Of a stretch of 64,000 nt of DNA, positions 1 to 64,000 are shown in pieces. Under the pieces are notes generated by a model that saw nothing but the letters and a program-made list of their open reading frames with translations, ran no database searches and was not told the origin of the DNA. Each line of letters starts with the position of its first letter. The stretch's first letter is position 1. This stretch comes from Rhodoplanes sp. (GTDB lineage Bacteria > Pseudomonadota > Alphaproteobacteria > Rhizobiales > Xanthobacteraceae). The stretch lies in NCBI RefSeq assembly GCF_013377085.1, contig NZ_JACAAX010000004.1:1-64000 (forward strand), in the 5' to 3' direction. The position numbers and the translations under genes are program-made.

Positions 1-112
1 CGCAAGCCGAGGCGTGTCTCGTCGGCGACGAAAAACGATGAAACAGCCGGCGGACACCCGCCCGGGCGCAGCGAAATAGGCTCGGCGGCGGCACCGGATC
101 AGCGGCGCAACG

Positions 113-385
113 TCACCGATAGGCCCAGCGGCAGCGCATCTGCGGCGTGATCACGTCGCCGCTCGGCCGGCGCTCGATCGCCAGCCAGTCGACGCATTCG
201 CGGTAGAGTTGCCGGTTCGGCGTCACCTGGATCCGCGTCGGACCCCGCGCGGCGCGGCGCGCTTGCGCGCGCTCTTCCGCCGATGGCACCGTGTAGCCCG
301 GACCGGCTTGCGCATGCGCCACGCCGAGCCCGGCAGAGACTGCGAGCATGAGCCCCGCGGTCGCGACGCGCCAAAACCCCCGCAT
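113..385 (-). CDS. Small secreted protein of unknown function
   Basis: A 90-residue protein that I do not recognise. Residues 1-25 form a clear Sec signal peptide (Arg near the start, hydrophobic stretch LMLAVSAGLGV, cleavage after AHA), so the mature form is about 65 residues and periplasmic or secreted. It has two cysteines (in RECVDW and QMRCRW) that could form a disulfide. The start is chosen at MRGFW rather than further upstream because an AGGAGG Shine-Dalgarno sequence lies just ahead and the signal peptide begins there. It is divergent from the metallopeptidase gene at 508. No function is inferred. Confidence 0.7.
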   Translation of the reverse strand: MRGFWRVATAGLMLAVSAGLGVAHAQAGPGYTVPSAEERAQARRAARGPTRIQVTPNRQLYRECVDWLAIERRPSGDVITPQMRCRWAYR

Positions 386-507
386 GATCCGTCCTCCTGT
401 GCCCCTTCGGCACGCTCGCGCATCGCCACCGTTCGTGTCAATCTCGGCCGTCCATGATGCCCGGTCATTGTGCCTTCCGGGTCTCAACTGCGTCCGACGG
501 TCCTGCC

Positions 508-936
508 ATGCCCCAATATCCGCTGTCCGATCCGCTCGCCTGGCGCACCGTCAAGGCGCCGTCGCTGATCGCGTTCGAGGTCCTGGCGACCGCGGCGTTT
601 CGCCGGCTGCCGGCGCGGTTCCGCGGCATGTGCGAGGGGCTGGTCATCCAGGTCGACGACTTTCCGACCGAGGAAGTCCTGGACCACATGGACCTGGAGA
701 GCGAGTTCGACCTCCTCGGCCTCTTCCAGGGTGTCGGCCTGCCGTTCCGCTCCGACAGCGCGCCCGGCCAGATGCCCAACATGATCTGGCTCTATCGACG
801 CCCGATCCTCGACTATTGGGCCGAGCACGACGAGACCCTGGGCGCCGTCGTCACCCATGTGCTGGTGCACGAGATCGGCCACCATTTCGGCCTGTCGGAC
901 GACGACATGGAAACGATCGAGAAGGGCGCCGACTGA
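508..936 (+). CDS. Zincin-like metallopeptidase family protein
   Basis: A 142-residue cytoplasmic protein with the zinc motif HEIGHHFGLSD at residues 121-131, which fits HExxHxxGxxD: His121 and His125 as zinc ligands, Glu122 as catalytic base and Asp131 as probable third ligand. This matches the small 'metallopeptidase family' proteins common in alphaproteobacteria, whose substrates are unknown. The start at MPQYPL was preferred over an ATG 54 bases upstream because homologues begin near this point and the extra residues look unstructured. Its stop lies 2 bases from the stop of the convergent gene on the minus strand, so the two transcripts must overlap. Confidence 0.8.
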   Translation: MPQYPLSDPLAWRTVKAPSLIAFEVLATAAFRRLPARFRGMCEGLVIQVDDFPTEEVLDHMDLESEFDLLGLFQGVGLPFRSDSAPGQMPNMIWLYRRPILDYWAEHDETLGAVVTHVLVHEIGHHFGLSDDDMETIEKGAD

Positions 937-938
937 GA

Positions 939-1550
939 TCACCCGGCGGTGCTCCGGGCCTTGACGAGATCGCGCACCGCCGTCTCGGCCCGCCTCACCT
1001 CGGGAATGCCGCGCCACCAATCGTAGACCTCCTGGAGATCGCCGTCGGAGTCGCGGGCGCTGCCGCGGCTGAGCTTCAGGTGTCCGCGTCCGCCGTCGCC
1101 GTCGGTACGCTCGATCGCGGTGATCTCTTGTCCGAAGTGGCTGACCACCGTGCGCCACGGCCGCGCCCTCAGCGTGAACATGCGCTGGTCGGTCACGACA
1201 TGGACGGAACGGGCGGCCTTGACGGCCGCCACCAGCGGTGCGGCCAGCATCCCGAGGCCGATCAGCACGAAGGGCAGGCCGAACAGGGTGAAGCCGAGCC
1301 CGAACAAGGTCGGCATGTCGCCGCCAGCCTGGTCGCGTCCCCACAAGCCGAGCGACAAGCCGATGGCCGATCCCTCCCACACGATGACGAACGTCATCCA
1401 GGCGATCCCGAAGATGAAGATCGGCAGCGTCGGCAGCAGCGCGGAGCGGGGGCTCGGCTGCCCGGCATAGACGATCCGCTCGCGCGGCTGCACTTCGTTG
1501 CAAACCGCGGCCTGGACGGCCGGCGGGAGCGACAGGAGGTCGGCACTCAT
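939..1550 (-). CDS. Membrane protein with PH-like domain
   Basis: A 203-residue protein with two predicted membrane helices (about residues 38-58 and 82-108), followed by a soluble segment beginning [18 protein letters not shown]. That pattern of a short hydrophobic hairpin and then a beta-rich VTDQR module is typical of bacterial PH-like (bPH) membrane proteins; the exact family is not certain. The first 20 residues are polar and include PPAVQAAV. The start at MSADLL has a GGAGG-like site upstream in the minus direction. It is convergent with the metallopeptidase gene. No role can be given beyond membrane association. Confidence 0.7.
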
Positions 1551-1764
1551 GCGGCTTTCTACCACCGGATCCGTGAACGTAGCGTCACACCTAAGCCGCC
1601 AGGGTGCCCCGGCATGCAGGCCAGGCAGCGCCTCCGCGTCGTGGACCCTCGGGACAAGGGAGGCAACCACCAGCCGCCTTGACCGCGGCGCCGCCAGCGT
1701 TCATCACACGCAACGCGCTCGAACGCGCAAGATCGCAGGACCGACCCGCGCAGGACCGACCGAC

Positions 1765-2370
1765 ATGGACAAGTTCACCACCCTCGAAGGCATCGCCGCA
1801 CCGCTGCGGACCATCAACGTCGACACCGACGCGATCATCCCGAAGCAGTATCTCAAGACCATCAAGCGCACCGGGCTGGGCACCGGCCTGTTCGCCGAGA
1901 AGCGCTTCCGCGACGACGGCTCGGAGAACCCGGACTTCGTCCTCAACAAGCCGGCCTACCGCAAGGCGAAGATCATCGTCGCGGGGGACAATTTCGGCTG
2001 CGGCTCGTCGCGCGAGCACGCGCCCTGGGCGCTGCTCGACTACGGCATCCGCGCCGTGATCTCGACCTCGTTCGGCGACATTTTCTACAACAACTGCTTC
2101 AAGAACGGCGTGCTGCCCATCCGGGTGTCGCCCGAGGATCTGGAAAAGCTGTTCGACGATGCCGAGCGCGGCGCCAACGCGACGCTGTCGATCGATCTCG
2201 AGAAGCAGGAAATCCGCGGCCCCGACGGCGGCACCGTGAGGTTCGAGATCGATTCGCACCGCAAGCATTGCCTGCTGAACGGCCTCGACGATATCGGCCT
2301 GACGCTGGAGAAGAGCAGCAAGATCGCCGGCTTCGAGAGCAAGCTGAAGGAAGACCGCCCCTGGGCGTGA
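1765..2370 (+). CDS. leuD: 3-isopropylmalate dehydratase small subunit
   Basis: LeuD is the swivel-domain subunit of isopropylmalate isomerase, which with the 4Fe-4S LeuC converts 2-isopropylmalate to 3-isopropylmalate in leucine synthesis. The 201-residue length is normal. Family hallmarks are visible: [17 protein letters not shown] near the start and the [17 protein letters not shown] loop that binds substrate. The start is at MDKFTTLEG, where family members begin; the longer open frame upstream has no homology. LeuC is not in this window. The gene is followed by a 35-bp inverted repeat shared with the convergent SDR gene. Confidence 0.95.
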
Positions 2371-2381
2371 GCCTTTCGGCC

Positions 2382-2497
2382 CCGTAGGGCGCAATGAGCG
2401 CAGCGAATTGCGCCGATCATGATCGCCGTGTTTCGCTTCGCTCGACCGGGCCTACGGTTTCTTCGGCGCAATTCGCTGCGCTCATTGCGCCCTACGG
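2382..2497. repeat. 35-bp perfect inverted repeat (type E)
   Basis: The arms 2382-2416 and 2463-2497 are exact reverse complements of 35 bases, separated by 46 bases. Each arm contains the core GGCGCAATGAGCGCAGCG or its complement. It lies between convergent leuD and the SDR gene, and the right arm runs into the SDR stop codon at 2492-2494. It could act as a bidirectional transcription terminator. Mobile palindromic repeats of this kind are common in alphaproteobacterial genomes. Confidence 0.85.
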
Positions 2498-3346
2498 CTT
2501 GTCGCCCGCCTTGACGAAGGCCGCGAAGGCCTCGGCGTAATCCGGATGCCAGCGCGACAGCGGCGGCCGGTTCTCGACGATGTCGCCGGCCGCCCACAGG
2601 ATGCGGCGCGCGTCGAGGGCGTGCGACACCTCGTTGTCCGGGCACAGGATGTAGAAGTCGCCGTGCTCCAGCCGCTCCATCATCGACTCGATGGTCTGCT
2701 CCGGCGTCCAGGCGCCGGCCGGCTTCTCGGTGCGTCCGCGCGCCGTCAGCGCCGTGAACACGAAGCCGGGGATCAGCAGATGGGCCGAGACGGCGCAGCC
2801 CTCGGTGGTGCGCAGCTCGTAGGCCAACAGCTCCGTAAAAGTCTTCACGCCCGCCTTCGAGACGTTGTAGGCCGGGTCGCCCGGCGGCGTGGTGATGCCC
2901 TGCTTCGACCCGGTGTTGATCACGAGGCCCGGTCGGCCGCGCGCCATCATGCCGGGAACAAACACCTGGCAGCCGTGGATCACGCCCCACAGATTGACCT
3001 CGAGCACCCGCTGCCAGCTCGCTTCGGGACCGAACATGTGGCTGCCCGGCTGCACGCCGGCATTGTTCATCAGCACGTCGGTGCCGCCGAACTCTTCGCG
3101 CACCGTCGCTTCCAGCTTCTGGAGGTCGTCCAGCCGGCTCACATCGGTCGCCATGGTCATCACGGCAGCATCCGGCACCGCTGTCTTGATGGCCTGGGCG
3201 GCCGCCGCCAGCCGTTCCTCGCCGAGGTCGGCGAGGCACACGGTCAGGCCGAGCCGCGCGAAGCGCGTCGCCGCGGCGCGCCCGATCCCCGACGCGCCGC
3301 CCGTGACCACGGCGACGGCTCCGGGCGCAAAAGCGGGGTGTGGCAT
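2492..3346 (-). CDS. Short-chain dehydrogenase/reductase
   Basis: A 284-residue classical SDR oxidoreductase. The NAD(P)-binding motif TGGASGIG is at residues 15-22, NNAG at 94-97, and the catalytic triad is Ser147, Tyr160 and Lys164 (YNVSK). Asp40 at the end of the second strand (CLADLG) suggests NAD(H) preference. The start has a strong GAGGAG site. It is the last gene on the minus strand of the purine island, 187 bases after arcC, so it may or may not belong to that operon. The substrate cannot be told from sequence. The last codons lie in the inverted-repeat arm. Confidence 0.85.
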   Translation of the reverse strand: MPHPAFAPGAVAVVTGGASGIGRAAATRFARLGLTVCLADLGEERLAAAAQAIKTAVPDAAVMTMATDVSRLDDLQKLEATVREEFGGTDVLMNNAGVQPGSHMFGPEASWQRVLEVNLWGVIHGCQVFVPGMMARGRPGLVINTGSKQGITTPPGDPAYNVSKAGVKTFTELLAYELRTTEGCAVSAHLLIPGFVFTALTARGRTEKPAGAWTPEQTIESMMERLEHGDFYILCPDNEVSHALDARRILWAAGDIVENRPPLSRWHPDYAEAFAAFVKAGDKP

Positions 3347-3533
3347 CGGGGTCTCCTCGTTCGCGACGGACCGTCCAGCCGAAAACGCGTGTTCGGGCGA
3401 TCCCGTGTACCCGAAATCGCCGGAACCCGCTGTGCCCGTTTCGCAATGGAGCATAACGCTGACGGCGCGACATTGATCGCCCGTCAGCGATCTCGCCGAT
3501 TTGAACGGATTGTCGGTCGTCCCGGCCGCCGGC

Positions 3534-4478
3534 TTACGGCGTGATGCGCGTGCCGCCGCGGCCGGCGAGCGCCGCGGCGAGGTGCTCCTGGTCGGTGATG
3601 ATGGCCTCGCGGCCACCGCCTTCCAGGAACTCGACCACGGCCTGCACCTTGGGCAGCATGCTGCCGGGCTTGAAGTGCCCCTCGGCCATGTGGCGCTTCG
3701 CGTCGGCCACCGTGATGGTGTCGAGCGTCCGCTGCTTCGGCGTGCCGAAATCGAGGCACACCTTCTCGACCCCGGTGGTGATGACCAGCACCTCGGCGCC
3801 GAGCTGGCGCGCCAGCAGGCTGGAGGCGAGATCCTTGTCGACCACGGCGGAGGCGCCGCTGATGTCGCCGTTCGGCTCCTGGACCACGGCGATGCCGCCG
3901 CCGCCCGCCGCCACCACGACGAAGCCCGCATCGAGCAGGGTCTTCACCGCGTCGATGTCGAGAATGGCCTTCGGGTCGGGCGAGGCGACGACGCGGCGCC
4001 AGCCGCGGCCGGCGTCCTCGACGATGGCCCAGCCGTCGTTGCGCCGGTGCTCCTCGGCCTTCTCCCTGGCGAGGAACGAGCCGATCGGCTTGGTCGGGTT
4101 GCGGAACGCCGGATCGTCCGGGTCGACCAGCACCAGCGTCACCAGCGCGGCCGGCGAGCGGGCGAGGCCGGCCCGGCGCAGCGCGTTGCGCAAGGCGAGC
4201 TCGAGCTGATAGCCGAGCGCGCCCTGGGTGTCGGCGACGCAGGAATCGAGCGGCACCTGGTGCATGGTCGGTGCGGCGAGCTCGGAGCGGCGCAGGATGA
4301 ACCCGACCTGCGGGCCGTTCCCGTGCGTCACCACCAGCCGCAGCTCGGGATCGCGCAGCAGGGACACGATCTCCCCGCAGGCGCGCTCCGCGGCCCGGTA
4401 CTGGTCGGGCACCGACTGGTGCGTCTCGTCCGAGATGAACGAGTTCCCGCCGAGCGCGACGACAACCGTCTTCTTCAT
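3534..4478 (-). CDS. arcC: Carbamate kinase
   Basis: A 314-residue amino-acid-kinase-fold enzyme that makes ATP from carbamoyl phosphate and ADP, releasing ammonia and CO2. Family features are the start VVALGGNSF, the VVTHGNGPQVG loop, VVAAGGGGIAVV and the late VDKDLASSLLA segment. Its length equals the usual ~310 residues. It directly follows ygeW with a 32-base gap, the same pairing seen around E. coli ygeW/yqeA, so it probably converts the carbamoyl phosphate released by the transcarbamoylase into ATP. A GGAGG site precedes the ATG. Confidence 0.92.
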   Translation of the reverse strand: MKKTVVVALGGNSFISDETHQSVPDQYRAAERACGEIVSLLRDPELRLVVTHGNGPQVGFILRRSELAAPTMHQVPLDSCVADTQGALGYQLELALRNALRRAGLARSPAALVTLVLVDPDDPAFRNPTKPIGSFLAREKAEEHRRNDGWAIVEDAGRGWRRVVASPDPKAILDIDAVKTLLDAGFVVVAAGGGGIAVVQEPNGDISGASAVVDKDLASSLLARQLGAEVLVITTGVEKVCLDFGTPKQRTLDTITVADAKRHMAEGHFKPGSMLPKVQAVVEFLEGGGREAIITDQEHLAAALAGRGGTRITP

Positions 4479-4510
4479 GCCAGCCTCCTTCCGGCGGAGA
4501 CCGCCGGCAA

Positions 4511-5701
4511 TCAGATGCTCAATGCCTTGGCGCGACGGACGATCTGCTCCAGCTTGGCGCCCGGATCGGAGAGGCGCGTCAGGAACATCAGGGCGCTGAT
4601 GACGAACGGCTTGTAGCTCGCCTCGTTGTAGGTCGGGATGCGGTACTGCTCGAACACCTCGGCGCTCACCTCGCCCGCCTTGCAGCTCACGTCGGTGATG
4701 TCGGCCGGCAGGCAGTGCATGTAGAGCGCCGACTTGTCGCGGGTCAGGTTCATCTTGGCCCGGTCGCATTCCCAATTCTGGAACTTGGCGTTGTTGGCGA
4801 GGCACTCCTTCTCCAGCGCCTTGAGCCCGTCCTTGTCGGAAACCTTCAGGAGCTCGGTGCGGCGCTGCATGACCTGATAGGGCGCCCACGACTTCGGATA
4901 GACGATATCGGCGCCCGTGAAGGCCTGCTCCATGCTGTTGACCACCTCGAACGAGCCGCCGCTCTCGGTCGCGTTCTTGCGGGCGACCTCGATCACCTCG
5001 GGGATCAGGCCGTAGCCCTCCGGGTGCGCCAGGCTCACCTGCATGCCGAAGCGGCTCATCAGGCCGATGACGCCCTGCGGCACCGACAGCGGCTTGCCGT
5101 AGCTCGGGCTGTAGGCCCAGGTCATGGCGATCTTCTTGCCGCGCAGGTTTTCCAATCCGCCGAAATGCTTCTTCAGCCAGGCGAGGTCGGCGAGCGCCTG
5201 GGTCGGGTGGTCGACGTCGCACTGCAGGTTGATGATGCTGGGGCGCCGATGCAGCACGCCCTTCTGCGTGCCTTCGGTGAGCGCGTCACCGACCTCGCGC
5301 ATGTACTTGTTGCCTTCGCCCAGGAACATGTCGTCGCGGATGCCGATCGCCTCCGCCATGAAGCTGATCATGTTGGCGGTCTCGCGCACCGTCTCGCCAT
5401 GCGCGATCTGGCTCTTCTCCTCGTCGAGCTCCGACAGCGTGAAGCCGAGCGCGCTCGCGGCGGCCGCGAAGGAGAACCGGGTGCGGGTCGAGTTGTCGCG
5501 GAAGATCGAGATGGCGAGACCCGCGTCGAAGGCCCGGTAGGAGATGCCCTCCTTGTGAAGCTGCTTGAGCGTCTCGGCGAGCGTCAGGATCGCCTTGATC
5601 TCTTCGGTCGGGTGCTCCCAGGTGATCAGGAAGTCCTTCTGGAAGAGGTTGGTCTTCAGGGCCTGGAAGGCGGCGAGCTCTTTCTCGACGGCGGCGCTCA
5701 T
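4511..5701 (-). CDS. ygeW: Knotted carbamoyltransferase YgeW
   Basis: A 396-residue member of the aspartate/ornithine carbamoyltransferase superfamily, YgeW type. The phosphate-binding STRTR motif is at 71-75, HPTQ at 165-168, and the C-terminal MHCLPAD loop is present. The extended central segment (FLGEGNKYMREVGDAL) and the length above the ~335 residues of OTCase are typical of the knotted YgeW group. The native substrate is not firmly known. In urate-degrading clusters it is thought to phosphorolyse a carbamoylated intermediate to carbamoyl phosphate for ArcC. It lies between ygfK (67-base gap) and arcC. Confidence 0.93.
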   Translation of the reverse strand: MSAAVEKELAAFQALKTNLFQKDFLITWEHPTEEIKAILTLAETLKQLHKEGISYRAFDAGLAISIFRDNSTRTRFSFAAAASALGFTLSELDEEKSQIAHGETVRETANMISFMAEAIGIRDDMFLGEGNKYMREVGDALTEGTQKGVLHRRPSIINLQCDVDHPTQALADLAWLKKHFGGLENLRGKKIAMTWAYSPSYGKPLSVPQGVIGLMSRFGMQVSLAHPEGYGLIPEVIEVARKNATESGGSFEVVNSMEQAFTGADIVYPKSWAPYQVMQRRTELLKVSDKDGLKALEKECLANNAKFQNWECDRAKMNLTRDKSALYMHCLPADITDVSCKAGEVSAEVFEQYRIPTYNEASYKPFVISALMFLTRLSDPGAKLEQIVRRAKALSI

Positions 5702-5767
5702 GGCGGGTTCCTTGCGGGATGGAGTAGGGCAGGGATCGGCTTGGTGGGTCCGGGGTGGAGGTGTCGG

Positions 5768-8700
5768 TCAGTGCCCCGGCAGCACCGGCTCGGCGTCGAG
5801 CAGGGCGATGAGGGTGGCGCAGGGGGTGAGGTCGATGGCTTCGCCTTCGGCGAGAGCGCTGGTCGGCTCCGACGAGAGCCATTCCCATGTGCGTGGCTGG
5901 AGGCGGGCGACGAGCTTCTCCGAGCGGTACACGGCCGCACCGTCGCGGCGCTCCAGGCTGTGGAGGCGACCTCCGAGCCGTGCCTCGACGACGGTCGCGT
6001 CGGCGCTGCGCACCAGGCGGAACGCGTCGCCGTGGGCCTCGCGCCAGCCGTCACCGTCGATCCAGAACCGCGGCTTCTCCTGGTAGGGCGCGCCGGCGGT
6101 CGGGCAGAACGTGGTGCAGTTTCCGCACTCGTTGCAGTAGTCGCCGATATTGACGATCTGCACGCGCTGGCCCACGGCGTGCGGCTTTGCACCGGCGTCG
6201 ACCAGCGCGCCGCCGCGCGCGACCAGCGAAGGCCAGGTGACGCTGAACGGCGAGACCGTGTAGGCGAGGTTGGCGCGGTTCGGGCAGACGGTGACGCACA
6301 GGCTGCACAGGTCGTCGCAGTCGAGGCAACGGCTTGCTTCGCGCACGGCCGCCTCGGGGCCGAAGCCTCCGACGACCTCCGCGAAGCCGGTCCGCTCCGC
6401 GACGGGGAGCACCGGCACGGTCTGCGGGGGCACGCTCCGCGCCTTCTTGTCGAGGAGCGCCGCCGGCTTAGCCTGCTTGTCGAGCGCCGGTTCCGCCTCC
6501 GGGGCGATGCCGTGGCGGCGTGCGATCTCGGCCGCGACCGCATGGCCGTCGGCGATGGCCTTGATGACCGACGCCGCGCCGCGCGACACGTCGCCGCCGG
6601 CGAACAGCCCGGCGACACTGGTCTCGCAGGTGGTGGCGTCGACGACCAGCGTGCCGTCGCGCCGGCGCGCGACCTCGAGGCCCTCGAGGAAGTCCAGCAC
6701 CGGCTCCTGGCCGATGGCCGGGATCACGGCGTCGGCGGGCAGCAGCACCTCGTCGCCGCCGGCGGGCACCGGCCGCGGCCGACCCGAATCGTCGGGCGGT
6801 CCCAGGATCATCCGGGTGCAGGCGAGGCCGACGACCCGGCCGCCTTCGGTCACGATGCGGGCAGGCGCCAGGAGGTCGCGGATGACGGCGCCCTCCTCGA
6901 TGCACTGCAGCACCTCCTCGGCGTCGGCCGGCATCTCGGCGCGGGTGCGGCGATAGATGATCGACACCTCGCCGTCCGGGGCGAGGCGACGCGCCGTGCG
7001 GGCGGCGTCCATCGCCGAGTTGCCGCCGCCGACGACCAGGATGCGGCGACCGAGCGCGGGCGGCCGTTTGGCGCGCACCGCATTCAGGAACTCCAGCGCG
7101 TCGACCACGCCGGCGGCGGTCTCGCCGTCGATCGCGAGCCGCTTGCCGCGCTGCGCGCCGATGGCGAGGAAGACGTAAGGATAGTCCCGGCGCAACTGGT
7201 CGAGCGTCATGTCGCGGCCGAGCGCCTTGCCGAATGCGATGGGCACGCCGAGCGTCCGGAGCCGGTCGACGTCCTGCTCGATCGCGTCGCCGGCGAGCCG
7301 GTAGCCCGGGACGACGCCGTTCACCGTGCCGCCCGCCGCCGCCCTGGCGTCGAACAGCGCCGGCTCGAAACCCGACTTGGCGAGATAGTATGCGGCGGCG
7401 AGCCCGGCCGGCCCGGCGCCGACGATGGCGACCTTGATGCCGTTGGGCGGCCCGGCGCGTTCCGGCGACGCCTCGCCGTGCTCGAAGGCGAAGCGCTTCA
7501 CCTCGCGGATGGCGAGGGGCGCGTCGTAGAAATTGCGGACGCAGCGCTCGGTGCAGGGGTGGTCGCAGATGCTGCCGGTCATGCCGGGCTGCGGGTTGGT
7601 GCGCAGGATGACGTCGAGCGCGTCGGAGGGGCGCCCGTGTCCCACCAGCCACAGATAGTCGGCGATGTTCTGGTGCGCCGGGCACGCCTCCTGGCAGGGC
7701 GCGGCGATGCAGTCGAAGCGGCCGAGCGCACGCGGCCCCTTGAAGACCAGCGGGCGCTCGCGGCTGGCGTAGCGTTCGTCCCGTGCGACCGACTCGGCAT
7801 GGCGGGCCAGATTGAAGCGGGCGCCGCGCCCGCCGGACCTCGCCTGCACGAACGCCTCGATGCTGTCGGCCCCGGCGTCCGCCATGGCGGCGTCCAGGTT
7901 GACGAGATACTGCTGCAGCCGCGCGTAGCCGCCGGGCTTCAGCAGATCGGTGCAGACCGTGACGGGCCCGAGCCCGTCGGCCACCAGGTCGGCGAAGTTC
8001 CGGGCGTCGGCGCCGCCGCAGAAGCTGATCGGAACCCGCCCGTCCAGCTCGTCCGTCACCAGGCCCGCCAGGGTCAGGGTCAGCGGATGCAGCGAGCGGC
8101 CGGACATGTACATCATCTTCTCGGCGGCCGGGAAGACGGGACGCCGGTTGACCACCTCCAGCGTGTTCGACAGCTTGAGCCCGAAGCTCTGCGGGCGGCC
8201 GGCGGCGATCTCGGCGAGGTTCTTCACCATCGTCATGGCGTCTTCGAAGCGCGGGTCGTGCTCGAACGCCGCGTCCGGAACCTCGATGTCGAAGCCGAGC
8301 GTCCGGTTGAGGATGCTGCGCAACCGGTCGGGGCCGAGCAGCGTCGGATTGAGCTTCACCCAGGTGTGGACGCCCAGCTCCGTCAGCAGGTAGCGCGCGA
8401 TGCGCTCGATCTCGGCCGGCGGGCAGCCGTGCATGGTCGACAGCGTGATGTGGTCCGAGATCCGAAGCGGGATCTCGATGTCGCGCACCGCCGGATAGAC
8501 CTTCGCGACCGCCTCGACGGCCGCCGGCAGCGCCTCGCTCGCGTCGCGCAGCGAGGCGATGAATCGCTGCACGCGCGGCGTCTGGATGCCGGCGAGGTCG
8601 TAGCCGACGCTCATCGCGAAATGGGTGCCGGGATCGGCGAGGCCCATCCGGTGCGCCAGCGCGTGCACCAGCACCCAGGCGTTGAGGTATTCGTCGTAGG

Positions 8701-9052
8701 ACTGCTCGAGCTTCAGCTCCTGCGACCATTCGCAGTTGTAGGTCTCGTCGGCCGAGTCGATGCAGGGTCGGCTGACGGCGATCTCGTCTAGAATCTGGAC
8801 CGTCTTCAGCTCGATGAAGCGTGCGCCGCACAGCCAGCTCGCCACGATGTTCTGGGCGAGCTGCGTGTGCGGACCGGCGGCGACGCCGAGCGGCGCGGCC
8901 ACCGTGTGCCCGAACATGCGCGCGGCGACCCGCGGCCCGGGAACGGCGAAGTTGGCCTGCGGAATCCCCATGACCGAGTCGCGCGATTCCAGCTCGCCGA
9001 AGATCCAGCGAGCCAGCAGCTCGATCGGAGCGGGACGGAACGGCTTGTCCAT
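5768..9052 (-). CDS. ygfK: Flavin/Fe-S oxidoreductase YgfK
   Basis: A 1094-residue multidomain protein annotated in databases as 'putative selenate reductase subunit YgfK'. Residues 1-430 resemble a dihydroorotate-dehydrogenase-like barrel. Fe-S cysteines follow at 448, 453, 457, 496, 500 and 504. A glutamate-synthase small-subunit-like FAD/NAD(P) module has GAGPAG at 545-550 and GGGNSAMD near 675-682. The C-terminal 4Fe-4S region has Cys909, 912, 916, 919, 923 and Cys973, 976, 979, 983. This layout parallels dihydropyrimidine dehydrogenase. It is required for urate use in E. coli-type clusters, and the N-terminal domain may reduce a purine-derived ring. The ATG at 9052 is where homologues begin. 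Confidence 0.93.
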   Translation of the reverse strand: MDKPFRPAPIELLARWIFGELESRDSVMGIPQANFAVPGPRVAARMFGHTVAAPLGVAAGPHTQLAQNIVASWLCGARFIELKTVQILDEIAVSRPCIDSADETYNCEWSQELKLEQSYDEYLNAWVLVHALAHRMGLADPGTHFAMSVGYDLAGIQTPRVQRFIASLRDASEALPAAVEAVAKVYPAVRDIEIPLRISDHITLSTMHGCPPAEIERIARYLLTELGVHTWVKLNPTLLGPDRLRSILNRTLGFDIEVPDAAFEHDPRFEDAMTMVKNLAEIAAGRPQSFGLKLSNTLEVVNRRPVFPAAEKMMYMSGRSLHPLTLTLAGLVTDELDGRVPISFCGGADARNFADLVADGLGPVTVCTDLLKPGGYARLQQYLVNLDAAMADAGADSIEAFVQARSGGRGARFNLARHAESVARDERYASRERPLVFKGPRALGRFDCIAAPCQEACPAHQNIADYLWLVGHGRPSDALDVILRTNPQPGMTGSICDHPCTERCVRNFYDAPLAIREVKRFAFEHGEASPERAGPPNGIKVAIVGAGPAGLAAAYYLAKSGFEPALFDARAAAGGTVNGVVPGYRLAGDAIEQDVDRLRTLGVPIAFGKALGRDMTLDQLRRDYPYVFLAIGAQRGKRLAIDGETAAGVVDALEFLNAVRAKRPPALGRRILVVGGGNSAMDAARTARRLAPDGEVSIIYRRTRAEMPADAEEVLQCIEEGAVIRDLLAPARIVTEGGRVVGLACTRMILGPPDDSGRPRPVPAGGDEVLLPADAVIPAIGQEPVLDFLEGLEVARRRDGTLVVDATTCETSVAGLFAGGDVSRGAASVIKAIADGHAVAAEIARRHGIAPEAEPALDKQAKPAALLDKKARSVPPQTVPVLPVAERTGFAEVVGGFGPEAAVREASRCLDCDDLCSLCVTVCPNRANLAYTVSPFSVTWPSLVARGGALVDAGAKPHAVGQRVQIVNIGDYCNECGNCTTFCPTAGAPYQEKPRFWIDGDGWREAHGDAFRLVRSADATVVEARLGGRLHSLERRDGAAVYRSEKLVARLQPRTWEWLSSEPTSALAEGEAIDLTPCATLIALLDAEPVLPGH

Positions 9053-9093
9053 GGAGCACCCGTGGGTTGTCTTCGCCTCTCGAGCCGGGAAGG

Positions 9094-10635
9094 TCAGTGG
9101 CCGGTCGCGAACACGCTGGGGAAGCGCGCCAGGAACGCGATGCAGTGCCGCAGCTCGCGCACGTCGACGCACTCGGCGATCTTGTGGGTGTTCTGCTCGA
9201 TGCCGGGCGCGAAGCCGAACATGGCCGGGTGCTTGTAGGCGCCGGAGACGACCCACTTCTTGCTCTCGCCGACCGGGATCGAGGTGTCGTCCTTCGGCAC
9301 CGGATAGCCGACGCCGTCAGTCGAGAAGATCCAGCGGTCGACGCGCGGCTCCTTCGGGATGCTGCCGCCGGTGCCGCTCTTGCCGTTCACATGCGGGCTG
9401 ATGACGCCCTTGTAGGCCGTCACGGCCGCCGCGATGGCGGGATGCTCCTCAGGCGTCACCCAGCCGAGATAGATCTGCTTGTTGTTGAGCACGTAGCCCT
9501 TCCAGCTCGCGTCCGGATAGACCGGCACGGCGACCTCGACCTGGAGGCCGGCGGCGCGCGCCGCCGCGACCGAGGACAGGGCCTCGACGTCCTTCACCGA
9601 CTGCTCCGGCGTCTCGCCGATGGTGAGGCGACGGTCGAAGCGGAACACGAAGCGGGCCGGCACGGCGCAGTCGCTCGGCGTGTCGAGGGTCGACCACGAG
9701 GCCGTGCGGGTACCGTGGCCCAGGAAGGCGTTGTCCAGGAAGCCCTCGCGCTTCTCGTACTTCTCGGCGGCTTCTTTCAGGATGGCGGCGCCGTATTCGA
9801 GCGGGTTGAGGCCCATCCACGGCATCGAGCCGTGCGAGGAGCGGCCCGTCACCGTCACCTCGATCTGCATGCGGCCGCGCTGGCCGCGATAAATGCCGAG
9901 CGCGCCCTTCTTGGCGTCGCCGGTGGAGTCGGTGAGGATGACGACGTCCGGGATCAGCTCGGCTTTGGCGCCCGGCAGCACGTTGCGCATCACATACATA
10001 GGGCCGGCGCCGTCGTTGTCCTCCTCGCACACCGTCGCGTAGGAGCGCACGATCACGCCCTTGAGCGCGCCCTCCGGCGCCAGCTCCAGGAGAATCTTCG
10101 AGGCGACGATCTGCGAGATGACGCCGCCGAGCTGGTCGGCCGAGCCGCGCCCGAACAGCAGGTGCTCCCACTCGGTTTCCGGCGGCACCCAGCCGAGCTC
10201 CTTCTCCAGCATGGCCTTGTCGATCTTGGAGCGGTCGAGCAGGCCGTCATAGACGTCGACGCCGCCGTTGGTCTTCTCCAGCCACACGGGCCGCAGCGGC
10301 TTCACCGTGTCGGTGTGGCCGTCGAGATAGATGACCTTCTTGCTGTCGGCCGGAATGCCGTCGCTCGGATCGCTCACGACCCAGACGAGATTGCCGAAGG
10401 CGTCGAAGTTGACGTCCTTCGGATCGCGGACGGCGCCGATCTCGATGATGCGCTTGCGGAGATAGTCGAGCCGCGGAAACTCGTGGTTGGAGGTGCCGCA
10501 ACGCGGGTCGCCGCCCTGGTCGGCCGGGCGGTCCACGTAGTCGGCGGGGATGCGAATGGCTTCCTTCAGGATCTCGATCGCCAGGGGATGATACTTGGCG
10601 GCGAGCTCGGCCACGCGCCCATCGAGTTTCGACAT
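9094..10635 (-). CDS. ygeY: YgeY-type M20 family hydrolase
   Basis: A 513-residue M20 metallopeptidase-fold hydrolase. The metal-binding motif LDGHTDTV lies near residue 92, followed by GRGSADQLGG and the acidic CEEDNDG, with a late STDGVGYP segment. It is somewhat longer than E. coli YgeY (~400), mainly through an insertion around GGVDVYDGLLDRSKID. YgeY homologues act in the urate cluster, probably on a ureido or peptide-like bond of a ring-opened intermediate; the exact substrate is inferred. It is the first gene of the minus-strand operon (ygeY-ygfK-ygeW-arcC). A GGAG site precedes the ATG. Confidence 0.88.
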   Translation of the reverse strand: MSKLDGRVAELAAKYHPLAIEILKEAIRIPADYVDRPADQGGDPRCGTSNHEFPRLDYLRKRIIEIGAVRDPKDVNFDAFGNLVWVVSDPSDGIPADSKKVIYLDGHTDTVKPLRPVWLEKTNGGVDVYDGLLDRSKIDKAMLEKELGWVPPETEWEHLLFGRGSADQLGGVISQIVASKILLELAPEGALKGVIVRSYATVCEEDNDGAGPMYVMRNVLPGAKAELIPDVVILTDSTGDAKKGALGIYRGQRGRMQIEVTVTGRSSHGSMPWMGLNPLEYGAAILKEAAEKYEKREGFLDNAFLGHGTRTASWSTLDTPSDCAVPARFVFRFDRRLTIGETPEQSVKDVEALSSVAAARAAGLQVEVAVPVYPDASWKGYVLNNKQIYLGWVTPEEHPAIAAAVTAYKGVISPHVNGKSGTGGSIPKEPRVDRWIFSTDGVGYPVPKDDTSIPVGESKKWVVSGAYKHPAMFGFAPGIEQNTHKIAECVDVRELRHCIAFLARFPSVFATGH

Positions 10636-10826
10636 GATTTTCTCCAGTTGACCGGAATGCGGGGTCCGCACTCCGCGACGAACCGCCCCCTCGGGCCGCA
10701 CGCCGACAACGCCCACCCAGGCCGTCGCCACCGATCCGCAGGACTTCGTACGGGACGCGAACCTCGTGACGGTCCGGATGCCGCGGCGGGCGGACGCGGC
10801 GTATACCCGGCCGGTTCGCTCTCCAT

Positions 10827-10870
10827 GAAACACGAATTTCGTATTTGCGTCTAGATGAAATTTGTGTTTC
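10827..10870. promoter_or_regulatory. Probable RpiR operator, 44-bp dyad
   Basis: Two 14-base sites, GAAACACGAATTTC (10827-10840) and GAAATTTGTGTTTC (10857-10870), are inverted copies with one mismatch, and each is itself of form GAAA-N6-TTTC. Their centres are 30 bases apart, about three helical turns. They lie between divergent ygeY and the rpiR-type gene and stand out as AT-rich in GC-rich DNA. RpiR proteins bind such palindromes, so this is the expected autoregulatory and pathway operator; binding itself is inferred. Confidence 0.6.
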
Positions 10871-10880
10871 TTTTCTCCTC

Positions 10881-11717
10881 ATGGTGCAGCCGTTGGAACA
10901 AGCGATCCGCGCCCATTATGAACGGCTGCCCGCCGGCGAGCGGAAGATCGCCGATGTGCTGTTGGATATCGGCGACGATCTCCCGGCCTATTCGGCGACC
11001 GAGCTGGCCGGCCGCGCCGGGGTGTCGAAGGCCACGGCGACCCGGCTGGTGCGCCGCCTCGGCTTCGCCGACTATCAGGAGCTCCGCCAGCGCACGCGCG
11101 CCAGCCAGGCGGCGGGCTCGCCGCTCGCCGAGCTGCACGGCGCCGCCTTGCCCGGTTCGCTCGGCCGCCATCTCGAGCACGACCTCACCTGCCTGGCCCG
11201 GACCCTCGAGGGGGTGGCGGCCGGCCAGGCCGGCCGCGCCGTCGACATTCTGGCCGGCGCCGGCACCGTGTGGGTGGTCGGGTTCCGCAACAGCCACGCC
11301 CTCGCTCTCTATGCCCGCGAGCTGCTCGTGCAGGTGAAGCCGGACGTGCGGCTGCTGCCGCTGCCGGGCCAGACGCTCGCCGAGGATCTGTCCGCCCTCA
11401 AGCGGCGCGACGCCGTGCTGACCATCGGTTTCCGTCGGCGGCCGCCGGTACTCGCCAAGATCGTCCGCGCCGCCAACCAGGCTGGCGCCGAGGTGGTGCT
11501 GCTGGCTGACCCTTCGCTCGGTGATCTCGGCGACGAGGCTGCCGTGACGTTCCGCTGCCTCGGCCGCGGCGCGAGCCTGTTCGATTCCTACGTGGCTCCG
11601 ATGAGCCTTCTGAACTACCTGTGTGCAGAGGTCGCTCTCGCGCTCGGCGAGGCGGCGCAAGCGAAGCTTCGACGCAGCGAGCAGTTGCACGAGGCCTTCG
11701 GCGACTTCGGATTCTGA
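10881..11717 (+). CDS. RpiR/MurR family transcriptional regulator
   Basis: A 278-residue regulator with an N-terminal helix-turn-helix (ATELAGRAGVSKATATRLVRR, about residues 38-58) and a C-terminal SIS sugar-phosphate-type sensor domain (about 115-245, WVVGFRNSHALALY). It sits at the divergent promoter of the purine island, just before the XdhD-like gene (14-base gap), so it probably controls both arms in response to a pathway intermediate. The ATG at 10881 has no clear Shine-Dalgarno sequence; a TTG at 10845 in the same frame is the alternative, but that would place the operator inside the gene. Ligand unknown. Confidence 0.85.
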   Translation: MVQPLEQAIRAHYERLPAGERKIADVLLDIGDDLPAYSATELAGRAGVSKATATRLVRRLGFADYQELRQRTRASQAAGSPLAELHGAALPGSLGRHLEHDLTCLARTLEGVAAGQAGRAVDILAGAGTVWVVGFRNSHALALYARELLVQVKPDVRLLPLPGQTLAEDLSALKRRDAVLTIGFRRRPPVLAKIVRAANQAGAEVVLLADPSLGDLGDEAAVTFRCLGRGASLFDSYVAPMSLLNYLCAEVALALGEAAQAKLRRSEQLHEAFGDFGF

Positions 11718-11731
11718 GGAGGGGCGCCACA

Positions 11732-14368
<2,637 letters not shown>

Positions 14369-14397
14369 GGATATGATGCGACCGAGCATCACCTTTC

Positions 14398-14534
14398 GTC
14401 ATTCCGGAAGCCGACCGAAGGTCGGCTGTCCGGAATCCATAACCCCGGTCTGTGTGTATGGATTCCGGGCTCGCCGCGGAGCCTGTCATCGGGCCGGCCA
14501 AAGGCCGGACCCGGTGGCGGCGCCCCGGAATGAC
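14398..14534. repeat. Palindromic repeat type A (copy 1)
   Basis: It begins GTCATTCCGG and ends CCGGAATGAC, with internal GGAATCCATA / TATGGATTCC arms. It fills the gap between the XdhD-like gene and ssnA, ending a few bases before the ssnA ribosome site. Other copies are at 21083, 28308, 40136, 45081 and 55182. Confidence 0.85.
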
Positions 14535-14547
14535 TGGAGCTGAAACC

Positions 14548-15750
14548 ATGGCTTCCGCAACCCTCCTCGTCGGTCCCGACAAGCACGGCCGCAGCGTCGC
14601 CATCGTCGACGGCATCGTCGCCGCGACGGCGCCGGCCGGCACGCCGGTGCTGGCCTGTCCGGACGGCGAGATTTTTCCAGGCGCCGTCTGCGCCCACACC
14701 CACATCTACAGCGCGCTGGCGCCCTATGGCATGCCGAAGGCCGAGCCGGCGCCGGAAAACTTCATCCAGATCCTCGAGCGGGTGTGGTGGCGCCTCGACC
14801 GCGCCATCGACGCCGAGACGCTGCGGGCCGGCGCGCGCGACTATGTCGCCAAGGCCCTGCTCGCCGGCACCACGACGCTGATCGACCACCACGAGTCACC
14901 CAATCTGATCGAGGGGTCGCTGAAGGTTCTCGCCGACGTGTGCGACGAGCTCGGCATCCGGGCGATGCTGTGCTTCGGCGCGACCGAGCGCAATTTCGGC
15001 CGCGACGAGGCGGTGCGCGGGCTCGCCGAGAACCGCAACATCAAGCCGTCGCCGCTGCTGCGCGTCCTGGTCGGCCTGCATGCGAGCTTCACGGTGTCGG
15101 ACCAGACGATCGGCGAGGCCGGCGATCTCGCCCGCGCCCTCGGCACCACCGTGCACGTCCATGTCGCCGAGGATCTGGCCGACGTCGCGGATGCCAAGCA
15201 GCGCGGCTATGTGGGCCCGCTGGAGCGGCTGATCGCGCTGGGCGCTCTCGTGCCGGGGTCGATCCTCGCGCACGGCGTGCATCTCGATGCCGCGCAGGTG
15301 CGCCTCGCGGCGGAGCACGGTGCCTGGTTCGTGCAGAATCCGCGCTCCAACGAAGGCAACCAGGTGGGCTACGCCCGCAACCTCTCGCAGGTGCCGACCG
15401 TGGCGCTCGGCGTCGACGGCTGGAACCCCGACATGGGCGAGGAACTCTCGGCGCTTTCGCGTCTCGCGGCGCAGAACGGTGACGACGCGGTCTCCGGACC
15501 ACGGGCGGCCGGCCGTCTCGCCAAGGGACACGCCCTGATGGCGGAGCGTTTCGATCTGCAGTCCGATCCGCTGGCGCCCGGCGCGGCCGGTGACTTGGTG
15601 GTACGCAGGGGGGGCGCCGTCGTCGATGTCGTCGTCGCCGGACGCCACGTGGTGGCGGACGGACGGCTGGTCGGCGGCGATGCAGGCGCGTTCGAGACGG
15701 CGGCCCGCGCCGAGGCGACCCGCCTGTGGGATCGGATGAAGAATGTATGA
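14548..15750 (+). CDS. ssnA: SsnA-type amidohydrolase
   Basis: A 400-residue metal-dependent amidohydrolase of the SsnA/TrzA group. The metal-binding HTHIYSAL motif follows PGAVCA near residue 50; LIDHHES, HVHVAEDLADV, ILAHGVHL and LGVDGWNPDMG supply the other expected ligands (His, His, Asp). SsnA belongs to the E. coli ygfK-ssnA-xdhD neighbourhood and to bacterial urate-degrading clusters; deamination or ring opening of a purine-derived heterocycle is inferred. It is slightly shorter than E. coli SsnA (~440). A GGAG site precedes the ATG. Confidence 0.88.
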   Translation: MASATLLVGPDKHGRSVAIVDGIVAATAPAGTPVLACPDGEIFPGAVCAHTHIYSALAPYGMPKAEPAPENFIQILERVWWRLDRAIDAETLRAGARDYVAKALLAGTTTLIDHHESPNLIEGSLKVLADVCDELGIRAMLCFGATERNFGRDEAVRGLAENRNIKPSPLLRVLVGLHASFTVSDQTIGEAGDLARALGTTVHVHVAEDLADVADAKQRGYVGPLERLIALGALVPGSILAHGVHLDAAQVRLAAEHGAWFVQNPRSNEGNQVGYARNLSQVPTVALGVDGWNPDMGEELSALSRLAAQNGDDAVSGPRAAGRLAKGHALMAERFDLQSDPLAPGAAGDLVVRRGGAVVDVVVAGRHVVADGRLVGGDAGAFETAARAEATRLWDRMKNV

Positions 15751-15784
15751 TAGGACCCTACGGCTCGCGTCGGTGCATTTCACC

Positions 15785-15912
15785 ACTCCCCGCGCGCGGG
15801 GAGAGGTCGGAGTCCGCGCCCGCGGCGCGGACTCCGGGTGAGGGGGCGCTCCCGTATCCACGAGGCGCCCCCTCACCCCGACCCTCTCCCCGCAAGCGGG
15901 GAGAGGGAGAAG
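15785..15912. repeat. GC-rich palindromic repeat type C (copy 1)
   Basis: Nested hairpins: CTCCCCGCGCGCGGGGAG at the left, CTCCCCGCAAGCGGGGAG at the right, and a GAGTCCGCG / CGCGGACTC pair inside, with CTCACCC/GGGTGAG strings. It separates ssnA from the PLP enzyme gene in the same direction. Related elements occur at 23364, 26447, 30364 and 48528. Confidence 0.8.
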
Positions 15913-15996
15913 GAACCAGCTCTCCCGCCCGGGAGGGGAGCGCGCCCGGCGCTCGACTGACGCAAACGAACTGATCATCACGAACGGAAGGACATC

Positions 15997-17490
<1,494 letters not shown>

Positions 17491-17581
17491 TCGGTCCAAC
17501 CGCCCTCACCCTGAGGAGGCCGCGAAGCGGCCGTCTCGAAGGGCGGGGCGGCCTAGGTGCCCAGCCGCAAAGCTCAGAGCC

Positions 17582-17666
17582 GTCATGCCCGGGCTTGTCC
17601 CGGGCATCCACGCCTCCGGGCCGATACCGCAAAGTCGTGGATGGCCGGGACGAGCCCGGCCATGAC
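17582..17666. repeat. Palindromic repeat type B (copy 1)
   Basis: GTCATGCCCGGGCTTG... and ...GAGCCCGGCCATGAC form the outer arms, with CATCCACG / GTGGATGG inside. It lies between the two PLP enzyme genes. Similar copies are at 19332 and 47725. Confidence 0.85.
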
Positions 17667-17706
17667 GAGGCAGAGGCCAGGCCTCTTTGATCCACTCCGG
17701 TTTCCG

Positions 17707-18999
17707 ATGACCAATTCCGTTCCCAACTTCGTCTGCCACGGCTGCGGCGCGCGCGTCGCCATCGATGCAGCCTTGCCGTTCGCCTGTCCGAACACCCGCG
17801 ACGGCGACGATATCGATCATCTGCTGGTGCCCGAGGACGGCCCACCGGCGTTTGCGCCGGGCGCGGAGACAAATCCGTTCCTGCGCTATCGCGCGCTGCT
17901 GTCGCCGTATCGGCTCGCCCGCGCGGCGGGGCTCTCCGACGCGGCCTGGGACGATCTCGTCGATGCGCTCGACCAAAAGCTCGTCGCGGTCGACGGGCGC
18001 GGCTTTCGCGTCACGCCGATGACGGCACAGCCGGCGCTCGCCCGGGCGCTCGGGCGCGACGCACCGCTCTGGGTGAAGGACGAGACCCACAACGTCTCGG
18101 GCTCGCACAAGGCGCGCCACCTGATGGGCGTGCTGCTGTATCTGCGGGTCTTGGAAGCGGCCCGCCTTCCGGCCGCCGATGGCCTGCGTGGGCGAAAACT
18201 GGCGATCGCGTCCTGTGGCAATGCGGCGCTCGCTGCCGCCGTGGTGGCGCGGGCGGCCGACTGGCCGCTCGACGTGTTCATTCCCCCCGATGCCAGCCCC
18301 GCCGTGGTGGCGCGGCTCGTCGACCTCGGCGCCACCGCCACGATCTGCGATCGCCGTCCCGGCGAGACCGGCGACCCCTGCGTCACCGCGTTCCGCGCCG
18401 CGGTGCGCGACGGCGCGTTGCCGTTCGGCGTGCAGGGACCGGACAACGGCCTGGCGATCGAGGGCGGCCGCACGCTCGCCTTCGAGATCGCCGAGGTCTT
18501 GGCGCACGCCGGCGGTGATCCCGGCACGCTCATGGTGCAGGTCGGCGGCGGTGCGCTGGCGTCCGCGCTGGCGCAAGGGCTTTCCATCGCGACGGCGGCC
18601 GGGCGGCTCGCCCGGATGCCGCACCTGATCGCGGTCCAGACCGCCGGCTGCGCGCCGCTGGCCCGGGCCTTCGGCAAGACGGCCGGCGTCGACCTCGCCG
18701 AGGCGGCCCGGCATCGCGCAAATTTCATGTGGGCCTGGGAGACGACGCCGCACAGCCTCGCCCACGGTATTCTCGACGACGAGACCTACGACTGGCTGGA
18801 GATCGTCAAGGGCGTCCGCGGCAGCGGCGGCAGCGTGGTCGTCGTCGACGAGGCTGCGGTGGCGCGGGCCCATGCGCTCGCCCACGAACACACGGACGTC
18901 GACGCCTCGGCGACCGGCACGGCCGGACTCGCCGGGCTCGTCGCCGCGCCGGTTCCGGCCGGTCCGGTCACGGTGATTTTCTCCGGGGTGGAGCGGTAG
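17707..18999 (+). CDS. Threonine-synthase-like PLP enzyme with zinc-ribbon start
   Basis: A 430-residue fold-type II PLP enzyme. Residues 8-30 have Cys10, Cys13 and Cys27 in a CxxCG...C pattern like the metal-binding N-terminus of threonine-synthase-like proteins. The Schiff-base lysine is likely Lys135 (GSHKARHLMG) after the VKDETHN segment, and the phosphate/asparagine loop is SCGNAALAAAV. QVGGGALASAL supplies the phosphate-binding glycines. A true threonine synthase is unlikely given the setting between ssnA-type genes and a ferredoxin. A role as ammonia-lyase on a diaminopropionate-like intermediate is a guess. The start was chosen at the first ATG after the repeat. Confidence 0.8.
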   Translation: MTNSVPNFVCHGCGARVAIDAALPFACPNTRDGDDIDHLLVPEDGPPAFAPGAETNPFLRYRALLSPYRLARAAGLSDAAWDDLVDALDQKLVAVDGRGFRVTPMTAQPALARALGRDAPLWVKDETHNVSGSHKARHLMGVLLYLRVLEAARLPAADGLRGRKLAIASCGNAALAAAVVARAADWPLDVFIPPDASPAVVARLVDLGATATICDRRPGETGDPCVTAFRAAVRDGALPFGVQGPDNGLAIEGGRTLAFEIAEVLAHAGGDPGTLMVQVGGGALASALAQGLSIATAAGRLARMPHLIAVQTAGCAPLARAFGKTAGVDLAEAARHRANFMWAWETTPHSLAHGILDDETYDWLEIVKGVRGSGGSVVVVDEAAVARAHALAHEHTDVDASATGTAGLAGLVAAPVPAGPVTVIFSGVER

Positions 19000-19104
19000 C
19001 GCCGAGGCACCGCGCTCTTTCGAGCGATTCCAATCCGGATTTCCCCCAAATGGCGCGCGAGGCGCCGGCCTGATACGCCGGATTCCGAGAAGGAGACTTG
19101 CGTC

Positions 19105-19299
19105 ATGGCCTACAAGATCGTCGCCTCGCAATGCACCGCCTGTGGCGCCTGCGAATTCGAATGCCCGAACACCGCCATCAAGATGAAGGGCGACATCTAC
19201 ATCATCGATCCGGCGAAATGCCAGGAATGCGAGGGCAGCTTCGACGAGCCGCAATGCGCGGCCGTGTGCCCGGTGCCGAACACCTGCGTTCCGGCCTGA
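19105..19299 (+). CDS. 2[4Fe-4S] ferredoxin
   Basis: A 64-residue soluble ferredoxin with two cluster motifs: Cys10, 13, 16, 20 ([12 protein letters not shown]) and Cys39, 42, 51, 55. The CxxC-x8-CxxxCP form of the second motif is that of Allochromatium-type and nitrogen-fixation-type ferredoxins; Cys61 is extra. It is the last gene of the plus-strand arm. Because the XdhD-like protein lacks an FAD domain and YgfK is rich in Fe-S centres, this ferredoxin is a reasonable electron carrier between them; that link is inferred. A GAGAAGGAG site precedes the ATG. Confidence 0.88.
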
Positions 19300-19331
19300 C
19301 ACCAGCCTCGTCGGCTTCGACCTTCGTCGTC

Positions 19332-19417
19332 GTTGCCGGGCTTGACCCGGCAATCCATCGAGCTTCGAAAGACGCTCTTTTCCAGCGATGGATGCGCGGG
19401 TCGAGCCCGCGCATGAC
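19332..19417. repeat. Palindromic repeat type B (copy 2)
   Basis: Hairpins TTGCCGGGCTTGACCCGGCAA and GCGCGGGTCGAGCCCGCGC, with CCATCGAG and CAGCGATGG between. It fills the convergent gap between the ferredoxin and the ABC permease genes, where it can serve as a terminator for both. Confidence 0.8.
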
Positions 19418-19445
19418 GCGTCGGAGTCGGTGAAGGCAGGTCCGG

Positions 19446-20219
19446 TCACCCGCCCGCGCTCATCGACGAGCGGAACGCCCAGCCGACGAAGTACGATTCC
19501 ACATAGGCGAAGATCGCGTACATCACGATGCCTTCCGCCGCGAGCAGCAAGAGCCCGGCGAAGACCAGCGGCATCTGGAAGTTCGAGCCCGCCTGCACCA
19601 TCAGGAAGCCGAGGCCGGCATTGGCCGCGATCGTCTCCGACACCACGGTGCCGACGAAGGCGAGCGTGATGGCCACCTTCAGCGAGCCGAACAGATAGGG
19701 CTGGGTGCGCGGAATCCCGATCTTCAGCATGATGTCGAGCTTTTTCGCCCCGAGTGCGCGAAGAACGTCCTCGAGCTCCGGCTCGATGGTCGACAGGCCG
19801 GTCGCGACATTGACGACGATCGGGAAGAACGAGATCAGGAAGGCGGTCAGGATCGCCGGGATCTCGCCGATGCCGAACCAGATCACCAGGATCGGCACCA
19901 CGGCGACCTTGGGCACCGAGTTGAAGCCGATCATCACCGGGTAGAGCCCGCGATAGATCGCCCGCGACCAGCCGACGACGATGCCGAGCACGATCCCGAA
20001 CGCCACCGCGAGCGCGAAGCCGGCGAGCGTCGTCCACAGCGTGACGAACGAGTTCTTGGCCAGCGGCCACCAGTACTGCCCCATCGCGACGAAGATCTGC
20101 GAGGGTGCCGGCAGGATGAACGGGTCGACCTTGAAAGCGCGGCAGACGATCTCCCAGATCAGGAACATGCCCAGCGTGAACAGCCAGGGCGACAGTCGTT
20201 CCATTGCGTTGGTACTCAT
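19446..20219 (-). CDS. ABC transporter permease (SsuC/TauC type)
   Basis: A 257-residue inner-membrane permease with about six helices and the BPD-transport signature around EDVLRALGAKKLDIMLKIGIPRTQPYLFGSLK, here spread near residues 155-190. It belongs to the nitrate/sulfonate/taurine/thiamine-precursor group. It overlaps the ATPase gene by ATGA, so the two are translationally coupled. With the ATPase and binding protein it makes a complete importer. The substrate is not evident; position between the urate genes suggests a purine or other nitrogen compound. Confidence 0.88.
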   Translation of the reverse strand: MSTNAMERLSPWLFTLGMFLIWEIVCRAFKVDPFILPAPSQIFVAMGQYWWPLAKNSFVTLWTTLAGFALAVAFGIVLGIVVGWSRAIYRGLYPVMIGFNSVPKVAVVPILVIWFGIGEIPAILTAFLISFFPIVVNVATGLSTIEPELEDVLRALGAKKLDIMLKIGIPRTQPYLFGSLKVAITLAFVGTVVSETIAANAGLGFLMVQAGSNFQMPLVFAGLLLLAAEGIVMYAIFAYVESYFVGWAFRSSMSAGG

Positions 20220-21004
20220 CCCTTGCGCACCTCCCCGATTTTGGCGCGCAGCTCGTGCACGATGTCCGTGAAGGCCGGCTCGAAGCAGACCTCGATCGGC
20301 CGCGGGCGAGGAAATGGAATCTCCTTGGTCATCACCAGGCGTCCCGGCCGGGCGCTCATCATGTGAATCCGGTCGGCCAGAAAGGTCGCCTCGCGCAGGT
20401 CGTGCGTCACCAGGATCACGGTGAAGCCGATCTTTTCCCAGAGGTCGCGCAGGACACACCAGAGCTCTTCGCGCGTGAAGGCGTCGAGGGCCGCGAAGGG
20501 CTCGTCGAGCATCAGCAGCGCCGGCGAGTGGATCAACGCGCGGCACAGCGAGACGCGCTGCTGCATGCCGCCGGAGAGCTCCCACGGGAAGCGCTCGGCA
20601 AAGCCGTCGAGGCCGACGGTGGCGAGCAAGGCGCGCGCCTCCTCGCGGTAGCGCTCCTTCTCGCGCCGGAAGCGCGAGCGGTGCGGCTGCACGATCTCGA
20701 GCGGCAGCAGCACGTTGTCGATCACCTTGCGCCACGGCAAGAGGTTGGGGTTCTGGAACGCCATGCCGGCCATCTTGACCGGGCCGCGCACCGTCTCGCC
20801 GCCGATCTGGATCTTGCCGAAGTCGGGCGGCACGAGGCCGGTGACCAGCTTCATCAGCGAGGATTTGCCGCAACCGGACGGACCGACCACGGCGGCGAAC
20901 TCGCCTTTCTGCAGGCTGACGCTGAAGCGGTCGAGCGCATGCACGCCGCCATTGGCGCCCTTGTAGACGAGGGTCACGTCATCGATGTCGACGAAGGCCG
21001 TCAT
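20216..21004 (-). CDS. ABC transporter ATPase (SsuB/TauB type)
   Basis: A 262-residue ATP-binding subunit. Walker A is GPSGCGKSS (about residues 42-50), the Q-loop is FQNPNLLPWR, the signature is ELSGGMQQR, Walker B is LLMLDEPFAALD, and the switch histidine is in VTHDLREA. It pairs with the permease that overlaps its 3' end. A type-A repeat separates it from the substrate-binding protein gene upstream on the same strand, which could lower its expression relative to the binding protein. Confidence 0.9.
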   Translation of the reverse strand: MTAFVDIDDVTLVYKGANGGVHALDRFSVSLQKGEFAAVVGPSGCGKSSLMKLVTGLVPPDFGKIQIGGETVRGPVKMAGMAFQNPNLLPWRKVIDNVLLPLEIVQPHRSRFRREKERYREEARALLATVGLDGFAERFPWELSGGMQQRVSLCRALIHSPALLMLDEPFAALDAFTREELWCVLRDLWEKIGFTVILVTHDLREATFLADRIHMMSARPGRLVMTKEIPFPRPRPIEVCFEPAFTDIVHELRAKIGEVRKG

Positions 21005-21082
21005 GATGCGGCGTCCGTCGGCATCGGGCCGCAGGCGCGGTGGGAGGAAGAGAAGAAACGCATGGCGTACTCGTGTTGCGCC

Positions 21083-21188
21083 GTCATTCCGGGGCGCGGG
21101 CGAAGCCCGCGAACCCGGAATCCAGCGGCGGACTCGGAGTTTGGGGCTGGATTCCGGGTCCGACGCTGTCGCGTCGTCCCGGAATGAC
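21083..21188. repeat. Palindromic repeat type A (copy 2)
   Basis: The ends are GTCATTCCGGGGCGCGGG and CCCGGAATGAC, with inner GGAATCCAGC / GCTGGATTCC arms. It lies between the substrate-binding protein and ATPase genes of one operon. Confidence 0.85.
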
Positions 21189-21199
21189 GTGGTCTTCGA

Positions 21200-22210
21200 T
21201 CACAGCTTGCGGTCGGCGGCGGGAGGCAGGAACTCGCTGGTGAAGACGTCCTCGGCCTTCGGCTTGGCCTTGAACTCGTAGGTGATGCCGATCTGCTCGA
21301 TCGACTTGGACAGCCGCGCCATGTCGACGTCGCCGAGCCCGTTGGCCTTGACCCAGGGGGTGACGAAGTTGTCGCGCAGCGACATCTTCAGGCGCTCCAG
21401 CTCGGTCTTCTCGTCGGCCGTCTCGTTGCGCTTCATCACCGACTTGATGGCGGCGTCCGGGTCCTTCACGGTGTCCTGGATGCCCTTGATGGTGGCCCGC
21501 ACGAAGCCGGCGACGATCTTCGGGTTGGCCTTGGCGAAGTCGGGATTGACCATCACGGCATTGCCATACAGCACCAGCCCGTAATCGGACATCAGCATCA
21601 TCTTGATGTCGTCAGGCTTGAGGTTGCGCTGCAGCAGGTTGAAATACATCGAGAACGAGAAGCCCGTGATGGCGTCGACCTTGCCGTCGGCCAGCATCGG
21701 CTCGCGCACCGGGAAGCCGATATTGTCGATCTTCACCTTGGAGTCGTCGATGGCGTTCTCTTTCACGAACGCCTTCCACTGGGCGAAGGCGCCGTCGGCC
21801 GCCGGGGCGCCCAGGATCTTGCCTTCCAAATCCTTCGGCTTGCTGATGCCGGTCTTGGTCGTGGTGGCGATCGCGAAGGGCGGGTTGTCGTAGACCATCA
21901 GCACGGCCTTGACGGCCTTGTCGGGGTTCTGGTCGCGGAACTTGACCAGCGAGTTGATGTCGAAAAACCCGAGCGGATACGTGCCGGCCGCGACCCGGCC
22001 GATGCCGGCCACCGAGCCGGGACCGGTGTCGATGGTGACGTTGAGGCCTTCGGCCTTGTAGTAGCCCTTGTCGAGGGCGACGAAATAGGGTGCCGACGGT
22101 CCCTCGAACTTCCAGTCGAGGGCGAACTTCACGTCGGTGTCGGCGTGCGCCGGCTGGGCCACGGCCGCGAGGCCCGCCGCCAGCACCCCGAACGCAAGCG
22201 ATTTGATCAT
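21200..22210 (-). CDS. ABC substrate-binding protein, NMT1/THI5-like
   Basis: A 336-residue periplasmic binding protein with a Sec signal peptide (cleavage near AHA-DT, residue 23) and the family motif LDKGYYKAEGLNVTI. The NMT1/THI5/SsuA-like fold binds pyrimidine precursors, riboflavin, sulfonates, nitrate and related small molecules. It starts the operon with the ATPase and permease. A sigma-54-type promoter is centred about 50 bases before the ATG, implying nitrogen control. The neighbouring UraD-UraH and PuuD genes suggest a urate, purine or allantoin-type ligand, which is inference. Confidence 0.88.
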   Translation of the reverse strand: MIKSLAFGVLAAGLAAVAQPAHADTDVKFALDWKFEGPSAPYFVALDKGYYKAEGLNVTIDTGPGSVAGIGRVAAGTYPLGFFDINSLVKFRDQNPDKAVKAVLMVYDNPPFAIATTTKTGISKPKDLEGKILGAPAADGAFAQWKAFVKENAIDDSKVKIDNIGFPVREPMLADGKVDAITGFSFSMYFNLLQRNLKPDDIKMMLMSDYGLVLYGNAVMVNPDFAKANPKIVAGFVRATIKGIQDTVKDPDAAIKSVMKRNETADEKTELERLKMSLRDNFVTPWVKANGLGDVDMARLSKSIEQIGITYEFKAKPKAEDVFTSEFLPPAADRKL

Positions 22211-22257
22211 CTCGAAAACTCCCCTTGGCCAAAGGCCGGGCTCCGCTGCTCAGGTCA

Positions 22258-22272
22258 GCAAGCCGCATGCCA
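22258..22272 (-). promoter_or_regulatory. Sigma-54 (RpoN) promoter for the ABC transporter
   Basis: Read on the minus strand the sequence is TGGCATGCGGCTTGC, matching TGGCAYG-N4-TTGC with GG and GC exactly 12 bases apart, followed by T as in the consensus TTGCW. Transcription would start about 12 bases further, leaving a leader of roughly 35 bases before the ATG at 22210. No NtrC-like enhancer was recognised upstream. Confidence 0.7.
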
Positions 22273-22429
22273 CCCGTTTCGCCACGTAGGCCCGCAAATC
22301 CGCGGCTTTGGCTCGCAAAACCCTGCCTAGAAAAACAGCAGCCGGCCCGGTCCTGCTCACGATACCGCCGTGGCCGCTGGCCCTGAAGAGCGATCGGAAC
22401 GTCGTCCCCGGTCAGGTTGTCGCGCCGCG

Positions 22430-23317
22430 TCAGCTCCCGCGGTAGGTTGAAAAGCTCCACGGCGTCACCAGAAGCGGCACGTGGTAATGGCCCTCGGCCT
22501 CGGCCACGGCGAAACGGATCGGCACCACGTCGAGAAACGGCGGATCGGCGAGCGGCACGCCGCGTTTGGCAAAGTAGGCGCCGACCTCGAAGACGAGCTC
22601 GTAGGTTCCGATCGGTACCGGCCGGCCGCCGATCAGGGGCTGGTCGGTGCGGCCGTCGCGGTTGGTCCGGGTCTCCACCACCAGGCGGCGCGCGTCCCCG
22701 GGGCCGAGCTCGTAGAGGGCGACCGGGATGTCCTTGGCCGGGCTGCCGCCGTGGGTGTCGAGCACATGGGTCGACAGCCGCCCGGCGAGCGGCAGCCGGT
22801 CGGCGGCCTGGACGCGCTGGTCGAGCCGCAGTGCGGCGATGCGGAACACCTCGTCGAGCGCGGTCGCGTGCTCGGCCGCGGCGTCGTTGGCGAGCCGACG
22901 CTCGAACAGCCGCAGGATCGAGCCCTTGGTGTGCCGGCGCACGCAGACGATGAAGGGGATGCCGAATTTTTCCCGATAGGCATCGTTGAGGCGGTGGAAG
23001 GCGGCGAGCTCCTCCTCGCTCAGCCGGTCGAGGCCGGCGCTCGCCTGCTCGGCGGTCGAGGAGGCCGTCAGGCTGCCGGCCCGCGCCGCCTTGCCGGCGA
23101 GATCGGGATGCGCCACGAGCAGCGCCCGCTGCCGATCCGCCGGCGCGGCCCGGACGGCCGCGACCATGGCCTCGTGGAGAGCGGCGAGCGAGCCGAACGG
23201 TCGTGCCGCGACGGCCGCCTCCGCGACCCAGGGCGAATGCTCGAAAATGTCGCCCAGCGCGGTGACGAAGGTGGCGTGGTCCGTGGCGTCGAGGCCGTCG
23301 AGGGTGAGTGTGGTCAT
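22430..23317 (-). CDS. OHCU decarboxylase - HIU hydrolase fusion
   Basis: A 295-residue bifunctional protein. Residues 1-165 are UraD-like (2-oxo-4-hydroxy-4-carboxy-5-ureidoimidazoline decarboxylase): FEHSPWVAE, the conserved AHPDL with His70, and KFGIPFIVCVR. Residues 175-295 are the transthyretin-like UraH (5-hydroxyisourate hydrolase): LSTHVLDTHGGSPA with His184, ETRTNRDGR and the C-terminal YRGS. Together they convert the PuuD product 5-hydroxyisourate to S-allantoin. The ATG at 23317 was preferred to an in-frame TTG two codons upstream. It lies 197 bases downstream of puuD on the same strand, with a repeat between. Confidence 0.93.
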   Translation of the reverse strand: MTTLTLDGLDATDHATFVTALGDIFEHSPWVAEAAVAARPFGSLAALHEAMVAAVRAAPADRQRALLVAHPDLAGKAARAGSLTASSTAEQASAGLDRLSEEELAAFHRLNDAYREKFGIPFIVCVRRHTKGSILRLFERRLANDAAAEHATALDEVFRIAALRLDQRVQAADRLPLAGRLSTHVLDTHGGSPAKDIPVALYELGPGDARRLVVETRTNRDGRTDQPLIGGRPVPIGTYELVFEVGAYFAKRGVPLADPPFLDVVPIRFAVAEAEGHYHVPLLVTPWSFSTYRGS

Positions 23318-23363
23318 GAGCAACTCGTTCCGATGAAAGACGAGGAATCGCCGAGCGTGTTCG

Positions 23364-23504
23364 TCACCCTCCCCTGGAGGGGGAGGGTCGGGCGCGCGCG
23401 TCAGCGCGCGTCCGGGGTGGGGTGAAGCCCCGAGCGCCGGCTTCGCCGATCACCCCCTCCCGACCAGCCTGCGGCCGGTCGACCTCCCCCCTCCAGGGGG
23501 AGGT
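23364..23504. repeat. GC-rich palindromic repeat type C (copy 2)
   Basis: CACCCTCCCCTGGAGGGGGA at the left and CCTCCCCCCTCCAGGGGGAG at the right, with CGCGCGCGTCAGCGCGCG between. It is nearly the reverse complement of part of the element at 30364. It separates puuD from the uraD-uraH fusion. Confidence 0.8.
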
Positions 23505-23514
23505 GAATAAAGCC

Positions 23515-24720
23515 TCACTCCCCCGGCGCGCCGGCGGCGAGCCAAGCGGCGAGCTGGGCGCGCTCGTCCAGCGTCATCTCGGTGACGTTGCCGGGCGGCA
23601 TCGCGTGGGTGCGCACCGCCTGCAGGTCGATCAGCCGCGCATGGCGCCGGATGCTTTCGGGGTCGTCGAGCCGCAGATCCCTCGGCGCATGCGGGATGCC
23701 GGCCCACACCGGCTCCTGCGCATGGCACATGCTGCAACGGGACATCACGATGTCGCCGACCTCGGCGAATTTCGGCGTCGGCGGCAGCGCGCCGCTGCGA
23801 CCCTCGCGCGGGCCCGCCATCGACAGCCAGACGATCGCGGCGATGCCGGCCGCCGCCAGGCCCCAGGTCCACCACGGATCGCCCTTGCCGGCGTGCCGCG
23901 TGTTGTAGAAGTGACGGATCACCGGGCCGATCAGCAGAACGATCGCGACGATCAGCCAGTTGAAACGTGTCGCGAACACCAGCGGATAGTGGTTGCTCAG
24001 CATCAGGAAGACGACCGGCAGCGTCAGGTAGTTGTTGTGCACCGAGCGCTGCTTGCCGATGTCGCCCCAATACGGGTCCGGGGTGCGGCCATCGACCAGC
24101 GCCGCCACGGTCTTCTTCTGGTACGGGATGATGATGACGAAGACGTTGGCCACCATGATGGTGCCGACCAGCGCGCCGATCTGGGTCAAGGCGCCGCGTC
24201 CGGAAAACACATGGGTGAAGCCCCAGGTCAGCGCCACCAGGAAGGCGAAGCCGACCAGCGCGAGGGCCACCTCGTAGCGGCCGAGCGGCGAGCGGCACAG
24301 GCCCTCGTAGCCGAGCCAGGCGACCACCAGCGTGCCGAAGGCGAGGCCCGCCGCCTGCGGCGCCGTGAGGTCGAGCACGGCGCGGTCGATCAGGAACAGG
24401 TCGGCATTGAGATAGTAGACGACGACCAGCAGGGCGAAGCCGGACAGCCAGGTCGCGTAGGATTCCCATTTGAACCAGGTCAGCTCGTCGGGCATCCGGG
24501 CCGGCGCCACCACGTATTTGAGAATGTGGTAGAAGCCGCCGCCGTGCACCTGCCAGGCCTCGCCCTTGACGCCGTCGGGCAGCGGTGTGCCGTCCGAGCG
24601 GCCGCGCAGGCTCAGGTCGAGATGGATGAAGTAGAACGAGCTGCCGATCCAGGCCATCGCGGCGACAACGTGCAGCCAGCGCAGCAGCGCGGAAAGCCAT
24701 TCGGTCAGTATCAGATCCAA
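23515..24720 (-). CDS. puuD: Membrane urate hydroxylase with cytochrome c domain
   Basis: PuuD oxidises urate to 5-hydroxyisourate at the inner membrane and passes electrons to its own C-terminal cytochrome c instead of making hydrogen peroxide like soluble uricase. The 401-residue protein starts LILTEWLSALLRWLHVVAA and IGSSFYFIHLDL, has about eight membrane helices, and ends with heme motif CSMCH and a Met in MPPGNV as possible axial ligand. The first codon appears to be TTG at 24720 (M-DLILTEW, as in family members beginning MDPI...), with GAGG ten bases upstream. It is divergent from urtA. Confidence 0.92.
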   Translation of the reverse strand: MDLILTEWLSALLRWLHVVAAMAWIGSSFYFIHLDLSLRGRSDGTPLPDGVKGEAWQVHGGGFYHILKYVVAPARMPDELTWFKWESYATWLSGFALLVVVYYLNADLFLIDRAVLDLTAPQAAGLAFGTLVVAWLGYEGLCRSPLGRYEVALALVGFAFLVALTWGFTHVFSGRGALTQIGALVGTIMVANVFVIIIPYQKKTVAALVDGRTPDPYWGDIGKQRSVHNNYLTLPVVFLMLSNHYPLVFATRFNWLIVAIVLLIGPVIRHFYNTRHAGKGDPWWTWGLAAAGIAAIVWLSMAGPREGRSGALPPTPKFAEVGDIVMSRCSMCHAQEPVWAGIPHAPRDLRLDDPESIRRHARLIDLQAVRTHAMPPGNVTEMTLDERAQLAAWLAAGAPGE

Positions 24721-25088
24721 GGCCGAGACCTCGTGATGTCGGGGGTGGCGAGCCCGCCTGGGAGGTCCGTCGGGCGACCTCCATTCGAATCCCCGGTCGG
24801 GCTCCGAGGGCGGCGCACCATGGCAGAGGCGAGCCGGCGAGTTCAAGCCGGCGCCGACCGGTAGCCGCCGGCTAGTTTTTGGGCAGGCCGCCCACGACGC
24901 GGGCGGTAGCCGCGAGGCCTGGCCTACGGAGTTGTCCGGATGACGGGATTCCGGTCGTCCGACTGATCGGCCGACCTGCGGACAACCTTGGCATGCTCCT
25001 TGCGATTTGCTCCCCCGCCGGCCGTCCGGCCGCGCTCTCGGGGCGCCCGACTCTGGCGCCCGGGTTCTGGAACGAACAAGGAGTGACG
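24721..25088. other. Divergent intergenic region puuD-urtA
   Basis: This is a 368-base gap with no credible gene. Small ORFs across it are GC-driven. It holds the sigma-54-type promoter for urtA at 24989-25003 and must also contain the puuD promoter, for which I see no clear sigma-70 elements. Several short GC-rich hairpins (for example GTAGCCGCCGGCTAG near 24860) are present. Confidence 0.6.
24989..25003 (+). promoter_or_regulatory. Sigma-54 (RpoN) promoter for urtA
   Basis: TGGCATGCTCCTTGC matches TGGCAYG-N4-TTGC with exact GG-to-GC spacing and a preceding T-rich base (CTTGG). The start site would fall near 25015, giving a leader of about 75 bases to the urtA ATG. Urea transport genes are often under NtrC/RpoN control, so this agrees with the gene's role. 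No full NtrC palindrome was found upstream. Confidence 0.7.
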
Positions 25089-26399
25089 ATGCACGCATCT
25101 CTTCGGATGGGGGCCGGACGCCTGGCCGGCCGGATGCTCGCCGCCACGGTCGGCGCCGCGATCAGTCTTGCCGCCGCGCTGCCCGCGCAGGCGCAGGCGC
25201 AGGAGACCATCAAGGTCGGCATCCTGCATTCGCTGTCCGGCACCATGGCGATCAGCGAGACCACGCTGAAAGACGTGATGCTGATGCTGATCGAGGAGCA
25301 GAACAAGAAGGGTGGCCTGCTCGGCAAGAAGCTAGAAGCTGTGGTGGTCGATCCGGCGTCGAACTGGCCGCTGTTCGCCGAGAAGGCGCGCGAGCTGATC
25401 ACCAAGGACAAGGTCGCGGCGGTATTCGGTTGCTGGACCTCGGTGTCGCGCAAATCCGTGCTGCCGGTGTTCAAGGAGCTGAACTCGATCCTGTTCTACC
25501 CGGTCCAGTACGAGGGCGAGGAAAGCGAGCGCAACGTCTTCTACACGGGCGCGGCGCCGAACCAGCAGGCGATCCCGGCGGTCGATTATCTCGCCAAGGA
25601 GGAGAAGGTGCAGCGCTGGGTGCTCGAGGGCACCGACTACGTCTATCCGCGCACCACCAACAAGATTCTCGAGGCCTATCTGAAATCCAAGGGCGTCAAG
25701 GACGAGGACATCTCGATCAATTACACGCCGTTCGGCCATTCCGACTGGCAGACTCGCGTCGCCGAGATCAAGCGCTTCGGCTCCGCCGGCAAGAAGACCG
25801 CGGTCGTCTCCACCATCAACGGCGACGCCAACGTGCCGTTCTATAAGGAGCTCGGCAACCAGGGCGTCAAGGCGACCGACATTCCGGTCGTCGCCTTCTC
25901 GGTCGGCGAGGAGGAGCTCGCCGGCGTCGACACCAAGCCGCTGCTCGGCCATCTCGCCGCGTGGAACTACTTCCAGTCGATCGACACGCCGGTCAACAAG
26001 GACTTCATCGCGAAGTGGAAGGCCTTCACCAAAAACCCGAAGCGCGTCTCCAACGATCCGATGGAGGCGCATGTCGTCGGCTTCGCCATGTGGGTGAAGG
26101 CGGTCGAGAAGGCCGGCTCGACGGATCCCGACAAGGTGATCGACGCGTTGCCGGGCACCACGGCGCCGAACCTCACCGGCGGCACCTCGGAGATGCTGGC
26201 CAACCATCACATCACCAAGCCGGTGTTCATCGGGGAGATCAAGGACGACGGCCAGTTCGACGTGGTGTGGAAGACCGAAGGCCTGGTGCCCGGCGAGGCG
26301 TGGTCCAAATATCTCGAAGGTTCCAAGGACCTCACCGCCGACTGGGTGAAGCTCAAATGCGGCAACTACAACACCAAGACGCAAAAGTGCGGCGGGTGA
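25089..26399 (+). CDS. urtA: Urea ABC transporter substrate-binding protein
   Basis: A 436-residue periplasmic binding protein of the branched-chain amino acid/amide family. Residues 1-35 are a signal peptide (Arg-rich start, cleavage near AQAQA-QE). The mature part starts with ETIKVGILHSLSGTMAISE, and includes VFGCWTSVSRKSVLPVFKE, FYPVQYEGEESERNVFYTGA and VFIGEIKDDGQFDVVW, all typical of UrtA. It captures urea or short amides for UrtBCDE. It is first in a long co-directional run with the urease genes and is preceded by an AGGAG site and the sigma-54-type promoter. Confidence 0.95.
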   Translation: MHASLRMGAGRLAGRMLAATVGAAISLAAALPAQAQAQETIKVGILHSLSGTMAISETTLKDVMLMLIEEQNKKGGLLGKKLEAVVVDPASNWPLFAEKARELITKDKVAAVFGCWTSVSRKSVLPVFKELNSILFYPVQYEGEESERNVFYTGAAPNQQAIPAVDYLAKEEKVQRWVLEGTDYVYPRTTNKILEAYLKSKGVKDEDISINYTPFGHSDWQTRVAEIKRFGSAGKKTAVVSTINGDANVPFYKELGNQGVKATDIPVVAFSVGEEELAGVDTKPLLGHLAAWNYFQSIDTPVNKDFIAKWKAFTKNPKRVSNDPMEAHVVGFAMWVKAVEKAGSTDPDKVIDALPGTTAPNLTGGTSEMLANHHITKPVFIGEIKDDGQFDVVWKTEGLVPGEAWSKYLEGSKDLTADWVKLKCGNYNTKTQKCGG

Positions 26400-26446
26400 G
26401 CTTGCTGCTTCTGACCTGACCGGTGGACCGACGGGCGTTGTTCCGT

Positions 26447-26624
26447 GTGGCTACCCCCCTCCCTGTTTCTCCCCCACAAGGGGGGAGGGAACCCCTACGG
26501 AAGGGCCTGTGCATTTGATTTCGACCGGACTTGCCGCAAGCAATTGCCGTTGTGATTGGGACGGCGCTGCCGCACCCGGTTCCCTCCCCCCTTGCGGGGG
26601 AGGGATAGGGAGAGGGGTGAGCCC
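26447..26624. repeat. GC-rich palindromic repeat type C (copy 4)
   Basis: CCTCCCTGTTTCTCCCCCAC and AAGGGGGGAGGGAACC at the left pair with GGTTCCCTCCCCCCTTG and GGGGGAGGGATAGGGAGAGG at the right, separated by about 75 bases. It lies between urtA and urtB. Its right end supplies the purine-rich sequence just before the probable urtB start. It closely resembles the element at 48528. Confidence 0.8.
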
Positions 26625-28287
26625 CGGGCGACGGCGCCTGCGAGCCTTGTTCGTCGCGACCTTCGCTGTCCTTCTCACGCTTGTTTTGACGTCGCCGACG
26701 TTCGCCGACGCCTTCGACGACGCACTCGCAAATTTCTTCACCAACTCCTATGCCGACACCGAGGTCGGTGTGACCGCGCTCGCCGCCGCCGGCGATTTTC
26801 GCGCAGCTCCGGTGCTGAAAGCCCTGCAGGACGGCAAGCTCGCCGTCGACCCGTCGAGCCGGCGCGTGCTGATCGAAGACGGCGTGGCTTGGCGCGATGC
26901 CGCGAGCGGCGCCGCCATGTCGCCCGCGCCTGCCGATCTCAAGCGTGTCCGCCTCAACAACCGGCTGCGCCGCGCCGTCGATGCCGCCCTCGGCGCGCTG
27001 ACGCTGCGGGCCCCCGATCCGGCCCGCCGGCTCGAGGCCGCCCAGGCGGTGTTCAAGTCGCGCGACGCCGGTGCGCTCGCCGCCGTCGACGCGGCGCTGG
27101 CGCAAGAAACCGACGCCCGCGTCAAGGCGGCACTGGCCGACGCGCGCGCCGCGATCCTGATCACCAGCGCCGAGGCACCGGAGGCGGCCCGCATCGAGGC
27201 CGTGGCGGTGCTGCGCGAGCGTGGCGACCAGAGCGCGCTGGCGCTGCTCGGCTCGCTGCCGCCCGGCACGCCCGCAATCTTACAGCGCGCCGCCGACAGC
27301 GCCGCGAGTGCGATCCGCGGCCGCCTGCAGGTGTGGGAGGCGGTGCAGAACGCTTGGTACGGGCTCTCCCTCGGCTCGGTGCTGCTGCTCGCCGCCATCG
27401 GGCTCGCCATCACGTTCGGCGTCATGGGCGTCATCAACATGGCGCATGGCGAGATGGTGATGCTCGGCGCCTACACGACCTTCGTGGTGCAGGAGGCGAT
27501 CCGCCAAAAGGCGATCGTGCTCTCTCTGCCGGGCACCGACATCGGCGTCATACTGCCGCTGCCGGCGGCGCTGACGCTCGACTGGTCGCTGCCGATCGCC
27601 GTGCCGCTCGCTTTCGTGGTCACGGGGCTGGTCGGGATTCTCATCGAGAGGAGCGTCATCCGCTTTCTCTACGGGCGTCCGCTCGAAACCCTGCTCGCCA
27701 CCTGGGGCATTTCGCTGATCCTGCAGCAGGCGGTGCGCACCGGTTTCGGGCCGACCAACAAGGAGGTGAGCAATCCGTCCTGGATGAGCGGCGCCTTCGA
27801 GATCGGCCAGCTCGCCATCACCTGGAACCGCCTGTGGATCCTCTGCTTCAGCCTGGCCACCTTCGCGCTGCTGCTGACGATGCTGCGCTGGACGCGGCTC
27901 GGCCTGGAGATGCGTGCCGTGACGCAGAACCGCAGCATGGCGGCCGCGGTCGGCATCCGCACGGCCCGCATCGACGCACTCACCTTCGGGCTCGGCTCCG
28001 GCATCGCCGGCATCGCCGGCGTGGCGCTGTCGCAGATCGACAATGTCAGCCCCAATCTCGGCCAGAGCTACATCATCGACAGTTTCATGGTGGTGGTGTT
28101 CGGCGGCGTGGGGAACCTGTGGGGCACGCTGGTCGGCGCCTTCACGCTCGGCATCGCCAACAAGTTCCTGGAGCCCTTCGCCGGCGCCGTGCTGGGCAAG
28201 ATCGCCATCCTGGTGCTGATTATCCTGTTCATCCAGCGCCGCCCGCGCGGCCTCTTCGCGCTGAAGGGAAGGGCCGTGGAGGCATGA
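26617..28287 (+). CDS. urtB: Urea ABC transporter permease UrtB
   Basis: A 556-residue permease. A signal-like segment (LFVATFAVLLTLVLTSPTFA) leads a ~230-residue periplasmic region with helical-repeat character (many Ala-rich helices such as AVLRERGDQSALALLGSL), normal for UrtB. The membrane part follows with GLAITFGVMGVINMAHGEM, LLATWGISLILQQ and VVVFGGVGNLWGT. The chosen start is GTG at 26617, just behind a GGAGAGG string that belongs to a repeat; an upstream GTG at 26509 is possible but would encode repeat sequence. It forms the channel with UrtC. Confidence 0.92.
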   Translation: MSPGRRRLRALFVATFAVLLTLVLTSPTFADAFDDALANFFTNSYADTEVGVTALAAAGDFRAAPVLKALQDGKLAVDPSSRRVLIEDGVAWRDAASGAAMSPAPADLKRVRLNNRLRRAVDAALGALTLRAPDPARRLEAAQAVFKSRDAGALAAVDAALAQETDARVKAALADARAAILITSAEAPEAARIEAVAVLRERGDQSALALLGSLPPGTPAILQRAADSAASAIRGRLQVWEAVQNAWYGLSLGSVLLLAAIGLAITFGVMGVINMAHGEMVMLGAYTTFVVQEAIRQKAIVLSLPGTDIGVILPLPAALTLDWSLPIAVPLAFVVTGLVGILIERSVIRFLYGRPLETLLATWGISLILQQAVRTGFGPTNKEVSNPSWMSGAFEIGQLAITWNRLWILCFSLATFALLLTMLRWTRLGLEMRAVTQNRSMAAAVGIRTARIDALTFGLGSGIAGIAGVALSQIDNVSPNLGQSYIIDSFMVVVFGGVGNLWGTLVGAFTLGIANKFLEPFAGAVLGKIAILVLIILFIQRRPRGLFALKGRAVEA

Positions 28288-28307
28288 ACGCCACCATGAC
28301 GACCTTC

Positions 28308-28410
28308 GTCATTCCGGGGCGCCGCGCAGCGGCGAGCCCGGAATCCATACACACAGACCGGGGTTATGGATTCCGGGCTCGCGGGCTTGCAGCCCGCGCC
28401 CCGGAATGAC
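28308..28410. repeat. Palindromic repeat type A (copy 3)
   Basis: GTCATTCCGGGGCGCCGCGC at the left and GCGCCCCGGAATGAC at the right, with GGAATCCATA / TATGGATTCC inside. It fills the urtB-urtC gap and ends immediately before the GGAGG site of urtC. Confidence 0.85.
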
Positions 28411-28422
28411 GGAGGTCAGTCC

Positions 28423-29571
28423 ATGACCCCCCGCGTCCTCGATCCTGGCACCATCGCGTTTCTGATCATCCTCGCCGTCGCCGCGATCGGTGTGCCGCTG
28501 CTCAACCTGGCGACGCAGGACTCCTCGGCCCTCCATGTGCCGACCTATCTGATGGCGCTGTTCGGCAAGTATGTCTGCTTCGCGCTGCTGGCGCTGTCGA
28601 TCGATCTGATCTGGGGCTTTTGCGGCATTCTCTCGCTCGGCCACGGGGCGTTCTTCGCGCTCGGCGGCTACGCCATGGGCATGTATCTGATGCGCCAGAT
28701 CGGCGGTCGCGGCGTCTACGGCAATCCGCTGCTGCCCGACTTCATGGTGTTCCTCAACTGGAAGGAGCTGCCGCTCGCTTGGTGGGGATTGTCCTCGTTC
28801 CCCTACGCCGTGCTGATGGTGCTCCTGGTGCCCGGCCTGCTGGCGCTGGTGTTCGGCTGGTTCGCGTTCCGCAGCCGCGTCACCGGCGTCCATTTCTCGA
28901 TCATCACCCAGGCCATGACCTTCGCGCTGCTGCTCGCCTTCTTCCGCAACGATTTCGGCTTCGGCGGCAACAACGGTCTCACCGATTTCAAGGACATCCT
29001 GGGCTTCAACGTGCAGGCCGACACGACGCGGGCCGCGCTGTTCGCGATCTCCTGCGTCGCGCTGGCGCTCGGCTATGTCGTCTGCCGCGTGCTGGTGTCG
29101 TCGAAGTTCGGCATGGTGCTGATCGCCATCCGCGATGCCGAGTCGCGCGCCCGCTTTCTCGGCTACCGGGTCGAGTCCTACAAGCTCGCCGTCTTCACCA
29201 TCTCGGCCTGCATGGCGGGGGTTGCCGGCGCCCTCTACGTGCCGCAGGTCGGCATCATCAATCCCGGGGAATTCTCGCCGGCGAACTCGATCGAGGCGGT
29301 GATCTGGGTCGCGGTCGGCGGCCGCGGCACGTTGGTCGGTGCGGTGGCAGGCGCCATCCTGGTCAACTACGCCAAGACCACCTTCACCAGCGGGCCGCTT
29401 GCCCCCTACTGGCTCTTTCTGCTCGGCGGCCTGTTCGTCGGCGTCACCCTGTGGCTGCCGCGCGGGATTTTCGGGACGATCGCGCACTGGCGGGCGTTTC
29501 GGCGCAGCCGATTGGCCGAAGCCGACGCGTCCGACGCGTCGGCTTCGGCCAAGCCGCTGGCGGCGGAGTGA
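28423..29571 (+). CDS. urtC: Urea ABC transporter permease UrtC
   Basis: A 382-residue inner-membrane permease of the LivM type, with about ten helices. Typical segments are LALSIDLIWGFCGILSLGHG, FFALGGYAMGMYLM, AIRDAESRARFLGY and EAVIWVAVGGRGTLVGA. A strong GGAGG site precedes the ATG. The C-terminus carries an unusual low-complexity tail, AEADASDASASAK, encoded by a 41-base perfect palindrome (29512-29552), probably a short repeat that entered the end of the gene. It overlaps nothing and lies 7 bases before urtD. Confidence 0.93.
   Translation: MTPRVLDPGTIAFLIILAVAAIGVPLLNLATQDSSALHVPTYLMALFGKYVCFALLALSIDLIWGFCGILSLGHGAFFALGGYAMGMYLMRQIGGRGVYGNPLLPDFMVFLNWKELPLAWWGLSSFPYAVLMVLLVPGLLALVFGWFAFRSRVTGVHFSIITQAMTFALLLAFFRNDFGFGGNNGLTDFKDILGFNVQADTTRAALFAISCVALALGYVVCRVLVSSKFGMVLIAIRDAESRARFLGYRVESYKLAVFTISACMAGVAGALYVPQVGIINPGEFSPANSIEAVIWVAVGGRGTLVGAVAGAILVNYAKTTFTSGPLAPYWLFLLGGLFVGVTLWLPRGIFGTIAHWRAFRRSRLAEADASDASASAKPLAAE
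29512..29552. repeat. 41-base perfect palindrome in the urtC 3' end
   Basis: Arms of 20 bases (29512-29531 and 29533-29552) are exact reverse complements around a single centre base. The left arm reads TTGGCCGAAGCCGACGCGTC. It is fully inside the urtC reading frame and would form a very stable hairpin in the mRNA just before urtD. Confidence 0.9.
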
Positions 29572-29578
29572 GGGCGTG

Positions 29579-30331
29579 ATGGAACTCCGCACCACACCAA
29601 CCCTCCTTTATCTCGACGCCGTGAGCGTCTCGTTCGACGGCTTCAAGGCCCTCAACGGGCTGTCGCTCACCATCGCGCCGGGCGAGATGCGCGCCATCAT
29701 CGGCCCCAACGGGGCCGGCAAGACCACCATGATGGATGTGATCACCGGAAAAACCCGGCCCGACGAGGGCGAGGTGGTGTTCGACGGCAGCCACGATCTG
29801 ACGACCCTCGACGAGGCGTCGATCGCCGTGCTCGGCATCGGCCGAAAGTTCCAGAAGCCGACCGTGTTCGACTCGCACACGGTCGAGGACAATCTGCGCC
29901 TCGCGCTCGCAGGCGACCGACGCGCCCGCACGGCCGTCGCCTGGCGCGAGAGCGCCGCGGCGCGCGAGCGCATCGGCGCAATTCTCGACACGGTCCGCCT
30001 CAAGGGGGCGCGCCAAAAGCTCGCCGGCAGTCTGTCGCACGGCCAAAAGCAGTGGCTGGAGATCGGCATGCTGCTCGCCCAGGATCCGAAGCTTCTCCTG
30101 GTCGACGAGCCGGTCGCCGGCATGACGGACGCCGAGACGCACCAGACGGCGGAGCTGCTGCGCACCATCAATGCCGAGAAGACCGTCGTGGTGGTCGAGC
30201 ACGACATGACCTTCGTGCGCGCGCTCGGCGTCAAGGTCACGGTGCTGCACGAGGGCCGGGTGCTGGCCGAGGGCTCGATCGACCAGGTTTCCGAGAACGA
30301 GCGGGTCGTCGAGGTGTATCTGGGACGATGA
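29579..30331 (+). CDS. urtD: Urea ABC transporter ATPase UrtD
   Basis: A 250-residue ABC ATPase of the LivG type. Walker A is IGPNGAGKTT, the LivG-like IGRKFQKPTVF region follows, the signature is SLSHGQKQW (a common UrtD variant of LSGGQ), Walker B is LLLVDEPVAGM, and the switch histidine is in VVEHDM. It powers the transporter together with UrtE. It is 7 bases downstream of urtC. Confidence 0.94.
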   Translation: MELRTTPTLLYLDAVSVSFDGFKALNGLSLTIAPGEMRAIIGPNGAGKTTMMDVITGKTRPDEGEVVFDGSHDLTTLDEASIAVLGIGRKFQKPTVFDSHTVEDNLRLALAGDRRARTAVAWRESAAARERIGAILDTVRLKGARQKLAGSLSHGQKQWLEIGMLLAQDPKLLLVDEPVAGMTDAETHQTAELLRTINAEKTVVVVEHDMTFVRALGVKVTVLHEGRVLAEGSIDQVSENERVVEVYLGR

Positions 30332-30363
30332 CGATGAACGAGATGCCATGCGGCGCCATCTCT

Positions 30364-30502
30364 TCACCTCCCCCTGGAGGGGGGAGGTCGCCGCGCGTAG
30401 CGCGGCGGGAGGGGGTGACAGCGTCGCCGGTGCGCGCGGCTTCACCCCACCCCGGTGCGCGCTGTCGCGCGCCCCGACCCTCCCCCTCCAGGGGAGGGTG
30501 AA
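30364..30502. repeat. GC-rich palindromic repeat type C (copy 3)
   Basis: TCACCTCCCCCTGGAGGGGG at the left and CCCTCCCCCTCCAGGGGAGG at the right, with CGCGCGTAGCGCGGCGG and GCGCGCTGTCGCGCGC hairpins inside. It is the inverted-orientation relative of the element at 23364. It lies between urtD and urtE, in the same transcription unit. Confidence 0.8.
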
Positions 30503-30511
30503 GGACGTGCC

Positions 30512-31207
30512 ATGCTGAACGTCCAATCCATCGACCTCTACTACGGCGCGGCGCAGGCGCTGCGGGGCGTCAGCCTCGTCGCCGAGCCCGGCAAGGTGAC
30601 GTGCGTGCTCGGCAGGAACGGGGTCGGCAAGACCAGCCTCTTGCGCGCCATCGTCGGCCAGCACGCCGTGCGGGCCGGCACCATCGACTGGGACGGCGAG
30701 GACATCAGGGGCCTCGCCCCCGACCGGCGCGCCCGCCGCGGCATCGCCTATGTGCCGCAGGGCCGCGAAATCTTCCCGCTGCTCACCGTGCAGGAGAACC
30801 TGGAGACGGCTTTCGCGGCGCTGCCGCGGCGTGACCGCACGGTGCCGCCCGATGTTTTCACTTTGTTTCCAGTGCTGTCAGGCATGCTGCGCCGGCGCGG
30901 CGGCGATCTCTCTGGCGGCCAGCAGCAGCAGCTCGCCATCGGCCGCGCCATGGTGATGCGCCCGCGCCTGCTCCTGCTCGACGAGCCGACCGAGGGCATC
31001 CAACCGTCGATCATCAAGGATATCGGCCGCGCCATCGCCTATCTGCGCGATCTCGGCGGCATGGCCATCGTGCTGGTCGAGCAATATCTCGACTTCGCCC
31101 GCGAACTCGGCGATCATTTTGCAGTCATGGATCGCGGCAGCGTCGTCTATGCGGCGAGCCGTGCCGATCTCGACGAGGGGGCCCTGCGGCGCGCGCTGGC
31201 GCTTTGA
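30512..31207 (+). CDS. urtE: Urea ABC transporter ATPase UrtE
   Basis: A 231-residue ABC ATPase of the LivF type. Walker A is LGRNGVGKTS (typical UrtE 'RNGVGKTS'), then AYVPQGREIFPLLTVQENLE, signature DLSGGQQQQ, Walker B LLLLDEPTEGIQPS and VLVEQY. It is the second motor subunit. Its stop overlaps the probable TTG start of ureD (TTGA), coupling urea uptake to urease assembly. Confidence 0.95.
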   Translation: MLNVQSIDLYYGAAQALRGVSLVAEPGKVTCVLGRNGVGKTSLLRAIVGQHAVRAGTIDWDGEDIRGLAPDRRARRGIAYVPQGREIFPLLTVQENLETAFAALPRRDRTVPPDVFTLFPVLSGMLRRRGGDLSGGQQQQLAIGRAMVMRPRLLLLDEPTEGIQPSIIKDIGRAIAYLRDLGGMAIVLVEQYLDFARELGDHFAVMDRGSVVYAASRADLDEGALRRALAL

Positions 31208-32088
31208 CTCGTCGGCCGGACGCGACGGCGGTGAACAGGGGCTGGGGAGCGGTGAGCGAGCAGGCGGTTCCGCCGGGCGAGACCTTCGCGGCCAACCGGG
31301 CGGTGGGCAAGATCCGCTTCGGGGTCGGCATGCGCGAGGGCGTCAGCCGCCGCACCCATGTGTTCGAGGAGGGCTCGCTGCGGGTGCGGTTTCCCACCGC
31401 GACGACCGCCGACACCGACCTCGAGGCCGTGATCATCAATACGGCGGGCGGAATCGCCGGCGGCGACACCGCCGACGTCGATATCGCGGTGGAGGACGGC
31501 GCGTCGCTGCGGGTCACCACCTCGTCGGCCGAGAAGGTCTACCGGTCGGCCGCCACGGCCGCCTCGATGGCGGTCCGTCTGAAAGTCGGGCGGGGCGCCA
31601 GCCTCGCCTGGATGCCGCGCGAGATGATCCTGTTCGACCGCGCCCGGCTCGACCGCACCATCGACATCGACCTCGCCGAGGATTCGCGGCTGCTGCTCGC
31701 CGAGGCCGTGGTGTTCGGCCGCTCCGGCATGAACGAGGTGGTCGCCGAGGGCTGGTTCTCGGACCGCTGGCGGGTGCGCCGCGCCGGCAAGCTCGTCTAT
31801 GCCGAGACGATCCGGCTCGACGGGGCGATCGCCGACACGCTGCGCGAGCCGGCCGTGGCGAAGGGCGGCGTCGCCATCGCCATCATCCTGCTGATGCCGG
31901 CCGACGAGGCCTTCGTCGCCGCACTGCGGGCCTGCGAGGGCCTGCGCGGCGAGGTCGGGGCGTCGTCGTGGAACGGCATGACGGCCGTGCGTTTCTGCGC
32001 CCCCGACGGCGAAAGCCTGCGCTACGATCTGATGACGGCCCTGACGGTGGCGCTCGCCGGCCCGCTGCCGCCGCTGTGGCTGAACTGA
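31204..32088 (+). CDS. ureD: Urease accessory protein UreD
   Basis: UreD helps build the nickel centre of urease with UreF and UreG. The 294-residue protein shows [39 protein letters not shown] and VFGRSGMNE, all diagnostic. The start is uncertain: a TTG at 31204 overlaps the urtE stop, while GTG codons at 31231 and 31252 would give slightly shorter proteins beginning nearer the conserved region. It precedes ureA by 16 bases. Confidence 0.92.
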
Positions 32089-32104
32089 ACCAAGATGGAC
32101 TCCG

Positions 32105-32407
32105 ATGCACCTGACGCCGCGTGAAAAAGACAAGCTGCTGATCGCCACCGCCGCCATGGTGGCGCGCCGCCGCCTGGAGCGGGGCGTCAAGCTCAACCAC
32201 CCCGAGGCCGTGGCGCTGATCTCCGACTTCATCCTGGAGGGCGCCCGCGACGGCAGGAGCGTCGCCGAGCTGATGGCGGCCGGCGCGACGGTCCTCACCC
32301 GCGACCAGGTGATGGACGGGATCCCCGAGATGATCCACGACGTCCAGGTCGAGGCGACCTTTCCGGACGGCTCCAAGCTCGTCACCGTGCACAATCCGAT
32401 CCGCTGA
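32105..32407 (+). CDS. ureA: Urease gamma subunit
   Basis: The 100-residue gamma subunit of the nickel enzyme that hydrolyses urea to ammonia and carbamate. The sequence is canonical: [33 protein letters not shown]-like [14 protein letters not shown] and the final VTVHNPIR. UreA and UreB are separated here by an extra gene, which is unusual for standard ureABC operons. Confidence 0.96.
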
Positions 32408-32417
32408 GGCCTTGCTG

Positions 32418-33002
32418 ATGGTCCGCTCCGGGAGGATCGCGACAATCGGCGTGCTCGCCGCGGCCCTGCTTGCGGCCGGGCTGGTCGCCACGCCTGCCCA
32501 TGACGGGCCGATCGAGCAGACGCCGCCGGACGAGCGCGACCTGTGGGTGTCGCTCGGCGCCCGTATTCACGGCGGTTTCGGCTCGCTGATCGCGGTCGGC
32601 ATCCGGATCGGCGACGATGCGCGGCAGAAGCTCGGCGCGGCGCCGCGCGAGCTCGACGTCACCTATTTCACCAGCCCCGAGGCGCCGTGCCCTTGCGTCG
32701 TCGACGGCGTCATGGTCGCGACGCGAGCCTCGCCCGGCCAGGCGAGCCTGCGAGTCGCCGACGCGCCGGCCGGGGCTGGTCTGTTCGGGCGCGTGACCAT
32801 CCGCCACAAGCCGAGCGGGCGGGTTCTCGAGTATGCCGTGCCCGCTGCGATCTGGCCGCGGCTGCGCGACATCAACAAGGAACCCACCGGCACGGCCCGC
32901 TGGAATGCCGTGATGGCGATCCCGGCCGCCGAGCTGATGACGGTTCGCGAGGAGCCGGTTGCCGCGGCGCAGCCGGCGAAACCCCAGGAGACGAAGCCAT
33001 GA
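32418..33002 (+). CDS. FmdE-like exported or anchored protein in urease operon
   Basis: A 194-residue protein between ureA and ureB. Residues 5-30 are a signal peptide or N-terminal anchor ([21 protein letters not shown]). The body ([13 protein letters not shown], then [20 protein letters not shown] and [17 protein letters not shown]) resembles the FmdE/FwdE domain of formylmethanofuran-dehydrogenase subunit E, which has a Cys-x-x-Asp-Gly segment, but most metal-ligand cysteines are missing. Function is unknown; metal handling for urease is a guess. It starts at ATG 32418 after GAGG, and its stop overlaps the ureB start by ATGA. Confidence 0.7.
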
Positions 33003-33304
33003 TTCCCGGCGAGATCATCACGGCCGAGGGCGACATCACCCTCAATGCCGGCCGCAAGACCGTGATCCTGACCGTGACCAACACGGGCGACCGGCCGATC
33101 CAGGTCGGCTCGCACTACCATTTCTTCGAGACCAACCCGGCCCTGAAGTTCGAGCGTCGCAAGGCCCGCGGCCTGCGGCTCGACATCGCCGCCGGCACGG
33201 CGGTGCGGTTCGAGCCCGGCCAGTCGCGCGAGGTGACGCTGGTGCCGCTCGCCGGCAAGCGCAGCGTCTACGGCTTCCGGCAAGCCGTGATGGGGAAGTT
33301 GTAG
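32999..33304 (+). CDS. ureB: Urease beta subunit
   Basis: The 101-residue urease beta subunit. It is recognised by [18 protein letters not shown], the [14 protein letters not shown] motif, [16 protein letters not shown] and [12 protein letters not shown]. It overlaps the preceding FmdE-like gene by ATGA. The catalytic subunit gene ureC does not follow directly; a toxin-antitoxin pair and a GFA-family gene lie between. Confidence 0.96.
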
Positions 33305-33307
33305 ATC

Positions 33308-33356
33308 GTAAGGAGAACGCTTATATTGTAAGGAGAATAGAAGAAAGTAAGGAGGA
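33308..33356 (+). promoter_or_regulatory. Three direct repeats of a Shine-Dalgarno-like element
   Basis: GTAAGGAGAA occurs at 33308 and 33328 and GTAAGGAGGA at 33347, so the spacing is 20 and 19 bases, in an unusually AT-rich stretch before the antitoxin gene. The last copy is correctly placed as ribosome site for the ATG at 33361. The others could be decoys, regulator-binding sites for the AbrB-type antitoxin, or remnants of duplication. Confidence 0.55.
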
Positions 33357-33360
33357 TTTG

Positions 33361-33690
33361 ATGCCTCATTACGAAGCCAAGGTAAGCTCCAAGGGGCAGA
33401 TCACCATTCCGGCGGAGGTCCGCAGTTTCTTCATGCTGAAGGACGGCGACAAGGTCGATTTCTATGTGGATCCGCGCAGCCGCGCCGTCAGCATCCTGGC
33501 CCGGAACGCCAAGGCGTCGGACCTGTTCGGTATCCTGAAGGACCGCATTCCGGATCGGCCTCCGGTGACTCTCGGGGAGATGGATCAGGGCATCGCCGAT
33601 CACCTCGCCGAGAAGCACGCTCGGATCAGCCGCGAGTGGAACGAGTGGCGCGAGTTCCAAGAGTGGAAGAAATCGAGGGCGGCCGAATGA
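33361..33690 (+). CDS. AbrB/VapB-type antitoxin
   Basis: A 109-residue DNA-binding protein. Residues 1-45 form an AbrB-like swapped-hairpin domain (VSSKGQITIPAEVRSFF and GDKVDFYVDP). The C-terminal half is charged and helical (REWNEWREFQEWKKS), as expected for the part that embraces the toxin. It overlaps the PIN gene by ATGA, the usual arrangement of antitoxin then toxin. It should repress its own promoter. It sits inside the urease operon between ureB and ureC. Confidence 0.85.
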   Translation: MPHYEAKVSSKGQITIPAEVRSFFMLKDGDKVDFYVDPRSRAVSILARNAKASDLFGILKDRIPDRPPVTLGEMDQGIADHLAEKHARISREWNEWREFQEWKKSRAAE

Positions 33691-34082
33691 ACGGCTGGGA
33701 CACCAACGTTCTGCTGCGGCTGTTCACGGCCGACAGTCCGGAGCAGAGCGCGGCTGTCGCGCGACTTCTGGACGGGTGCGGCCCGGCCTCGATCCGGCTC
33801 ACCAACATCGTGCTGGCCGAATTCGTGTGGACCCTGTCGCGATCCTATAAGCGAGACAAACGCGAGATCGCCGATGTCCTGGAACTCATGCTCCAGCGCG
33901 AGGAGTTCGTCTTCGAGAACCGGAGCGCCCTGATGACGGCGATTCACTGGTTCGGCAAGGGCAATGCGGATTTCGCCGACTATCTGATCGCGGCCCTGAA
34001 CGACGAGGCCGGAGCCTCGCCGACTTACACGTTCGACCGGTCGGCCGCCGCATTCCCGGTCTTCGCGCTGGTGCCGCCTTGA
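33687..34082 (+). CDS. PIN-domain toxin (VapC family)
   Basis: A 131-residue PIN-domain ribonuclease toxin. The acidic metal-binding residues expected for the fold are Asp5 (WDTNVLLRLF), Glu45 (NIVLAEFVW), Asp95 or Asp98 (GNADFADYL) and Asp117 (YTFDRSA). The target RNA is unknown; VapC toxins usually cut tRNA or rRNA. It is coupled to the AbrB-type antitoxin and probably arrived as a module inserted in the urease operon. Confidence 0.87.
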   Translation: MNGWDTNVLLRLFTADSPEQSAAVARLLDGCGPASIRLTNIVLAEFVWTLSRSYKRDKREIADVLELMLQREEFVFENRSALMTAIHWFGKGNADFADYLIAALNDEAGASPTYTFDRSAAAFPVFALVPP

Positions 34083-34142
34083 TCCGGACTGCCGAACATC
34101 TTCTGAACCCGATGTGACGAGCCTTCGCAGCAAGGATCCGAT

Positions 34143-34499
34143 ATGCCGACGAAACACTACACCGGCGGATGCCAATGCGGCGCGGTGCGTTTCGAGGTCG
34201 ACGCCGATCTCGATCGCACCATCTCGTGCAACTGCTCGCGCTGCGCCAAGCTCGGCGCCATCCTGGCTTTCGCGCCGGCATCCGTGTTCACGCTGACGTC
34301 GGGCGAGAACGCCACGACCGACTACCAGTTCAACAAGAAGATCATCCATCACCTGTTCTGCGCCACCTGCGGGATCGAATCCTTCGCCCGCGGCGCCATG
34401 CCGGACGGCACCGAGATGGTCGCCGTCAATGTCCGCTGCCTCGACGGCGTCGACCCGGCGACGCTGTCGCCGCAGGCGGTCGACGGCCGCAGCCTCTGA
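34143..34499 (+). CDS. GFA family protein (CENP-V/GFA fold)
   Basis: A 118-residue zinc-binding protein of the Gfa-like family. The cysteines are in GGCQCGAVRFEV (two), CNCSRCAKLG and FCATCGIESF, the normal set for two zinc sites. The family was named from glutathione-dependent formaldehyde activation, but most members have no proven activity. It lies 15 bases before ureC, so it is co-transcribed with urease although no link between them is known. Confidence 0.87.
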   Translation: MPTKHYTGGCQCGAVRFEVDADLDRTISCNCSRCAKLGAILAFAPASVFTLTSGENATTDYQFNKKIIHHLFCATCGIESFARGAMPDGTEMVAVNVRCLDGVDPATLSPQAVDGRSL

Positions 34500-34514
34500 C
34501 TCTCGGAGACGACC

Positions 34515-36224
34515 ATGCCCGTCACGCTCTCCCGCGCCGCCTATGCCGGCATGTTCGGGCCCACCACGGGCGACCGGGTGCGGCTCGCCGACACCGACCT
34601 GTTCATCGAGGTGGAGAAGGACTTCACCACCTATGGCGAGGAGGTGAAGTTCGGCGGCGGCAAGGTGATCCGAGACGGCATGGGCCAGAGCCAGCTCACC
34701 AACCGGCAGGGCGCCGTCGACACCGTGATCACCAACGCCCTGATCCTGGATCACTGGGGCATCGTGAAGGCCGATGTCGGCCTCAAGGAGGGCCGCATCG
34801 CCGCGATCGGCAAGGCCGGCAATCCGGACATCCAGCCGAACGTGACGATCGTGATCGGCCCGGGTACCGAGATCATCGCCGGCGAAGGAAAAATCCTCAC
34901 GGCCGGCGGCTTCGACACCCACATCCATTTCATCTGTCCGCAGCAGGTCGAGGACGCGCTGATGTCCGGCGTCACCTCGCTGCTCGGCGGCGGCACCGGG
35001 CCGGCGGCCGGCACCAACGCCACCACCTGCACGCCGGGACCCTGGCACATCGCCCGCATGATCCAGGCGGCCGACGCCTTCCCGGTCAATCTCGGCTTCG
35101 CCGGCAAGGGCAACGCGTCGCGCCCCGCCGCGCTCGAGGAGATGATCAAGGCCGGCGCCTGCGCCCTGAAGCTGCACGAGGACTGGGGCACCACGCCGGC
35201 CGCGATCGACTGCTGCCTCACGGTCGCCGACGAGTTCGACGTGCAGGTGATGATTCACACCGACACGCTCAACGAGTCGGGCTTCGTCGAGGACACGATC
35301 GCGGCCTTCAAGGGCCGCACCATCCACGCCTTCCATACCGAGGGTGCCGGCGGTGGGCACGCACCCGACATCATCAAGGTGGCGGGCCTGCCCAACGTGC
35401 TGCCCTCGTCGACCAACCCGACGCGGCCGTTCACCAAGAACACCATCGACGAGCATCTCGACATGCTGATGGTGTGCCACCATCTCGACCCGTCGATCGC
35501 CGAGGATCTCGCCTTCGCCGAGAGCCGCATCCGGAAAGAAACCATCGCGGCCGAGGACATCCTGCACGATCTCGGCGCCCTCTCGATGATGTCGTCGGAC
35601 AGCCAGGCCATGGGCCGCATCGGCGAGGTGATCATCCGCACCTGGCAGACCGCCGACAAGATGAAGAAGCAACGCGGCCGGCTGAAGGAGGAGCGGGGCG
35701 ACAACGACAATTTCCGCGCCAAGCGCTACATCGCCAAGTACACCATCAATCCGGCCATCGCGCACGGCGTATCGAAGCACATCGGCTCGGTCGAGAAGGG
35801 CAAGCTCGCCGACCTGGTGCTGTGGTCGCCGGCCTTCTTCGGCGTCAAGCCGGACTGCATCATCAAGGGCGGCTCGATCGTCGCGGCACCGATGGGCGAT
35901 CCCAATGCCTCGATCCCGACGCCGCAGCCGGTGCACTACCGGCCGATGTTCGCGGCCTTCGGCCGTTCGCTCACGGCCTCCTCGGTGGTGTTCGCCTCGA
36001 AAGCCGCGGTGCGCGCGGGCCTGGGCAAGAAGCTCGGCATCATGAAGGAGCTGGTCGCGGTCGAGAAGACCAGGAAGATCGGCAAGAAGAGCCTGATCCA
36101 CAACGACGCGACGCCGCTGATCGAGGTCGATCCCGAGACCTACGAGGTGCGGGCCGACGGCGAGCTGCTGACCTGCGCGCCGGCCGAGGTGTTGCCGATG
36201 GCGCAGCGTTATTTCTTGTTCTGA
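34515..36224 (+). CDS. ureC: Urease alpha (catalytic) subunit
   Basis: The 569-residue catalytic subunit of urease. All active-site residues are visible: His136 and His138 (GGFDTHIHF), carbamylated Lys219 (ALKLHEDWG), His221, His248 (MIHTD), His274 ([10 protein letters not shown]), and the mobile flap CHHLD with Cys321 and His322. Length is standard. It closes the first urease gene block. The last 16 bases overlap the 3' end of the convergent LysR gene. Accessory genes ureEFG are about 10 kb further on. Confidence 0.97.
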
Positions 36225-37168
36225 CGTCCTGGCCGGCGCGCCGCCCGCTTTGCTGCTGACGCCGGCCGTTCGCCCGCCTCGTCGAGGCCGGCGGCTGCCG
36301 CGTGGGCCGCGGCGAGGAACGGCGGCACCAGCAAGGGCGGCTGCCCGCCGCGCCAGGCGACGCTGACGTCGGCCGGCTCGGGCGGGTCGGTGAGGTCGAT
36401 CAGCACGGCGCCGGCGCGCGGCAGCCGCTCGGCCGAGGACGGCACCAGCGCGAGGCCGATGCCGGCCGCGACCAGCCCCATCACGGTGTGGATCTGGGTC
36501 GCCTCCTGGACGATCACCGGCGTGACGGCGGCCCGCTCGAAGGCCGCCGTGATGCGCATGTGGAACAGCGGGCTCGCCTCGCGCGGGAACATCACCAGCG
36601 GCTGGCCGGACAATTCGCGCAGGCTCACCGATCTGCGGCGGGCGAAGTCGTGGTCGGCCGGCACGGCCAGCCGGAACGGCTCGCGCATCACCGTCTCGAA
36701 GGCGATGTCGGTGACGTCGGGCAGCGAGCGCAGCAGGCCGATGTCGATGTCGCCGGCGCGCAGCGCCCGCACCTGCTCGACCATGGTCATCTCGACGAGG
36801 TCGAGCATCACGGCGGGCCGCATGGCGCGGAACGAGCGGATGATCGCCGGCAGCATCCCGTAGGTCGACGAGTGGATGAAGCCGATGCGCAGCCGCCCGG
36901 CCGCGCCGGTGCCGACCTGTCGGGCCTCGACCTTGGCCTTCTCGACCTCGTCGAGGATGCGGGTCGCGCGCAGCCGCAGGGTGGCGCCGGCGGCCGTCAG
37001 TTCCACCCGGCGCTGCGAGCGGGTGAACAGGCGCACGCCGATCTCCGCCTCGAGGTCGCGGATGCGCCGGCTGAGATGCGGTTGGGCGATGCCGAGCCGT
37101 GCCGCGGCGCGGCCGAAATGCAGCGTATCGGCGAGCACCAGGAAGCTTTTCAGGCGAAGCAGGTCCAT
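36209..37168 (-). CDS. LysR family transcriptional regulator
   Basis: A 319-residue LysR regulator. Residues 1-60 hold the winged helix-turn-helix ([36 protein letters not shown]) and the rest a periplasmic-binding-like effector domain. It is divergent from the RraA-like gene with a 113-base gap, which contains AT-rich sequence such as CCAATTCAG...TTATTGG suitable for LysR binding. It probably controls the 37282-41198 gene group. The effector is unknown. Confidence 0.9.
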
Positions 37169-37281
37169 CGGACGGCGGCCGGGATTGAGACCAATTCAGT
37201 ATCAATCATAGCCTAGCAAGTTATTGGACGTCTGTTCAAGCTGCGCCTAGATCTCGAGCATCAACGATCCCGGAAGGTCCC

Positions 37282-37953
37282 ATGTCCATCGGCTTCAGCA
37301 TCGCCCCGCGCGCCCCCGCCATCGATCCCGCCCTGCTTGCGGCTTTCGCCGGCGTCCCCACCCCGATCGCCAGCGACAACATGTCCCGCATGTTTTCGGG
37401 CGGTGCCGGCCTGCGGCCCTACCACGACGGCACGCCGCTGCTCGGCGTCGCCCTCACGGTGCGCACCCGGCCGGGCGACAACCTGATGGTCCACAAGGCG
37501 ATCGATCTCGCCGAGCCGGGCGATGTCATCGTCATCGACGCCGGCGGCGATCTCACCAACGCGATCCTCGGCGAGATCATGACGACGCTGGCGGCCAAGA
37601 AGGGCATCGCCGGCTTCGTGGTCGACGGCGCGGTGCGCGACACCGACAGCATCGCCAAGGCCCCGTTCGCAGTCTATGCCCTCGGCGTCATCCATCGCGG
37701 CCCCTACAAGGACGGTCCGGGCGAGATCAACGGCCTGATCAGCATCGGCGGCACGCCGGTGCGGCCGGGCGACATCATCATCGGCGACGCCGACGGCGTG
37801 CTGGCCATCCCGCGCGACGAGGCGCCCGCCATCGCCAAGCTCTGCCATGCCCAAATGGAGCGCGAGAAGGCGATCCTCGCCTCGATCGCCGACGGCACGG
37901 TGGACCGCCGCTGGATCGACGAGACCCTCAAGGCGAAGGGCTTCAAGCCGTGA
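37282..37953 (+). CDS. RraA family protein / HMG-CHA aldolase-like
   Basis: A 223-residue protein of the RraA/4-carboxy-4-hydroxy-2-oxoadipate aldolase fold. Family motifs are PTPIASDNMSRMF, GDNLMVHKAIDLAEPGDV, GFVVDGAVRDTDS and GDIIIGDADGVLAIPR. The Gly-Arg-Asp (here GAVRD) part is the metal and substrate site of aldolase members. Such proteins often stand beside AllD-like dehydrogenases; the true substrate is not evident. A GGAAGG site precedes the ATG; the stop overlaps the next start (GTGA). Confidence 0.82.
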   Translation: MSIGFSIAPRAPAIDPALLAAFAGVPTPIASDNMSRMFSGGAGLRPYHDGTPLLGVALTVRTRPGDNLMVHKAIDLAEPGDVIVIDAGGDLTNAILGEIMTTLAAKKGIAGFVVDGAVRDTDSIAKAPFAVYALGVIHRGPYKDGPGEINGLISIGGTPVRPGDIIIGDADGVLAIPRDEAPAIAKLCHAQMEREKAILASIADGTVDRRWIDETLKAKGFKP

Positions 37954-39062
37954 GCCGGGCCGTCGGCCCCGTGCCGGGCGCGGTGCGCGCCGACGATCTC
38001 GGTGCCTTCTGCGCCGCGGTGTTCGAGGCGGCGGGCGTGCCGGCCAAGGTCGCCCGGATCGTCGCCGACTCGCTCGTCTGCGCCGACCTGCGCGGCGTCG
38101 ACTCGCACGGCGTCCTGCGGCTGCCGATCTATCTGCGCCGCGTCGCCGAGAAGATGATCGACGTCGCCGCCGAGCCGCGCATCGAGCGCGACGAGGGGGC
38201 GACGGTCCGGATCGACGGCGGCAACAATTTCGGCGCCTATGTCGGTCAGCGGGCCCTCGAGGTCGCGCTCGACCGCGCCGGCCGGCACGGCGTCGCCTGC
38301 GTCGGGGTGCGGGCCTCCAATCATTTCGGCACGGCGGCCTATTTCGCCGAGCAGGCGACCGCGATCGGGCTCGCCGCGATGGTGATGTCGAACGCCTCGC
38401 AGACCATGCCGCCGACCGGCGGCTTGCGGCCGTTCATCGGCACCAATCCGCTGGCCATCGCCTTCCCGACCCGCGAGGGCGCGCCGTTCCTGCTCGACAT
38501 GGCGACCAGCCATGTGGCGCGCGGAAAAATCCTCTCGGCAGCGAAGAAGGGGGATTCGATTCCGCTCGGCTGGGCGATCGACAAGGCCGGGCGGCCGACC
38601 ACCGACGCCCAGGCGGCGCTCGACGGCGCCGTGCTGCCGGTCGGGGGCGCCAAAGGGTCCGGCCTGTCGATGGCGATCGACATCCTGTCGGGCGTGCTCA
38701 CCGGTGCCGGCTACGGCCCACACATCCGCAACATGTACGAGGACTGGAACGAGCCGCAGAACGTCGGCCACTTCTTCTTCGTGCTCGACATCAGCCGCTT
38801 CCTGCCACTGGCGATGTTCACCGAGCGGCTCGCCGATTACGTGGCGCTGCTGCGGGCGGAGCCGAAGGCCGACGGGTTCAGCGAGATCCTCTATGCGGGC
38901 GAGCACGAGCACCGCTTGGCACAGGCGCGCCGCGCCAACGGCATCGTCCTGCCGCCGGCCCTGATCGAGGAGTTGTCGGCGCTCGGCGCCGGCAAGGGCA
39001 TCGCCTGGCCCGCCTCGATCCCGGGCGCGCCCGGCAACGGAAAGGTCGCAGCCAAGGTCTGA
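37950..39062 (+). CDS. Ldh/AllD family NAD(P)-dependent oxidoreductase
   Basis: A 370-residue member of the malate/L-lactate dehydrogenase (Ldh_2) family, which also contains ureidoglycolate dehydrogenase AllD. Features are the catalytic His in VDSHGVLRLPIYL, ASNHFGTAAYF, GTNPLAIAFPT and PVGGAKGSGLSMAIDIL. GTG is the start, overlapping the RraA-like stop. In this purine-rich setting ureidoglycolate oxidation is plausible, but 2-hydroxy acids from other pathways are equally possible. Confidence 0.82.
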   Translation: MSRAVGPVPGAVRADDLGAFCAAVFEAAGVPAKVARIVADSLVCADLRGVDSHGVLRLPIYLRRVAEKMIDVAAEPRIERDEGATVRIDGGNNFGAYVGQRALEVALDRAGRHGVACVGVRASNHFGTAAYFAEQATAIGLAAMVMSNASQTMPPTGGLRPFIGTNPLAIAFPTREGAPFLLDMATSHVARGKILSAAKKGDSIPLGWAIDKAGRPTTDAQAALDGAVLPVGGAKGSGLSMAIDILSGVLTGAGYGPHIRNMYEDWNEPQNVGHFFFVLDISRFLPLAMFTERLADYVALLRAEPKADGFSEILYAGEHEHRLAQARRANGIVLPPALIEELSALGAGKGIAWPASIPGAPGNGKVAAKV

Positions 39063-39140
39063 TCGGAATCGCATCCACGGTCGGACAGGTGCGGTGCTCG
39101 GTACGAAATCAGAGAAGCACGTCATCCCGGGAGGTGACAC

Positions 39141-40109
39141 ATGATGGACCGTCGTCGTTTCCTCACTGCCGCGCTCGGCACCGCGGCGTTCCCGCAGGCG
39201 CTCTCCACGTCCCTCTCGCCTGCGGCCGCGCAGGCCGCGTGGCAGCCGACCCGGATGGTGCAGATCTTCGTCGGCTTCCAGGCCGGCGGCGGCACCGACG
39301 TGATCGCCCGGCTCTATGCTGCGGCGGCGGACGAGCTCGCGCCCGTGAAGTTCGTCGTGATAAACCGCCCCGGTGGCGCCGGCGCCATCGCGGCCGATGT
39401 GGTCGCGCATCTCGAGCCGGACGGCTACTCGCTGCTGCTCGGCGGCGGCAGCGAGAGCACGACGCTGCCGCACTATACCAAGCTCAACTACAAGCTCGAC
39501 GACTTTGCCGCGATCGGCCGGGTCAATCGCGAGCACATGGTGCTGGTGACCAGCCGCAAGGGGCAGCTCGACAGCGTCGACGCGCTGGTGAAGTACGCCA
39601 AGGCGAACCCCGGCAGGCTCGCCTACGGCTCGTCCGGCGTCGGCGGCATCCTGCATGCCGGCTTCCAGGCGTTCGAGAAGGCGGCCGGCATCGAGCTGAA
39701 CCACGTGCCCTACCGGGGCGGCGCCGACGCCTTCAAGGACGTGCTCGGCGGCAGCATCGCGATGACCCTGGTGATTCCGGCCGAGGCGAAGTCGCAATAC
39801 GACGCCGGCAACGCCTATATCCTGGCGACGTTCTCGGACCGCAGCACGATCATTCCCGACGTGAAGGGCATGTCGGAGCTCGGCTACGACATGACCATGG
39901 ACAACATGAAGGGCCTGCTGATCTCGTCGCGCACGCCGGAGCCGATCATCCGTTGGCACCGTGAGATGTTCGACAAGGTGATGAAGAGCGAGCGGATGGC
40001 GGAGCTCGCCAGGCGCATGAATGTCGAGCTCGGCTATCTCGACGGCCCGGCCTTCATGAAGGCGATGGCCGACACCTCGAACACCGTGCTGGCGCTCCGG
40101 CGCGGATGA
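39141..40109 (+). CDS. Tripartite tricarboxylate transporter binding protein (Bug/TctC)
   Basis: A 322-residue periplasmic binding protein with a twin-arginine-like signal (MDRRRFLTAAL, then hydrophobic to AAAQA). The Bug family motif is present: IFVGFQAGGGTDVIARL, VINRPGGAGAIAADVVA, YGSSGVGG and HVPYRGGADAF. TctA and TctB membrane partners are absent nearby, as is common for Bug proteins in proteobacteria. The ligand is probably a carboxylate linked to the adjacent dehydrogenases. Confidence 0.9.
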   Translation: MMDRRRFLTAALGTAAFPQALSTSLSPAAAQAAWQPTRMVQIFVGFQAGGGTDVIARLYAAAADELAPVKFVVINRPGGAGAIAADVVAHLEPDGYSLLLGGGSESTTLPHYTKLNYKLDDFAAIGRVNREHMVLVTSRKGQLDSVDALVKYAKANPGRLAYGSSGVGGILHAGFQAFEKAAGIELNHVPYRGGADAFKDVLGGSIAMTLVIPAEAKSQYDAGNAYILATFSDRSTIIPDVKGMSELGYDMTMDNMKGLLISSRTPEPIIRWHREMFDKVMKSERMAELARRMNVELGYLDGPAFMKAMADTSNTVLALRRG

Positions 40110-40135
40110 TACGGGGTCCGGGTTTTCGTTTGGGG

Positions 40136-40238
40136 GTCATTCCGGGGCGCTGCGAAGCAGCGAGCCCGGAATCCAGAGACGAATTCCGAGCGTGTGGTTG
40201 GATTCCGGGTCCGGCGCTCCGCGCCGTCCCGGAATGAC
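40136..40238. repeat. Palindromic repeat type A (copy 4)
   Basis: GTCATTCCGGGGCGCTGCG at the left and CGTCCCGGAATGAC at the right, with GGAATCCAGA / TTGGATTCC inside. It lies between the Bug-type gene and the beta-hydroxyacid dehydrogenase gene. Confidence 0.85.
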
Positions 40239-40292
40239 CAATGGATGATCCGTGCGGAACTCAAAGGCCCAACGACAGGGGGACGTGACGGC

Positions 40293-41198
40293 ATGGCGGC
40301 ACCGCAGGTCGCATTCATCGGGCTCGGCGTGATGGGCGCCGGCATGGCCGCCAATCTGGCGCGCAAGGGCTTTCCGCTCGCCGTGTTCAATCGTACGCCC
40401 GAGAAGGCGACACCCGTCGTGGCGCTCGGCGCCACGCTCGTGGGTTCCGCCGCCGAAGCGGCGCGCGGCGCCGACGTGGTGTTCCTCTGCCTGCCGGCGA
40501 CCGAGGACGTCGCCGCGGTGTTGTTCGGCGAGGGCGGCATCGCCGTCGTGATGAATCCCGGCGCCGTCGTCATCGACACCAGCACCATCGATCCGGTGGC
40601 GACCCGCGAGCTCGCGGCGCGTCTCGCCGCGCAAAGCATCGCCATGCTGGACAGTCCGGTTTCGGGCGGCCAGAAGGGTGCCGCCGACGGCACCCTCTCC
40701 TGCATGGTGGGCGGGCCGGCCGACGTGCTGGCGCAGGTGCGGCCCTGCCTCGAGGCGATCGCGACGACCATCGTCCATATCGGCGACGCCGGCGCCGGAC
40801 AGGTGGCAAAAGCCTGCAACCAGATCTGTGTCGCCGCCAACATGCTGGGCGCCAGCGAGGCGGTCGCTCTGGCGCTGAGCATGGGCGTCGACCCCAGGCG
40901 GGTGCGCGAGGCGCTGCTCGGCGGGGCGGCGAAGAGCACGGTGCTAGAGCGGCATGCGCTTCGCCTGATCGAGCGCGATTTCAAGCCGGGCTTCCGCGCC
41001 GCCCTGATGGAGAAGGATCTGCGCATCGCCGTCGAGGCGATGAACCGGACCCTCGTCTACGCGCCGGTCTCGGCCGGCATCCATCAGCTCCTGAAAGCGC
41101 TGCTGCAGACCGGCCGCGCCGACCTCGACTGGGGCGCCGTCGGCGCGCTCATCCAGGAGCTGTCGGGCATTGCGCCGGAGACGGGGACGAAGGGTTAG
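40293..41198 (+). CDS. Beta-hydroxyacid dehydrogenase (GlxR/HIBADH family)
   Basis: A 301-residue NAD(P)-dependent enzyme. The Rossmann motif GLGVMGAGMAANLARKG starts near residue 10, the DSPVSGGQKGAADGTLSCMVGG substrate loop is split across residues ~118-140, and the catalytic Lys is in AGQVAKACNQICVAAN. The family includes tartronate semialdehyde reductase and 3-hydroxyisobutyrate dehydrogenase. Tartronate semialdehyde reduction would fit glyoxylate from purine breakdown, but no glyoxylate carboligase is in the window. A GGGGGA site precedes the ATG. Confidence 0.87.
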   Translation: MAAPQVAFIGLGVMGAGMAANLARKGFPLAVFNRTPEKATPVVALGATLVGSAAEAARGADVVFLCLPATEDVAAVLFGEGGIAVVMNPGAVVIDTSTIDPVATRELAARLAAQSIAMLDSPVSGGQKGAADGTLSCMVGGPADVLAQVRPCLEAIATTIVHIGDAGAGQVAKACNQICVAANMLGASEAVALALSMGVDPRRVREALLGGAAKSTVLERHALRLIERDFKPGFRAALMEKDLRIAVEAMNRTLVYAPVSAGIHQLLKALLQTGRADLDWGAVGALIQELSGIAPETGTKG

Positions 41199-41240
41199 GA
41201 CCCCGCCTATTGAGACTCAAGCAGCCGCCCCGATCTCCGC

Positions 41241-41302
41241 TCATTCCCGCGCAAGCGGGAATCCAGATGCGGGGCACTGGGTCCCCGCTTTCGCGGGGAC
41301 GA
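41241..41302. repeat. Short double-hairpin repeat (type D)
   Basis: Two hairpins, CCCGCGCAAGCGGG and TCCCCGCTTTCGCGGGGA, are spaced about 35 bases apart in the convergent gap between the dehydrogenase and the binding-protein gene. It is a probable bidirectional terminator; the ATTCCCGC-type sequence is common in this kind of genome. Confidence 0.75.
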
Positions 41303-41322
41303 GCGGACAATTCAATTCGGAC

Positions 41323-42324
41323 TCACTGCAGATACGCATTCGTGTAATACGCGCCCGGCTCCTTGCGGACCTTCAGGTTGCCGGTCTCGGCCAGGAGATC
41401 GAGGCAGGCCGTCCAGGTCGCCTCGTCCTGCCAGCCGATCGGCTTGCCGGCGGGCGCGTTGGTCGAGGCCATGGTGGCGCGCACCTGACGCTCGAGCACG
41501 CCCGGGTCCTCCTTCAGGGTCAGGTATTTTTGGAAGATCTGCGCGGCGCCGGCCGGATCCGCGATGGCGTCGGCATAGCCCTTGGCGGTGGCGCGCAGCA
41601 CTTTTCGGACGAGCTCGGGGTTCTGTTCCGCCCAGGCAGCGTTGGCGATCAGCGCCGCGCCCGGCACCTTCAGGCCGAAGGCGCCGACGTCGAGCACGTT
41701 GAACTTGACGCCGGTGACATGCTCCATCTTGGGCAGATCGTTGGTGAGGAACACGGCCATGGCGTCGATCCGGCGGGCGAGGAATTGGGCGGCGCGGGCG
41801 GAATTGTCCATCTGGACGCGGGTCACCTTGTCGATGTCGACGCCGTTGATCTTCAGGAACGGCCGCACCATGTCCGAAAACGTCTCGCCGACCGAGATCG
41901 CCAGCGTCTTGCCCTCGAGATCCTTCGGCGTCTTCAGCGCCACCTCGGGGAACGAGATCACGCCCATCGGCGTGCTGGTTTGATAGAGCGCGACCAGCTT
42001 GACGGGCAGGTCCTGGCTCACCGCCTGCACGGCGTTCACGGCGGGGCCATAGGCGAACTGCTCCTGGCCGATGCCGACCATCTTGATCACCGTGAGCGCG
42101 CCGGAGCCCTCGGCGAGCTCGACGTTGAGCCCCTCGGCCTTGTAGTAGCCCTTGTCGAGGGCGACGAAGAGCGGCGCGTACTCGCCCTTCAGCTTCCAGG
42201 TGAAGCGGATCGTGATCTTGTCGGACGCCGTCTGCGCGGCGGCGGGGGTGCCGCCGATCAGCAGAGAGGCCGGCAGCAGCGCCGCGAGTGCGGCAGCACA
42301 GATCAGGCGTCGGATCGGTCGCAT
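41323..42324 (-). CDS. ABC substrate-binding protein, NMT1/THI5-like (second copy)
   Basis: A 333-residue periplasmic protein with a signal peptide (RRLICAAALAALLPASLL, cleavage near AAAQT). It shares LDKGYYKAEGLNVEL with the protein at 21200 but is otherwise clearly different. No permease or ATPase is adjacent. It follows the split TPP decarboxylase genes on the same strand (65-base gap), so the substrate may be an acid decarboxylated by them. Confidence 0.85.
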   Translation of the reverse strand: MRPIRRLICAAALAALLPASLLIGGTPAAAQTASDKITIRFTWKLKGEYAPLFVALDKGYYKAEGLNVELAEGSGALTVIKMVGIGQEQFAYGPAVNAVQAVSQDLPVKLVALYQTSTPMGVISFPEVALKTPKDLEGKTLAISVGETFSDMVRPFLKINGVDIDKVTRVQMDNSARAAQFLARRIDAMAVFLTNDLPKMEHVTGVKFNVLDVGAFGLKVPGAALIANAAWAEQNPELVRKVLRATAKGYADAIADPAGAAQIFQKYLTLKEDPGVLERQVRATMASTNAPAGKPIGWQDEATWTACLDLLAETGNLKVRKEPGAYYTNAYLQ

Positions 42325-42389
42325 CGTGGTCCCCGTAAAAGCCGCTCCAGGCGGGTCGACGTCCCAATACGCGCGGGCCGGCCCGCGCC

Positions 42390-42992
42390 TCAATATCCCT
42401 GCGGACCGAACACCGTGATGCCGAGACGTCGTTCCAGCGCCCGGCCGAAGCGGTATTTCATTTCCGGGCCCTCGTACGGCATCGGCGGAATCGCGCGATG
42501 CGACGGGTCCGGCTCGACCCGTAGATTAGCAAATACCGGACCATCGCCGGCCAGGATCGACGGCAGCGCGGCCTCCAGGCTCGCCGTATCGGACACTGTC
42601 GCGGTCCGCCCGATCCCGGCCGCCTGCGCCATCGCGGCATAATCGGTGCGGCCGCGATTGATCATCGGCACGGCGCCGACCGTCTGGTAGACGCCGTTGT
42701 CGACCAGAAAGTGGCGCAGGTTCTTCGGCGCCTGCTGCGCCTCGGTGAGCAGGCAGCCGAGGTTCATGCACAACGACCCGTCGGCGTTGATCACCCAGAC
42801 GGGCAGGTCCGGTTTCGCCAGCGCCAGCCCGAGGGCAAAGCTCGCCGCGAAGCCCATGGCGCCGTGCATGTAGAACGTGTCCTCGCTCGCGGTCGCCGCC
42901 CACCACTCGTTGGCGGCCATCCCGAGCGCGCACACCACGGCCGCCTCGCCGCGGTGCTTCGCCAGGATCGAAAGCGCCTCGCTGGCCCTCAT
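42390..42992 (-). CDS. TPP-dependent decarboxylase, C-terminal (beta) subunit
   Basis: A 200-residue protein equal to the C-terminal TPP-binding domain of pyruvate-decarboxylase-like enzymes, as in the beta subunit of sulfopyruvate decarboxylase. The cofactor region is VINADGSLCMNLGCL...KNL, a variant of the GDG(x)nN motif with ADG for GDG. It starts inside the stop of the alpha subunit gene (ATGA), so the two are made together. Possible substrates are sulfopyruvate, phosphonopyruvate or another 2-oxo acid. Confidence 0.83.
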   Translation of the reverse strand: MRASEALSILAKHRGEAAVVCALGMAANEWWAATASEDTFYMHGAMGFAASFALGLALAKPDLPVWVINADGSLCMNLGCLLTEAQQAPKNLRHFLVDNGVYQTVGAVPMINRGRTDYAAMAQAAGIGRTATVSDTASLEAALPSILAGDGPVFANLRVEPDPSHRAIPPMPYEGPEMKYRFGRALERRLGITVFGPQGY

Positions 42993-43492
42993 GGCGCGCG
43001 GCCCTTCACCAGCTTGCGGGCCAGGAACAGCACGAAGGGCCGCTTCTGCAGCCGGCAGGTCTCGTAGGCGTCGGGGATGCAGTCGAGATCCTCGGCGCGC
43101 TCGACCACATGGTATGGAAAGTCGTAGGCGTCGAGCACGGCCAAGGTGCGGCGGCCCTGCACCTCCTGATAGATGCGGTGATCGTCGATCGAGCCGCGAC
43201 GGCTCGCCACGATGAACACCGGAATCTGGTGGCGCAGATTGAGGGTGGCGAGCTCGCCCGTGCAGGTCAAAAGCCCGGTCGCGCCCATCACGGCCGCGGC
43301 GCGCACGCCGCCAAAGAAGGCGCCCGAGCAGATCGCGATCGCCTCGGCCTCGCGCGCCACCGGCACGTGCCGGATCTCCGGGTCCTTGTCGATCCGCCCG
43401 ATCAGTGGCGCCACCCAGTCGTCCGGCAGCGTCGCCGCGAGCGTGACGCCCGCTTTGCGCAGTTGGTCGTGGATCGCGTCGTTCACGTCCAT
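42989..43492 (-). CDS. TPP-dependent decarboxylase, N-terminal (alpha) subunit
   Basis: A 167-residue pyrimidine-domain subunit. It contains VAREAEAIAICSGAFFGGVRAA, with the conserved Glu that activates TPP, and MGATGLLTCTGELATLNLRHQIPVF-like sequence typical of ComD-type proteins. It pairs with the downstream beta subunit. The start MDVNDAIHD was chosen because homologues begin there; an in-frame ATG/other start lies 24 bases upstream. The gene is divergent from ubiD. Confidence 0.83.
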   Translation of the reverse strand: MDVNDAIHDQLRKAGVTLAATLPDDWVAPLIGRIDKDPEIRHVPVAREAEAIAICSGAFFGGVRAAAVMGATGLLTCTGELATLNLRHQIPVFIVASRRGSIDDHRIYQEVQGRRTLAVLDAYDFPYHVVERAEDLDCIPDAYETCRLQKRPFVLFLARKLVKGRAP

Positions 43493-43580
43493 GCCGTGCG
43501 ACTCGCCTGAACACATCGGCGGCGATCATGGCCGACCGCGCCGCGCCGGCGCAAGCCGGCGTCGCAGGGCACGGCGCAGT

Positions 43581-43610
43581 TTGACGCTGAGGGCGGCCGC
43601 TGCCTAAGGT
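43581..43610 (+). promoter_or_regulatory. Possible sigma-70 promoter for the ubiD-like gene
   Basis: TTGACG at 43581-43586 and TAAGGT at 43605-43610 are 18 bases apart, in the divergent gap upstream of the UbiD-family gene. The -35 box is good and the -10 box is weak. No operator was recognised. Confidence 0.3.
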
Positions 43611-43666
43611 CGCCGGTCTTCGCGCCGCCCCCTGCCCGGTGGCCGACCAGCGAGCCGAGAAAACCG

Positions 43667-45025
43667 ATGACGGACCGGATCGACGACCTCCGCAGCTTCA
43701 TGGTGCTGCTCCGTAAAAAGGGCCTGCTGTGCGAGATCACCACGTCGGTCGATCCGGTGCACGAGCTCGGTGCTGTCCTGCGCGCCTGCGAGCAGGACGG
43801 GAAGGCGGCCTACTTCCATCGGGTGGCCGGCTCGTCCGTGCCGGTGCTGGGCAGCGCACTCGGCTCGCACGAGCGCATCGCGCTCGCCGTGGGGGCGTCT
43901 CGCGAAAACCTCGGCGAGGTGCTGGAGGCGGCGACCCGCGCCCCGGTGCCGCCGCGCCCGATCGACGGGCCGGCGCCGTGTCAGGAGATCGTCGAGACCG
44001 AGGTCGATCTCGGCACCCTGCCGGTGCCGACGCACGCGCCCAAGGACGGCGGGCCCTACATCAACGCCGGCGTCGTCATCGCGCGCGATCCGGTCAGCGG
44101 CCGCCACAACCTCTCCTATGTGCGCCTGCAGGTGAAGGGACGGGACCGCATCGGCGTCAACCTCAACACCTGGCGCCATCTGCTGGAGTTCTTCGAGGCG
44201 GCCGAGAGACAAGGGCAAAACCTGCCGTTCTGCGTCGCCATCGGGGTCGACCCGGCCCTGATGATCGCGGCGGCCTATCGCTACGACGGCGACGAGTACG
44301 AGATCGCCGGCGCGCTGCGCGGGGAGCCGACGCCCGTGGTGCGTGCAAAAACCTGCGACGTGCTGGTGCCGGCGACCGCCGAGATCGTGCTGGAATGCGA
44401 GATCATCTCCGGCGAGCGCGAGGCCGAGGGGCCGATGGCCGAGTACACGGGCCACTACTCGGGCGTGCATCCGCAGCCGGTCGGCCGCGTCAAGGCGATC
44501 ACGCATCGGCGCGACCCGATCTTTCAGACCACGGCCGGCGCCTCGTTCGAGCATCTGCTGCTCGGCACCGCGGTGACGCGCGAGCCGAAGCTGAAGCATC
44601 TTTGCCGGCAGGCCTCGCCGCGGGTGCGCGAGGCCTATCTGCCGCCCTTCGCCTCGGGTTTTCTCGCCTTGATCGCCATGCAGGAGCCGCGCCCCGGAGA
44701 GGCGCGCACAGTCGGTCTCGCGGCGCTCAACGCCCACGTCAACATCAACACCGTCGTGATCGTCGACACCGATGTCGACGTATTCAATCCGACCGAGGTG
44801 TTCTGGGCGCTGTCGACCCGGGTGCGTTGGGAGCGCGATCAGGTGGTGATCCCGGGCACGCTCGGCAACGAGCTGCACCCGGCGGCGGACCGCACCGGCG
44901 TGATCGCCAAGACCATCATCGACGCGACGCTCGCCCCCGAGCTGCGCGGCGCCTACAGCAAGATTGTCTATCCGAAGGTCGATCTCGCGGCCCTGCTGGC
45001 AGGGCAGAGACCGAAGGGGGAGTGA
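43667..45025 (+). CDS. UbiD family prenylated-FMN decarboxylase
   Basis: A 452-residue (de)carboxylase of the UbiD family, which uses prenylated FMN on aromatic or alpha,beta-unsaturated acids. Motifs: INAGVVIARDPVSGRHNLSY, the catalytic E..R..E set in ECEIISGEREAEG followed by MAEYTGHYSG, and late GNELHPAADRTGVIAKTI. The UbiX prenyl-FMN synthase is not in the window. Being divergent from the TPP decarboxylase suggests a shared catabolic route. The substrate is unknown. Confidence 0.9.
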   Translation: MTDRIDDLRSFMVLLRKKGLLCEITTSVDPVHELGAVLRACEQDGKAAYFHRVAGSSVPVLGSALGSHERIALAVGASRENLGEVLEAATRAPVPPRPIDGPAPCQEIVETEVDLGTLPVPTHAPKDGGPYINAGVVIARDPVSGRHNLSYVRLQVKGRDRIGVNLNTWRHLLEFFEAAERQGQNLPFCVAIGVDPALMIAAAYRYDGDEYEIAGALRGEPTPVVRAKTCDVLVPATAEIVLECEIISGEREAEGPMAEYTGHYSGVHPQPVGRVKAITHRRDPIFQTTAGASFEHLLLGTAVTREPKLKHLCRQASPRVREAYLPPFASGFLALIAMQEPRPGEARTVGLAALNAHVNINTVVIVDTDVDVFNPTEVFWALSTRVRWERDQVVIPGTLGNELHPAADRTGVIAKTIIDATLAPELRGAYSKIVYPKVDLAALLAGQRPKGE

Positions 45026-45080
45026 GGTTAGGGTGCCGCGTTTCCTTCCCCTCTCCCCAGTGGAGGGCTTTGCATGATCC

Positions 45081-45183
45081 GTCATTCCGGGGCGCGCCGA
45101 AGGCGCGAACCCGGAATCCAACCCCGAACTCGGCATTCCGGGCTGGATTCCGGGTTCGGCGCTGCGCGCCGCCCCGGAATGAC
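45081..45183. repeat. Palindromic repeat type A (copy 5)
   Basis: GTCATTCCGGGGCGCGCCG at the left and GCGCCGCCCCGGAATGAC at the right, with GGAATCCAAC / GCTGGATTCC inside. It is in the convergent gap of ubiD and the TRAP gene. Outside it, GAGGGCTTTGC and GCAAAGCCCTC (45063 and 45191) extend the inverted repeat. Confidence 0.85.
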
Positions 45184-45221
45184 CAGTTTGCGCAAAGCCC
45201 TCTTTGGGAGAGGGTAAGACC

Positions 45222-46232
45222 CTACACCAGCTTGCCGACGTGCTTCTCCAGCAGCGCCCAGGCCTTGTCGCCGTAGACGCCCTTCCAGCGCGTATAGAAG
45301 CCGGCGAGCGGCGTCTTGAAGCCGGCGGTGTCGCAGTCGTTGACGATCATGCCCTTGCTCTTCAGGACTCCGACCGCCTCGTCCGTCAGCTTCGCCACGT
45401 CCTGGCGCTGGGCCAGCGCCATCGTCTTGGCGTGCTTCTCGACCACCGCCTTGAGGTCGTCCGGCAGCGTGCTCCACGCCTTGGTGCTCGCCGTGAACGT
45501 GAAGCCGGACCACCAATGGTTGGTGAGGGAGAGATAGGTCTGCACCTCGTAGAGCTTCATCAGCACGATCAGGCCGAGCGGGTCGGTCTGGCCGTCGCAG
45601 GTCTTGTCCTTGAGCACCTCGTAGAGGCGGTTCAGCGTGAAGGTCTTCGGCTTGGCGCCGAGCGTCTCGAAGAAGTCCACCGTCATCTTCTGCACCGGCG
45701 TGCGGATCGTCATGCCGGCCAGATCCGCGACCGAGTTGATCGGCTTGGTGCTGGTGGTGAGGTGATGGAAGCCGTTGTCGAGCCAGTAGCGGAACGAGTA
45801 GATGCCCTTGGCCAGGAGCTCGGCGTGGATGTAGTCGCCGAGGTCGCCGTCGAGCGCCTTGAACACCTCGGCCGGCGACTTGAACGTGAAGGGCAGGCCG
45901 GGAATCTCGGCGACCGGCACCAGGGGGCCGAGCACGTTGCCGGCGTTGTAGAGCTCGAGCTCGCCGCTCTGCACCATCTCCAGCATCTTGCTGTCGGAGC
46001 CGAGCGCGCCGGCGCCGTGCACCGCGATCTGCAGGCGGCCGTTGGTCTCGGCCCGGATGGCGTCGGCCATCTCCTTCAGGCGGATGTAGTTCGGGCTGTC
46101 GAGCGGCTGGCTGAGGCCGAGGCGCCAGGTGATGTCGGCGGCGCGGGCACGCGTGCCGATGACGGCTGCCGCCGCGGTCCCGGCCAGGACGGCACGGCGC
46201 GAAAGACGGGTCGAACCGATGAGGCTGTTCAT
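45222..46232 (-). CDS. TRAP transporter substrate-binding protein DctP
   Basis: A 336-residue periplasmic binding protein of the DctP family with a twin-arginine-type signal (STRLSRRAVLAGTAAAAV). Family motifs include WRLGLSQPLDSPNYIRLKEMAD, VHGAGALGSDSKMLEMVQSGELE, GMTIRTPV and DGQTDPL. The small and large membrane subunits DctQ and DctM are not beside it. The usual ligands are C4-dicarboxylates, keto acids or aromatic acids; the UbiD and TPP genes suggest an acid. Confidence 0.9.
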   Translation of the reverse strand: MNSLIGSTRLSRRAVLAGTAAAAVIGTRARAADITWRLGLSQPLDSPNYIRLKEMADAIRAETNGRLQIAVHGAGALGSDSKMLEMVQSGELELYNAGNVLGPLVPVAEIPGLPFTFKSPAEVFKALDGDLGDYIHAELLAKGIYSFRYWLDNGFHHLTTSTKPINSVADLAGMTIRTPVQKMTVDFFETLGAKPKTFTLNRLYEVLKDKTCDGQTDPLGLIVLMKLYEVQTYLSLTNHWWSGFTFTASTKAWSTLPDDLKAVVEKHAKTMALAQRQDVAKLTDEAVGVLKSKGMIVNDCDTAGFKTPLAGFYTRWKGVYGDKAWALLEKHVGKLV

Positions 46233-46372
46233 GGCATTCCCCGATGGATTATGGGTTGCTTTGAAAACAGGGAAGCGTCAGGCGAGACGTCGAGAGCGAC
46301 GCTGCCCGAAACGCTAGCATGGTGCTCAACCGCTGGGCGATCCCGGTAAAACGCGGATCTGTGCGGCGGCCT

Positions 46373-46387
46373 TGGTATGAAGAGTGC
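46373..46387 (+). promoter_or_regulatory. Weak sigma-54-like site before ureE
   Basis: TGGTATGAAGAGTGC keeps the GG and GC at correct 12-base spacing but departs from TGGCAYG-N4-TTGC at two positions. Transcription would start near 46399, just before the ribosome site of ureE. Its placement fits nitrogen control of ureEFG but the match is marginal. Confidence 0.25.
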
Positions 46388-46415
46388 GACGAAACGGCGC
46401 GGAGCGAGGACGAGG

Positions 46416-46958
46416 ATGTTGCGAGCCACGACTGTCTTGCCGAGCGGAACCGCGGCGCCGTCCGCGGTCGTCGACCGGGTCCTGCTCGACGCCGATGCGC
46501 GGCATCGCCGCCGCTTGGTGATGACCGGCGAGGGCGGAACGACCTTCCTGCTCGATCTCGCCGAGGCGACGCGGCTGCGCGACGGCGACGGCCTGCTCCT
46601 GGAGAACGGCTCGGTCGTGATTGTCGCGGCGCAGCCCGAGGCCCTGGTCGAGGTGGCGGCCAAAAGCCCGGCCGATCTAGCCCGCCTGGCCTGGCACATC
46701 GGCAATCGCCACACCGATGTGCAGATCGTCGGCGACCGTCTGCGCCTGCGCCGAGACCACGTGCTGGAGGACATGCTGCGCGGCCTCGGCGCCGTGCTCG
46801 CGCCCGTCGAGGCGCCGTTCGATCCCGAGACGGGCGCCTATGATCATGGGCCGGCCCATGGGCATGCCCACGATCACCACCACGGCCACGATCGCGGCCA
46901 CAATCGCGATCGCGACCACGCGCACCCGCATGGGCATGACCATTCGCATGGCGGCTGA
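46416..46958 (+). CDS. ureE: Urease accessory nickel chaperone
   Basis: UreE delivers nickel to the urease maturation complex. The 180-residue protein starts MLRATTVLP, includes the GDGLLLENGSVVIVAA barrel part and the metal-site region LAWHIGNRHTDVQI followed by DHVLEDML. The last 35 residues are a metal-binding tail with about 15 histidines (HGHAHDHHHGHDRGH). An ATG 39 bases upstream is in frame but homologues begin at this ATG, which has GGAG/GAGG behind it. Confidence 0.93.
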   Translation: MLRATTVLPSGTAAPSAVVDRVLLDADARHRRRLVMTGEGGTTFLLDLAEATRLRDGDGLLLENGSVVIVAAQPEALVEVAAKSPADLARLAWHIGNRHTDVQIVGDRLRLRRDHVLEDMLRGLGAVLAPVEAPFDPETGAYDHGPAHGHAHDHHHGHDRGHNRDRDHAHPHGHDHSHGG

Positions 46959-47664
46959 GCCGCAACCGGCCTCGGCGGCGCCGCTGCCGGCCGCCGGGCT
47001 GTACCGGCTGATGGCCTGGCTGTCGCCGTCCTTTCCGGTCGGGTCGTTCGCGTATTCGAGCGGGCTCGAATGGGCCGTCGAGGCGGGCGACGTACGCGAC
47101 GCCGCCAGCTTGCGCGGCTGGCTCGCCGTGATGGTGGCGGAGGGCGGCCTGTTTTGCGACGCGGCGCTGTTCGTCCACGCCCACGGCGCGGTCGTTCGCG
47201 ACGATGCAGCCCACGTCGCCGAAACGGCCGAGCTGGCGCTGGCGCTGGCGCCGTCGCGCGAGCGCTTCCTCGAGACGGTGACGCAGGGGAAGGCCTTCGT
47301 CATGGCGGTGCGCTCCGCCTGGCCGTGCGCCGCGCTCGACCGGCTGCCGCTCGGTCCGGACGGGGCGATCGCCTATCCGGTCGCCGTGGCGGTGGCCGCG
47401 GCCGGCCACGGCATTCCGCTCGCGCCGGCCCTGCACGCCTTCATGCATGCGCTGGTGGCGAATCTCATCTCGGCCGGGGTACGGCTGGTGCCACTCGGCC
47501 AAACCGACGGCCAGCGCGTGCTGGCCGCGCTGGAGGATCCGATCGCCGCCGCCGCAGCGCGGGCGCAGGCGACGCCGCTCGACGCCATCGGCAGCGCCGC
47601 CTTCCGGGCCGACCTCGCGGCGATGCGCCACGAGACCCAGTACACGCGGCTGTTCCGGAGCTGA
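46948..47664 (+). CDS. ureF: Urease accessory protein
   Basis: A 238-residue UreF, the GTPase-regulating part of the UreDFG urease activation complex. Markers are RLMAWLSPSFPVGSFAYSSGLEWAVEAG (split here as SFPVGSFAYSSGLE), GHGIPL and the C-terminal AAMRHETQYTRLFRS. The exact start is unsure because ATGs at 46930, 46936 and 46948 all fall in the His-coding tail of ureE; 46948 gives an 11-base overlap and the usual length. Confidence 0.92.
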   Translation: MAAEPQPASAAPLPAAGLYRLMAWLSPSFPVGSFAYSSGLEWAVEAGDVRDAASLRGWLAVMVAEGGLFCDAALFVHAHGAVVRDDAAHVAETAELALALAPSRERFLETVTQGKAFVMAVRSAWPCAALDRLPLGPDGAIAYPVAVAVAAAGHGIPLAPALHAFMHALVANLISAGVRLVPLGQTDGQRVLAALEDPIAAAAARAQATPLDAIGSAAFRADLAAMRHETQYTRLFRS

Positions 47665-47724
47665 TTTGCGACGGATCTTCGCATGCCACAGGTGCTCAGC
47701 CGAAGCATTGCCATGCACACAGGC

Positions 47725-47814
47725 GTCATGCGCGGGCTTGACCCGCGCATCCATCAAAGGAGAGAACGGCGTCGTTTCGAAGGGATGGATCGCCGGGTCG
47801 AGCCCGGCGATGAC
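47725..47814. repeat. Palindromic repeat type B (copy 3)
   Basis: Outer hairpins GCGCGGGCTTGACCCGCGC and CGCCGGGTCGAGCCCGGCG flank a CCATC / GGATGG pair. It fills the gap between ureF and ureG, which are in the same direction. Confidence 0.8.
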
Positions 47815-47867
47815 GCCGCGGATGGAGCGTCGCGCTCGGGTCCAGGCCGCCTTCAGGAGGTTTCGGC

Positions 47868-48488
<621 letters not shown>

Positions 48489-48527
48489 GGCTGCAGTGGC
48501 AGTTTATCAAGATGTACGAACGTGCGG

Positions 48528-48692
48528 CCACCCCTCTCCCCAACCCTCCCCCACAAGGGGGGAGGGAGCAGACTGCGGTGACTTGGCAGTCTGTTTGATA
48601 CAGTTGATGTCGCAGATCCGAGGTCGATTGCGTTTCGGTTCCAGCGTTCCCTCCCCCCTTGTGGGGGAGGGACAGGGAGGGGGGTAAGCCCC
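48528..48692. repeat. GC-rich palindromic repeat type C (copy 5)
   Basis: CCCCTCTCCCCAACCCTCCC and CACAAGGGGGGAGGGAGC at the left pair with GCGTTCCCTCCCCCCTTGTG and GGGGGAGGGACAGGGAGGGG at the right across a 75-base centre containing GACTGCGGTGACTTGGCAGTC. It is in the convergent gap between ureG and the hydantoinase gene and is very like the element at 26447. Confidence 0.8.
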
Positions 48693-48745
48693 GAACGCAA
48701 AACCTTCGTCCGATCCATCGGGGGAGTGCAGGCCCGAACCGCAGC

Positions 48746-50161
48746 TCACCCCTGCGACGCGTAAGGCGAAATCCCGCGCCTCAAGAACGTGCCGTCGCCG
48801 GGGGCGCCGAGGATCTTGCCCTCCTCGCACGCCGGCTTGCCTTTGAGGATGGTCATCACCGGCCAGCCGGTCACGGCGAGGCCCTCGTAGGGCGTGTAGT
48901 CGCAGGCGCCGTGCATCAGCTCCTGGCGGATCGTCTCCTTGCGGGCCGGATCCCACAGCACGATGTCGGCGTCGAAGCCGGGCGCGATCGAGCCCTTTTG
49001 GGGATAGAGGCCGTACATCTTGGCGTGGTTGGTCGAGGTCAGCGCGACGAACTCGTTCATGCCGATGCGGCCCTTGTCGACGCCCAGGCCCCACAGCACC
49101 TGCATGCGGGTCTCGACGCCCGGGATGCCGTTCGGCACCCATTTGAACGAGGTCTTCGCCTTCGGGCTGCGCTTGCCGTCGACCCCGTCCATGAACGGGC
49201 AGTGGTCGGACGAGAAGGTCTTGAACACGCCGGCCTGGATGCCCTGCCAGATCGCCTCCTGGCTGGCATGGTCGCGCGGCGGCGGCGAGCAGACATACTT
49301 GCCGCCGCTCTCGTCCATGTTGAGGCCCTTCATGTCGTCGGCCGTCAGCGCGATGTATTGCGGGCAGGTCTCGCCATAGACTTTTAAGCCGCGGTTCTGC
49401 GCCCAGCGGATCTGCTCCATCGCCTCGCGGCCGGAGACGTGGACGATCATGATCGGCACGTCCAAGAGCTCGGCGTGGCTGATGGCGCGGTGCGCCGCCT
49501 CGCGCTCGACGATCTCGGGGCGCGACACGCCGTGATAATAGGGCGCCGTCTTGCCGGCCTGCTCGAGCCGCTCGGTCATGAACTTGATGGCGTCGTAGCC
49601 CTCGGCGTGGACCATCACCAGGGCGCGGCAGGCGCGCGCGCACTCGAACACCTCCAGCAGCTCGCGGTCGTTCAGGACCATGTCGTCGTAGGTCATGAAC
49701 ACCTTGAACGAGGTGTAACCGTCGTCGACCAGCGCCGGCAGCTCCTGGCCGAGCACGGACGGCGAGGGGTTGGTGATGATCAGATGGAAGCCGTAGTCGC
49801 AGAAGGCCTTGCCGTCGGCCTCCTTGTGGTACTCGTTGACGATCGCCCGCAGGCTGGCGCCGCGCGGCTGCATGGCGAAGGGCAGCACCGTCGTGGTGCC
49901 GCCGGCGATCGCGGCGCGGGTGCCGGAGACGAAGTCGTCGGACATCTTCGGCCCGCCGAAGGTCGGCTGGGCGAGATGCACGTGGCTGTCGATGCCGCCC
50001 GGCATCACCAGCAGGCCGGAGGCGTCGATGCTTCGCGCGGCCCCCTCGATGCGGTCGGCGACCGCGACGATGCGCCCGCCCCGGATGCCGACATCGGCCC
50101 GGACCGTGTCGCTCGCCGTCACCACAGTGCCGCCGCGGATGGAAAGATCGTAGTCGGGCAT
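48746..50161 (-). CDS. hyuA: Dihydropyrimidinase/hydantoinase (HyuA type)
   Basis: A 471-residue cyclic amidohydrolase that opens hydantoin or dihydropyrimidine rings. Metal ligands: His60 and His62 (GGIDSHVHL), carboxylated Lys153 (SFKVFMTYDD), His185 (MVHAEG), His241 (IVHVSG) and an Asp in SSDHCPF. Length is standard. Allantoinase and true dihydropyrimidinase are alternative functions. In E. coli-type urate clusters a HyuA of this family is required, so it probably supplies that step although it lies 30 kb from ygfK, next to ureG and a xanthine dehydrogenase. Confidence 0.85.
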   Translation of the reverse strand: MPDYDLSIRGGTVVTASDTVRADVGIRGGRIVAVADRIEGAARSIDASGLLVMPGGIDSHVHLAQPTFGGPKMSDDFVSGTRAAIAGGTTTVLPFAMQPRGASLRAIVNEYHKEADGKAFCDYGFHLIITNPSPSVLGQELPALVDDGYTSFKVFMTYDDMVLNDRELLEVFECARACRALVMVHAEGYDAIKFMTERLEQAGKTAPYYHGVSRPEIVEREAAHRAISHAELLDVPIMIVHVSGREAMEQIRWAQNRGLKVYGETCPQYIALTADDMKGLNMDESGGKYVCSPPPRDHASQEAIWQGIQAGVFKTFSSDHCPFMDGVDGKRSPKAKTSFKWVPNGIPGVETRMQVLWGLGVDKGRIGMNEFVALTSTNHAKMYGLYPQKGSIAPGFDADIVLWDPARKETIRQELMHGACDYTPYEGLAVTGWPVMTILKGKPACEEGKILGAPGDGTFLRRGISPYASQG

Positions 50162-50360
50162 GGAGTACTCCGGATGCGGGAGGACCGCGGCCGGCGCTCG
50201 CAACGGGCGGCCGCGTGGACCGGCCGCGAGCCTTACCCCGATCCGGAAAGCGGCGCAACGGCGTGGCCGAACGCTGCGCGACCGGGCATCCGCTGCCGTA
50301 AACTTGACCCTACCGGCGCGGGCGGCGATTTCGTATGATTCGCAGCTTCCCGGAGGAGTC

Positions 50361-51842
50361 ATGTCGCGAGACTGCATCCAGTTCATCCGCCAGGGGCGGG
50401 TTCTTCGGCTGCGCGGCTTTGCGCCACGCACCACGCTGCTGGACTGGCTGCGGCTGGAGGAACGTTCGACCGGCACCAAGGAGGCCTGTGCCGAAGGCGA
50501 TTGCGGCGCCTGCACCGTGGTGCTGGCGCGCCGCTGCGGCGACCGCATCGCCTACGAGCCGGTCAATTCCTGCATCGCCTTTCTGGGTCAAATCGACGGC
50601 ACCGAGCTGATCACCATCGAGGATCTGGCCCGCGATGGCACGCTCCACCCCGTGCAGGCGGCGCTCGCGGCCGGCCACGGCTCGCAATGCGGCTTCTGCA
50701 CGCCCGGCATCGTGATGAGCCTGTTCGCCTACTACCATCGCGTGTCCGGCACGCCGTCGCGCGAAACAATCAACGACGTGCTGGCCGGCAATCTGTGCCG
50801 CTGCACCGGCTACCGGCCGATCGTCGAGGCGGCGTTGGAAAGCCTCGCCGGGCCGGCCGCCGACCGCTTCACCGCGGCCGAGCCGCAGCGCCTCGCGATG
50901 CTGCGCGACCTCGATGACGGCGCGGACGTCTTCGTCGGCGACGAGACGTCGTTCTTCGCCGCGCCGAAAAGCGAGGACGCGCTTGCCGCGCTCCTGGAAA
51001 GGCATCCCGATGCCACCATCGTGGCGGGCGCGACCGATGTCGGCCTGTGGGTCACCAAGAAGCTCGCCGCGCTGCCCAAGATCATCCATCTCGGCCGTGT
51101 TCTTGGGCTCGACGGTGTCGAGGAGACGGACGCGACGCTGACGCTCGGCGCCTCGCTCCCGCTCGGCCGCGCCGCGCCGCGGCTGGGCTCGCTCGATCCA
51201 GACATCGAAGAACTGTTGCGCCGCTTCGGCTCCGTCCAGGTGCGCACGTCTGGCACGGTCGGTGGCAACATCGCCAACGGCTCGCCGATCGGCGATCTCG
51301 CACCCGTGCTGATAGCGCTCGGCGCCTCGGTGGAGCTGCGCAAAGGCGAGCGCGTCCGCACGCTGCCGGTGGAAAAGTTCTTCGTCAGCTACGGAAAGCA
51401 GGACCGCGAGGCGGGCGAATATGTCCGCCGACTCGTCGTTCCGAAACCCGCTCCGGACGCACGGTTGCGGGTGATGAAGATCACCAAGCGCATGGACGAG
51501 GATATTTCGGCCGTGATGGGCGCTTTCGCGGTGACGGTGACGGACGGCCGCGTCGCCGCGGCCCGCATCGCCTTCGGCGGCATGGCCGGCGTGCCGAAGC
51601 GGGCGAGCGCGGTCGAGCAGGCGCTCGCCGGTGCGCAGATCGCCGATCCGGCGACCTGGCACGCCGCCGCGGACAAGATCAGTGACGATTTCACCCCGCT
51701 GACCGACCAGCGCGGCAGCGCCGCCTACCGGCTGCAGGTCGCCAAGAATCTGGTCGTCAAGGCGCTGGCCGAAATCGCCGGCGTGCCCGGTGCGGCGACG
51801 CGCGTGCGGCCGAGACAGGAGCGTGCCCGTGTCGCGTCCTGA
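50361..51842 (+). CDS. xdhA: Xanthine dehydrogenase small subunit (2Fe-2S + FAD)
   Basis: A 493-residue subunit. The N-terminal 2Fe-2S domain has Cys43, 48, 51 (ACAEGDCGACTVVL), then CGFCTPG and CRCTGY for the second cluster. The FAD-binding domain follows from about residue 205 (ATIVAGATDVGLWVTK and TVGGNIANGSPIGD). It transfers electrons from the molybdenum subunit to NAD+. GGAGGAG precedes the ATG. It overlaps xdhB by 14 bases. It is divergent from hyuA with a 199-base gap. Confidence 0.94.
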   Translation: MSRDCIQFIRQGRVLRLRGFAPRTTLLDWLRLEERSTGTKEACAEGDCGACTVVLARRCGDRIAYEPVNSCIAFLGQIDGTELITIEDLARDGTLHPVQAALAAGHGSQCGFCTPGIVMSLFAYYHRVSGTPSRETINDVLAGNLCRCTGYRPIVEAALESLAGPAADRFTAAEPQRLAMLRDLDDGADVFVGDETSFFAAPKSEDALAALLERHPDATIVAGATDVGLWVTKKLAALPKIIHLGRVLGLDGVEETDATLTLGASLPLGRAAPRLGSLDPDIEELLRRFGSVQVRTSGTVGGNIANGSPIGDLAPVLIALGASVELRKGERVRTLPVEKFFVSYGKQDREAGEYVRRLVVPKPAPDARLRVMKITKRMDEDISAVMGAFAVTVTDGRVAAARIAFGGMAGVPKRASAVEQALAGAQIADPATWHAAADKISDDFTPLTDQRGSAAYRLQVAKNLVVKALAEIAGVPGAATRVRPRQERARVAS

Positions 51843-54171
51843 GAAACCCGACATTATGCTGCGTCACGTTCGAAAACCGCTGGCGCACGACAGCGCCATA
51901 AAGCAGGTGCAGGGGGCAGCGCCCTATATCGACGACCTGCCGGAGCCGCAGGGCACGCTGCATGTCGCGGTCGGCGGCGCGCCGGCGGCGCGCGGCACCC
52001 TCACGAAGCTAGACCTCGACCGCGTGCGAAAAGCGCCCGGCGTCGTCGCCGTGATCACGGCAGCCGACATTCCGGCCAAGAATTGCGTTTCGGCCCACAT
52101 GGACGACGAGCCGATTTTTGCCGCGGCGCAAGTGGATTTCCACGGCCAGCCGGTGTTCGCCGTGGCGGCGACGAGCCGCGATGCCGCGCGCCGCGCCGTG
52201 CCGCTCGCCACCATCGAGGTCGCGGCCGAGCCGCCCGCCGTCACGGTCGATCAGGGACTCGCGACCGGCGAGCGCGTGCTGCCCGACTACGCCTTCGTCG
52301 GCGGCGACGTGAGTGCGGCGATTGCGGCCGCGCCGCTGCAGGCTGGCGGCACGCTGCGCATGGGCGGCCAGGAGCATTTCTATCTCGAAGGCCAGATCGC
52401 GCTCGCCGTGCCGGGCGAGGACGGCGCCATGCTGGTCCATTCCTCGACCCAGCATCCGACCGAGGTGCAGCATATCGTGGCGCGGGCGCTCGGCGTGTCG
52501 GATGCCTTCGTCACCTGCGAGGTGCGGCGCATGGGCGGCGCCTTCGGCGGCAAGGAGACGCAGGGCTCGCAGTGGGCCGCCATCGCGGCGGTCGCGGCAC
52601 GCGTCACGAGGCGGCCCTGCAAGCTGCGGCTCGACCGCGACGACGATTTCGTCATGACCGGCAAGCGCCACGATTTCCGCGTCGACTGGTCGGTCGGCTT
52701 CGACCACGACGGCCGCATCGCCGGCCTCGACGTGCTGCTGGCGGCGCGCTGCGGCCTGTCGGCCGATTGTTCCGCCGGCGTCGTCGACCGCGCCATGTTC
52801 CACGCCGACAACACCTACCATCTGCCGGCCTTCCGCATCGACTCGCGGCGTGTGCGCACCAACACGGTGTCCAACACGGCGTTTCGCGGCTTCGGCGGGC
52901 CGCAGGGCATGCTGGCCGCCGAGCGGATGATCGATGCCATCGCCTGGCAGCTCGGTCGCGATCCGCTCGACATCCGCAAGACCAATTTCTACGCACCGGG
53001 CCGCGACCGAACGCCCTATGGCCAGGTAATCGAGGACCACGATGTCGGGCTGGCGCTGATCGAGCAGATCGAGTGCACGTCCGACTACCGGGCGCGTCGC
53101 GCCGAGATCGCCGCGTTCAACCAGACGTCGCCCATCCTCAAGCGCGGCCTCGCGCTCACCCCGCTCAAATTCGGCATCTCGTTCACGCTCGCCTCGATGA
53201 ACCAGGCCGGCGCGCTGGTGCACGTCTATCAGGACGGGTCCGTGCATCTGAATCACGGCGGCACCGAGATGGGGCAGGGCCTGTTCCAGAAGGTGGCGCA
53301 GATCGCGGCGGAGGAGTTCGGCATCGGGCTCGACCGCGTCCGCATCACGCCGACCTCGACCGAAAAGGTCCCCAATACCTCGCCGACCGCCGCCTCCTCG
53401 GGCAGCGACCTCAACGGCATGGCCGTGCTGGCCGCCGCCCGTACCATCAAGGCGCGGATGACGGCGTTCGCGGCGGACAACTGGTCGGTGCCGGAGGAGC
53501 AGGTCGTCTTCCAGGACGACCATGTGCTGATCGGCAACCAGCGCATCGGCTTCGGCGAGCTCGCCAAGGCGGCGCATGGCGGCCGCGTGTCGCTGTCGTC
53601 GACCGGCTACTACAAGACGCCGAAGCTGCATTGGGACCGCGCCCGCGGCATAGGTCATCCGTTCTTCTATTACGCCTGGGGCGCCGCCGTGAGCGAGGTG
53701 CTGATCGACGCGACCACCGGCGAGAACAAGGTTTTGCGCGCAGATATCCTCCACGATGTCGGGCGCTCGCTCAATCCGGCCATCGACATCGGCCAGATCG
53801 AGGGCGGCTTCGTCCAGGGCATGGGCTGGCTCACCACCGAGGAGCTGGTGTTCGACGACTCCGGCCGCCTGCTGACGCATGCGCCGTCGACCTACAAGAT
53901 CCCGGTCGCCTCCGACGTGCCGGCGGATTTCCGCGTCGCGCTGTTCGGCGGGGCCAATCGCGAGGAGACGATCTATCGCTCCAAGGCGGTGGGCGAGCCG
54001 CCCTTCATGCTGGCCATCTCGGTGTTCTGCGCCATCGCCGACGCCGTCGAGGCGGCCTGCCCGGGCGCCGGCCAGAAGCTCGATGCACCGGCGACTCCGG
54101 AGGCGATCCTTCAGGCGATCGGGCCGTTCGACGCTGCCGCGGCGCTGGCGGTGCTGGCGCCGCCGAGCTGA
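51829..54171 (+). CDS. xdhB: Xanthine dehydrogenase molybdopterin subunit
   Basis: A 780-residue molybdenum subunit that hydroxylates hypoxanthine and xanthine. Motifs: GQEHFYLEGQIALAVPGED, RRMGGAFGGKETQGSQ, NTAFRGFGGPQGMLAAERM, MGQGLFQKVAQIAAEE and the catalytic-glutamate loop KAVGEPPFML. The start is a GTG inside the 3' end of xdhA, 8 bases after an AGGAG, so the two subunits are translationally coupled. Length is normal for bacterial XdhB. Confidence 0.95.
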   Translation: MSRPEKPDIMLRHVRKPLAHDSAIKQVQGAAPYIDDLPEPQGTLHVAVGGAPAARGTLTKLDLDRVRKAPGVVAVITAADIPAKNCVSAHMDDEPIFAAAQVDFHGQPVFAVAATSRDAARRAVPLATIEVAAEPPAVTVDQGLATGERVLPDYAFVGGDVSAAIAAAPLQAGGTLRMGGQEHFYLEGQIALAVPGEDGAMLVHSSTQHPTEVQHIVARALGVSDAFVTCEVRRMGGAFGGKETQGSQWAAIAAVAARVTRRPCKLRLDRDDDFVMTGKRHDFRVDWSVGFDHDGRIAGLDVLLAARCGLSADCSAGVVDRAMFHADNTYHLPAFRIDSRRVRTNTVSNTAFRGFGGPQGMLAAERMIDAIAWQLGRDPLDIRKTNFYAPGRDRTPYGQVIEDHDVGLALIEQIECTSDYRARRAEIAAFNQTSPILKRGLALTPLKFGISFTLASMNQAGALVHVYQDGSVHLNHGGTEMGQGLFQKVAQIAAEEFGIGLDRVRITPTSTEKVPNTSPTAASSGSDLNGMAVLAAARTIKARMTAFAADNWSVPEEQVVFQDDHVLIGNQRIGFGELAKAAHGGRVSLSSTGYYKTPKLHWDRARGIGHPFFYYAWGAAVSEVLIDATTGENKVLRADILHDVGRSLNPAIDIGQIEGGFVQGMGWLTTEELVFDDSGRLLTHAPSTYKIPVASDVPADFRVALFGGANREETIYRSKAVGEPPFMLAISVFCAIADAVEAACPGAGQKLDAPATPEAILQAIGPFDAAAALAVLAPPS

Positions 54172-54189
54172 TCAGGTCGCGAGGACACC

Positions 54190-55173
54190 ATGGCCGTCTG
54201 GGCCCGCATCGCCGAGACCATCGCGCGGCACGGCTCCGCCGCGCTGGTGAGCGTCGTGCGGGTCGCCGGCTCGGCCCCGCGCGAGGCCGGCGCCCGCCTG
54301 GTGGCGCGGCCGGACGGCGGCTTCTTCGGCACCATCGGGGGTGGCCGGCTCGAATATGAGGTGCTGGCCGAGACGGCCGCGGCGCTCGCGGCCGGGCGCG
54401 CGCCGGCGAGCTTGCGCACCTGGACGCTCGGTCCCGACCTCGCCCAGTGCTGCGGCGGCGCCGTCACGACGCTGACCGAGATTTTCGACGCGGCCGACCT
54501 GGAGACAGTCACGATGCTGGCGACGGCCGAGCGCGGCGGGCCATTCGCTGTTCTGGCGTGTCTCGGTGAGGACGGGCGTGTCCGCCGCGAGATCACCAGC
54601 GATCCGGCGGTGCTCGGCGCGCCCTCGGCACGGCCCGCGCCCGGGCAGCCCTTCGTCGAGCACCACGGCGACGATCTGGCGCCGGTGCTGCTCTTCGGCG
54701 CCGGGCATGTCGGCCGCGCTCTGGTGCTGGCGCTGGCGCCGCTGCCGTTCTCGGTGCGCTGGATCGACAGCCGCGCCGATCAGTTTCCGCCCCATGTTCC
54801 GGCCAACGTGGTCGCCGTGCACAGCGACACGCCGGACCAGGAGATCGACGCTGCGCCGAGCGGCGCGCTCGCGCTGGTGATGACGCACGCCCATGCGATC
54901 GACTACGCCATCGCGACCCGGGCGCTCGCGCGCGAAAACTTCGATCTGGTGGGCATGATCGGCTCGGCGACCAAGCGGGCGCGATTCGCCTCGCAGGCGC
55001 GCCAGCTCGGCGTTTCGGAGAAGGCGATCGCCCGCCTCGTCTGTCCCATCGGACTCCCGGACATCGGCGGCAAGACGCCGGCCGTGATCGCCGCCTCGGT
55101 TGCAGCGCAATGCCTAGTCGCCCGCGAGCGCCTCGGCGCGGTGCCGCGGCGGATGGTTGGCGCGACAGCATAA
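54190..55173 (+). CDS. xdhC: Xanthine dehydrogenase accessory protein
   Basis: A 327-residue XdhC, the chaperone that binds and sulfurates the molybdenum cofactor before insertion into XdhB. Recognised by VRVAGSAPREAGARLV, GTIGGGRLEYE, LGPDLAQCCGG with two cysteines that take part in cofactor handling, and the C-terminal Rossmann-like part LLFGAGHVGRALV, GMIGSATKRARF. 18 bases after xdhB. It may also serve the XdhD-like enzyme at 11732, which has no chaperone of its own in the window. Confidence 0.94.
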   Translation: MAVWARIAETIARHGSAALVSVVRVAGSAPREAGARLVARPDGGFFGTIGGGRLEYEVLAETAAALAAGRAPASLRTWTLGPDLAQCCGGAVTTLTEIFDAADLETVTMLATAERGGPFAVLACLGEDGRVRREITSDPAVLGAPSARPAPGQPFVEHHGDDLAPVLLFGAGHVGRALVLALAPLPFSVRWIDSRADQFPPHVPANVVAVHSDTPDQEIDAAPSGALALVMTHAHAIDYAIATRALARENFDLVGMIGSATKRARFASQARQLGVSEKAIARLVCPIGLPDIGGKTPAVIAASVAAQCLVARERLGAVPRRMVGATA

Positions 55174-55181
55174 CCATTCCG

Positions 55182-55286
55182 GTCATTCCGGGGCGCGGGC
55201 TGAAAGCCCGCGAGCCCGGAATCCATACACGCATTCATGGGTTATGGATTCCGGACAGCCGACCTGCGGTCGGCTTCCGGAATGAC
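55182..55286. repeat. Palindromic repeat type A (copy 6)
   Basis: GTCATTCCGGGGCGCGGGC at the left and CTTCCGGAATGAC at the right, with GGAATCCATA / TATGGATTCC inside. It lies in the convergent gap between xdhC and the HdeD-like gene. Confidence 0.85.
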
Positions 55287-55323
55287 GAAGGTCCGGATAG
55301 TCACCCGGATCCGTGCGGCTTGT

Positions 55324-55944
55324 TCAGGCCGCCACCGCCGCGCCGGCCGCCTTCTTGTCGCGCCACGCCTTCAGGCGGAACGCCCAGGCGATGTAGACGA
55401 TGCCTTCGATGATCGCGTAGGCGGCGATCATCCACACCACGGCGAGGGCGCCGGCGAGCGGCTGGGAGAGCAGGAGGCCACCGAACAGCACCGACACCAC
55501 GCCGGCGAGGATCAGCAGCCACTCATGCTCGATCTCCTTGCGGAGCTGGATCGCGGCGACGATCTGCATGACGCCGAGCGCGATCGACCAGGCGGCGATG
55601 AAGATCAGCAGCGCCACCGCGACGGCGCCGGGCGCCACGAAGGCGATGGCGCCGACCGCGAGACCGAGCACGCCGGACAGCACCAGCCACCAGCGCGCCG
55701 AGGTCGGGCCCTTGCCCGCGATCGCACCCCCGATGGCGAGGACGCCGTCGGCAAACGCGAAGGCGCCGTAGAACACCACGAGGGTCACCAGCGTCAGGCC
55801 GGGCCAGGCGAAGGCGACCACGCCGAACAGGATGGCGACGATCCCGCGCAGCAGCACCAGCCACCAGCGGCCGGCGAGCATGTGCAGGGTGGGGCGTGCG
55901 AAGGGCGGCGTGGGCGCCGGGGCGGTGTCGGGCATGGTCGGCAT
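55324..55944 (-). CDS. HdeD family membrane protein
   Basis: A 206-residue inner-membrane protein with six predicted helices in three pairs, each containing repeats like RGIVAILFGVVAFAWPGLTL and SGVLGLAVGAIAFVAPGAVA, the DUF308/HdeD pattern. E. coli HdeD is linked to acid resistance; the role here is not known. The N-terminal 20 residues are Pro-rich and cytoplasmic. An AGGAG site precedes the ATG. It is monocistronic, convergent with xdhC. Confidence 0.88.
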   Translation of the reverse strand: MPTMPDTAPAPTPPFARPTLHMLAGRWWLVLLRGIVAILFGVVAFAWPGLTLVTLVVFYGAFAFADGVLAIGGAIAGKGPTSARWWLVLSGVLGLAVGAIAFVAPGAVAVALLIFIAAWSIALGVMQIVAAIQLRKEIEHEWLLILAGVVSVLFGGLLLSQPLAGALAVVWMIAAYAIIEGIVYIAWAFRLKAWRDKKAAGAAVAA

Positions 55945-56073
55945 GGTGGTTCTCCTGGCCAGGATGTCGGGTTAACGCGCCAATCCTAAAACTGTTCCCT
56001 GTTACCGCCTTCTCGTGCGCGGCCCTCGGCCACCACGGTTAATCATCTCCCGGTCTTGCCACCGGCCGATCGA

Positions 56074-58707
56074 TTACGCCGTTCGTCCGACGGGGCTCGA
56101 GGCCCCGCAGGAGGCGATGCCGTTGTCCCTGGTGTCGGCGGCGAGCCACGCGGTCGCGGCATCGGCCGGCACCGGCGTGCCGATCAGATAGCCCTGGCCG
56201 AAGTCGCAGCCGAGCATCTGCAGGCGGCGGAGCTGCACCTCGCTCTCGATCCCCTCGCCGACCACCTCCATGTCGAGACTGTGGGCGAGATTGATGATGG
56301 CGCGGGCGATCGCGGCGTTCTCGGTCTCGGTGCCGAGGTCGGCGACGAAAGAGCGGTCGATCTTGAGCACGTCGACCGGAAATCGCTTCAGGTGGGCGAG
56401 CGACGAGTAGCCGGTGCCGAAATCGTCGAGCGCGATGCGGGCGCCGGCGCGGTGCAACCGACCGAGCGCCGCCTCGATACGCGGATCCTCCTCGATCACC
56501 ACCTGCTCGGTCACCTCGACGAGGAGCCGCGACGGCGCGATGGCGGCACCGGCGAGCGAGGCCTCGACGTCGTCGGCGAAGCTGTCGGCCTTGAGCTGGT
56601 TGCCCGACATGTTGACGCCGACCCAGCCGGGATCGAACCCGTCGTCGAGCCAGGTGCGCACCTGGCGGGCCGCGGTGTCCAAGGTGAAGCGCGCCAGCCA
56701 GCTCAGCAGCCCGGCGGCCTCCAGGGCGTCGAGAAACTCGGCCGGCGGAACCAGGCCGCGATGTGGATGCGCCCAGCGGATCAGCGCCTCGAAGCCGACA
56801 TGGCGCCTGCTCCGCATGTCGACGATGGGCTGGTAGGCGAGGCGGAACTGGTGTGCGGCCATCGCCTGCCGCACCTCGTCGAGGAGCTTCAGCCGCGCGA
56901 TGGCGTCGGTCATCATGCCAGCGTCGAAGAGCGAGATCGAGCGGCGTCCGCCCGCCTTCGACCGGTAGAGGGCGACGTCGGCGTTCTTGAGAAGCTGGGC
57001 GGCGTCGCGGCCGTCGCGAGGGAATTGCGTCACGCCGATGCTGCCGCTCGGGTGGATCATATGGCCGCGATGCCGCAGCGGTTGGCTCAGCGTCTCGAGC
57101 ATGCGGCGCGCGCAGCCGGTGATCGCCGCGCTGTCGTCGATGTCGTCGAGGATGACGGCGAACTCGTCGCCTCCGAGCCGCGCCACCACGTCGCCCTCGC
57201 GGGCGCAACGGCGCAGCCGCTGGCCGACCTTCTGCAGCAGCGCGTCGCCGGCGTCGTGGCCAATCGCGTCGTTGACGTCCTTGAAGTGGTCGAGATCGAT
57301 CAGCAGCAGCGCGCCGCGCGGCGCCCGACCGGCCGAGGTCCGGCGCAGGCAGCGCGCGAGCTGCTCGTTGAAGGAGCGGCGGTTCAGCAGGCCGGTCAGC
57401 GTGTCGCGATAGGCGAGGTCGCGGATCTGCGCCTCCCTGGCCTTCTGCTCGCTGACGTCCTGCACCAGCGCCATCCAGTGCTGTGCGGCCGGGTCGATCG
57501 CGACCGAGCTCACCGAGACCGGGACGGGCGTCCCGTCCCGGCGCAGGCAGTTGCGGTGGAACGGCTTGACGTGCTCGGCCGGCGGCGCGGGGGTGCCGCG
57601 GCCGCCTTCGCGCGGATCGGGCGGGGCGAGCCGCGACCAGGTCAGCGCGCCGGCTTCCAGGTCGGCGCGCTCCCAGCCGACGATGCGCAGGAACTCGCGG
57701 TTGGCGTCGACGACAAGGTCGCCGCGGCACGTGATCACGCCGATCACCCCAGAATCCTGCAAGGCATGCAGCTTGGCGCTCATCTCGCGCATCGCCGTCT
57801 CGGACAAGACCATTGCGGTGACGTCGCGGCCGGTGCCGCGATAACCGCGGAATTGGCCGTAGTCGTCGAACACCGGCTTTCCGTTGGTCTCGAGATGGCC
57901 GAGGCTGCCGTCGTGTCGCCGCATCGCGTAGCGGAAACCGCGGAACGGTCGCCGCGCCGCGAGATCGTCGAGATGCGCCTGCCAGGCCGGATCGTCGGGA
58001 TCGGCCTCGGCCGCCTCGCACCGCGTCCGTCCGATGAAAGCGCCGCTGCCGAGGCCCGCCGGGGAGCCGAGCGACACATAGGTGAATCGGTGCTCGGGGT
58101 CGGTCTCCCACAGCCAATCGGTGGCGGTCTCGAGCAGGTCCTGCATGCGACGCTGCATCCAGGCCCGCTCGGTCTCCAGCACGGCCCGGGTGGTCAGCTC
58201 GCGGGCGAGCCGCTGGTTGGCGCTGCGCAGTTTGAGTTCGGTCGCCACCATGGCGGCGAGCTCGCGCAGGATCGCGACCTGGGCGTCGTCGAAGCGGCGC
58301 GGCGCGTGATCGATGGCGCACAGCACGCCGACATTGAACCCGTCCGGAGTCTGGATCGGCGCCCCGGCATAAAAGCGCACGCCGTTCTCGGCGAGGACCA
58401 GCGGGTTGTCGCAGAAACGCGTGTCGCCGAGTGCGTCCTCGATCACCAGCGGAGTGTCGCCGAGGATCGCATGGGCGCAGAAGGCGACGTCGCGCGTGGT
58501 CTGCTCGGTGCTTAGGCCGACGCGCGACTTGAACCACTGGCGGTCCTGGTCGACGAAGCTGATCGCCGAGATGGGCACGCCGGTCATCAGCGTCACCAGG
58601 CGGGTGATGCGGTCGAAGCACTCCTCCGGCGCGGTGTCGAGGACGGCGTAGCGCCGGAGCGCGGCGAGGCGTTCTTCCTCGTTGGGCGGGACGGCGGCAG
58701 ACTCCAT
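56074..58707 (-). CDS. GAF-PAS-GGDEF-EAL cyclic-di-GMP protein
   Basis: An 877-residue cytoplasmic signalling protein. A GAF domain covers about residues 25-170 (ISAISFVDQDRQWFKSRVGL, FCAHAIL), then two PAS domains (about 190-310 and 320-430), a GGDEF diguanylate cyclase with intact GGDEF near 511-515, and an EAL phosphodiesterase domain with FEALIRW near 638 and later DDFGTGYSSL, KIDRSF. Both catalytic motifs are complete, so it could make and break c-di-GMP. No membrane segment. The signal sensed is unknown. Monocistronic. Confidence 0.92.
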   Translation of the reverse strand: MESAAVPPNEEERLAALRRYAVLDTAPEECFDRITRLVTLMTGVPISAISFVDQDRQWFKSRVGLSTEQTTRDVAFCAHAILGDTPLVIEDALGDTRFCDNPLVLAENGVRFYAGAPIQTPDGFNVGVLCAIDHAPRRFDDAQVAILRELAAMVATELKLRSANQRLARELTTRAVLETERAWMQRRMQDLLETATDWLWETDPEHRFTYVSLGSPAGLGSGAFIGRTRCEAAEADPDDPAWQAHLDDLAARRPFRGFRYAMRRHDGSLGHLETNGKPVFDDYGQFRGYRGTGRDVTAMVLSETAMREMSAKLHALQDSGVIGVITCRGDLVVDANREFLRIVGWERADLEAGALTWSRLAPPDPREGGRGTPAPPAEHVKPFHRNCLRRDGTPVPVSVSSVAIDPAAQHWMALVQDVSEQKAREAQIRDLAYRDTLTGLLNRRSFNEQLARCLRRTSAGRAPRGALLLIDLDHFKDVNDAIGHDAGDALLQKVGQRLRRCAREGDVVARLGGDEFAVILDDIDDSAAITGCARRMLETLSQPLRHRGHMIHPSGSIGVTQFPRDGRDAAQLLKNADVALYRSKAGGRRSISLFDAGMMTDAIARLKLLDEVRQAMAAHQFRLAYQPIVDMRSRRHVGFEALIRWAHPHRGLVPPAEFLDALEAAGLLSWLARFTLDTAARQVRTWLDDGFDPGWVGVNMSGNQLKADSFADDVEASLAGAAIAPSRLLVEVTEQVVIEEDPRIEAALGRLHRAGARIALDDFGTGYSSLAHLKRFPVDVLKIDRSFVADLGTETENAAIARAIINLAHSLDMEVVGEGIESEVQLRRLQMLGCDFGQGYLIGTPVPADAATAWLAADTRDNGIASCGASSPVGRTA

Positions 58708-59020
58708 CGACGCAGACCCTCGATCCTGATCCGCTCACGGCGGTGTCGATGACGGGGGCGGTGCCGGGCACGCCCGACGGACAGGCGCTCGACGATTGCG
58801 CGTGGCGTCGCTTGTCGCATCCCGGCCCATGAACCCCGGTCCCTCGTCCCGTCATGGGCTAATCCGATCTGGCTGTCCTAATGGAGCCCGGTTAAGACAC
58901 GGTGAGGGCTCAGCCTGTGCGTGTGGCCTCGGCTTGTCGTGGTTAACGGACTCGCCTGCGGGGCGGCCGCCGTCGAGGCGTCGGCCCGCCGGGATGGTTT
59001 CGGTTTGGTCGGTCGGGCTA
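58708..59020. other. Intergenic region without recognised gene
   Basis: This 313-base stretch lies upstream of the GGDEF-EAL gene and downstream of the PsiF-like gene, both on the minus strand. It should hold the promoter for the former. I see no coding sequence, repeat of the families described, or clear promoter boxes. Confidence 0.5.
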
Positions 59021-59398
59021 TCAGGGCGTCGTCGTCATGCACGACGTCATGAAGCTGCGTCGGGCCGAGGCCCGCAGCCCCTTGGCATCGGCCTCCTTCC
59101 AGCAGGTGGCGTGCTTCTCGGGATTCTGGACACGCCAGCACGGGCCGCCCTGGCCGGTCACGCACGGGCCGCCGGCCTGCCGCCAGCCCGGCCCCCGACC
59201 GTATCCGTAGCCCGGGCCATATCCGGAGCCGCGGCCCCATCCGGAGCCCGGGCCATAGCCGCCGCCGCGGGCGCAGCCCTGGGCCCATCCGCAGCCCTGG
59301 CCCTGGCCGGATCCCGGGCCGTAGCCTTGTGCCCCGGCCGTCATCGTGCCGGCGGCCAAAAGGGCGATCGCGACGACGAGCGAACGAGCGGGTACCAT
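59021..59398 (-). CDS. Secreted Gly-rich protein with PsiF-like repeat
   Basis: A 125-residue exported protein. Residues 1-23 are a signal peptide (ARSLVVAIALLAAGTMTAGA). Residues 24-75 are rich in Gly, Tyr, Pro and Ser (GYGPGSG, GYGPGYGYGRGP). The C-terminal part CWKEADAKGLRASARRSFMTSCM matches the Cys...Lys-x-Leu-x-x-x-Ala-Arg-x-x-Phe-Met-x-x-Cys pattern of PsiF repeats (22 residues; listed here by its key residues). The ribosome site AAGGAGG is perfect. Divergent from the PepSY operon, and the 39-bp operator lies between. Confidence 0.8.
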   Translation of the reverse strand: MVPARSLVVAIALLAAGTMTAGAQGYGPGSGQGQGCGWAQGCARGGGYGPGSGWGRGSGYGPGYGYGRGPGWRQAGGPCVTGQGGPCWRVQNPEKHATCWKEADAKGLRASARRSFMTSCMTTTP

Positions 59399-59462
59399 GT
59401 CGACCTCCTTCGGTCTGTCGGGGGAAAGCGTCCCGATCGACCGACAGCGTCGCACACGGCCC

Positions 59463-59501
59463 CTGATTTCGATCTGACGGGATCCGTCAGGTGTCCGTCA
59501 G
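59463..59501. promoter_or_regulatory. Four-box operator, site I (PsiF/PepSY-TCS promoter)
   Basis: Boxes CTGAT (59463), CTGAC (59474), GTCAG (59486) and GTCAG (59497) have spacings N6, N7, N6. The two halves are direct repeats of 11-base period, inverted to each other. Site II at 61955 has exactly the same layout. Direct repeats of 11 bases are typical of OmpR-family response-regulator sites, so the regulator encoded at 59914 is the likely ligand. Confidence 0.65.
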
Positions 59502-59524
59502 CGCGACGCAACGAGAATGCGACG

Positions 59525-59914
59525 ATGACGATCCACCGCCGAACCCTGGTTTTCGCCGGCCTGGCGCTTTTCGCCGGCGCGCTTCCGGTTCTCGCTCAGC
59601 GGGGCGACGGGCCGCCGCCATGGGCCGGTCCGCCCGGGGGCGGGGGTGGCCGCGGCGAAGGCCGCGGCTGGCGGCGACGCCACCGCGGCGACCACGACTG
59701 CGCTCTGCGGGCTCTGGCGGAAGGCCGCGCCAAGCCGCTGTCGGAGATTCTCCCCATCGTCGAGAAGGATCTCGGCGGCCAGGCCATCGACGTCGAGCTG
59801 GAGCACTGCCAGGGCCGCATCGTCTACGAGGTCAAGCTGCTGCGTCCCGACGGCCGCCTGGTCGAAGCCGTGGTCGACGCCATGACGGGCAAGCGCATCG
59901 AGGACAGCGACTGA
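59525..59914 (+). CDS. Periplasmic PepSY-domain protein
   Basis: A 129-residue exported protein. A signal peptide (RRTLVFAGLALFAGALPVLA, cleavage near residue 24) is followed by a Gly/Arg-rich linker and a single PepSY-like domain (ALRALAEGRAKPLSEILPIVE and VYEVKLLRPDGRLVEAVVDA, with GKRIE at the end). PepSY proteins next to two-component systems are often periplasmic modulators of the sensor. Its stop overlaps the start of the response-regulator gene (TGATG). Confidence 0.83.
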   Translation: MTIHRRTLVFAGLALFAGALPVLAQRGDGPPPWAGPPGGGGGRGEGRGWRRRHRGDHDCALRALAEGRAKPLSEILPIVEKDLGGQAIDVELEHCQGRIVYEVKLLRPDGRLVEAVVDAMTGKRIEDSD

Positions 59915-60579
59915 TGCGCATCCTGGTGGTCGAGGACGAGCCGCGGATCGCCCGCGATGTCGCCGCGGCGCTGTCGGCCGCCGGCGGCGTCGTCGACGTG
60001 GTCGGCGACGGCGAGGAGGCGTGGTTCAAGGGCGACACCGAAGACTACGCCGTCATCGTGCTCGATCTCGGCCTGCCCGGGCTCGACGGCCTCGCGGTGC
60101 TCAAGCGCTGGCGCAACAACGCGCGCCAGATGCCGGTCCTCGTCCTCACCGCCCGCGGCACCTGGGCCGAGCGGGTCGAGGGCATCGACGCGGGCGCCGA
60201 CGACTATCTGCCGAAGCCGTTCCGCATGGAGGAGCTGGTCGCCCGCGTGCGCGCCCTGATCCGCCGCTCCGCTGGGATCGGCTCCGCCTCGATCGAGGCC
60301 GGGCCGCTGACGGTCGATCCGCGCGACATGCGGGTTCTTTTGCGCGGCGTACCCGTCAGCCTCTCGCCGCTGGAGTACCGGCTGGTCGCCTATCTGGCGC
60401 TCCACAAGGATCGCGTGGTGCCGGCGCACGAGCTGATCGATCAGCTCTACGGCACCGACGACGCCCGCGACGCCAATGCGCTCGAAGCCCTGGTGACCCG
60501 GCTGCGCCGAAAGCTCGGCGCCGACGTGATCGAGACGCGGCGCGGCTTCGGCTACCGGGTGGCGGAGCCGAAGCCGTGA
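59914..60579 (+). CDS. OmpR-family response regulator
   Basis: A 221-residue response regulator. The receiver domain has acidic residues in VVEDEPR, phospho-acceptor Asp51 (IVLDLGLPG), Thr79 (VLTAR) and Lys101 (LPKPF). The C-terminal winged-helix (residues ~125-218) ends TRRGFGYRV. It is coupled to both neighbours (TGATG before, GTGA after). Probable targets are the two four-box operators at 59463 and 61955. Confidence 0.94.
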   Translation: MRILVVEDEPRIARDVAAALSAAGGVVDVVGDGEEAWFKGDTEDYAVIVLDLGLPGLDGLAVLKRWRNNARQMPVLVLTARGTWAERVEGIDAGADDYLPKPFRMEELVARVRALIRRSAGIGSASIEAGPLTVDPRDMRVLLRGVPVSLSPLEYRLVAYLALHKDRVVPAHELIDQLYGTDDARDANALEALVTRLRRKLGADVIETRRGFGYRVAEPKP

Positions 60580-61928
60580 TCGCCGGCTCGCTCCGGCTGC
60601 GCCTCCTGCTGGCCGGGGCGGTGTCGATCCTGATCGCGCTCGGGGTCGCGGCCTTCGGGCTCTCGGTGCTGTTCGAGCGTCATGTCGAGCGGCGGATGGC
60701 GGACGACCTGGTGGTGGTGCTCGACCGCCTGCTGGCCGGGCTCGACCGCGACGCCGAGGGGAAGCTCACCGTCGCCGACACGCCCGACGACCCCCGGTTC
60801 GAGCGGCCGCTCTCCGGCCTCTTCTGGCAGGTGACGACCGAGCCGCGCGGCCTGGTCGACCGCTCGCGCTCGCTGTGGGACACCGAGCTGGCGCTGCCCG
60901 ACGACGAGCTGTCCGAGGGGGCTCTGCACCAGCACCACATCGACGGGCCCGGCGGCTCGACGCTGCTGGCGGTCGAGCGGCGGGTGGTGCTGCCGGCCCG
61001 GCTCGGCGGCGGCCCGGTTCGGCTGGTGGTGGCGCGCGATCTTTCCGACATCACCGCGGCGACCCGTGACTTCACCGGCGAGCTGCTGCCCTTTGTCGGG
61101 CTGGTCGCCTTCCTGCTGGTGATCGCCTCGGCCGTTCAGGTGCGGGTCGGCCTGGCGCCGCTCGCCGCCGTGCGGGCCCGCCTCGCCGCCATCCGCTCCG
61201 GCGAAGCCGAGCGCCTCGGCACGGCGTTTCCGGACGAGGTGCAGCCGCTCGCCGCCGAGGTCGACGCTCTGCTCGCCTCGCGCGACCGACAGGTCGAGAC
61301 GGCGCGGGCGCGCGCCTCCGATCTCGCGCACGGGCTGAAGACGCCCCTGCAGGTGCTCTCCGGCGACATCGACCGGCTGAAGCAGAGGGGCGAGACCGAG
61401 ATCGCGGCCGATCTCGCCGGCCTCGGCGAGACCATGCGACGACATGTCGAGCGCGAGCTCGCACGGGCCCGGCGCAACGCCGTGGCGGGGAGCGCCGCCG
61501 CCGCCATTGCCGAGGTGGCGGGGCGGGTCGTCAAGGTGGTCGGCCGTACCCCGGCCGGCGATGCGCTCGACTGGGAGATGGCGATCGACGCGCGCCTCAA
61601 GGTACGCATCGCCCCGGATGATCTCGCCGAGATTCTCGGCAACCTGCTCGACAATGCCGCCCGCCACGCCCGCGAGCGCGTCGCCGTCAGCGCCGAGGTG
61701 GACGGGCGCGAGGTGATCATCCGGGTGGTCGACGACGGTCCCGGCATTCCGCCCGAGCTGGTGCCGCAGGCGCTCCGCCGCGGTGGCCGCATCGACACCG
61801 GACCGGGAACCGGCCTCGGCCTCGCCATCGCCAGCGACATCGCCGAGGCCTGGGACGGCGCGCTGCGGCTCGGCCCGACCGAGCCGGGCCGGATGACGGC
61901 CGCCGTCCATCTGCACCGCGCGCCGTGA
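60576..61928 (+). CDS. Sensor histidine kinase
   Basis: A 450-residue membrane kinase. Two membrane helices (about residues 8-33 and 168-188) enclose a ~135-residue periplasmic sensor region. The phosphorylated His252 is in LAHGLKTPLQVL; the ATPase domain has NLLDNAARHA, DDGPGIPP and GTGLGLAI. It starts with GTG overlapping the stop of the response-regulator gene. The periplasmic domain, next to a periplasmic PepSY protein, suggests an envelope or metal signal; that is inference. Confidence 0.93.
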   Translation: MIAGSLRLRLLLAGAVSILIALGVAAFGLSVLFERHVERRMADDLVVVLDRLLAGLDRDAEGKLTVADTPDDPRFERPLSGLFWQVTTEPRGLVDRSRSLWDTELALPDDELSEGALHQHHIDGPGGSTLLAVERRVVLPARLGGGPVRLVVARDLSDITAATRDFTGELLPFVGLVAFLLVIASAVQVRVGLAPLAAVRARLAAIRSGEAERLGTAFPDEVQPLAAEVDALLASRDRQVETARARASDLAHGLKTPLQVLSGDIDRLKQRGETEIAADLAGLGETMRRHVERELARARRNAVAGSAAAAIAEVAGRVVKVVGRTPAGDALDWEMAIDARLKVRIAPDDLAEILGNLLDNAARHARERVAVSAEVDGREVIIRVVDDGPGIPPELVPQALRRGGRIDTGPGTGLGLAIASDIAEAWDGALRLGPTEPGRMTAAVHLHRAP

Positions 61929-61954
61929 GGGTGTTCAGCCGGCCCCCGGCCACC

Positions 61955-61993
61955 CTGACGAAAGCCTGACGGCGGTGGTCAGATCCGCGTCAG
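61955..61993. promoter_or_regulatory. Four-box operator, site II (cytochrome b561 promoter)
   Basis: Boxes CTGAC (61955), CTGAC (61966), GTCAG (61978) and GTCAG (61989) have spacings N6, N7, N6, identical in layout to site I. It lies between the sensor kinase and the cytochrome b561 gene, 62 bases before the ATG, so the cytochrome genes can have their own regulated promoter. Confidence 0.68.
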
Positions 61994-62055
61994 CGGCCGC
62001 GTGCGAAAAACCGGCATCGATTCACAATCCGGTTCGAGCACCCGAGATCATCGCC

Positions 62056-62601
62056 ATGACCAAGCTTCGTTACGATCCTCTCACCCAGATCATTCATTGG
62101 CTCACCCTGATCGGCGTCGCCGGCGCCATTGCCAGCGGGCAGATCATGGAGGAAGTCGCCCGCGGGCCGGCCAAGGCTCAGCTCATCTCGTTCCACATGT
62201 CGCTCGGCGTGCTGGTGCTCGCCCTCACGCTGCTGCGCCTGTCGTGGCGGCTGGTGACGCCGCAGCCGGAGCCGATCCCAGGCTCGCCGCTGGTGCAACT
62301 CGCCGCCCGCGCCATGCACCTCGCGCTCTATGCGGCGCTGGTCGCCGTGCCGGTCGCCGGCATGCTGATGGTGTGGGCCAAGGGCCGCTCGGTCGGCTTC
62401 TTCGGCTTCTTCACCCTGCCGCCGCTGATCAGCCCGGACCGCGGGCTGGCCGAGACGCTGGAGGATGTGCACGCCTTCGCCGCCAATCTGATCATGATCC
62501 TGGCCGGCGTGCACGCGGCCGCAGCGATCGTCCACCACCTCGTCTTGAAGGACGGCGCCATCGCCCGGATGCTGCCGTTCGGCGAGCCGCGGCACGGTTG
62601 A
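62056..62601 (+). CDS. Cytochrome b561 family protein
   Basis: A 181-residue di-heme b-type membrane cytochrome with four helices. Candidate heme ligands are His14 (QIIHWLT), His47 (LISFHMSLG), and histidines in DVHAFAANL and GVHAAAAIVHH. Members of this family pass electrons between the quinone pool and periplasmic cytochromes. It heads the group with SHP and diheme cytochrome c, the known three-gene set of purple bacteria and Shewanella. Confidence 0.92.
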   Translation: MTKLRYDPLTQIIHWLTLIGVAGAIASGQIMEEVARGPAKAQLISFHMSLGVLVLALTLLRLSWRLVTPQPEPIPGSPLVQLAARAMHLALYAALVAVPVAGMLMVWAKGRSVGFFGFFTLPPLISPDRGLAETLEDVHAFAANLIMILAGVHAAAAIVHHLVLKDGAIARMLPFGEPRHG

Positions 62602-62661
62602 GCCGGGCCGCCACGGCGGCCTTCCGCAAGCACGACCTTCCGCAAGCAAGAGAGATCGATC

Positions 62662-63099
62662 ATGGCCCTCGTCGTCAGCCGGCTCGCGCAGCCGGCCGTG
62701 CCCCTGCTGTTCGCCGCGGCCCTCGTCTCCGCGGCGCAGGCCGAGCCCGGCCCGGCGCAGCGCGCCGTGCTGGCCCAGCAGGTCGAGGCGGCGCGCGCCG
62801 TCGCCCCGGGCTTCGCGCCCTCCGCCGAACGCGGCCGCACGTTGTTCATGAGCAGCCCAGCGGCCGGCAAGCCCGACACGCCGTCCTGCACGTCGTGCCA
62901 CACCACGAATTTGAGCCGGGCCGGGCAGAGCCGCGCCGGTAAGGCGATCGAGCCGATGGCGCCGTCCGTGGTGCCGACCCGGCTGTCGGATTCCGCGACA
63001 GTCGAAAAATGGTTCCGGCGCAATTGTCCCGACGTGCTCGGGCGCGACTGCAGCGTGGCCGAGAAGGCGGACCTGCTCGCCTTTCTGATCGGTCTGTGA
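62662..63099 (+). CDS. Sphaeroides heme protein (SHP)-like cytochrome c (DUF1924)
   Basis: A 145-residue exported monoheme cytochrome. The signal peptide ends near AQA (residue 27). The heme site is CTSCH (Cys76, Cys79, His80). In Rhodobacter SHP a rare Asn is the sixth heme ligand and is released on oxygen or NO binding; here Asn121 in RRNCPD is at the right distance, followed by Cys122 and Cys130 that could form the conserved disulfide. Function of SHP is not settled; it accepts electrons from the diheme cytochrome. Confidence 0.88.
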   Translation: MALVVSRLAQPAVPLLFAAALVSAAQAEPGPAQRAVLAQQVEAARAVAPGFAPSAERGRTLFMSSPAAGKPDTPSCTSCHTTNLSRAGQSRAGKAIEPMAPSVVPTRLSDSATVEKWFRRNCPDVLGRDCSVAEKADLLAFLIGL

Positions 63100-63107
63100 G
63101 GGCCACG

Positions 63108-63620
63108 ATGGACACGACGAACCGAACGATGCGCTTTCTGCGTGGTGCCGTGCTGGTGGGTGCGCCGCTCGCCGTCCTGGTGGCGATCGCGAGCCCGCTG
63201 GTCGCCGACGGCGTCCGGCTCGAGCCGGTCCGGGATTCCGTGGTGGCGAAGGAGTGCAGCGCCTGCCACATGCTGTATCCGGCCGGGCTGTTGCCGGCGC
63301 GCTCGTGGCGCGGCATGACCTCGACGCTCGCCGATCACTTCGGCGACAATGCCGCCCTGGACGACCCGACCGCCGCGCGGATCGCGGCCTATCTGGCCGC
63401 CAATGCGGCCGATGCCGCCGCACGGAACCGCAAGATGATGCGGGGCCTCGCCGCCGACGTCACGCCGGCGCGGATCACCGAGCTGCCGTGGTGGACGCGC
63501 AAGCACGAGCGCAAGGACCGCGTCGCGCCGGCGACGCTCGCGCGCAAGGGCGCCAAGTTCAAGGGCGACTGCAAGGCGTGCCACGACGACGCCGAGCGCG
63601 GCCTGTTCGACGACGACTGA
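63108..63620 (+). CDS. Diheme cytochrome c (DHC type)
   Basis: A 170-residue exported cytochrome with two heme motifs, CSACH (Cys50, Cys53, His54) and CKACH (Cys155, Cys158, His159), and an N-terminal signal or anchor (residues 10-33). It corresponds to the DHC that donates electrons to SHP in Rhodobacter sphaeroides. It lies 8 bases after the SHP gene. Confidence 0.9.
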   Translation: MDTTNRTMRFLRGAVLVGAPLAVLVAIASPLVADGVRLEPVRDSVVAKECSACHMLYPAGLLPARSWRGMTSTLADHFGDNAALDDPTAARIAAYLAANAADAAARNRKMMRGLAADVTPARITELPWWTRKHERKDRVAPATLARKGAKFKGDCKACHDDAERGLFDDD

Positions 63621-63691
63621 CCAGTCACGCCTAGGCTGCCGCGGTGATCGGGCAGGCCCGGATACCGTTCGGGCCGGCCGTGTCCTAGTGT

Positions 63692-63711
63692 CCCGTGACG
63701 ACCGTCACGGG
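63692..63711. promoter_or_regulatory. Palindrome before the multicopper oxidase gene
   Basis: CCCGTGAC and GTCACGGG are separated by four bases and end 8 bases before the ATG at 63720. It may be an operator or a hairpin covering the ribosome site. Confidence 0.4.
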
Positions 63712-63719
63712 AGCGCGCC

Positions 63720-64000
63720 ATGCCGATCGACCGCCGGGTCTTCCTCGCCTACGGGGCGAGTGCGTCGCTCGGCCTGTTCGCGGTAGGTGCATCGGGGCGC
63801 CGCGAGGCGGTCGCCGCCTCGGTGACGGGCGGCACGCTGAGGCTCTCCCGGGTCGAGAGGTTCGCGCTGCCGCTGGCCGTGCCGCCGGCGATGCCGCGCT
63901 CCGGCCGGAACGCCTGGCGGATCGCGGCGCGCGAGCAGGCGCAGCAGATGTTGCCGCCGCCCTTCGGGCCGACCCGGGTGTGGTGCTACGGCGCGAGCGG
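63720..64000 (+). CDS. Multicopper oxidase, N-terminal part (cut by window end)
   Basis: Only the first 93 residues are in the window. A twin-arginine-type signal is present (PIDRRVFLAYGASASLGLF), followed by RVERFALPLAVPPAMPR and PPPFGPTRVWCYGAS. That combination, a Pro-rich PLxxPP strand and FGPTRVWxYG, is the normal start of CotA/bilirubin-oxidase-type multicopper oxidases; the copper-ligand histidines would lie beyond the window. TAT export and nearness to c-type cytochromes fit a periplasmic oxidase. No stop is seen, so the product is incomplete only because of the window edge. Confidence 0.7.
   Translation, partial: MPIDRRVFLAYGASASLGLFAVGASGRREAVAASVTGGTLRLSRVERFALPLAVPPAMPRSGRNAWRIAAREQAQQMLPPPFGPTRVWCYGAS

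Follow-up and report, generated by a model that had tools for sequence, protein, structure and literature searches.

The closest described system is the reductive uric acid cluster of Escherichia coli, whose gene order is given as ygeW-ygeX-ygeY-hyuA-yqeA ... ygfK-ssnA-ygfM-xdhD in the available part of Li et al. 2025 (PMC12507026). According to the same part of that article, UacY replaces YgeW/YqeA in C. difficile, and the C. difficile form also has no FAD subunit for XdhD. The products of the route named there and in a 2025 commentary (PMC12990295) are pyruvate, ammonia and carbamoyl phosphate. The commentary raises the question of whether the reductive route arose long ago or as a recent adaptation to the gut, and it leans towards the latter.

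The Rhodoplanes block and its closest relatives

The whole stretch of Rhodoplanes sp. DNA analysed here (64,000 nucleotides, hereafter the window) carries genes of the reductive urate (yanthine) type and one RpiR-type regulator in a single block (3534-19299; Table 1). As an earlier note on this DNA had listed, arcC, ygeW, ygfK, the genes of YgeY-like and SsnA-like hydrolases and an XdhD-like fusion were all recognised by family models, and they lie around this one regulator. In addition, the same block includes a short-chain dehydrogenase (SDR), two genes of PLP enzymes (PALP1 and PALP2) and a ferredoxin.

Table 1. Features of the block, the neighbouring oxidative genes and the unlinked hydantoinase; identity is to the E. 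coli homologue, and model scores are given with their cut-offs.
Feature	Position	Strand	Identity (%)	Model or domain evidence
Short-chain dehydrogenase (SDR), after arcC	2492..3346	-		PF00106 5.8e-43
Carbamate kinase ArcC/YqeA	3534..4478	-	46	NF009007, 394 bits over 266
Knotted carbamoyltransferase YgeW	4511..5701	-	64	TIGR03316, 612 over 500
YgfK, long form	5768..9052	-	37	TIGR03315, 911 over 835; Pfam modules
YgeY-like M20 hydrolase, 513 aa	9094..10635	-	33	best family TIGR03526, 165 vs cut-off 321.5
Inverted repeat, putative RpiR operator	10828..10869			AAACACGAATTTC-N16-GAAATTTGTGTTT
RpiR/MurR-type regulator (HTH_6 + SIS)	10881..11717	+		PF01418 4.9e-13, PF01380 8.7e-6
XdhD-like molybdenum hydroxylase, 2Fe-2S and Mo domains fused	11732..14368	+	26	TIGR03311, 905 over 830 (830.45); Pfam
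SsnA-like amidohydrolase	14548..15750	+	34	best family SsnA TIGR03314, 243 bits vs cut-off 455.5
PALP1, PLP enzyme of cysteine-synthase fold	15997..17490	+		candidate for diaminopropionate step
PALP2, PLP enzyme of threonine-synthase/serine-dehydratase kind	17707..18999	+		PF00291 3.5e-38
2x[4Fe-4S] ferredoxin	19105..19299	+		PF12838, PF00037
ABC transporter (permease, ATPase, NMT1-type binding protein)	19446..22210	-		PF00528, PF00005, PF09084
OHCU decarboxylase-HIU hydrolase fusion	22430..23317	-		PF09349 3.3e-51, PF00576 5e-33
PuuD cytochrome-c-type urate oxidase, start approximate	23515..24729	-		PF06181 7.8e-129
D-hydantoinase/dihydropyrimidinase	48746..50161	-		TIGR02033, 532 over 393

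The gene identities given in the note were confirmed, but the match to the E. coli ygeW-ygfK-ssnA-xdhD region is incomplete. YgeW, YgfK and XdhD score over their family cut-offs, but SsnA and YgeY fall far below theirs, and YgeX is absent. When the proteins were compared with their E. coli homologues, as the note had suggested, YgeW, ArcC, YgfK, SsnA, YgeY and XdhD gave matches of 26-64%, whereas the E. coli YgeX (diaminopropionate ammonia-lyase) query had no blastp match at 1e-3 among the window ORFs in the database. The block shares with E. coli YgeW, carbamate kinase, long YgfK, SsnA-kind and YgeY-kind hydrolases and a FeS-Mo fused XdhD-kind enzyme. However, it does not include YgeX, the YgfM FAD subunit or a linked HyuA, and it has an XdhD of the Se-XDH type, two other PLP enzymes, the SDR, the ferredoxin and the RpiR-type regulator.

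In comparison with the C. difficile UacX/UacY variant (available part of PMC12507026), the shared features are XdhD without an FAD subunit and, in one congener (G003) and loci L052, L057, L058 and L106, a D-aminoacylase in the part of YgeW. However, the Rhodoplanes reductase is of the YgfK type and not the PydA-type UacX; this likeness follows the published description, not sequence. Annotations of Se-dependent xanthine dehydrogenase, SsnA, YgfK, YgeW, ArcC and YgeY also occur together on Enterococcus faecalis pCF3A-343-2 (NZ_CP142821), but that cluster, unlike the Rhodoplanes block, has hydA, dpaL (YgeX) and selenium-cofactor genes within it. Compared with the reductive urate gene set described in 2025, the block is a variant form and no exact copy.

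The earlier note had described the host as a probably respiratory soil-type bacterium. This description is too simple, because two adjacent reaction-centre genes, by inference pufL and pufM, were found in the genome; the host is probably a purple phototroph.

Candidate enzymes for each step

The XdhD-like protein includes no FAD domain among its Pfam domains and is 41% identical to Enterococcus xdh. In the phylogenetic tree it falls in a 13-row starred clade with other in-cluster XdhD, as the Se-XDH type and off the E. coli XdhD branch. XdhD was found in all six genus genomes (own included) and in none of the 18 other family genomes searched; SelD is also present in 6/6 genus genomes. No YgfM-type FAD subunit lies beside XdhD in the block, and the E. 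coli YgfM query had its only match outside the block, in the xdh subunit at 50160. Since the block has no FAD subunit, the predicted conversion of urate to 2,8-dioxopurine (yanthine) by XdhD would draw electrons from the ferredoxin or another donor. The ferredoxin gene has the same position in congeners G004 and G003; no copy was seen at the loci of G001 and G002. Glu606, the proposed specificity residue of E. coli XdhD, was not found in the window XdhD; this test is uninformative because the residue is also absent in the Enterococcus and Collinsella enzymes.

The window YgfK consists of an N-terminal FMN-type domain, a FAD/NAD(P)H module and a 4Fe-4S domain by Pfam, and it groups with the long YgfK of E. 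coli and Enterococcus (support 100/100). It would use NAD(P)H to reduce the ring, which SsnA would then open to give ureidomethyl-hydantoin. Among family models, the SsnA-like protein matches SsnA at 2.7e-80 and the next kind at 1.6e-25. Furthermore, H85, H87, H240, E243, H277 and D325 (aligned-frame numbering), which we take to be the metal site, are invariant in 23/23 aligned proteins. Only two of the 23 SsnA-kind proteins scanned, from 27 collected, reach E 1e-134 (about the TIGR03314 cut-off). The NCBIfam SsnA model presumably underlies IPR017700. A survey of the route used this SsnA family, according to the available part of that publication; if the model does underlie it, the survey may have missed most of the SsnA-kind proteins scanned here, because so few come near the cut-off.

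The second ring would be opened to 2,3-diureidopropionate by an unlinked hydantoinase. The hyuA-type gene at 48746, which had been assigned to the urate set, is a real gene and the sole HyuA candidate seen in the window, 30 kb from the cluster. In the tree it lies apart from the in-cluster HyuA proteins of E. coli, Enterococcus, Collinsella, Anaeromyxobacter and Sterolibacterium, which group together with a support of only 82/85, and none of the 11 genus hydantoinase rows in the tree, out of 28 matches, belongs to that group. In addition, the hydantoinase and the cluster are on different contigs in two draft genomes, G001 and G004. The hydantoinase exceeds the cut-off in 8/20 other genus or family genomes, and only two of these eight (G003 and G005) are congeners with XdhD; the other six are among the 18 without it. 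Taken together, the tree, the separate contigs and the presence in XdhD-less genomes weaken its assignment as the pathway HyuA. We also considered the reductive pyrimidine route as owner of the hydantoinase, and no PRK08318 match over the cut-off was found in 4/4 genomes.

For the ureido groups, YgeW would transfer one to phosphate, ArcC would use the carbamoyl phosphate to make ATP, and the YgeY-like enzyme (YgeY 1.2e-54, next kind 2.9e-19 by family models) would hydrolyse the other. In the last step, 2,3-diaminopropionate may be converted to pyruvate and ammonia by PALP1, PALP2 or both. These two match PLP families other than YgeX (PALP2 matches threonine synthase 2zsj at 1.3e-11), and we regard them as candidates where YgeX is missing. 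Another explanation is that PALP1 acts one step earlier, on albizziin, and eliminates its ureido group to supply urea to the adjoining urease. This is very improbable: the same clusters hold YgeY-like or carbamoylase genes for ureido hydrolysis, the published route has YgeY followed by YgeX (available part of PMC12507026), and the urease also fits the oxidative route.

Among 80 PALP1 loci, many of them on short contigs, XdhD was present in only 17 and an SsnA-kind gene in 21. The conserved neighbours of actinobacterial PALP1 are mostly housekeeping genes (such as those of ClpP, RNase PH and DprA) and are uninformative about function. The PALP1 match in G941 (L049) was rejected as a taxon, as Omp85 and PALP1 are fused there within a single frame, which we read as an assembly chimera; this row is one of five in alignment A1, the source of search patterns.

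Conservation and exchange of modules

The block is more than a chance grouping, and that of congener G004 is syntenic with the window. Those of G001 and G002 are also syntenic but do not have ygfK in the cluster; their only YgfK is a short form elsewhere in the genome. The frames are open and conserved between the window and these three congeners (74-96%), and the SDR keeps its position in all three; it was not found in the G003 locus. The inverted repeat is kept in 5/5 genus loci examined (window, G004, G001, G002 and G003) with at most two mismatches per arm, and one arm is present in L106. It is likely the RpiR operator, and RpiR bound to this 42-bp repeat, in response to a presumed signal, would control both arms of the block.

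Of the 397 genomes drawn from the order, only that of the window had YgeW, and of the 385 drawn from the class, three did (own, G491 and G701); these draws evidently omitted congeners carrying YgeW. Three loci that contain PALP1 together with a gene of the XdhD or SsnA kind (L060, L074 and L102) were not counted as having YgeW, as their carbamoyltransferases are matched better by ornithine carbamoyltransferase models.

Congener G003 keeps the core fdx-palp2-palp1-ssnA-xdhD-rpiR. In place of ygeY-ygfK-ygeW-arcC, it has an M20 carbamoylase of the allantoate-amidohydrolase kind (NF006769, 470 over 452) and a D-aminoacylase (550 aa; 1m7j 5.1e-37, 3gip/3giq 1.1e-29), between rpiR and a gene with an aconitase C domain (LeuD-like). 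This swap of modules matches the replacement of YgeW/YqeA by UacY in C. difficile, and it is the strongest support for the reductive urate reading.

The patchy occurrence of YgeW in the order, in a draw that missed congeners, and the lack of in-cluster YgfK in G001 and G002 could also suggest a relic or partly dead acquisition, retained for nitrogen salvage through YgeW-ArcC only. Nevertheless, the open and conserved frames, XdhD in all six genus genomes, the conserved inverted repeat and the expected functional equivalents, not an empty site, at the block's place in G003 make this explanation scarcely credible.

Outside the genus, the XdhD-SsnA-PALP1-PALP2 core is present in Anaeromyxobacter, Telmatospirillum, Sterolibacterium and Acidobacteria, among others, and record titles place related loci in groundwater and other environmental genomes. 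Several environmental core loci have a short YgfK without the FAD module. The Anaeromyxobacter locus (L052) includes YgfK (cut by the locus edge), XdhD, carbamoylase, D-aminoacylase, HyuA, SsnA, PALP1 and PALP2. The Sterolibacterium locus (L058) includes HyuA, short YgfK, XdhD, SsnA, PALP1 and PALP2, with part of a D-aminoacylase at its edge, and also a protein 51% identical to the E. coli urate permease UacT. Meanwhile, the Telmatospirillum locus (L106) has D-aminoacylase, carbamoylase and rpiR with the core.

The neighbouring oxidative route and wider significance

Genes of the uricase route adjoin the reductive block in the window and in G004, and an ABC transporter lies between the two sets in the window; E. 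coli UacT had no match among the window ORFs. The PuuD protein has the Urate_ox_N membrane domain and a C-terminal cytochrome c motif (CSMCH). PuuD with such a motif, HIUase and OHCU decarboxylase are shared with the Agrobacterium route (available part of PMC4562309), but in Rhodoplanes these genes adjoin a reductive set. The earlier reading overlooked both this route and the absence of YgeX. It had also tied urease and urea transport to the reductive set. However, urease seems to fit the oxidative route better, because the published products of the reductive route are pyruvate, ammonia and carbamoyl phosphate.

Gene content supports the earlier proposal that urate is likely broken down independently of oxygen outside the gut, as a putative function. 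We think it probable that the block encodes the reductive urate pathway in an environmental variant, which the host retains alongside the oxidative route. In a predicted division of labour, PuuD and HIUase/OHCU-decarboxylase would also act on urate whenever the respiratory chain is able to accept the electrons. Against this reading we weighed the absence from the block of YgeX, a defining enzyme of the route, the below-cut-off SsnA and YgeY, the genus hydantoinases outside the HyuA group, the unmatched UacT, the missing Glu606, the missing in-cluster YgfK of G001 and G002, and the many PALP1 loci without XdhD or SsnA.

Several of these points, namely the diverged SsnA and YgeY, the XdhD off the E. 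coli branch, the missing YgeX and no uricolytic-group HyuA among those tested, would also suit a block whose enzymes, although borrowed from the urate kind, break down some other N-heterocycle or ureido compound, such as a hydantoin, a pteridine or another oxopurine, and which lies next to a uricase by coincidence. We regard this as unlikely, considering that, HyuA and YgeX aside, every step of the urate route is represented by a gene that scores best with a family of that route, that two different modules of the same expected chemistry are exchanged, that L058 comes with a UacT-like permease, and that uricase genes are adjacent in both the window and G004.

Returning to the urate pathway, related gene sets in other environmental bacteria use exchangeable parts at equivalent steps. 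This suggests that reductive urate breakdown is not confined to the gut as a special trait. More tentatively, and with somewhat less confidence than doubt, we propose that reductive urate breakdown is an old, modular environmental pathway of which the gut clusters are one offshoot, that it stands next to uricase in purple phototrophs, and that PALP1-PALP2 is a new last-step pair. Its fixed core would be XdhD, SsnA, PALP1, PALP2 and a YgfK, either short (perhaps ferredoxin-fed) or long (NAD(P)H-fed). The exchangeable ureido-cleaving module would be the ATP-yielding YgeW-ArcC-YgeY or the hydrolytic D-aminoacylase-carbamoylase.

In the literature searched, most of it available only in portions, we found no paper on a reductive urate pathway in phototrophs. 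A diverged route in a likely phototroph and in environmental genomes makes the question of its origin testable, and candidate enzymes are offered for steps lacking known ones. Furthermore, the locus provides a natural system for studying what decides whether a cell reduces or oxidises a given purine. If the modular proposal is true, uricase beside a reductive set means that purple phototrophs could use urate as an electron acceptor or donor.

Composition of the block

The urate block of the window consists of two divergent gene sets on either side of an RpiR-type regulator (table). We found that YgeW, YgfK, the Se-type xanthine dehydrogenase model and one carbamate kinase model exceeded their curated family cut-offs; YgeY and SsnA were the top-scoring families by a wide margin, yet with scores below the cut-offs. 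Identities to the E. coli K-12 proteins were 64% for YgeW, 46% for YqeA, 37% for YgfK, 34% for SsnA, 33% for YgeY, and 26% for XdhD. The earlier note was right in observing a gene set of the oxygen-independent urate-degradation kind here. When the E. coli proteins were compared with the window, no counterparts of YgeX and YgfM were found in the block, and Glu606 of E. coli XdhD is not present in the XdhD-like enzyme. In addition, SelD occurred in all six genus genomes, which is compatible with a possible selenium-dependent XdhD.

Coordinates and family evidence of features in the window and compared loci
Locus	Coordinates (strand)	Feature	Detail
Window	within 2492-19299 (-)	minus-strand set	ygeY-like, ygfK, ygeW, arcC, SDR
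Window	within 2492-19299 (+)	plus-strand set	rpiR, xdhD-like, ssnA-like, PALP1, PALP2, small ferredoxin
Window	15997-17490 (+)	PALP1	PLP enzyme
Window	17707-18999 (+)	PALP2	PLP enzyme
Window	starts 10828 and 10857	two inverted arms	13 bp, immediately ahead of rpiR
Window	34669-34954 (-)	Rfam 5_ureB_sRNA match	116.8 bits, cut-off 40
Window	50160-54171	second xanthine dehydrogenase with XdhC	FeS-FAD and Mo subunits, beside hydantoinase
G003		M20 enzyme, hydantoinase/carbamoylase kind	NF006769, 470 against cut-off 452
G003		D-aminoacylase	550 residues; PDB 1m7j, 5.1e-37; 3gip with 3giq, 1.1e-29
L026	13484-15580	stand-alone YgfK-like protein	698 aa, no FAD module
L028	13822-15918	stand-alone YgfK-like protein	698 aa, no FAD module
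L030	13279-15375	stand-alone YgfK-like protein	698 aa, no FAD module
L049	8540-11269	Omp85 protein continuing into PALP1	one frame
L099	8802-9866 (-)	alanine-racemase-fold aldolase/dehydratase	adjoins PALP1
L158	9070-10404	PALP1 relative	conjugative plasmid
L159	8962-10461	PALP1 relative	conjugative plasmid

Exchange of the putative ureido-cleaving module

The congener G003 retains a core of ferredoxin, PALP2, PALP1, SsnA, XdhD, and RpiR at 70-86% identity to the window. Between its rpiR and an aconitase-C-domain (LeuD-like) gene, the two other genes encode an M20 enzyme and a D-aminoacylase, the N-terminal piece of which gave only weak amidohydrolase matches by itself. No YgeY-like protein was found in G003 at 1e-10. 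According to the part of Li et al. (PMC12507026) consulted, C. difficile has the D-aminoacylase homologue UacY in place of YgeW and YqeA, and the active site of UacY resembles 3GIQ.

The modules were counted in five genus loci and 80 fetched PALP1 loci (the best 80 of at least 588). The D-aminoacylase was present in five of them, namely G003 and four loci with proteins 76-79% identical to that of G003: L052 (Anaeromyxobacter), L057, L058 (Sterolibacterium, partial), and L106 (Telmatospirillum). Meanwhile, a YgeW-class enzyme together with a 513-aa YgeY-like protein was present in nine: the window, the congeners G001, G002, and G004, L053 (YgeW truncated at the contig end), and L059, L080, L086, and L089, for which YgeW was the best family with a score below the cut-off. 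Neither XdhD nor SsnA lay within the fetched stretch of L059 and L086. Three loci had the carbamoylase without the D-aminoacylase (L130, 60%; L070, 46%; L111, 37%). None of the 5 genus and 80 fetched loci had the D-aminoacylase and the YgeW-class/YgeY-like set together. Two unrelated sets of the same expected chemistry occupy one place, and no other feature of the sequence speaks as strongly for the block cleaving a diureido compound. The inverted arms, a candidate operator, are kept in the window, G001, G002, G003, and G004, with one arm in L106, and this holds with either module on the other side.

Distribution and the two forms of YgfK

XdhD was found at 1e-150 in 6/6 genus genomes and in 0/18 other family genomes. 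YgeW was found at 1e-80 in one genome, the window's own, in a draw of 397 from the order, and at 1e-100 in three (the window's own, G491, and G701) in a draw of 385 from the class; both draws left out the YgeW-bearing congeners. G491 and G701 carry E. coli-like YgeW (72-73%) and YgeY (58%).

A PALP1 alignment scanned against GTDB genome contigs gave at least 588 confirmed stretches, of which the best 80 were retained; this sample covers clusters with PALP1 and is uninformative on those without it. Clustering of these 80 loci placed SsnA-kind proteins in at least 21, XdhD in at least 17, YgfK in at least 8, HyuA in at least 7, YgeY in at least 5, and YgeX-like proteins in at least 4, all lower bounds because many contigs are short. 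A YgeW-kind carbamoyltransferase was present in at least 8, three of these being closer to ornithine carbamoyltransferase. The fullest sets among the fetched loci were those of Anaeromyxobacter, a betaproteobacterium, Sterolibacterium, Telmatospirillum, Myxococcota, and Acidobacteriota.

Several loci showed other features. PALP1-PALP2 pairs in three MAGs recorded as Bifidobacterium breve or Acidimicrobium ferrooxidans (L110, L114, L131; PALP1 58-59% to the window) resemble those of other actinobacterial MAGs, and the record titles look doubtful. The plasmid relatives (L158 and L159; Bosea and Rhizobium) have TauE/SafE exporters and M20 hydrolases nearby, hinting at a different beta-elimination substrate. 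The aldolase/dehydratase of L099 has a distant likeness to BhcC, and its family occurred, by clustering, in 10 of the best 80 of at least 588 PALP1 loci. The contig of L049 looks like an assembly chimera.

In eight fetched loci, the in-cluster YgfK matched that of the window over the N-terminal part only and the FAD module was missing (one runs into the locus edge; the family check covered two). G001, G002, and G003 have a short YgfK away from the cluster and gave no long-kind match. The window genome and G004 have a long YgfK inside the cluster, with no short one among the matches listed. A tree of the N-terminal domain was built from 15 rows, with a program warning that branches at the first join were long. 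It placed these long forms with those of E. coli and Enterococcus (100/100); the in-cluster YgfK of Roseiarcus grouped with the short YgfK of G001, G002, and G003 (99/99). Judged by sequence, the window genome and G004 seem to use the gut-type NAD(P)H-linked YgfK, and the other congeners use or may use a short YgfK that would need another donor. The 698-aa proteins of L026, L028, and L030 belong to three congeners and lie away from the cluster; the stand-alone protein of G001 adjoins a PBP-like protein and a hybrid histidine kinase.

Oxidative neighbours and the host

Past an ABC transporter, the window encodes a protein in which OHCU decarboxylase and HIUase are fused, and PuuD, whose C-terminus bears a haem motif. 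These are followed by an ABC transporter of the branched-chain/urea type and by ureD; urease subunits, recognised by eye only, lie further along. The Rfam match is antisense to the start of the apparent urease alpha gene and may be a mere echo of conserved urease coding sequence.

The earlier note had counted a hydantoinase at 48746 in the urate set. This assignment is weakened by the tree, which placed the enzyme outside the group of five HyuA from urate clusters, a group with support of only 82/85; the other ten genus hydantoinase rows placed in that tree were also outside. The hydantoinase adjoins ureG in G004 and G001, and the second xanthine dehydrogenase in the window and G001. In G001, the block that joins this dehydrogenase and ureG is conserved.

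The window comes from a draft genome of 6.5 Mb. Its organism is most likely a purple phototroph, because two adjacent reaction-centre genes (PF00124) were found in five of the six genus genomes searched, including its own; the sixth genome has a completeness of 58%. The organism would be expected to grow without oxygen. The reading of the earlier note was partly right. The block is better described as a modular, environmental version of the reductive urate pathway reported in 2025, adjoining an oxidative route, in a likely phototroph. A gut habitat is not implied by the reductive urate pathway.
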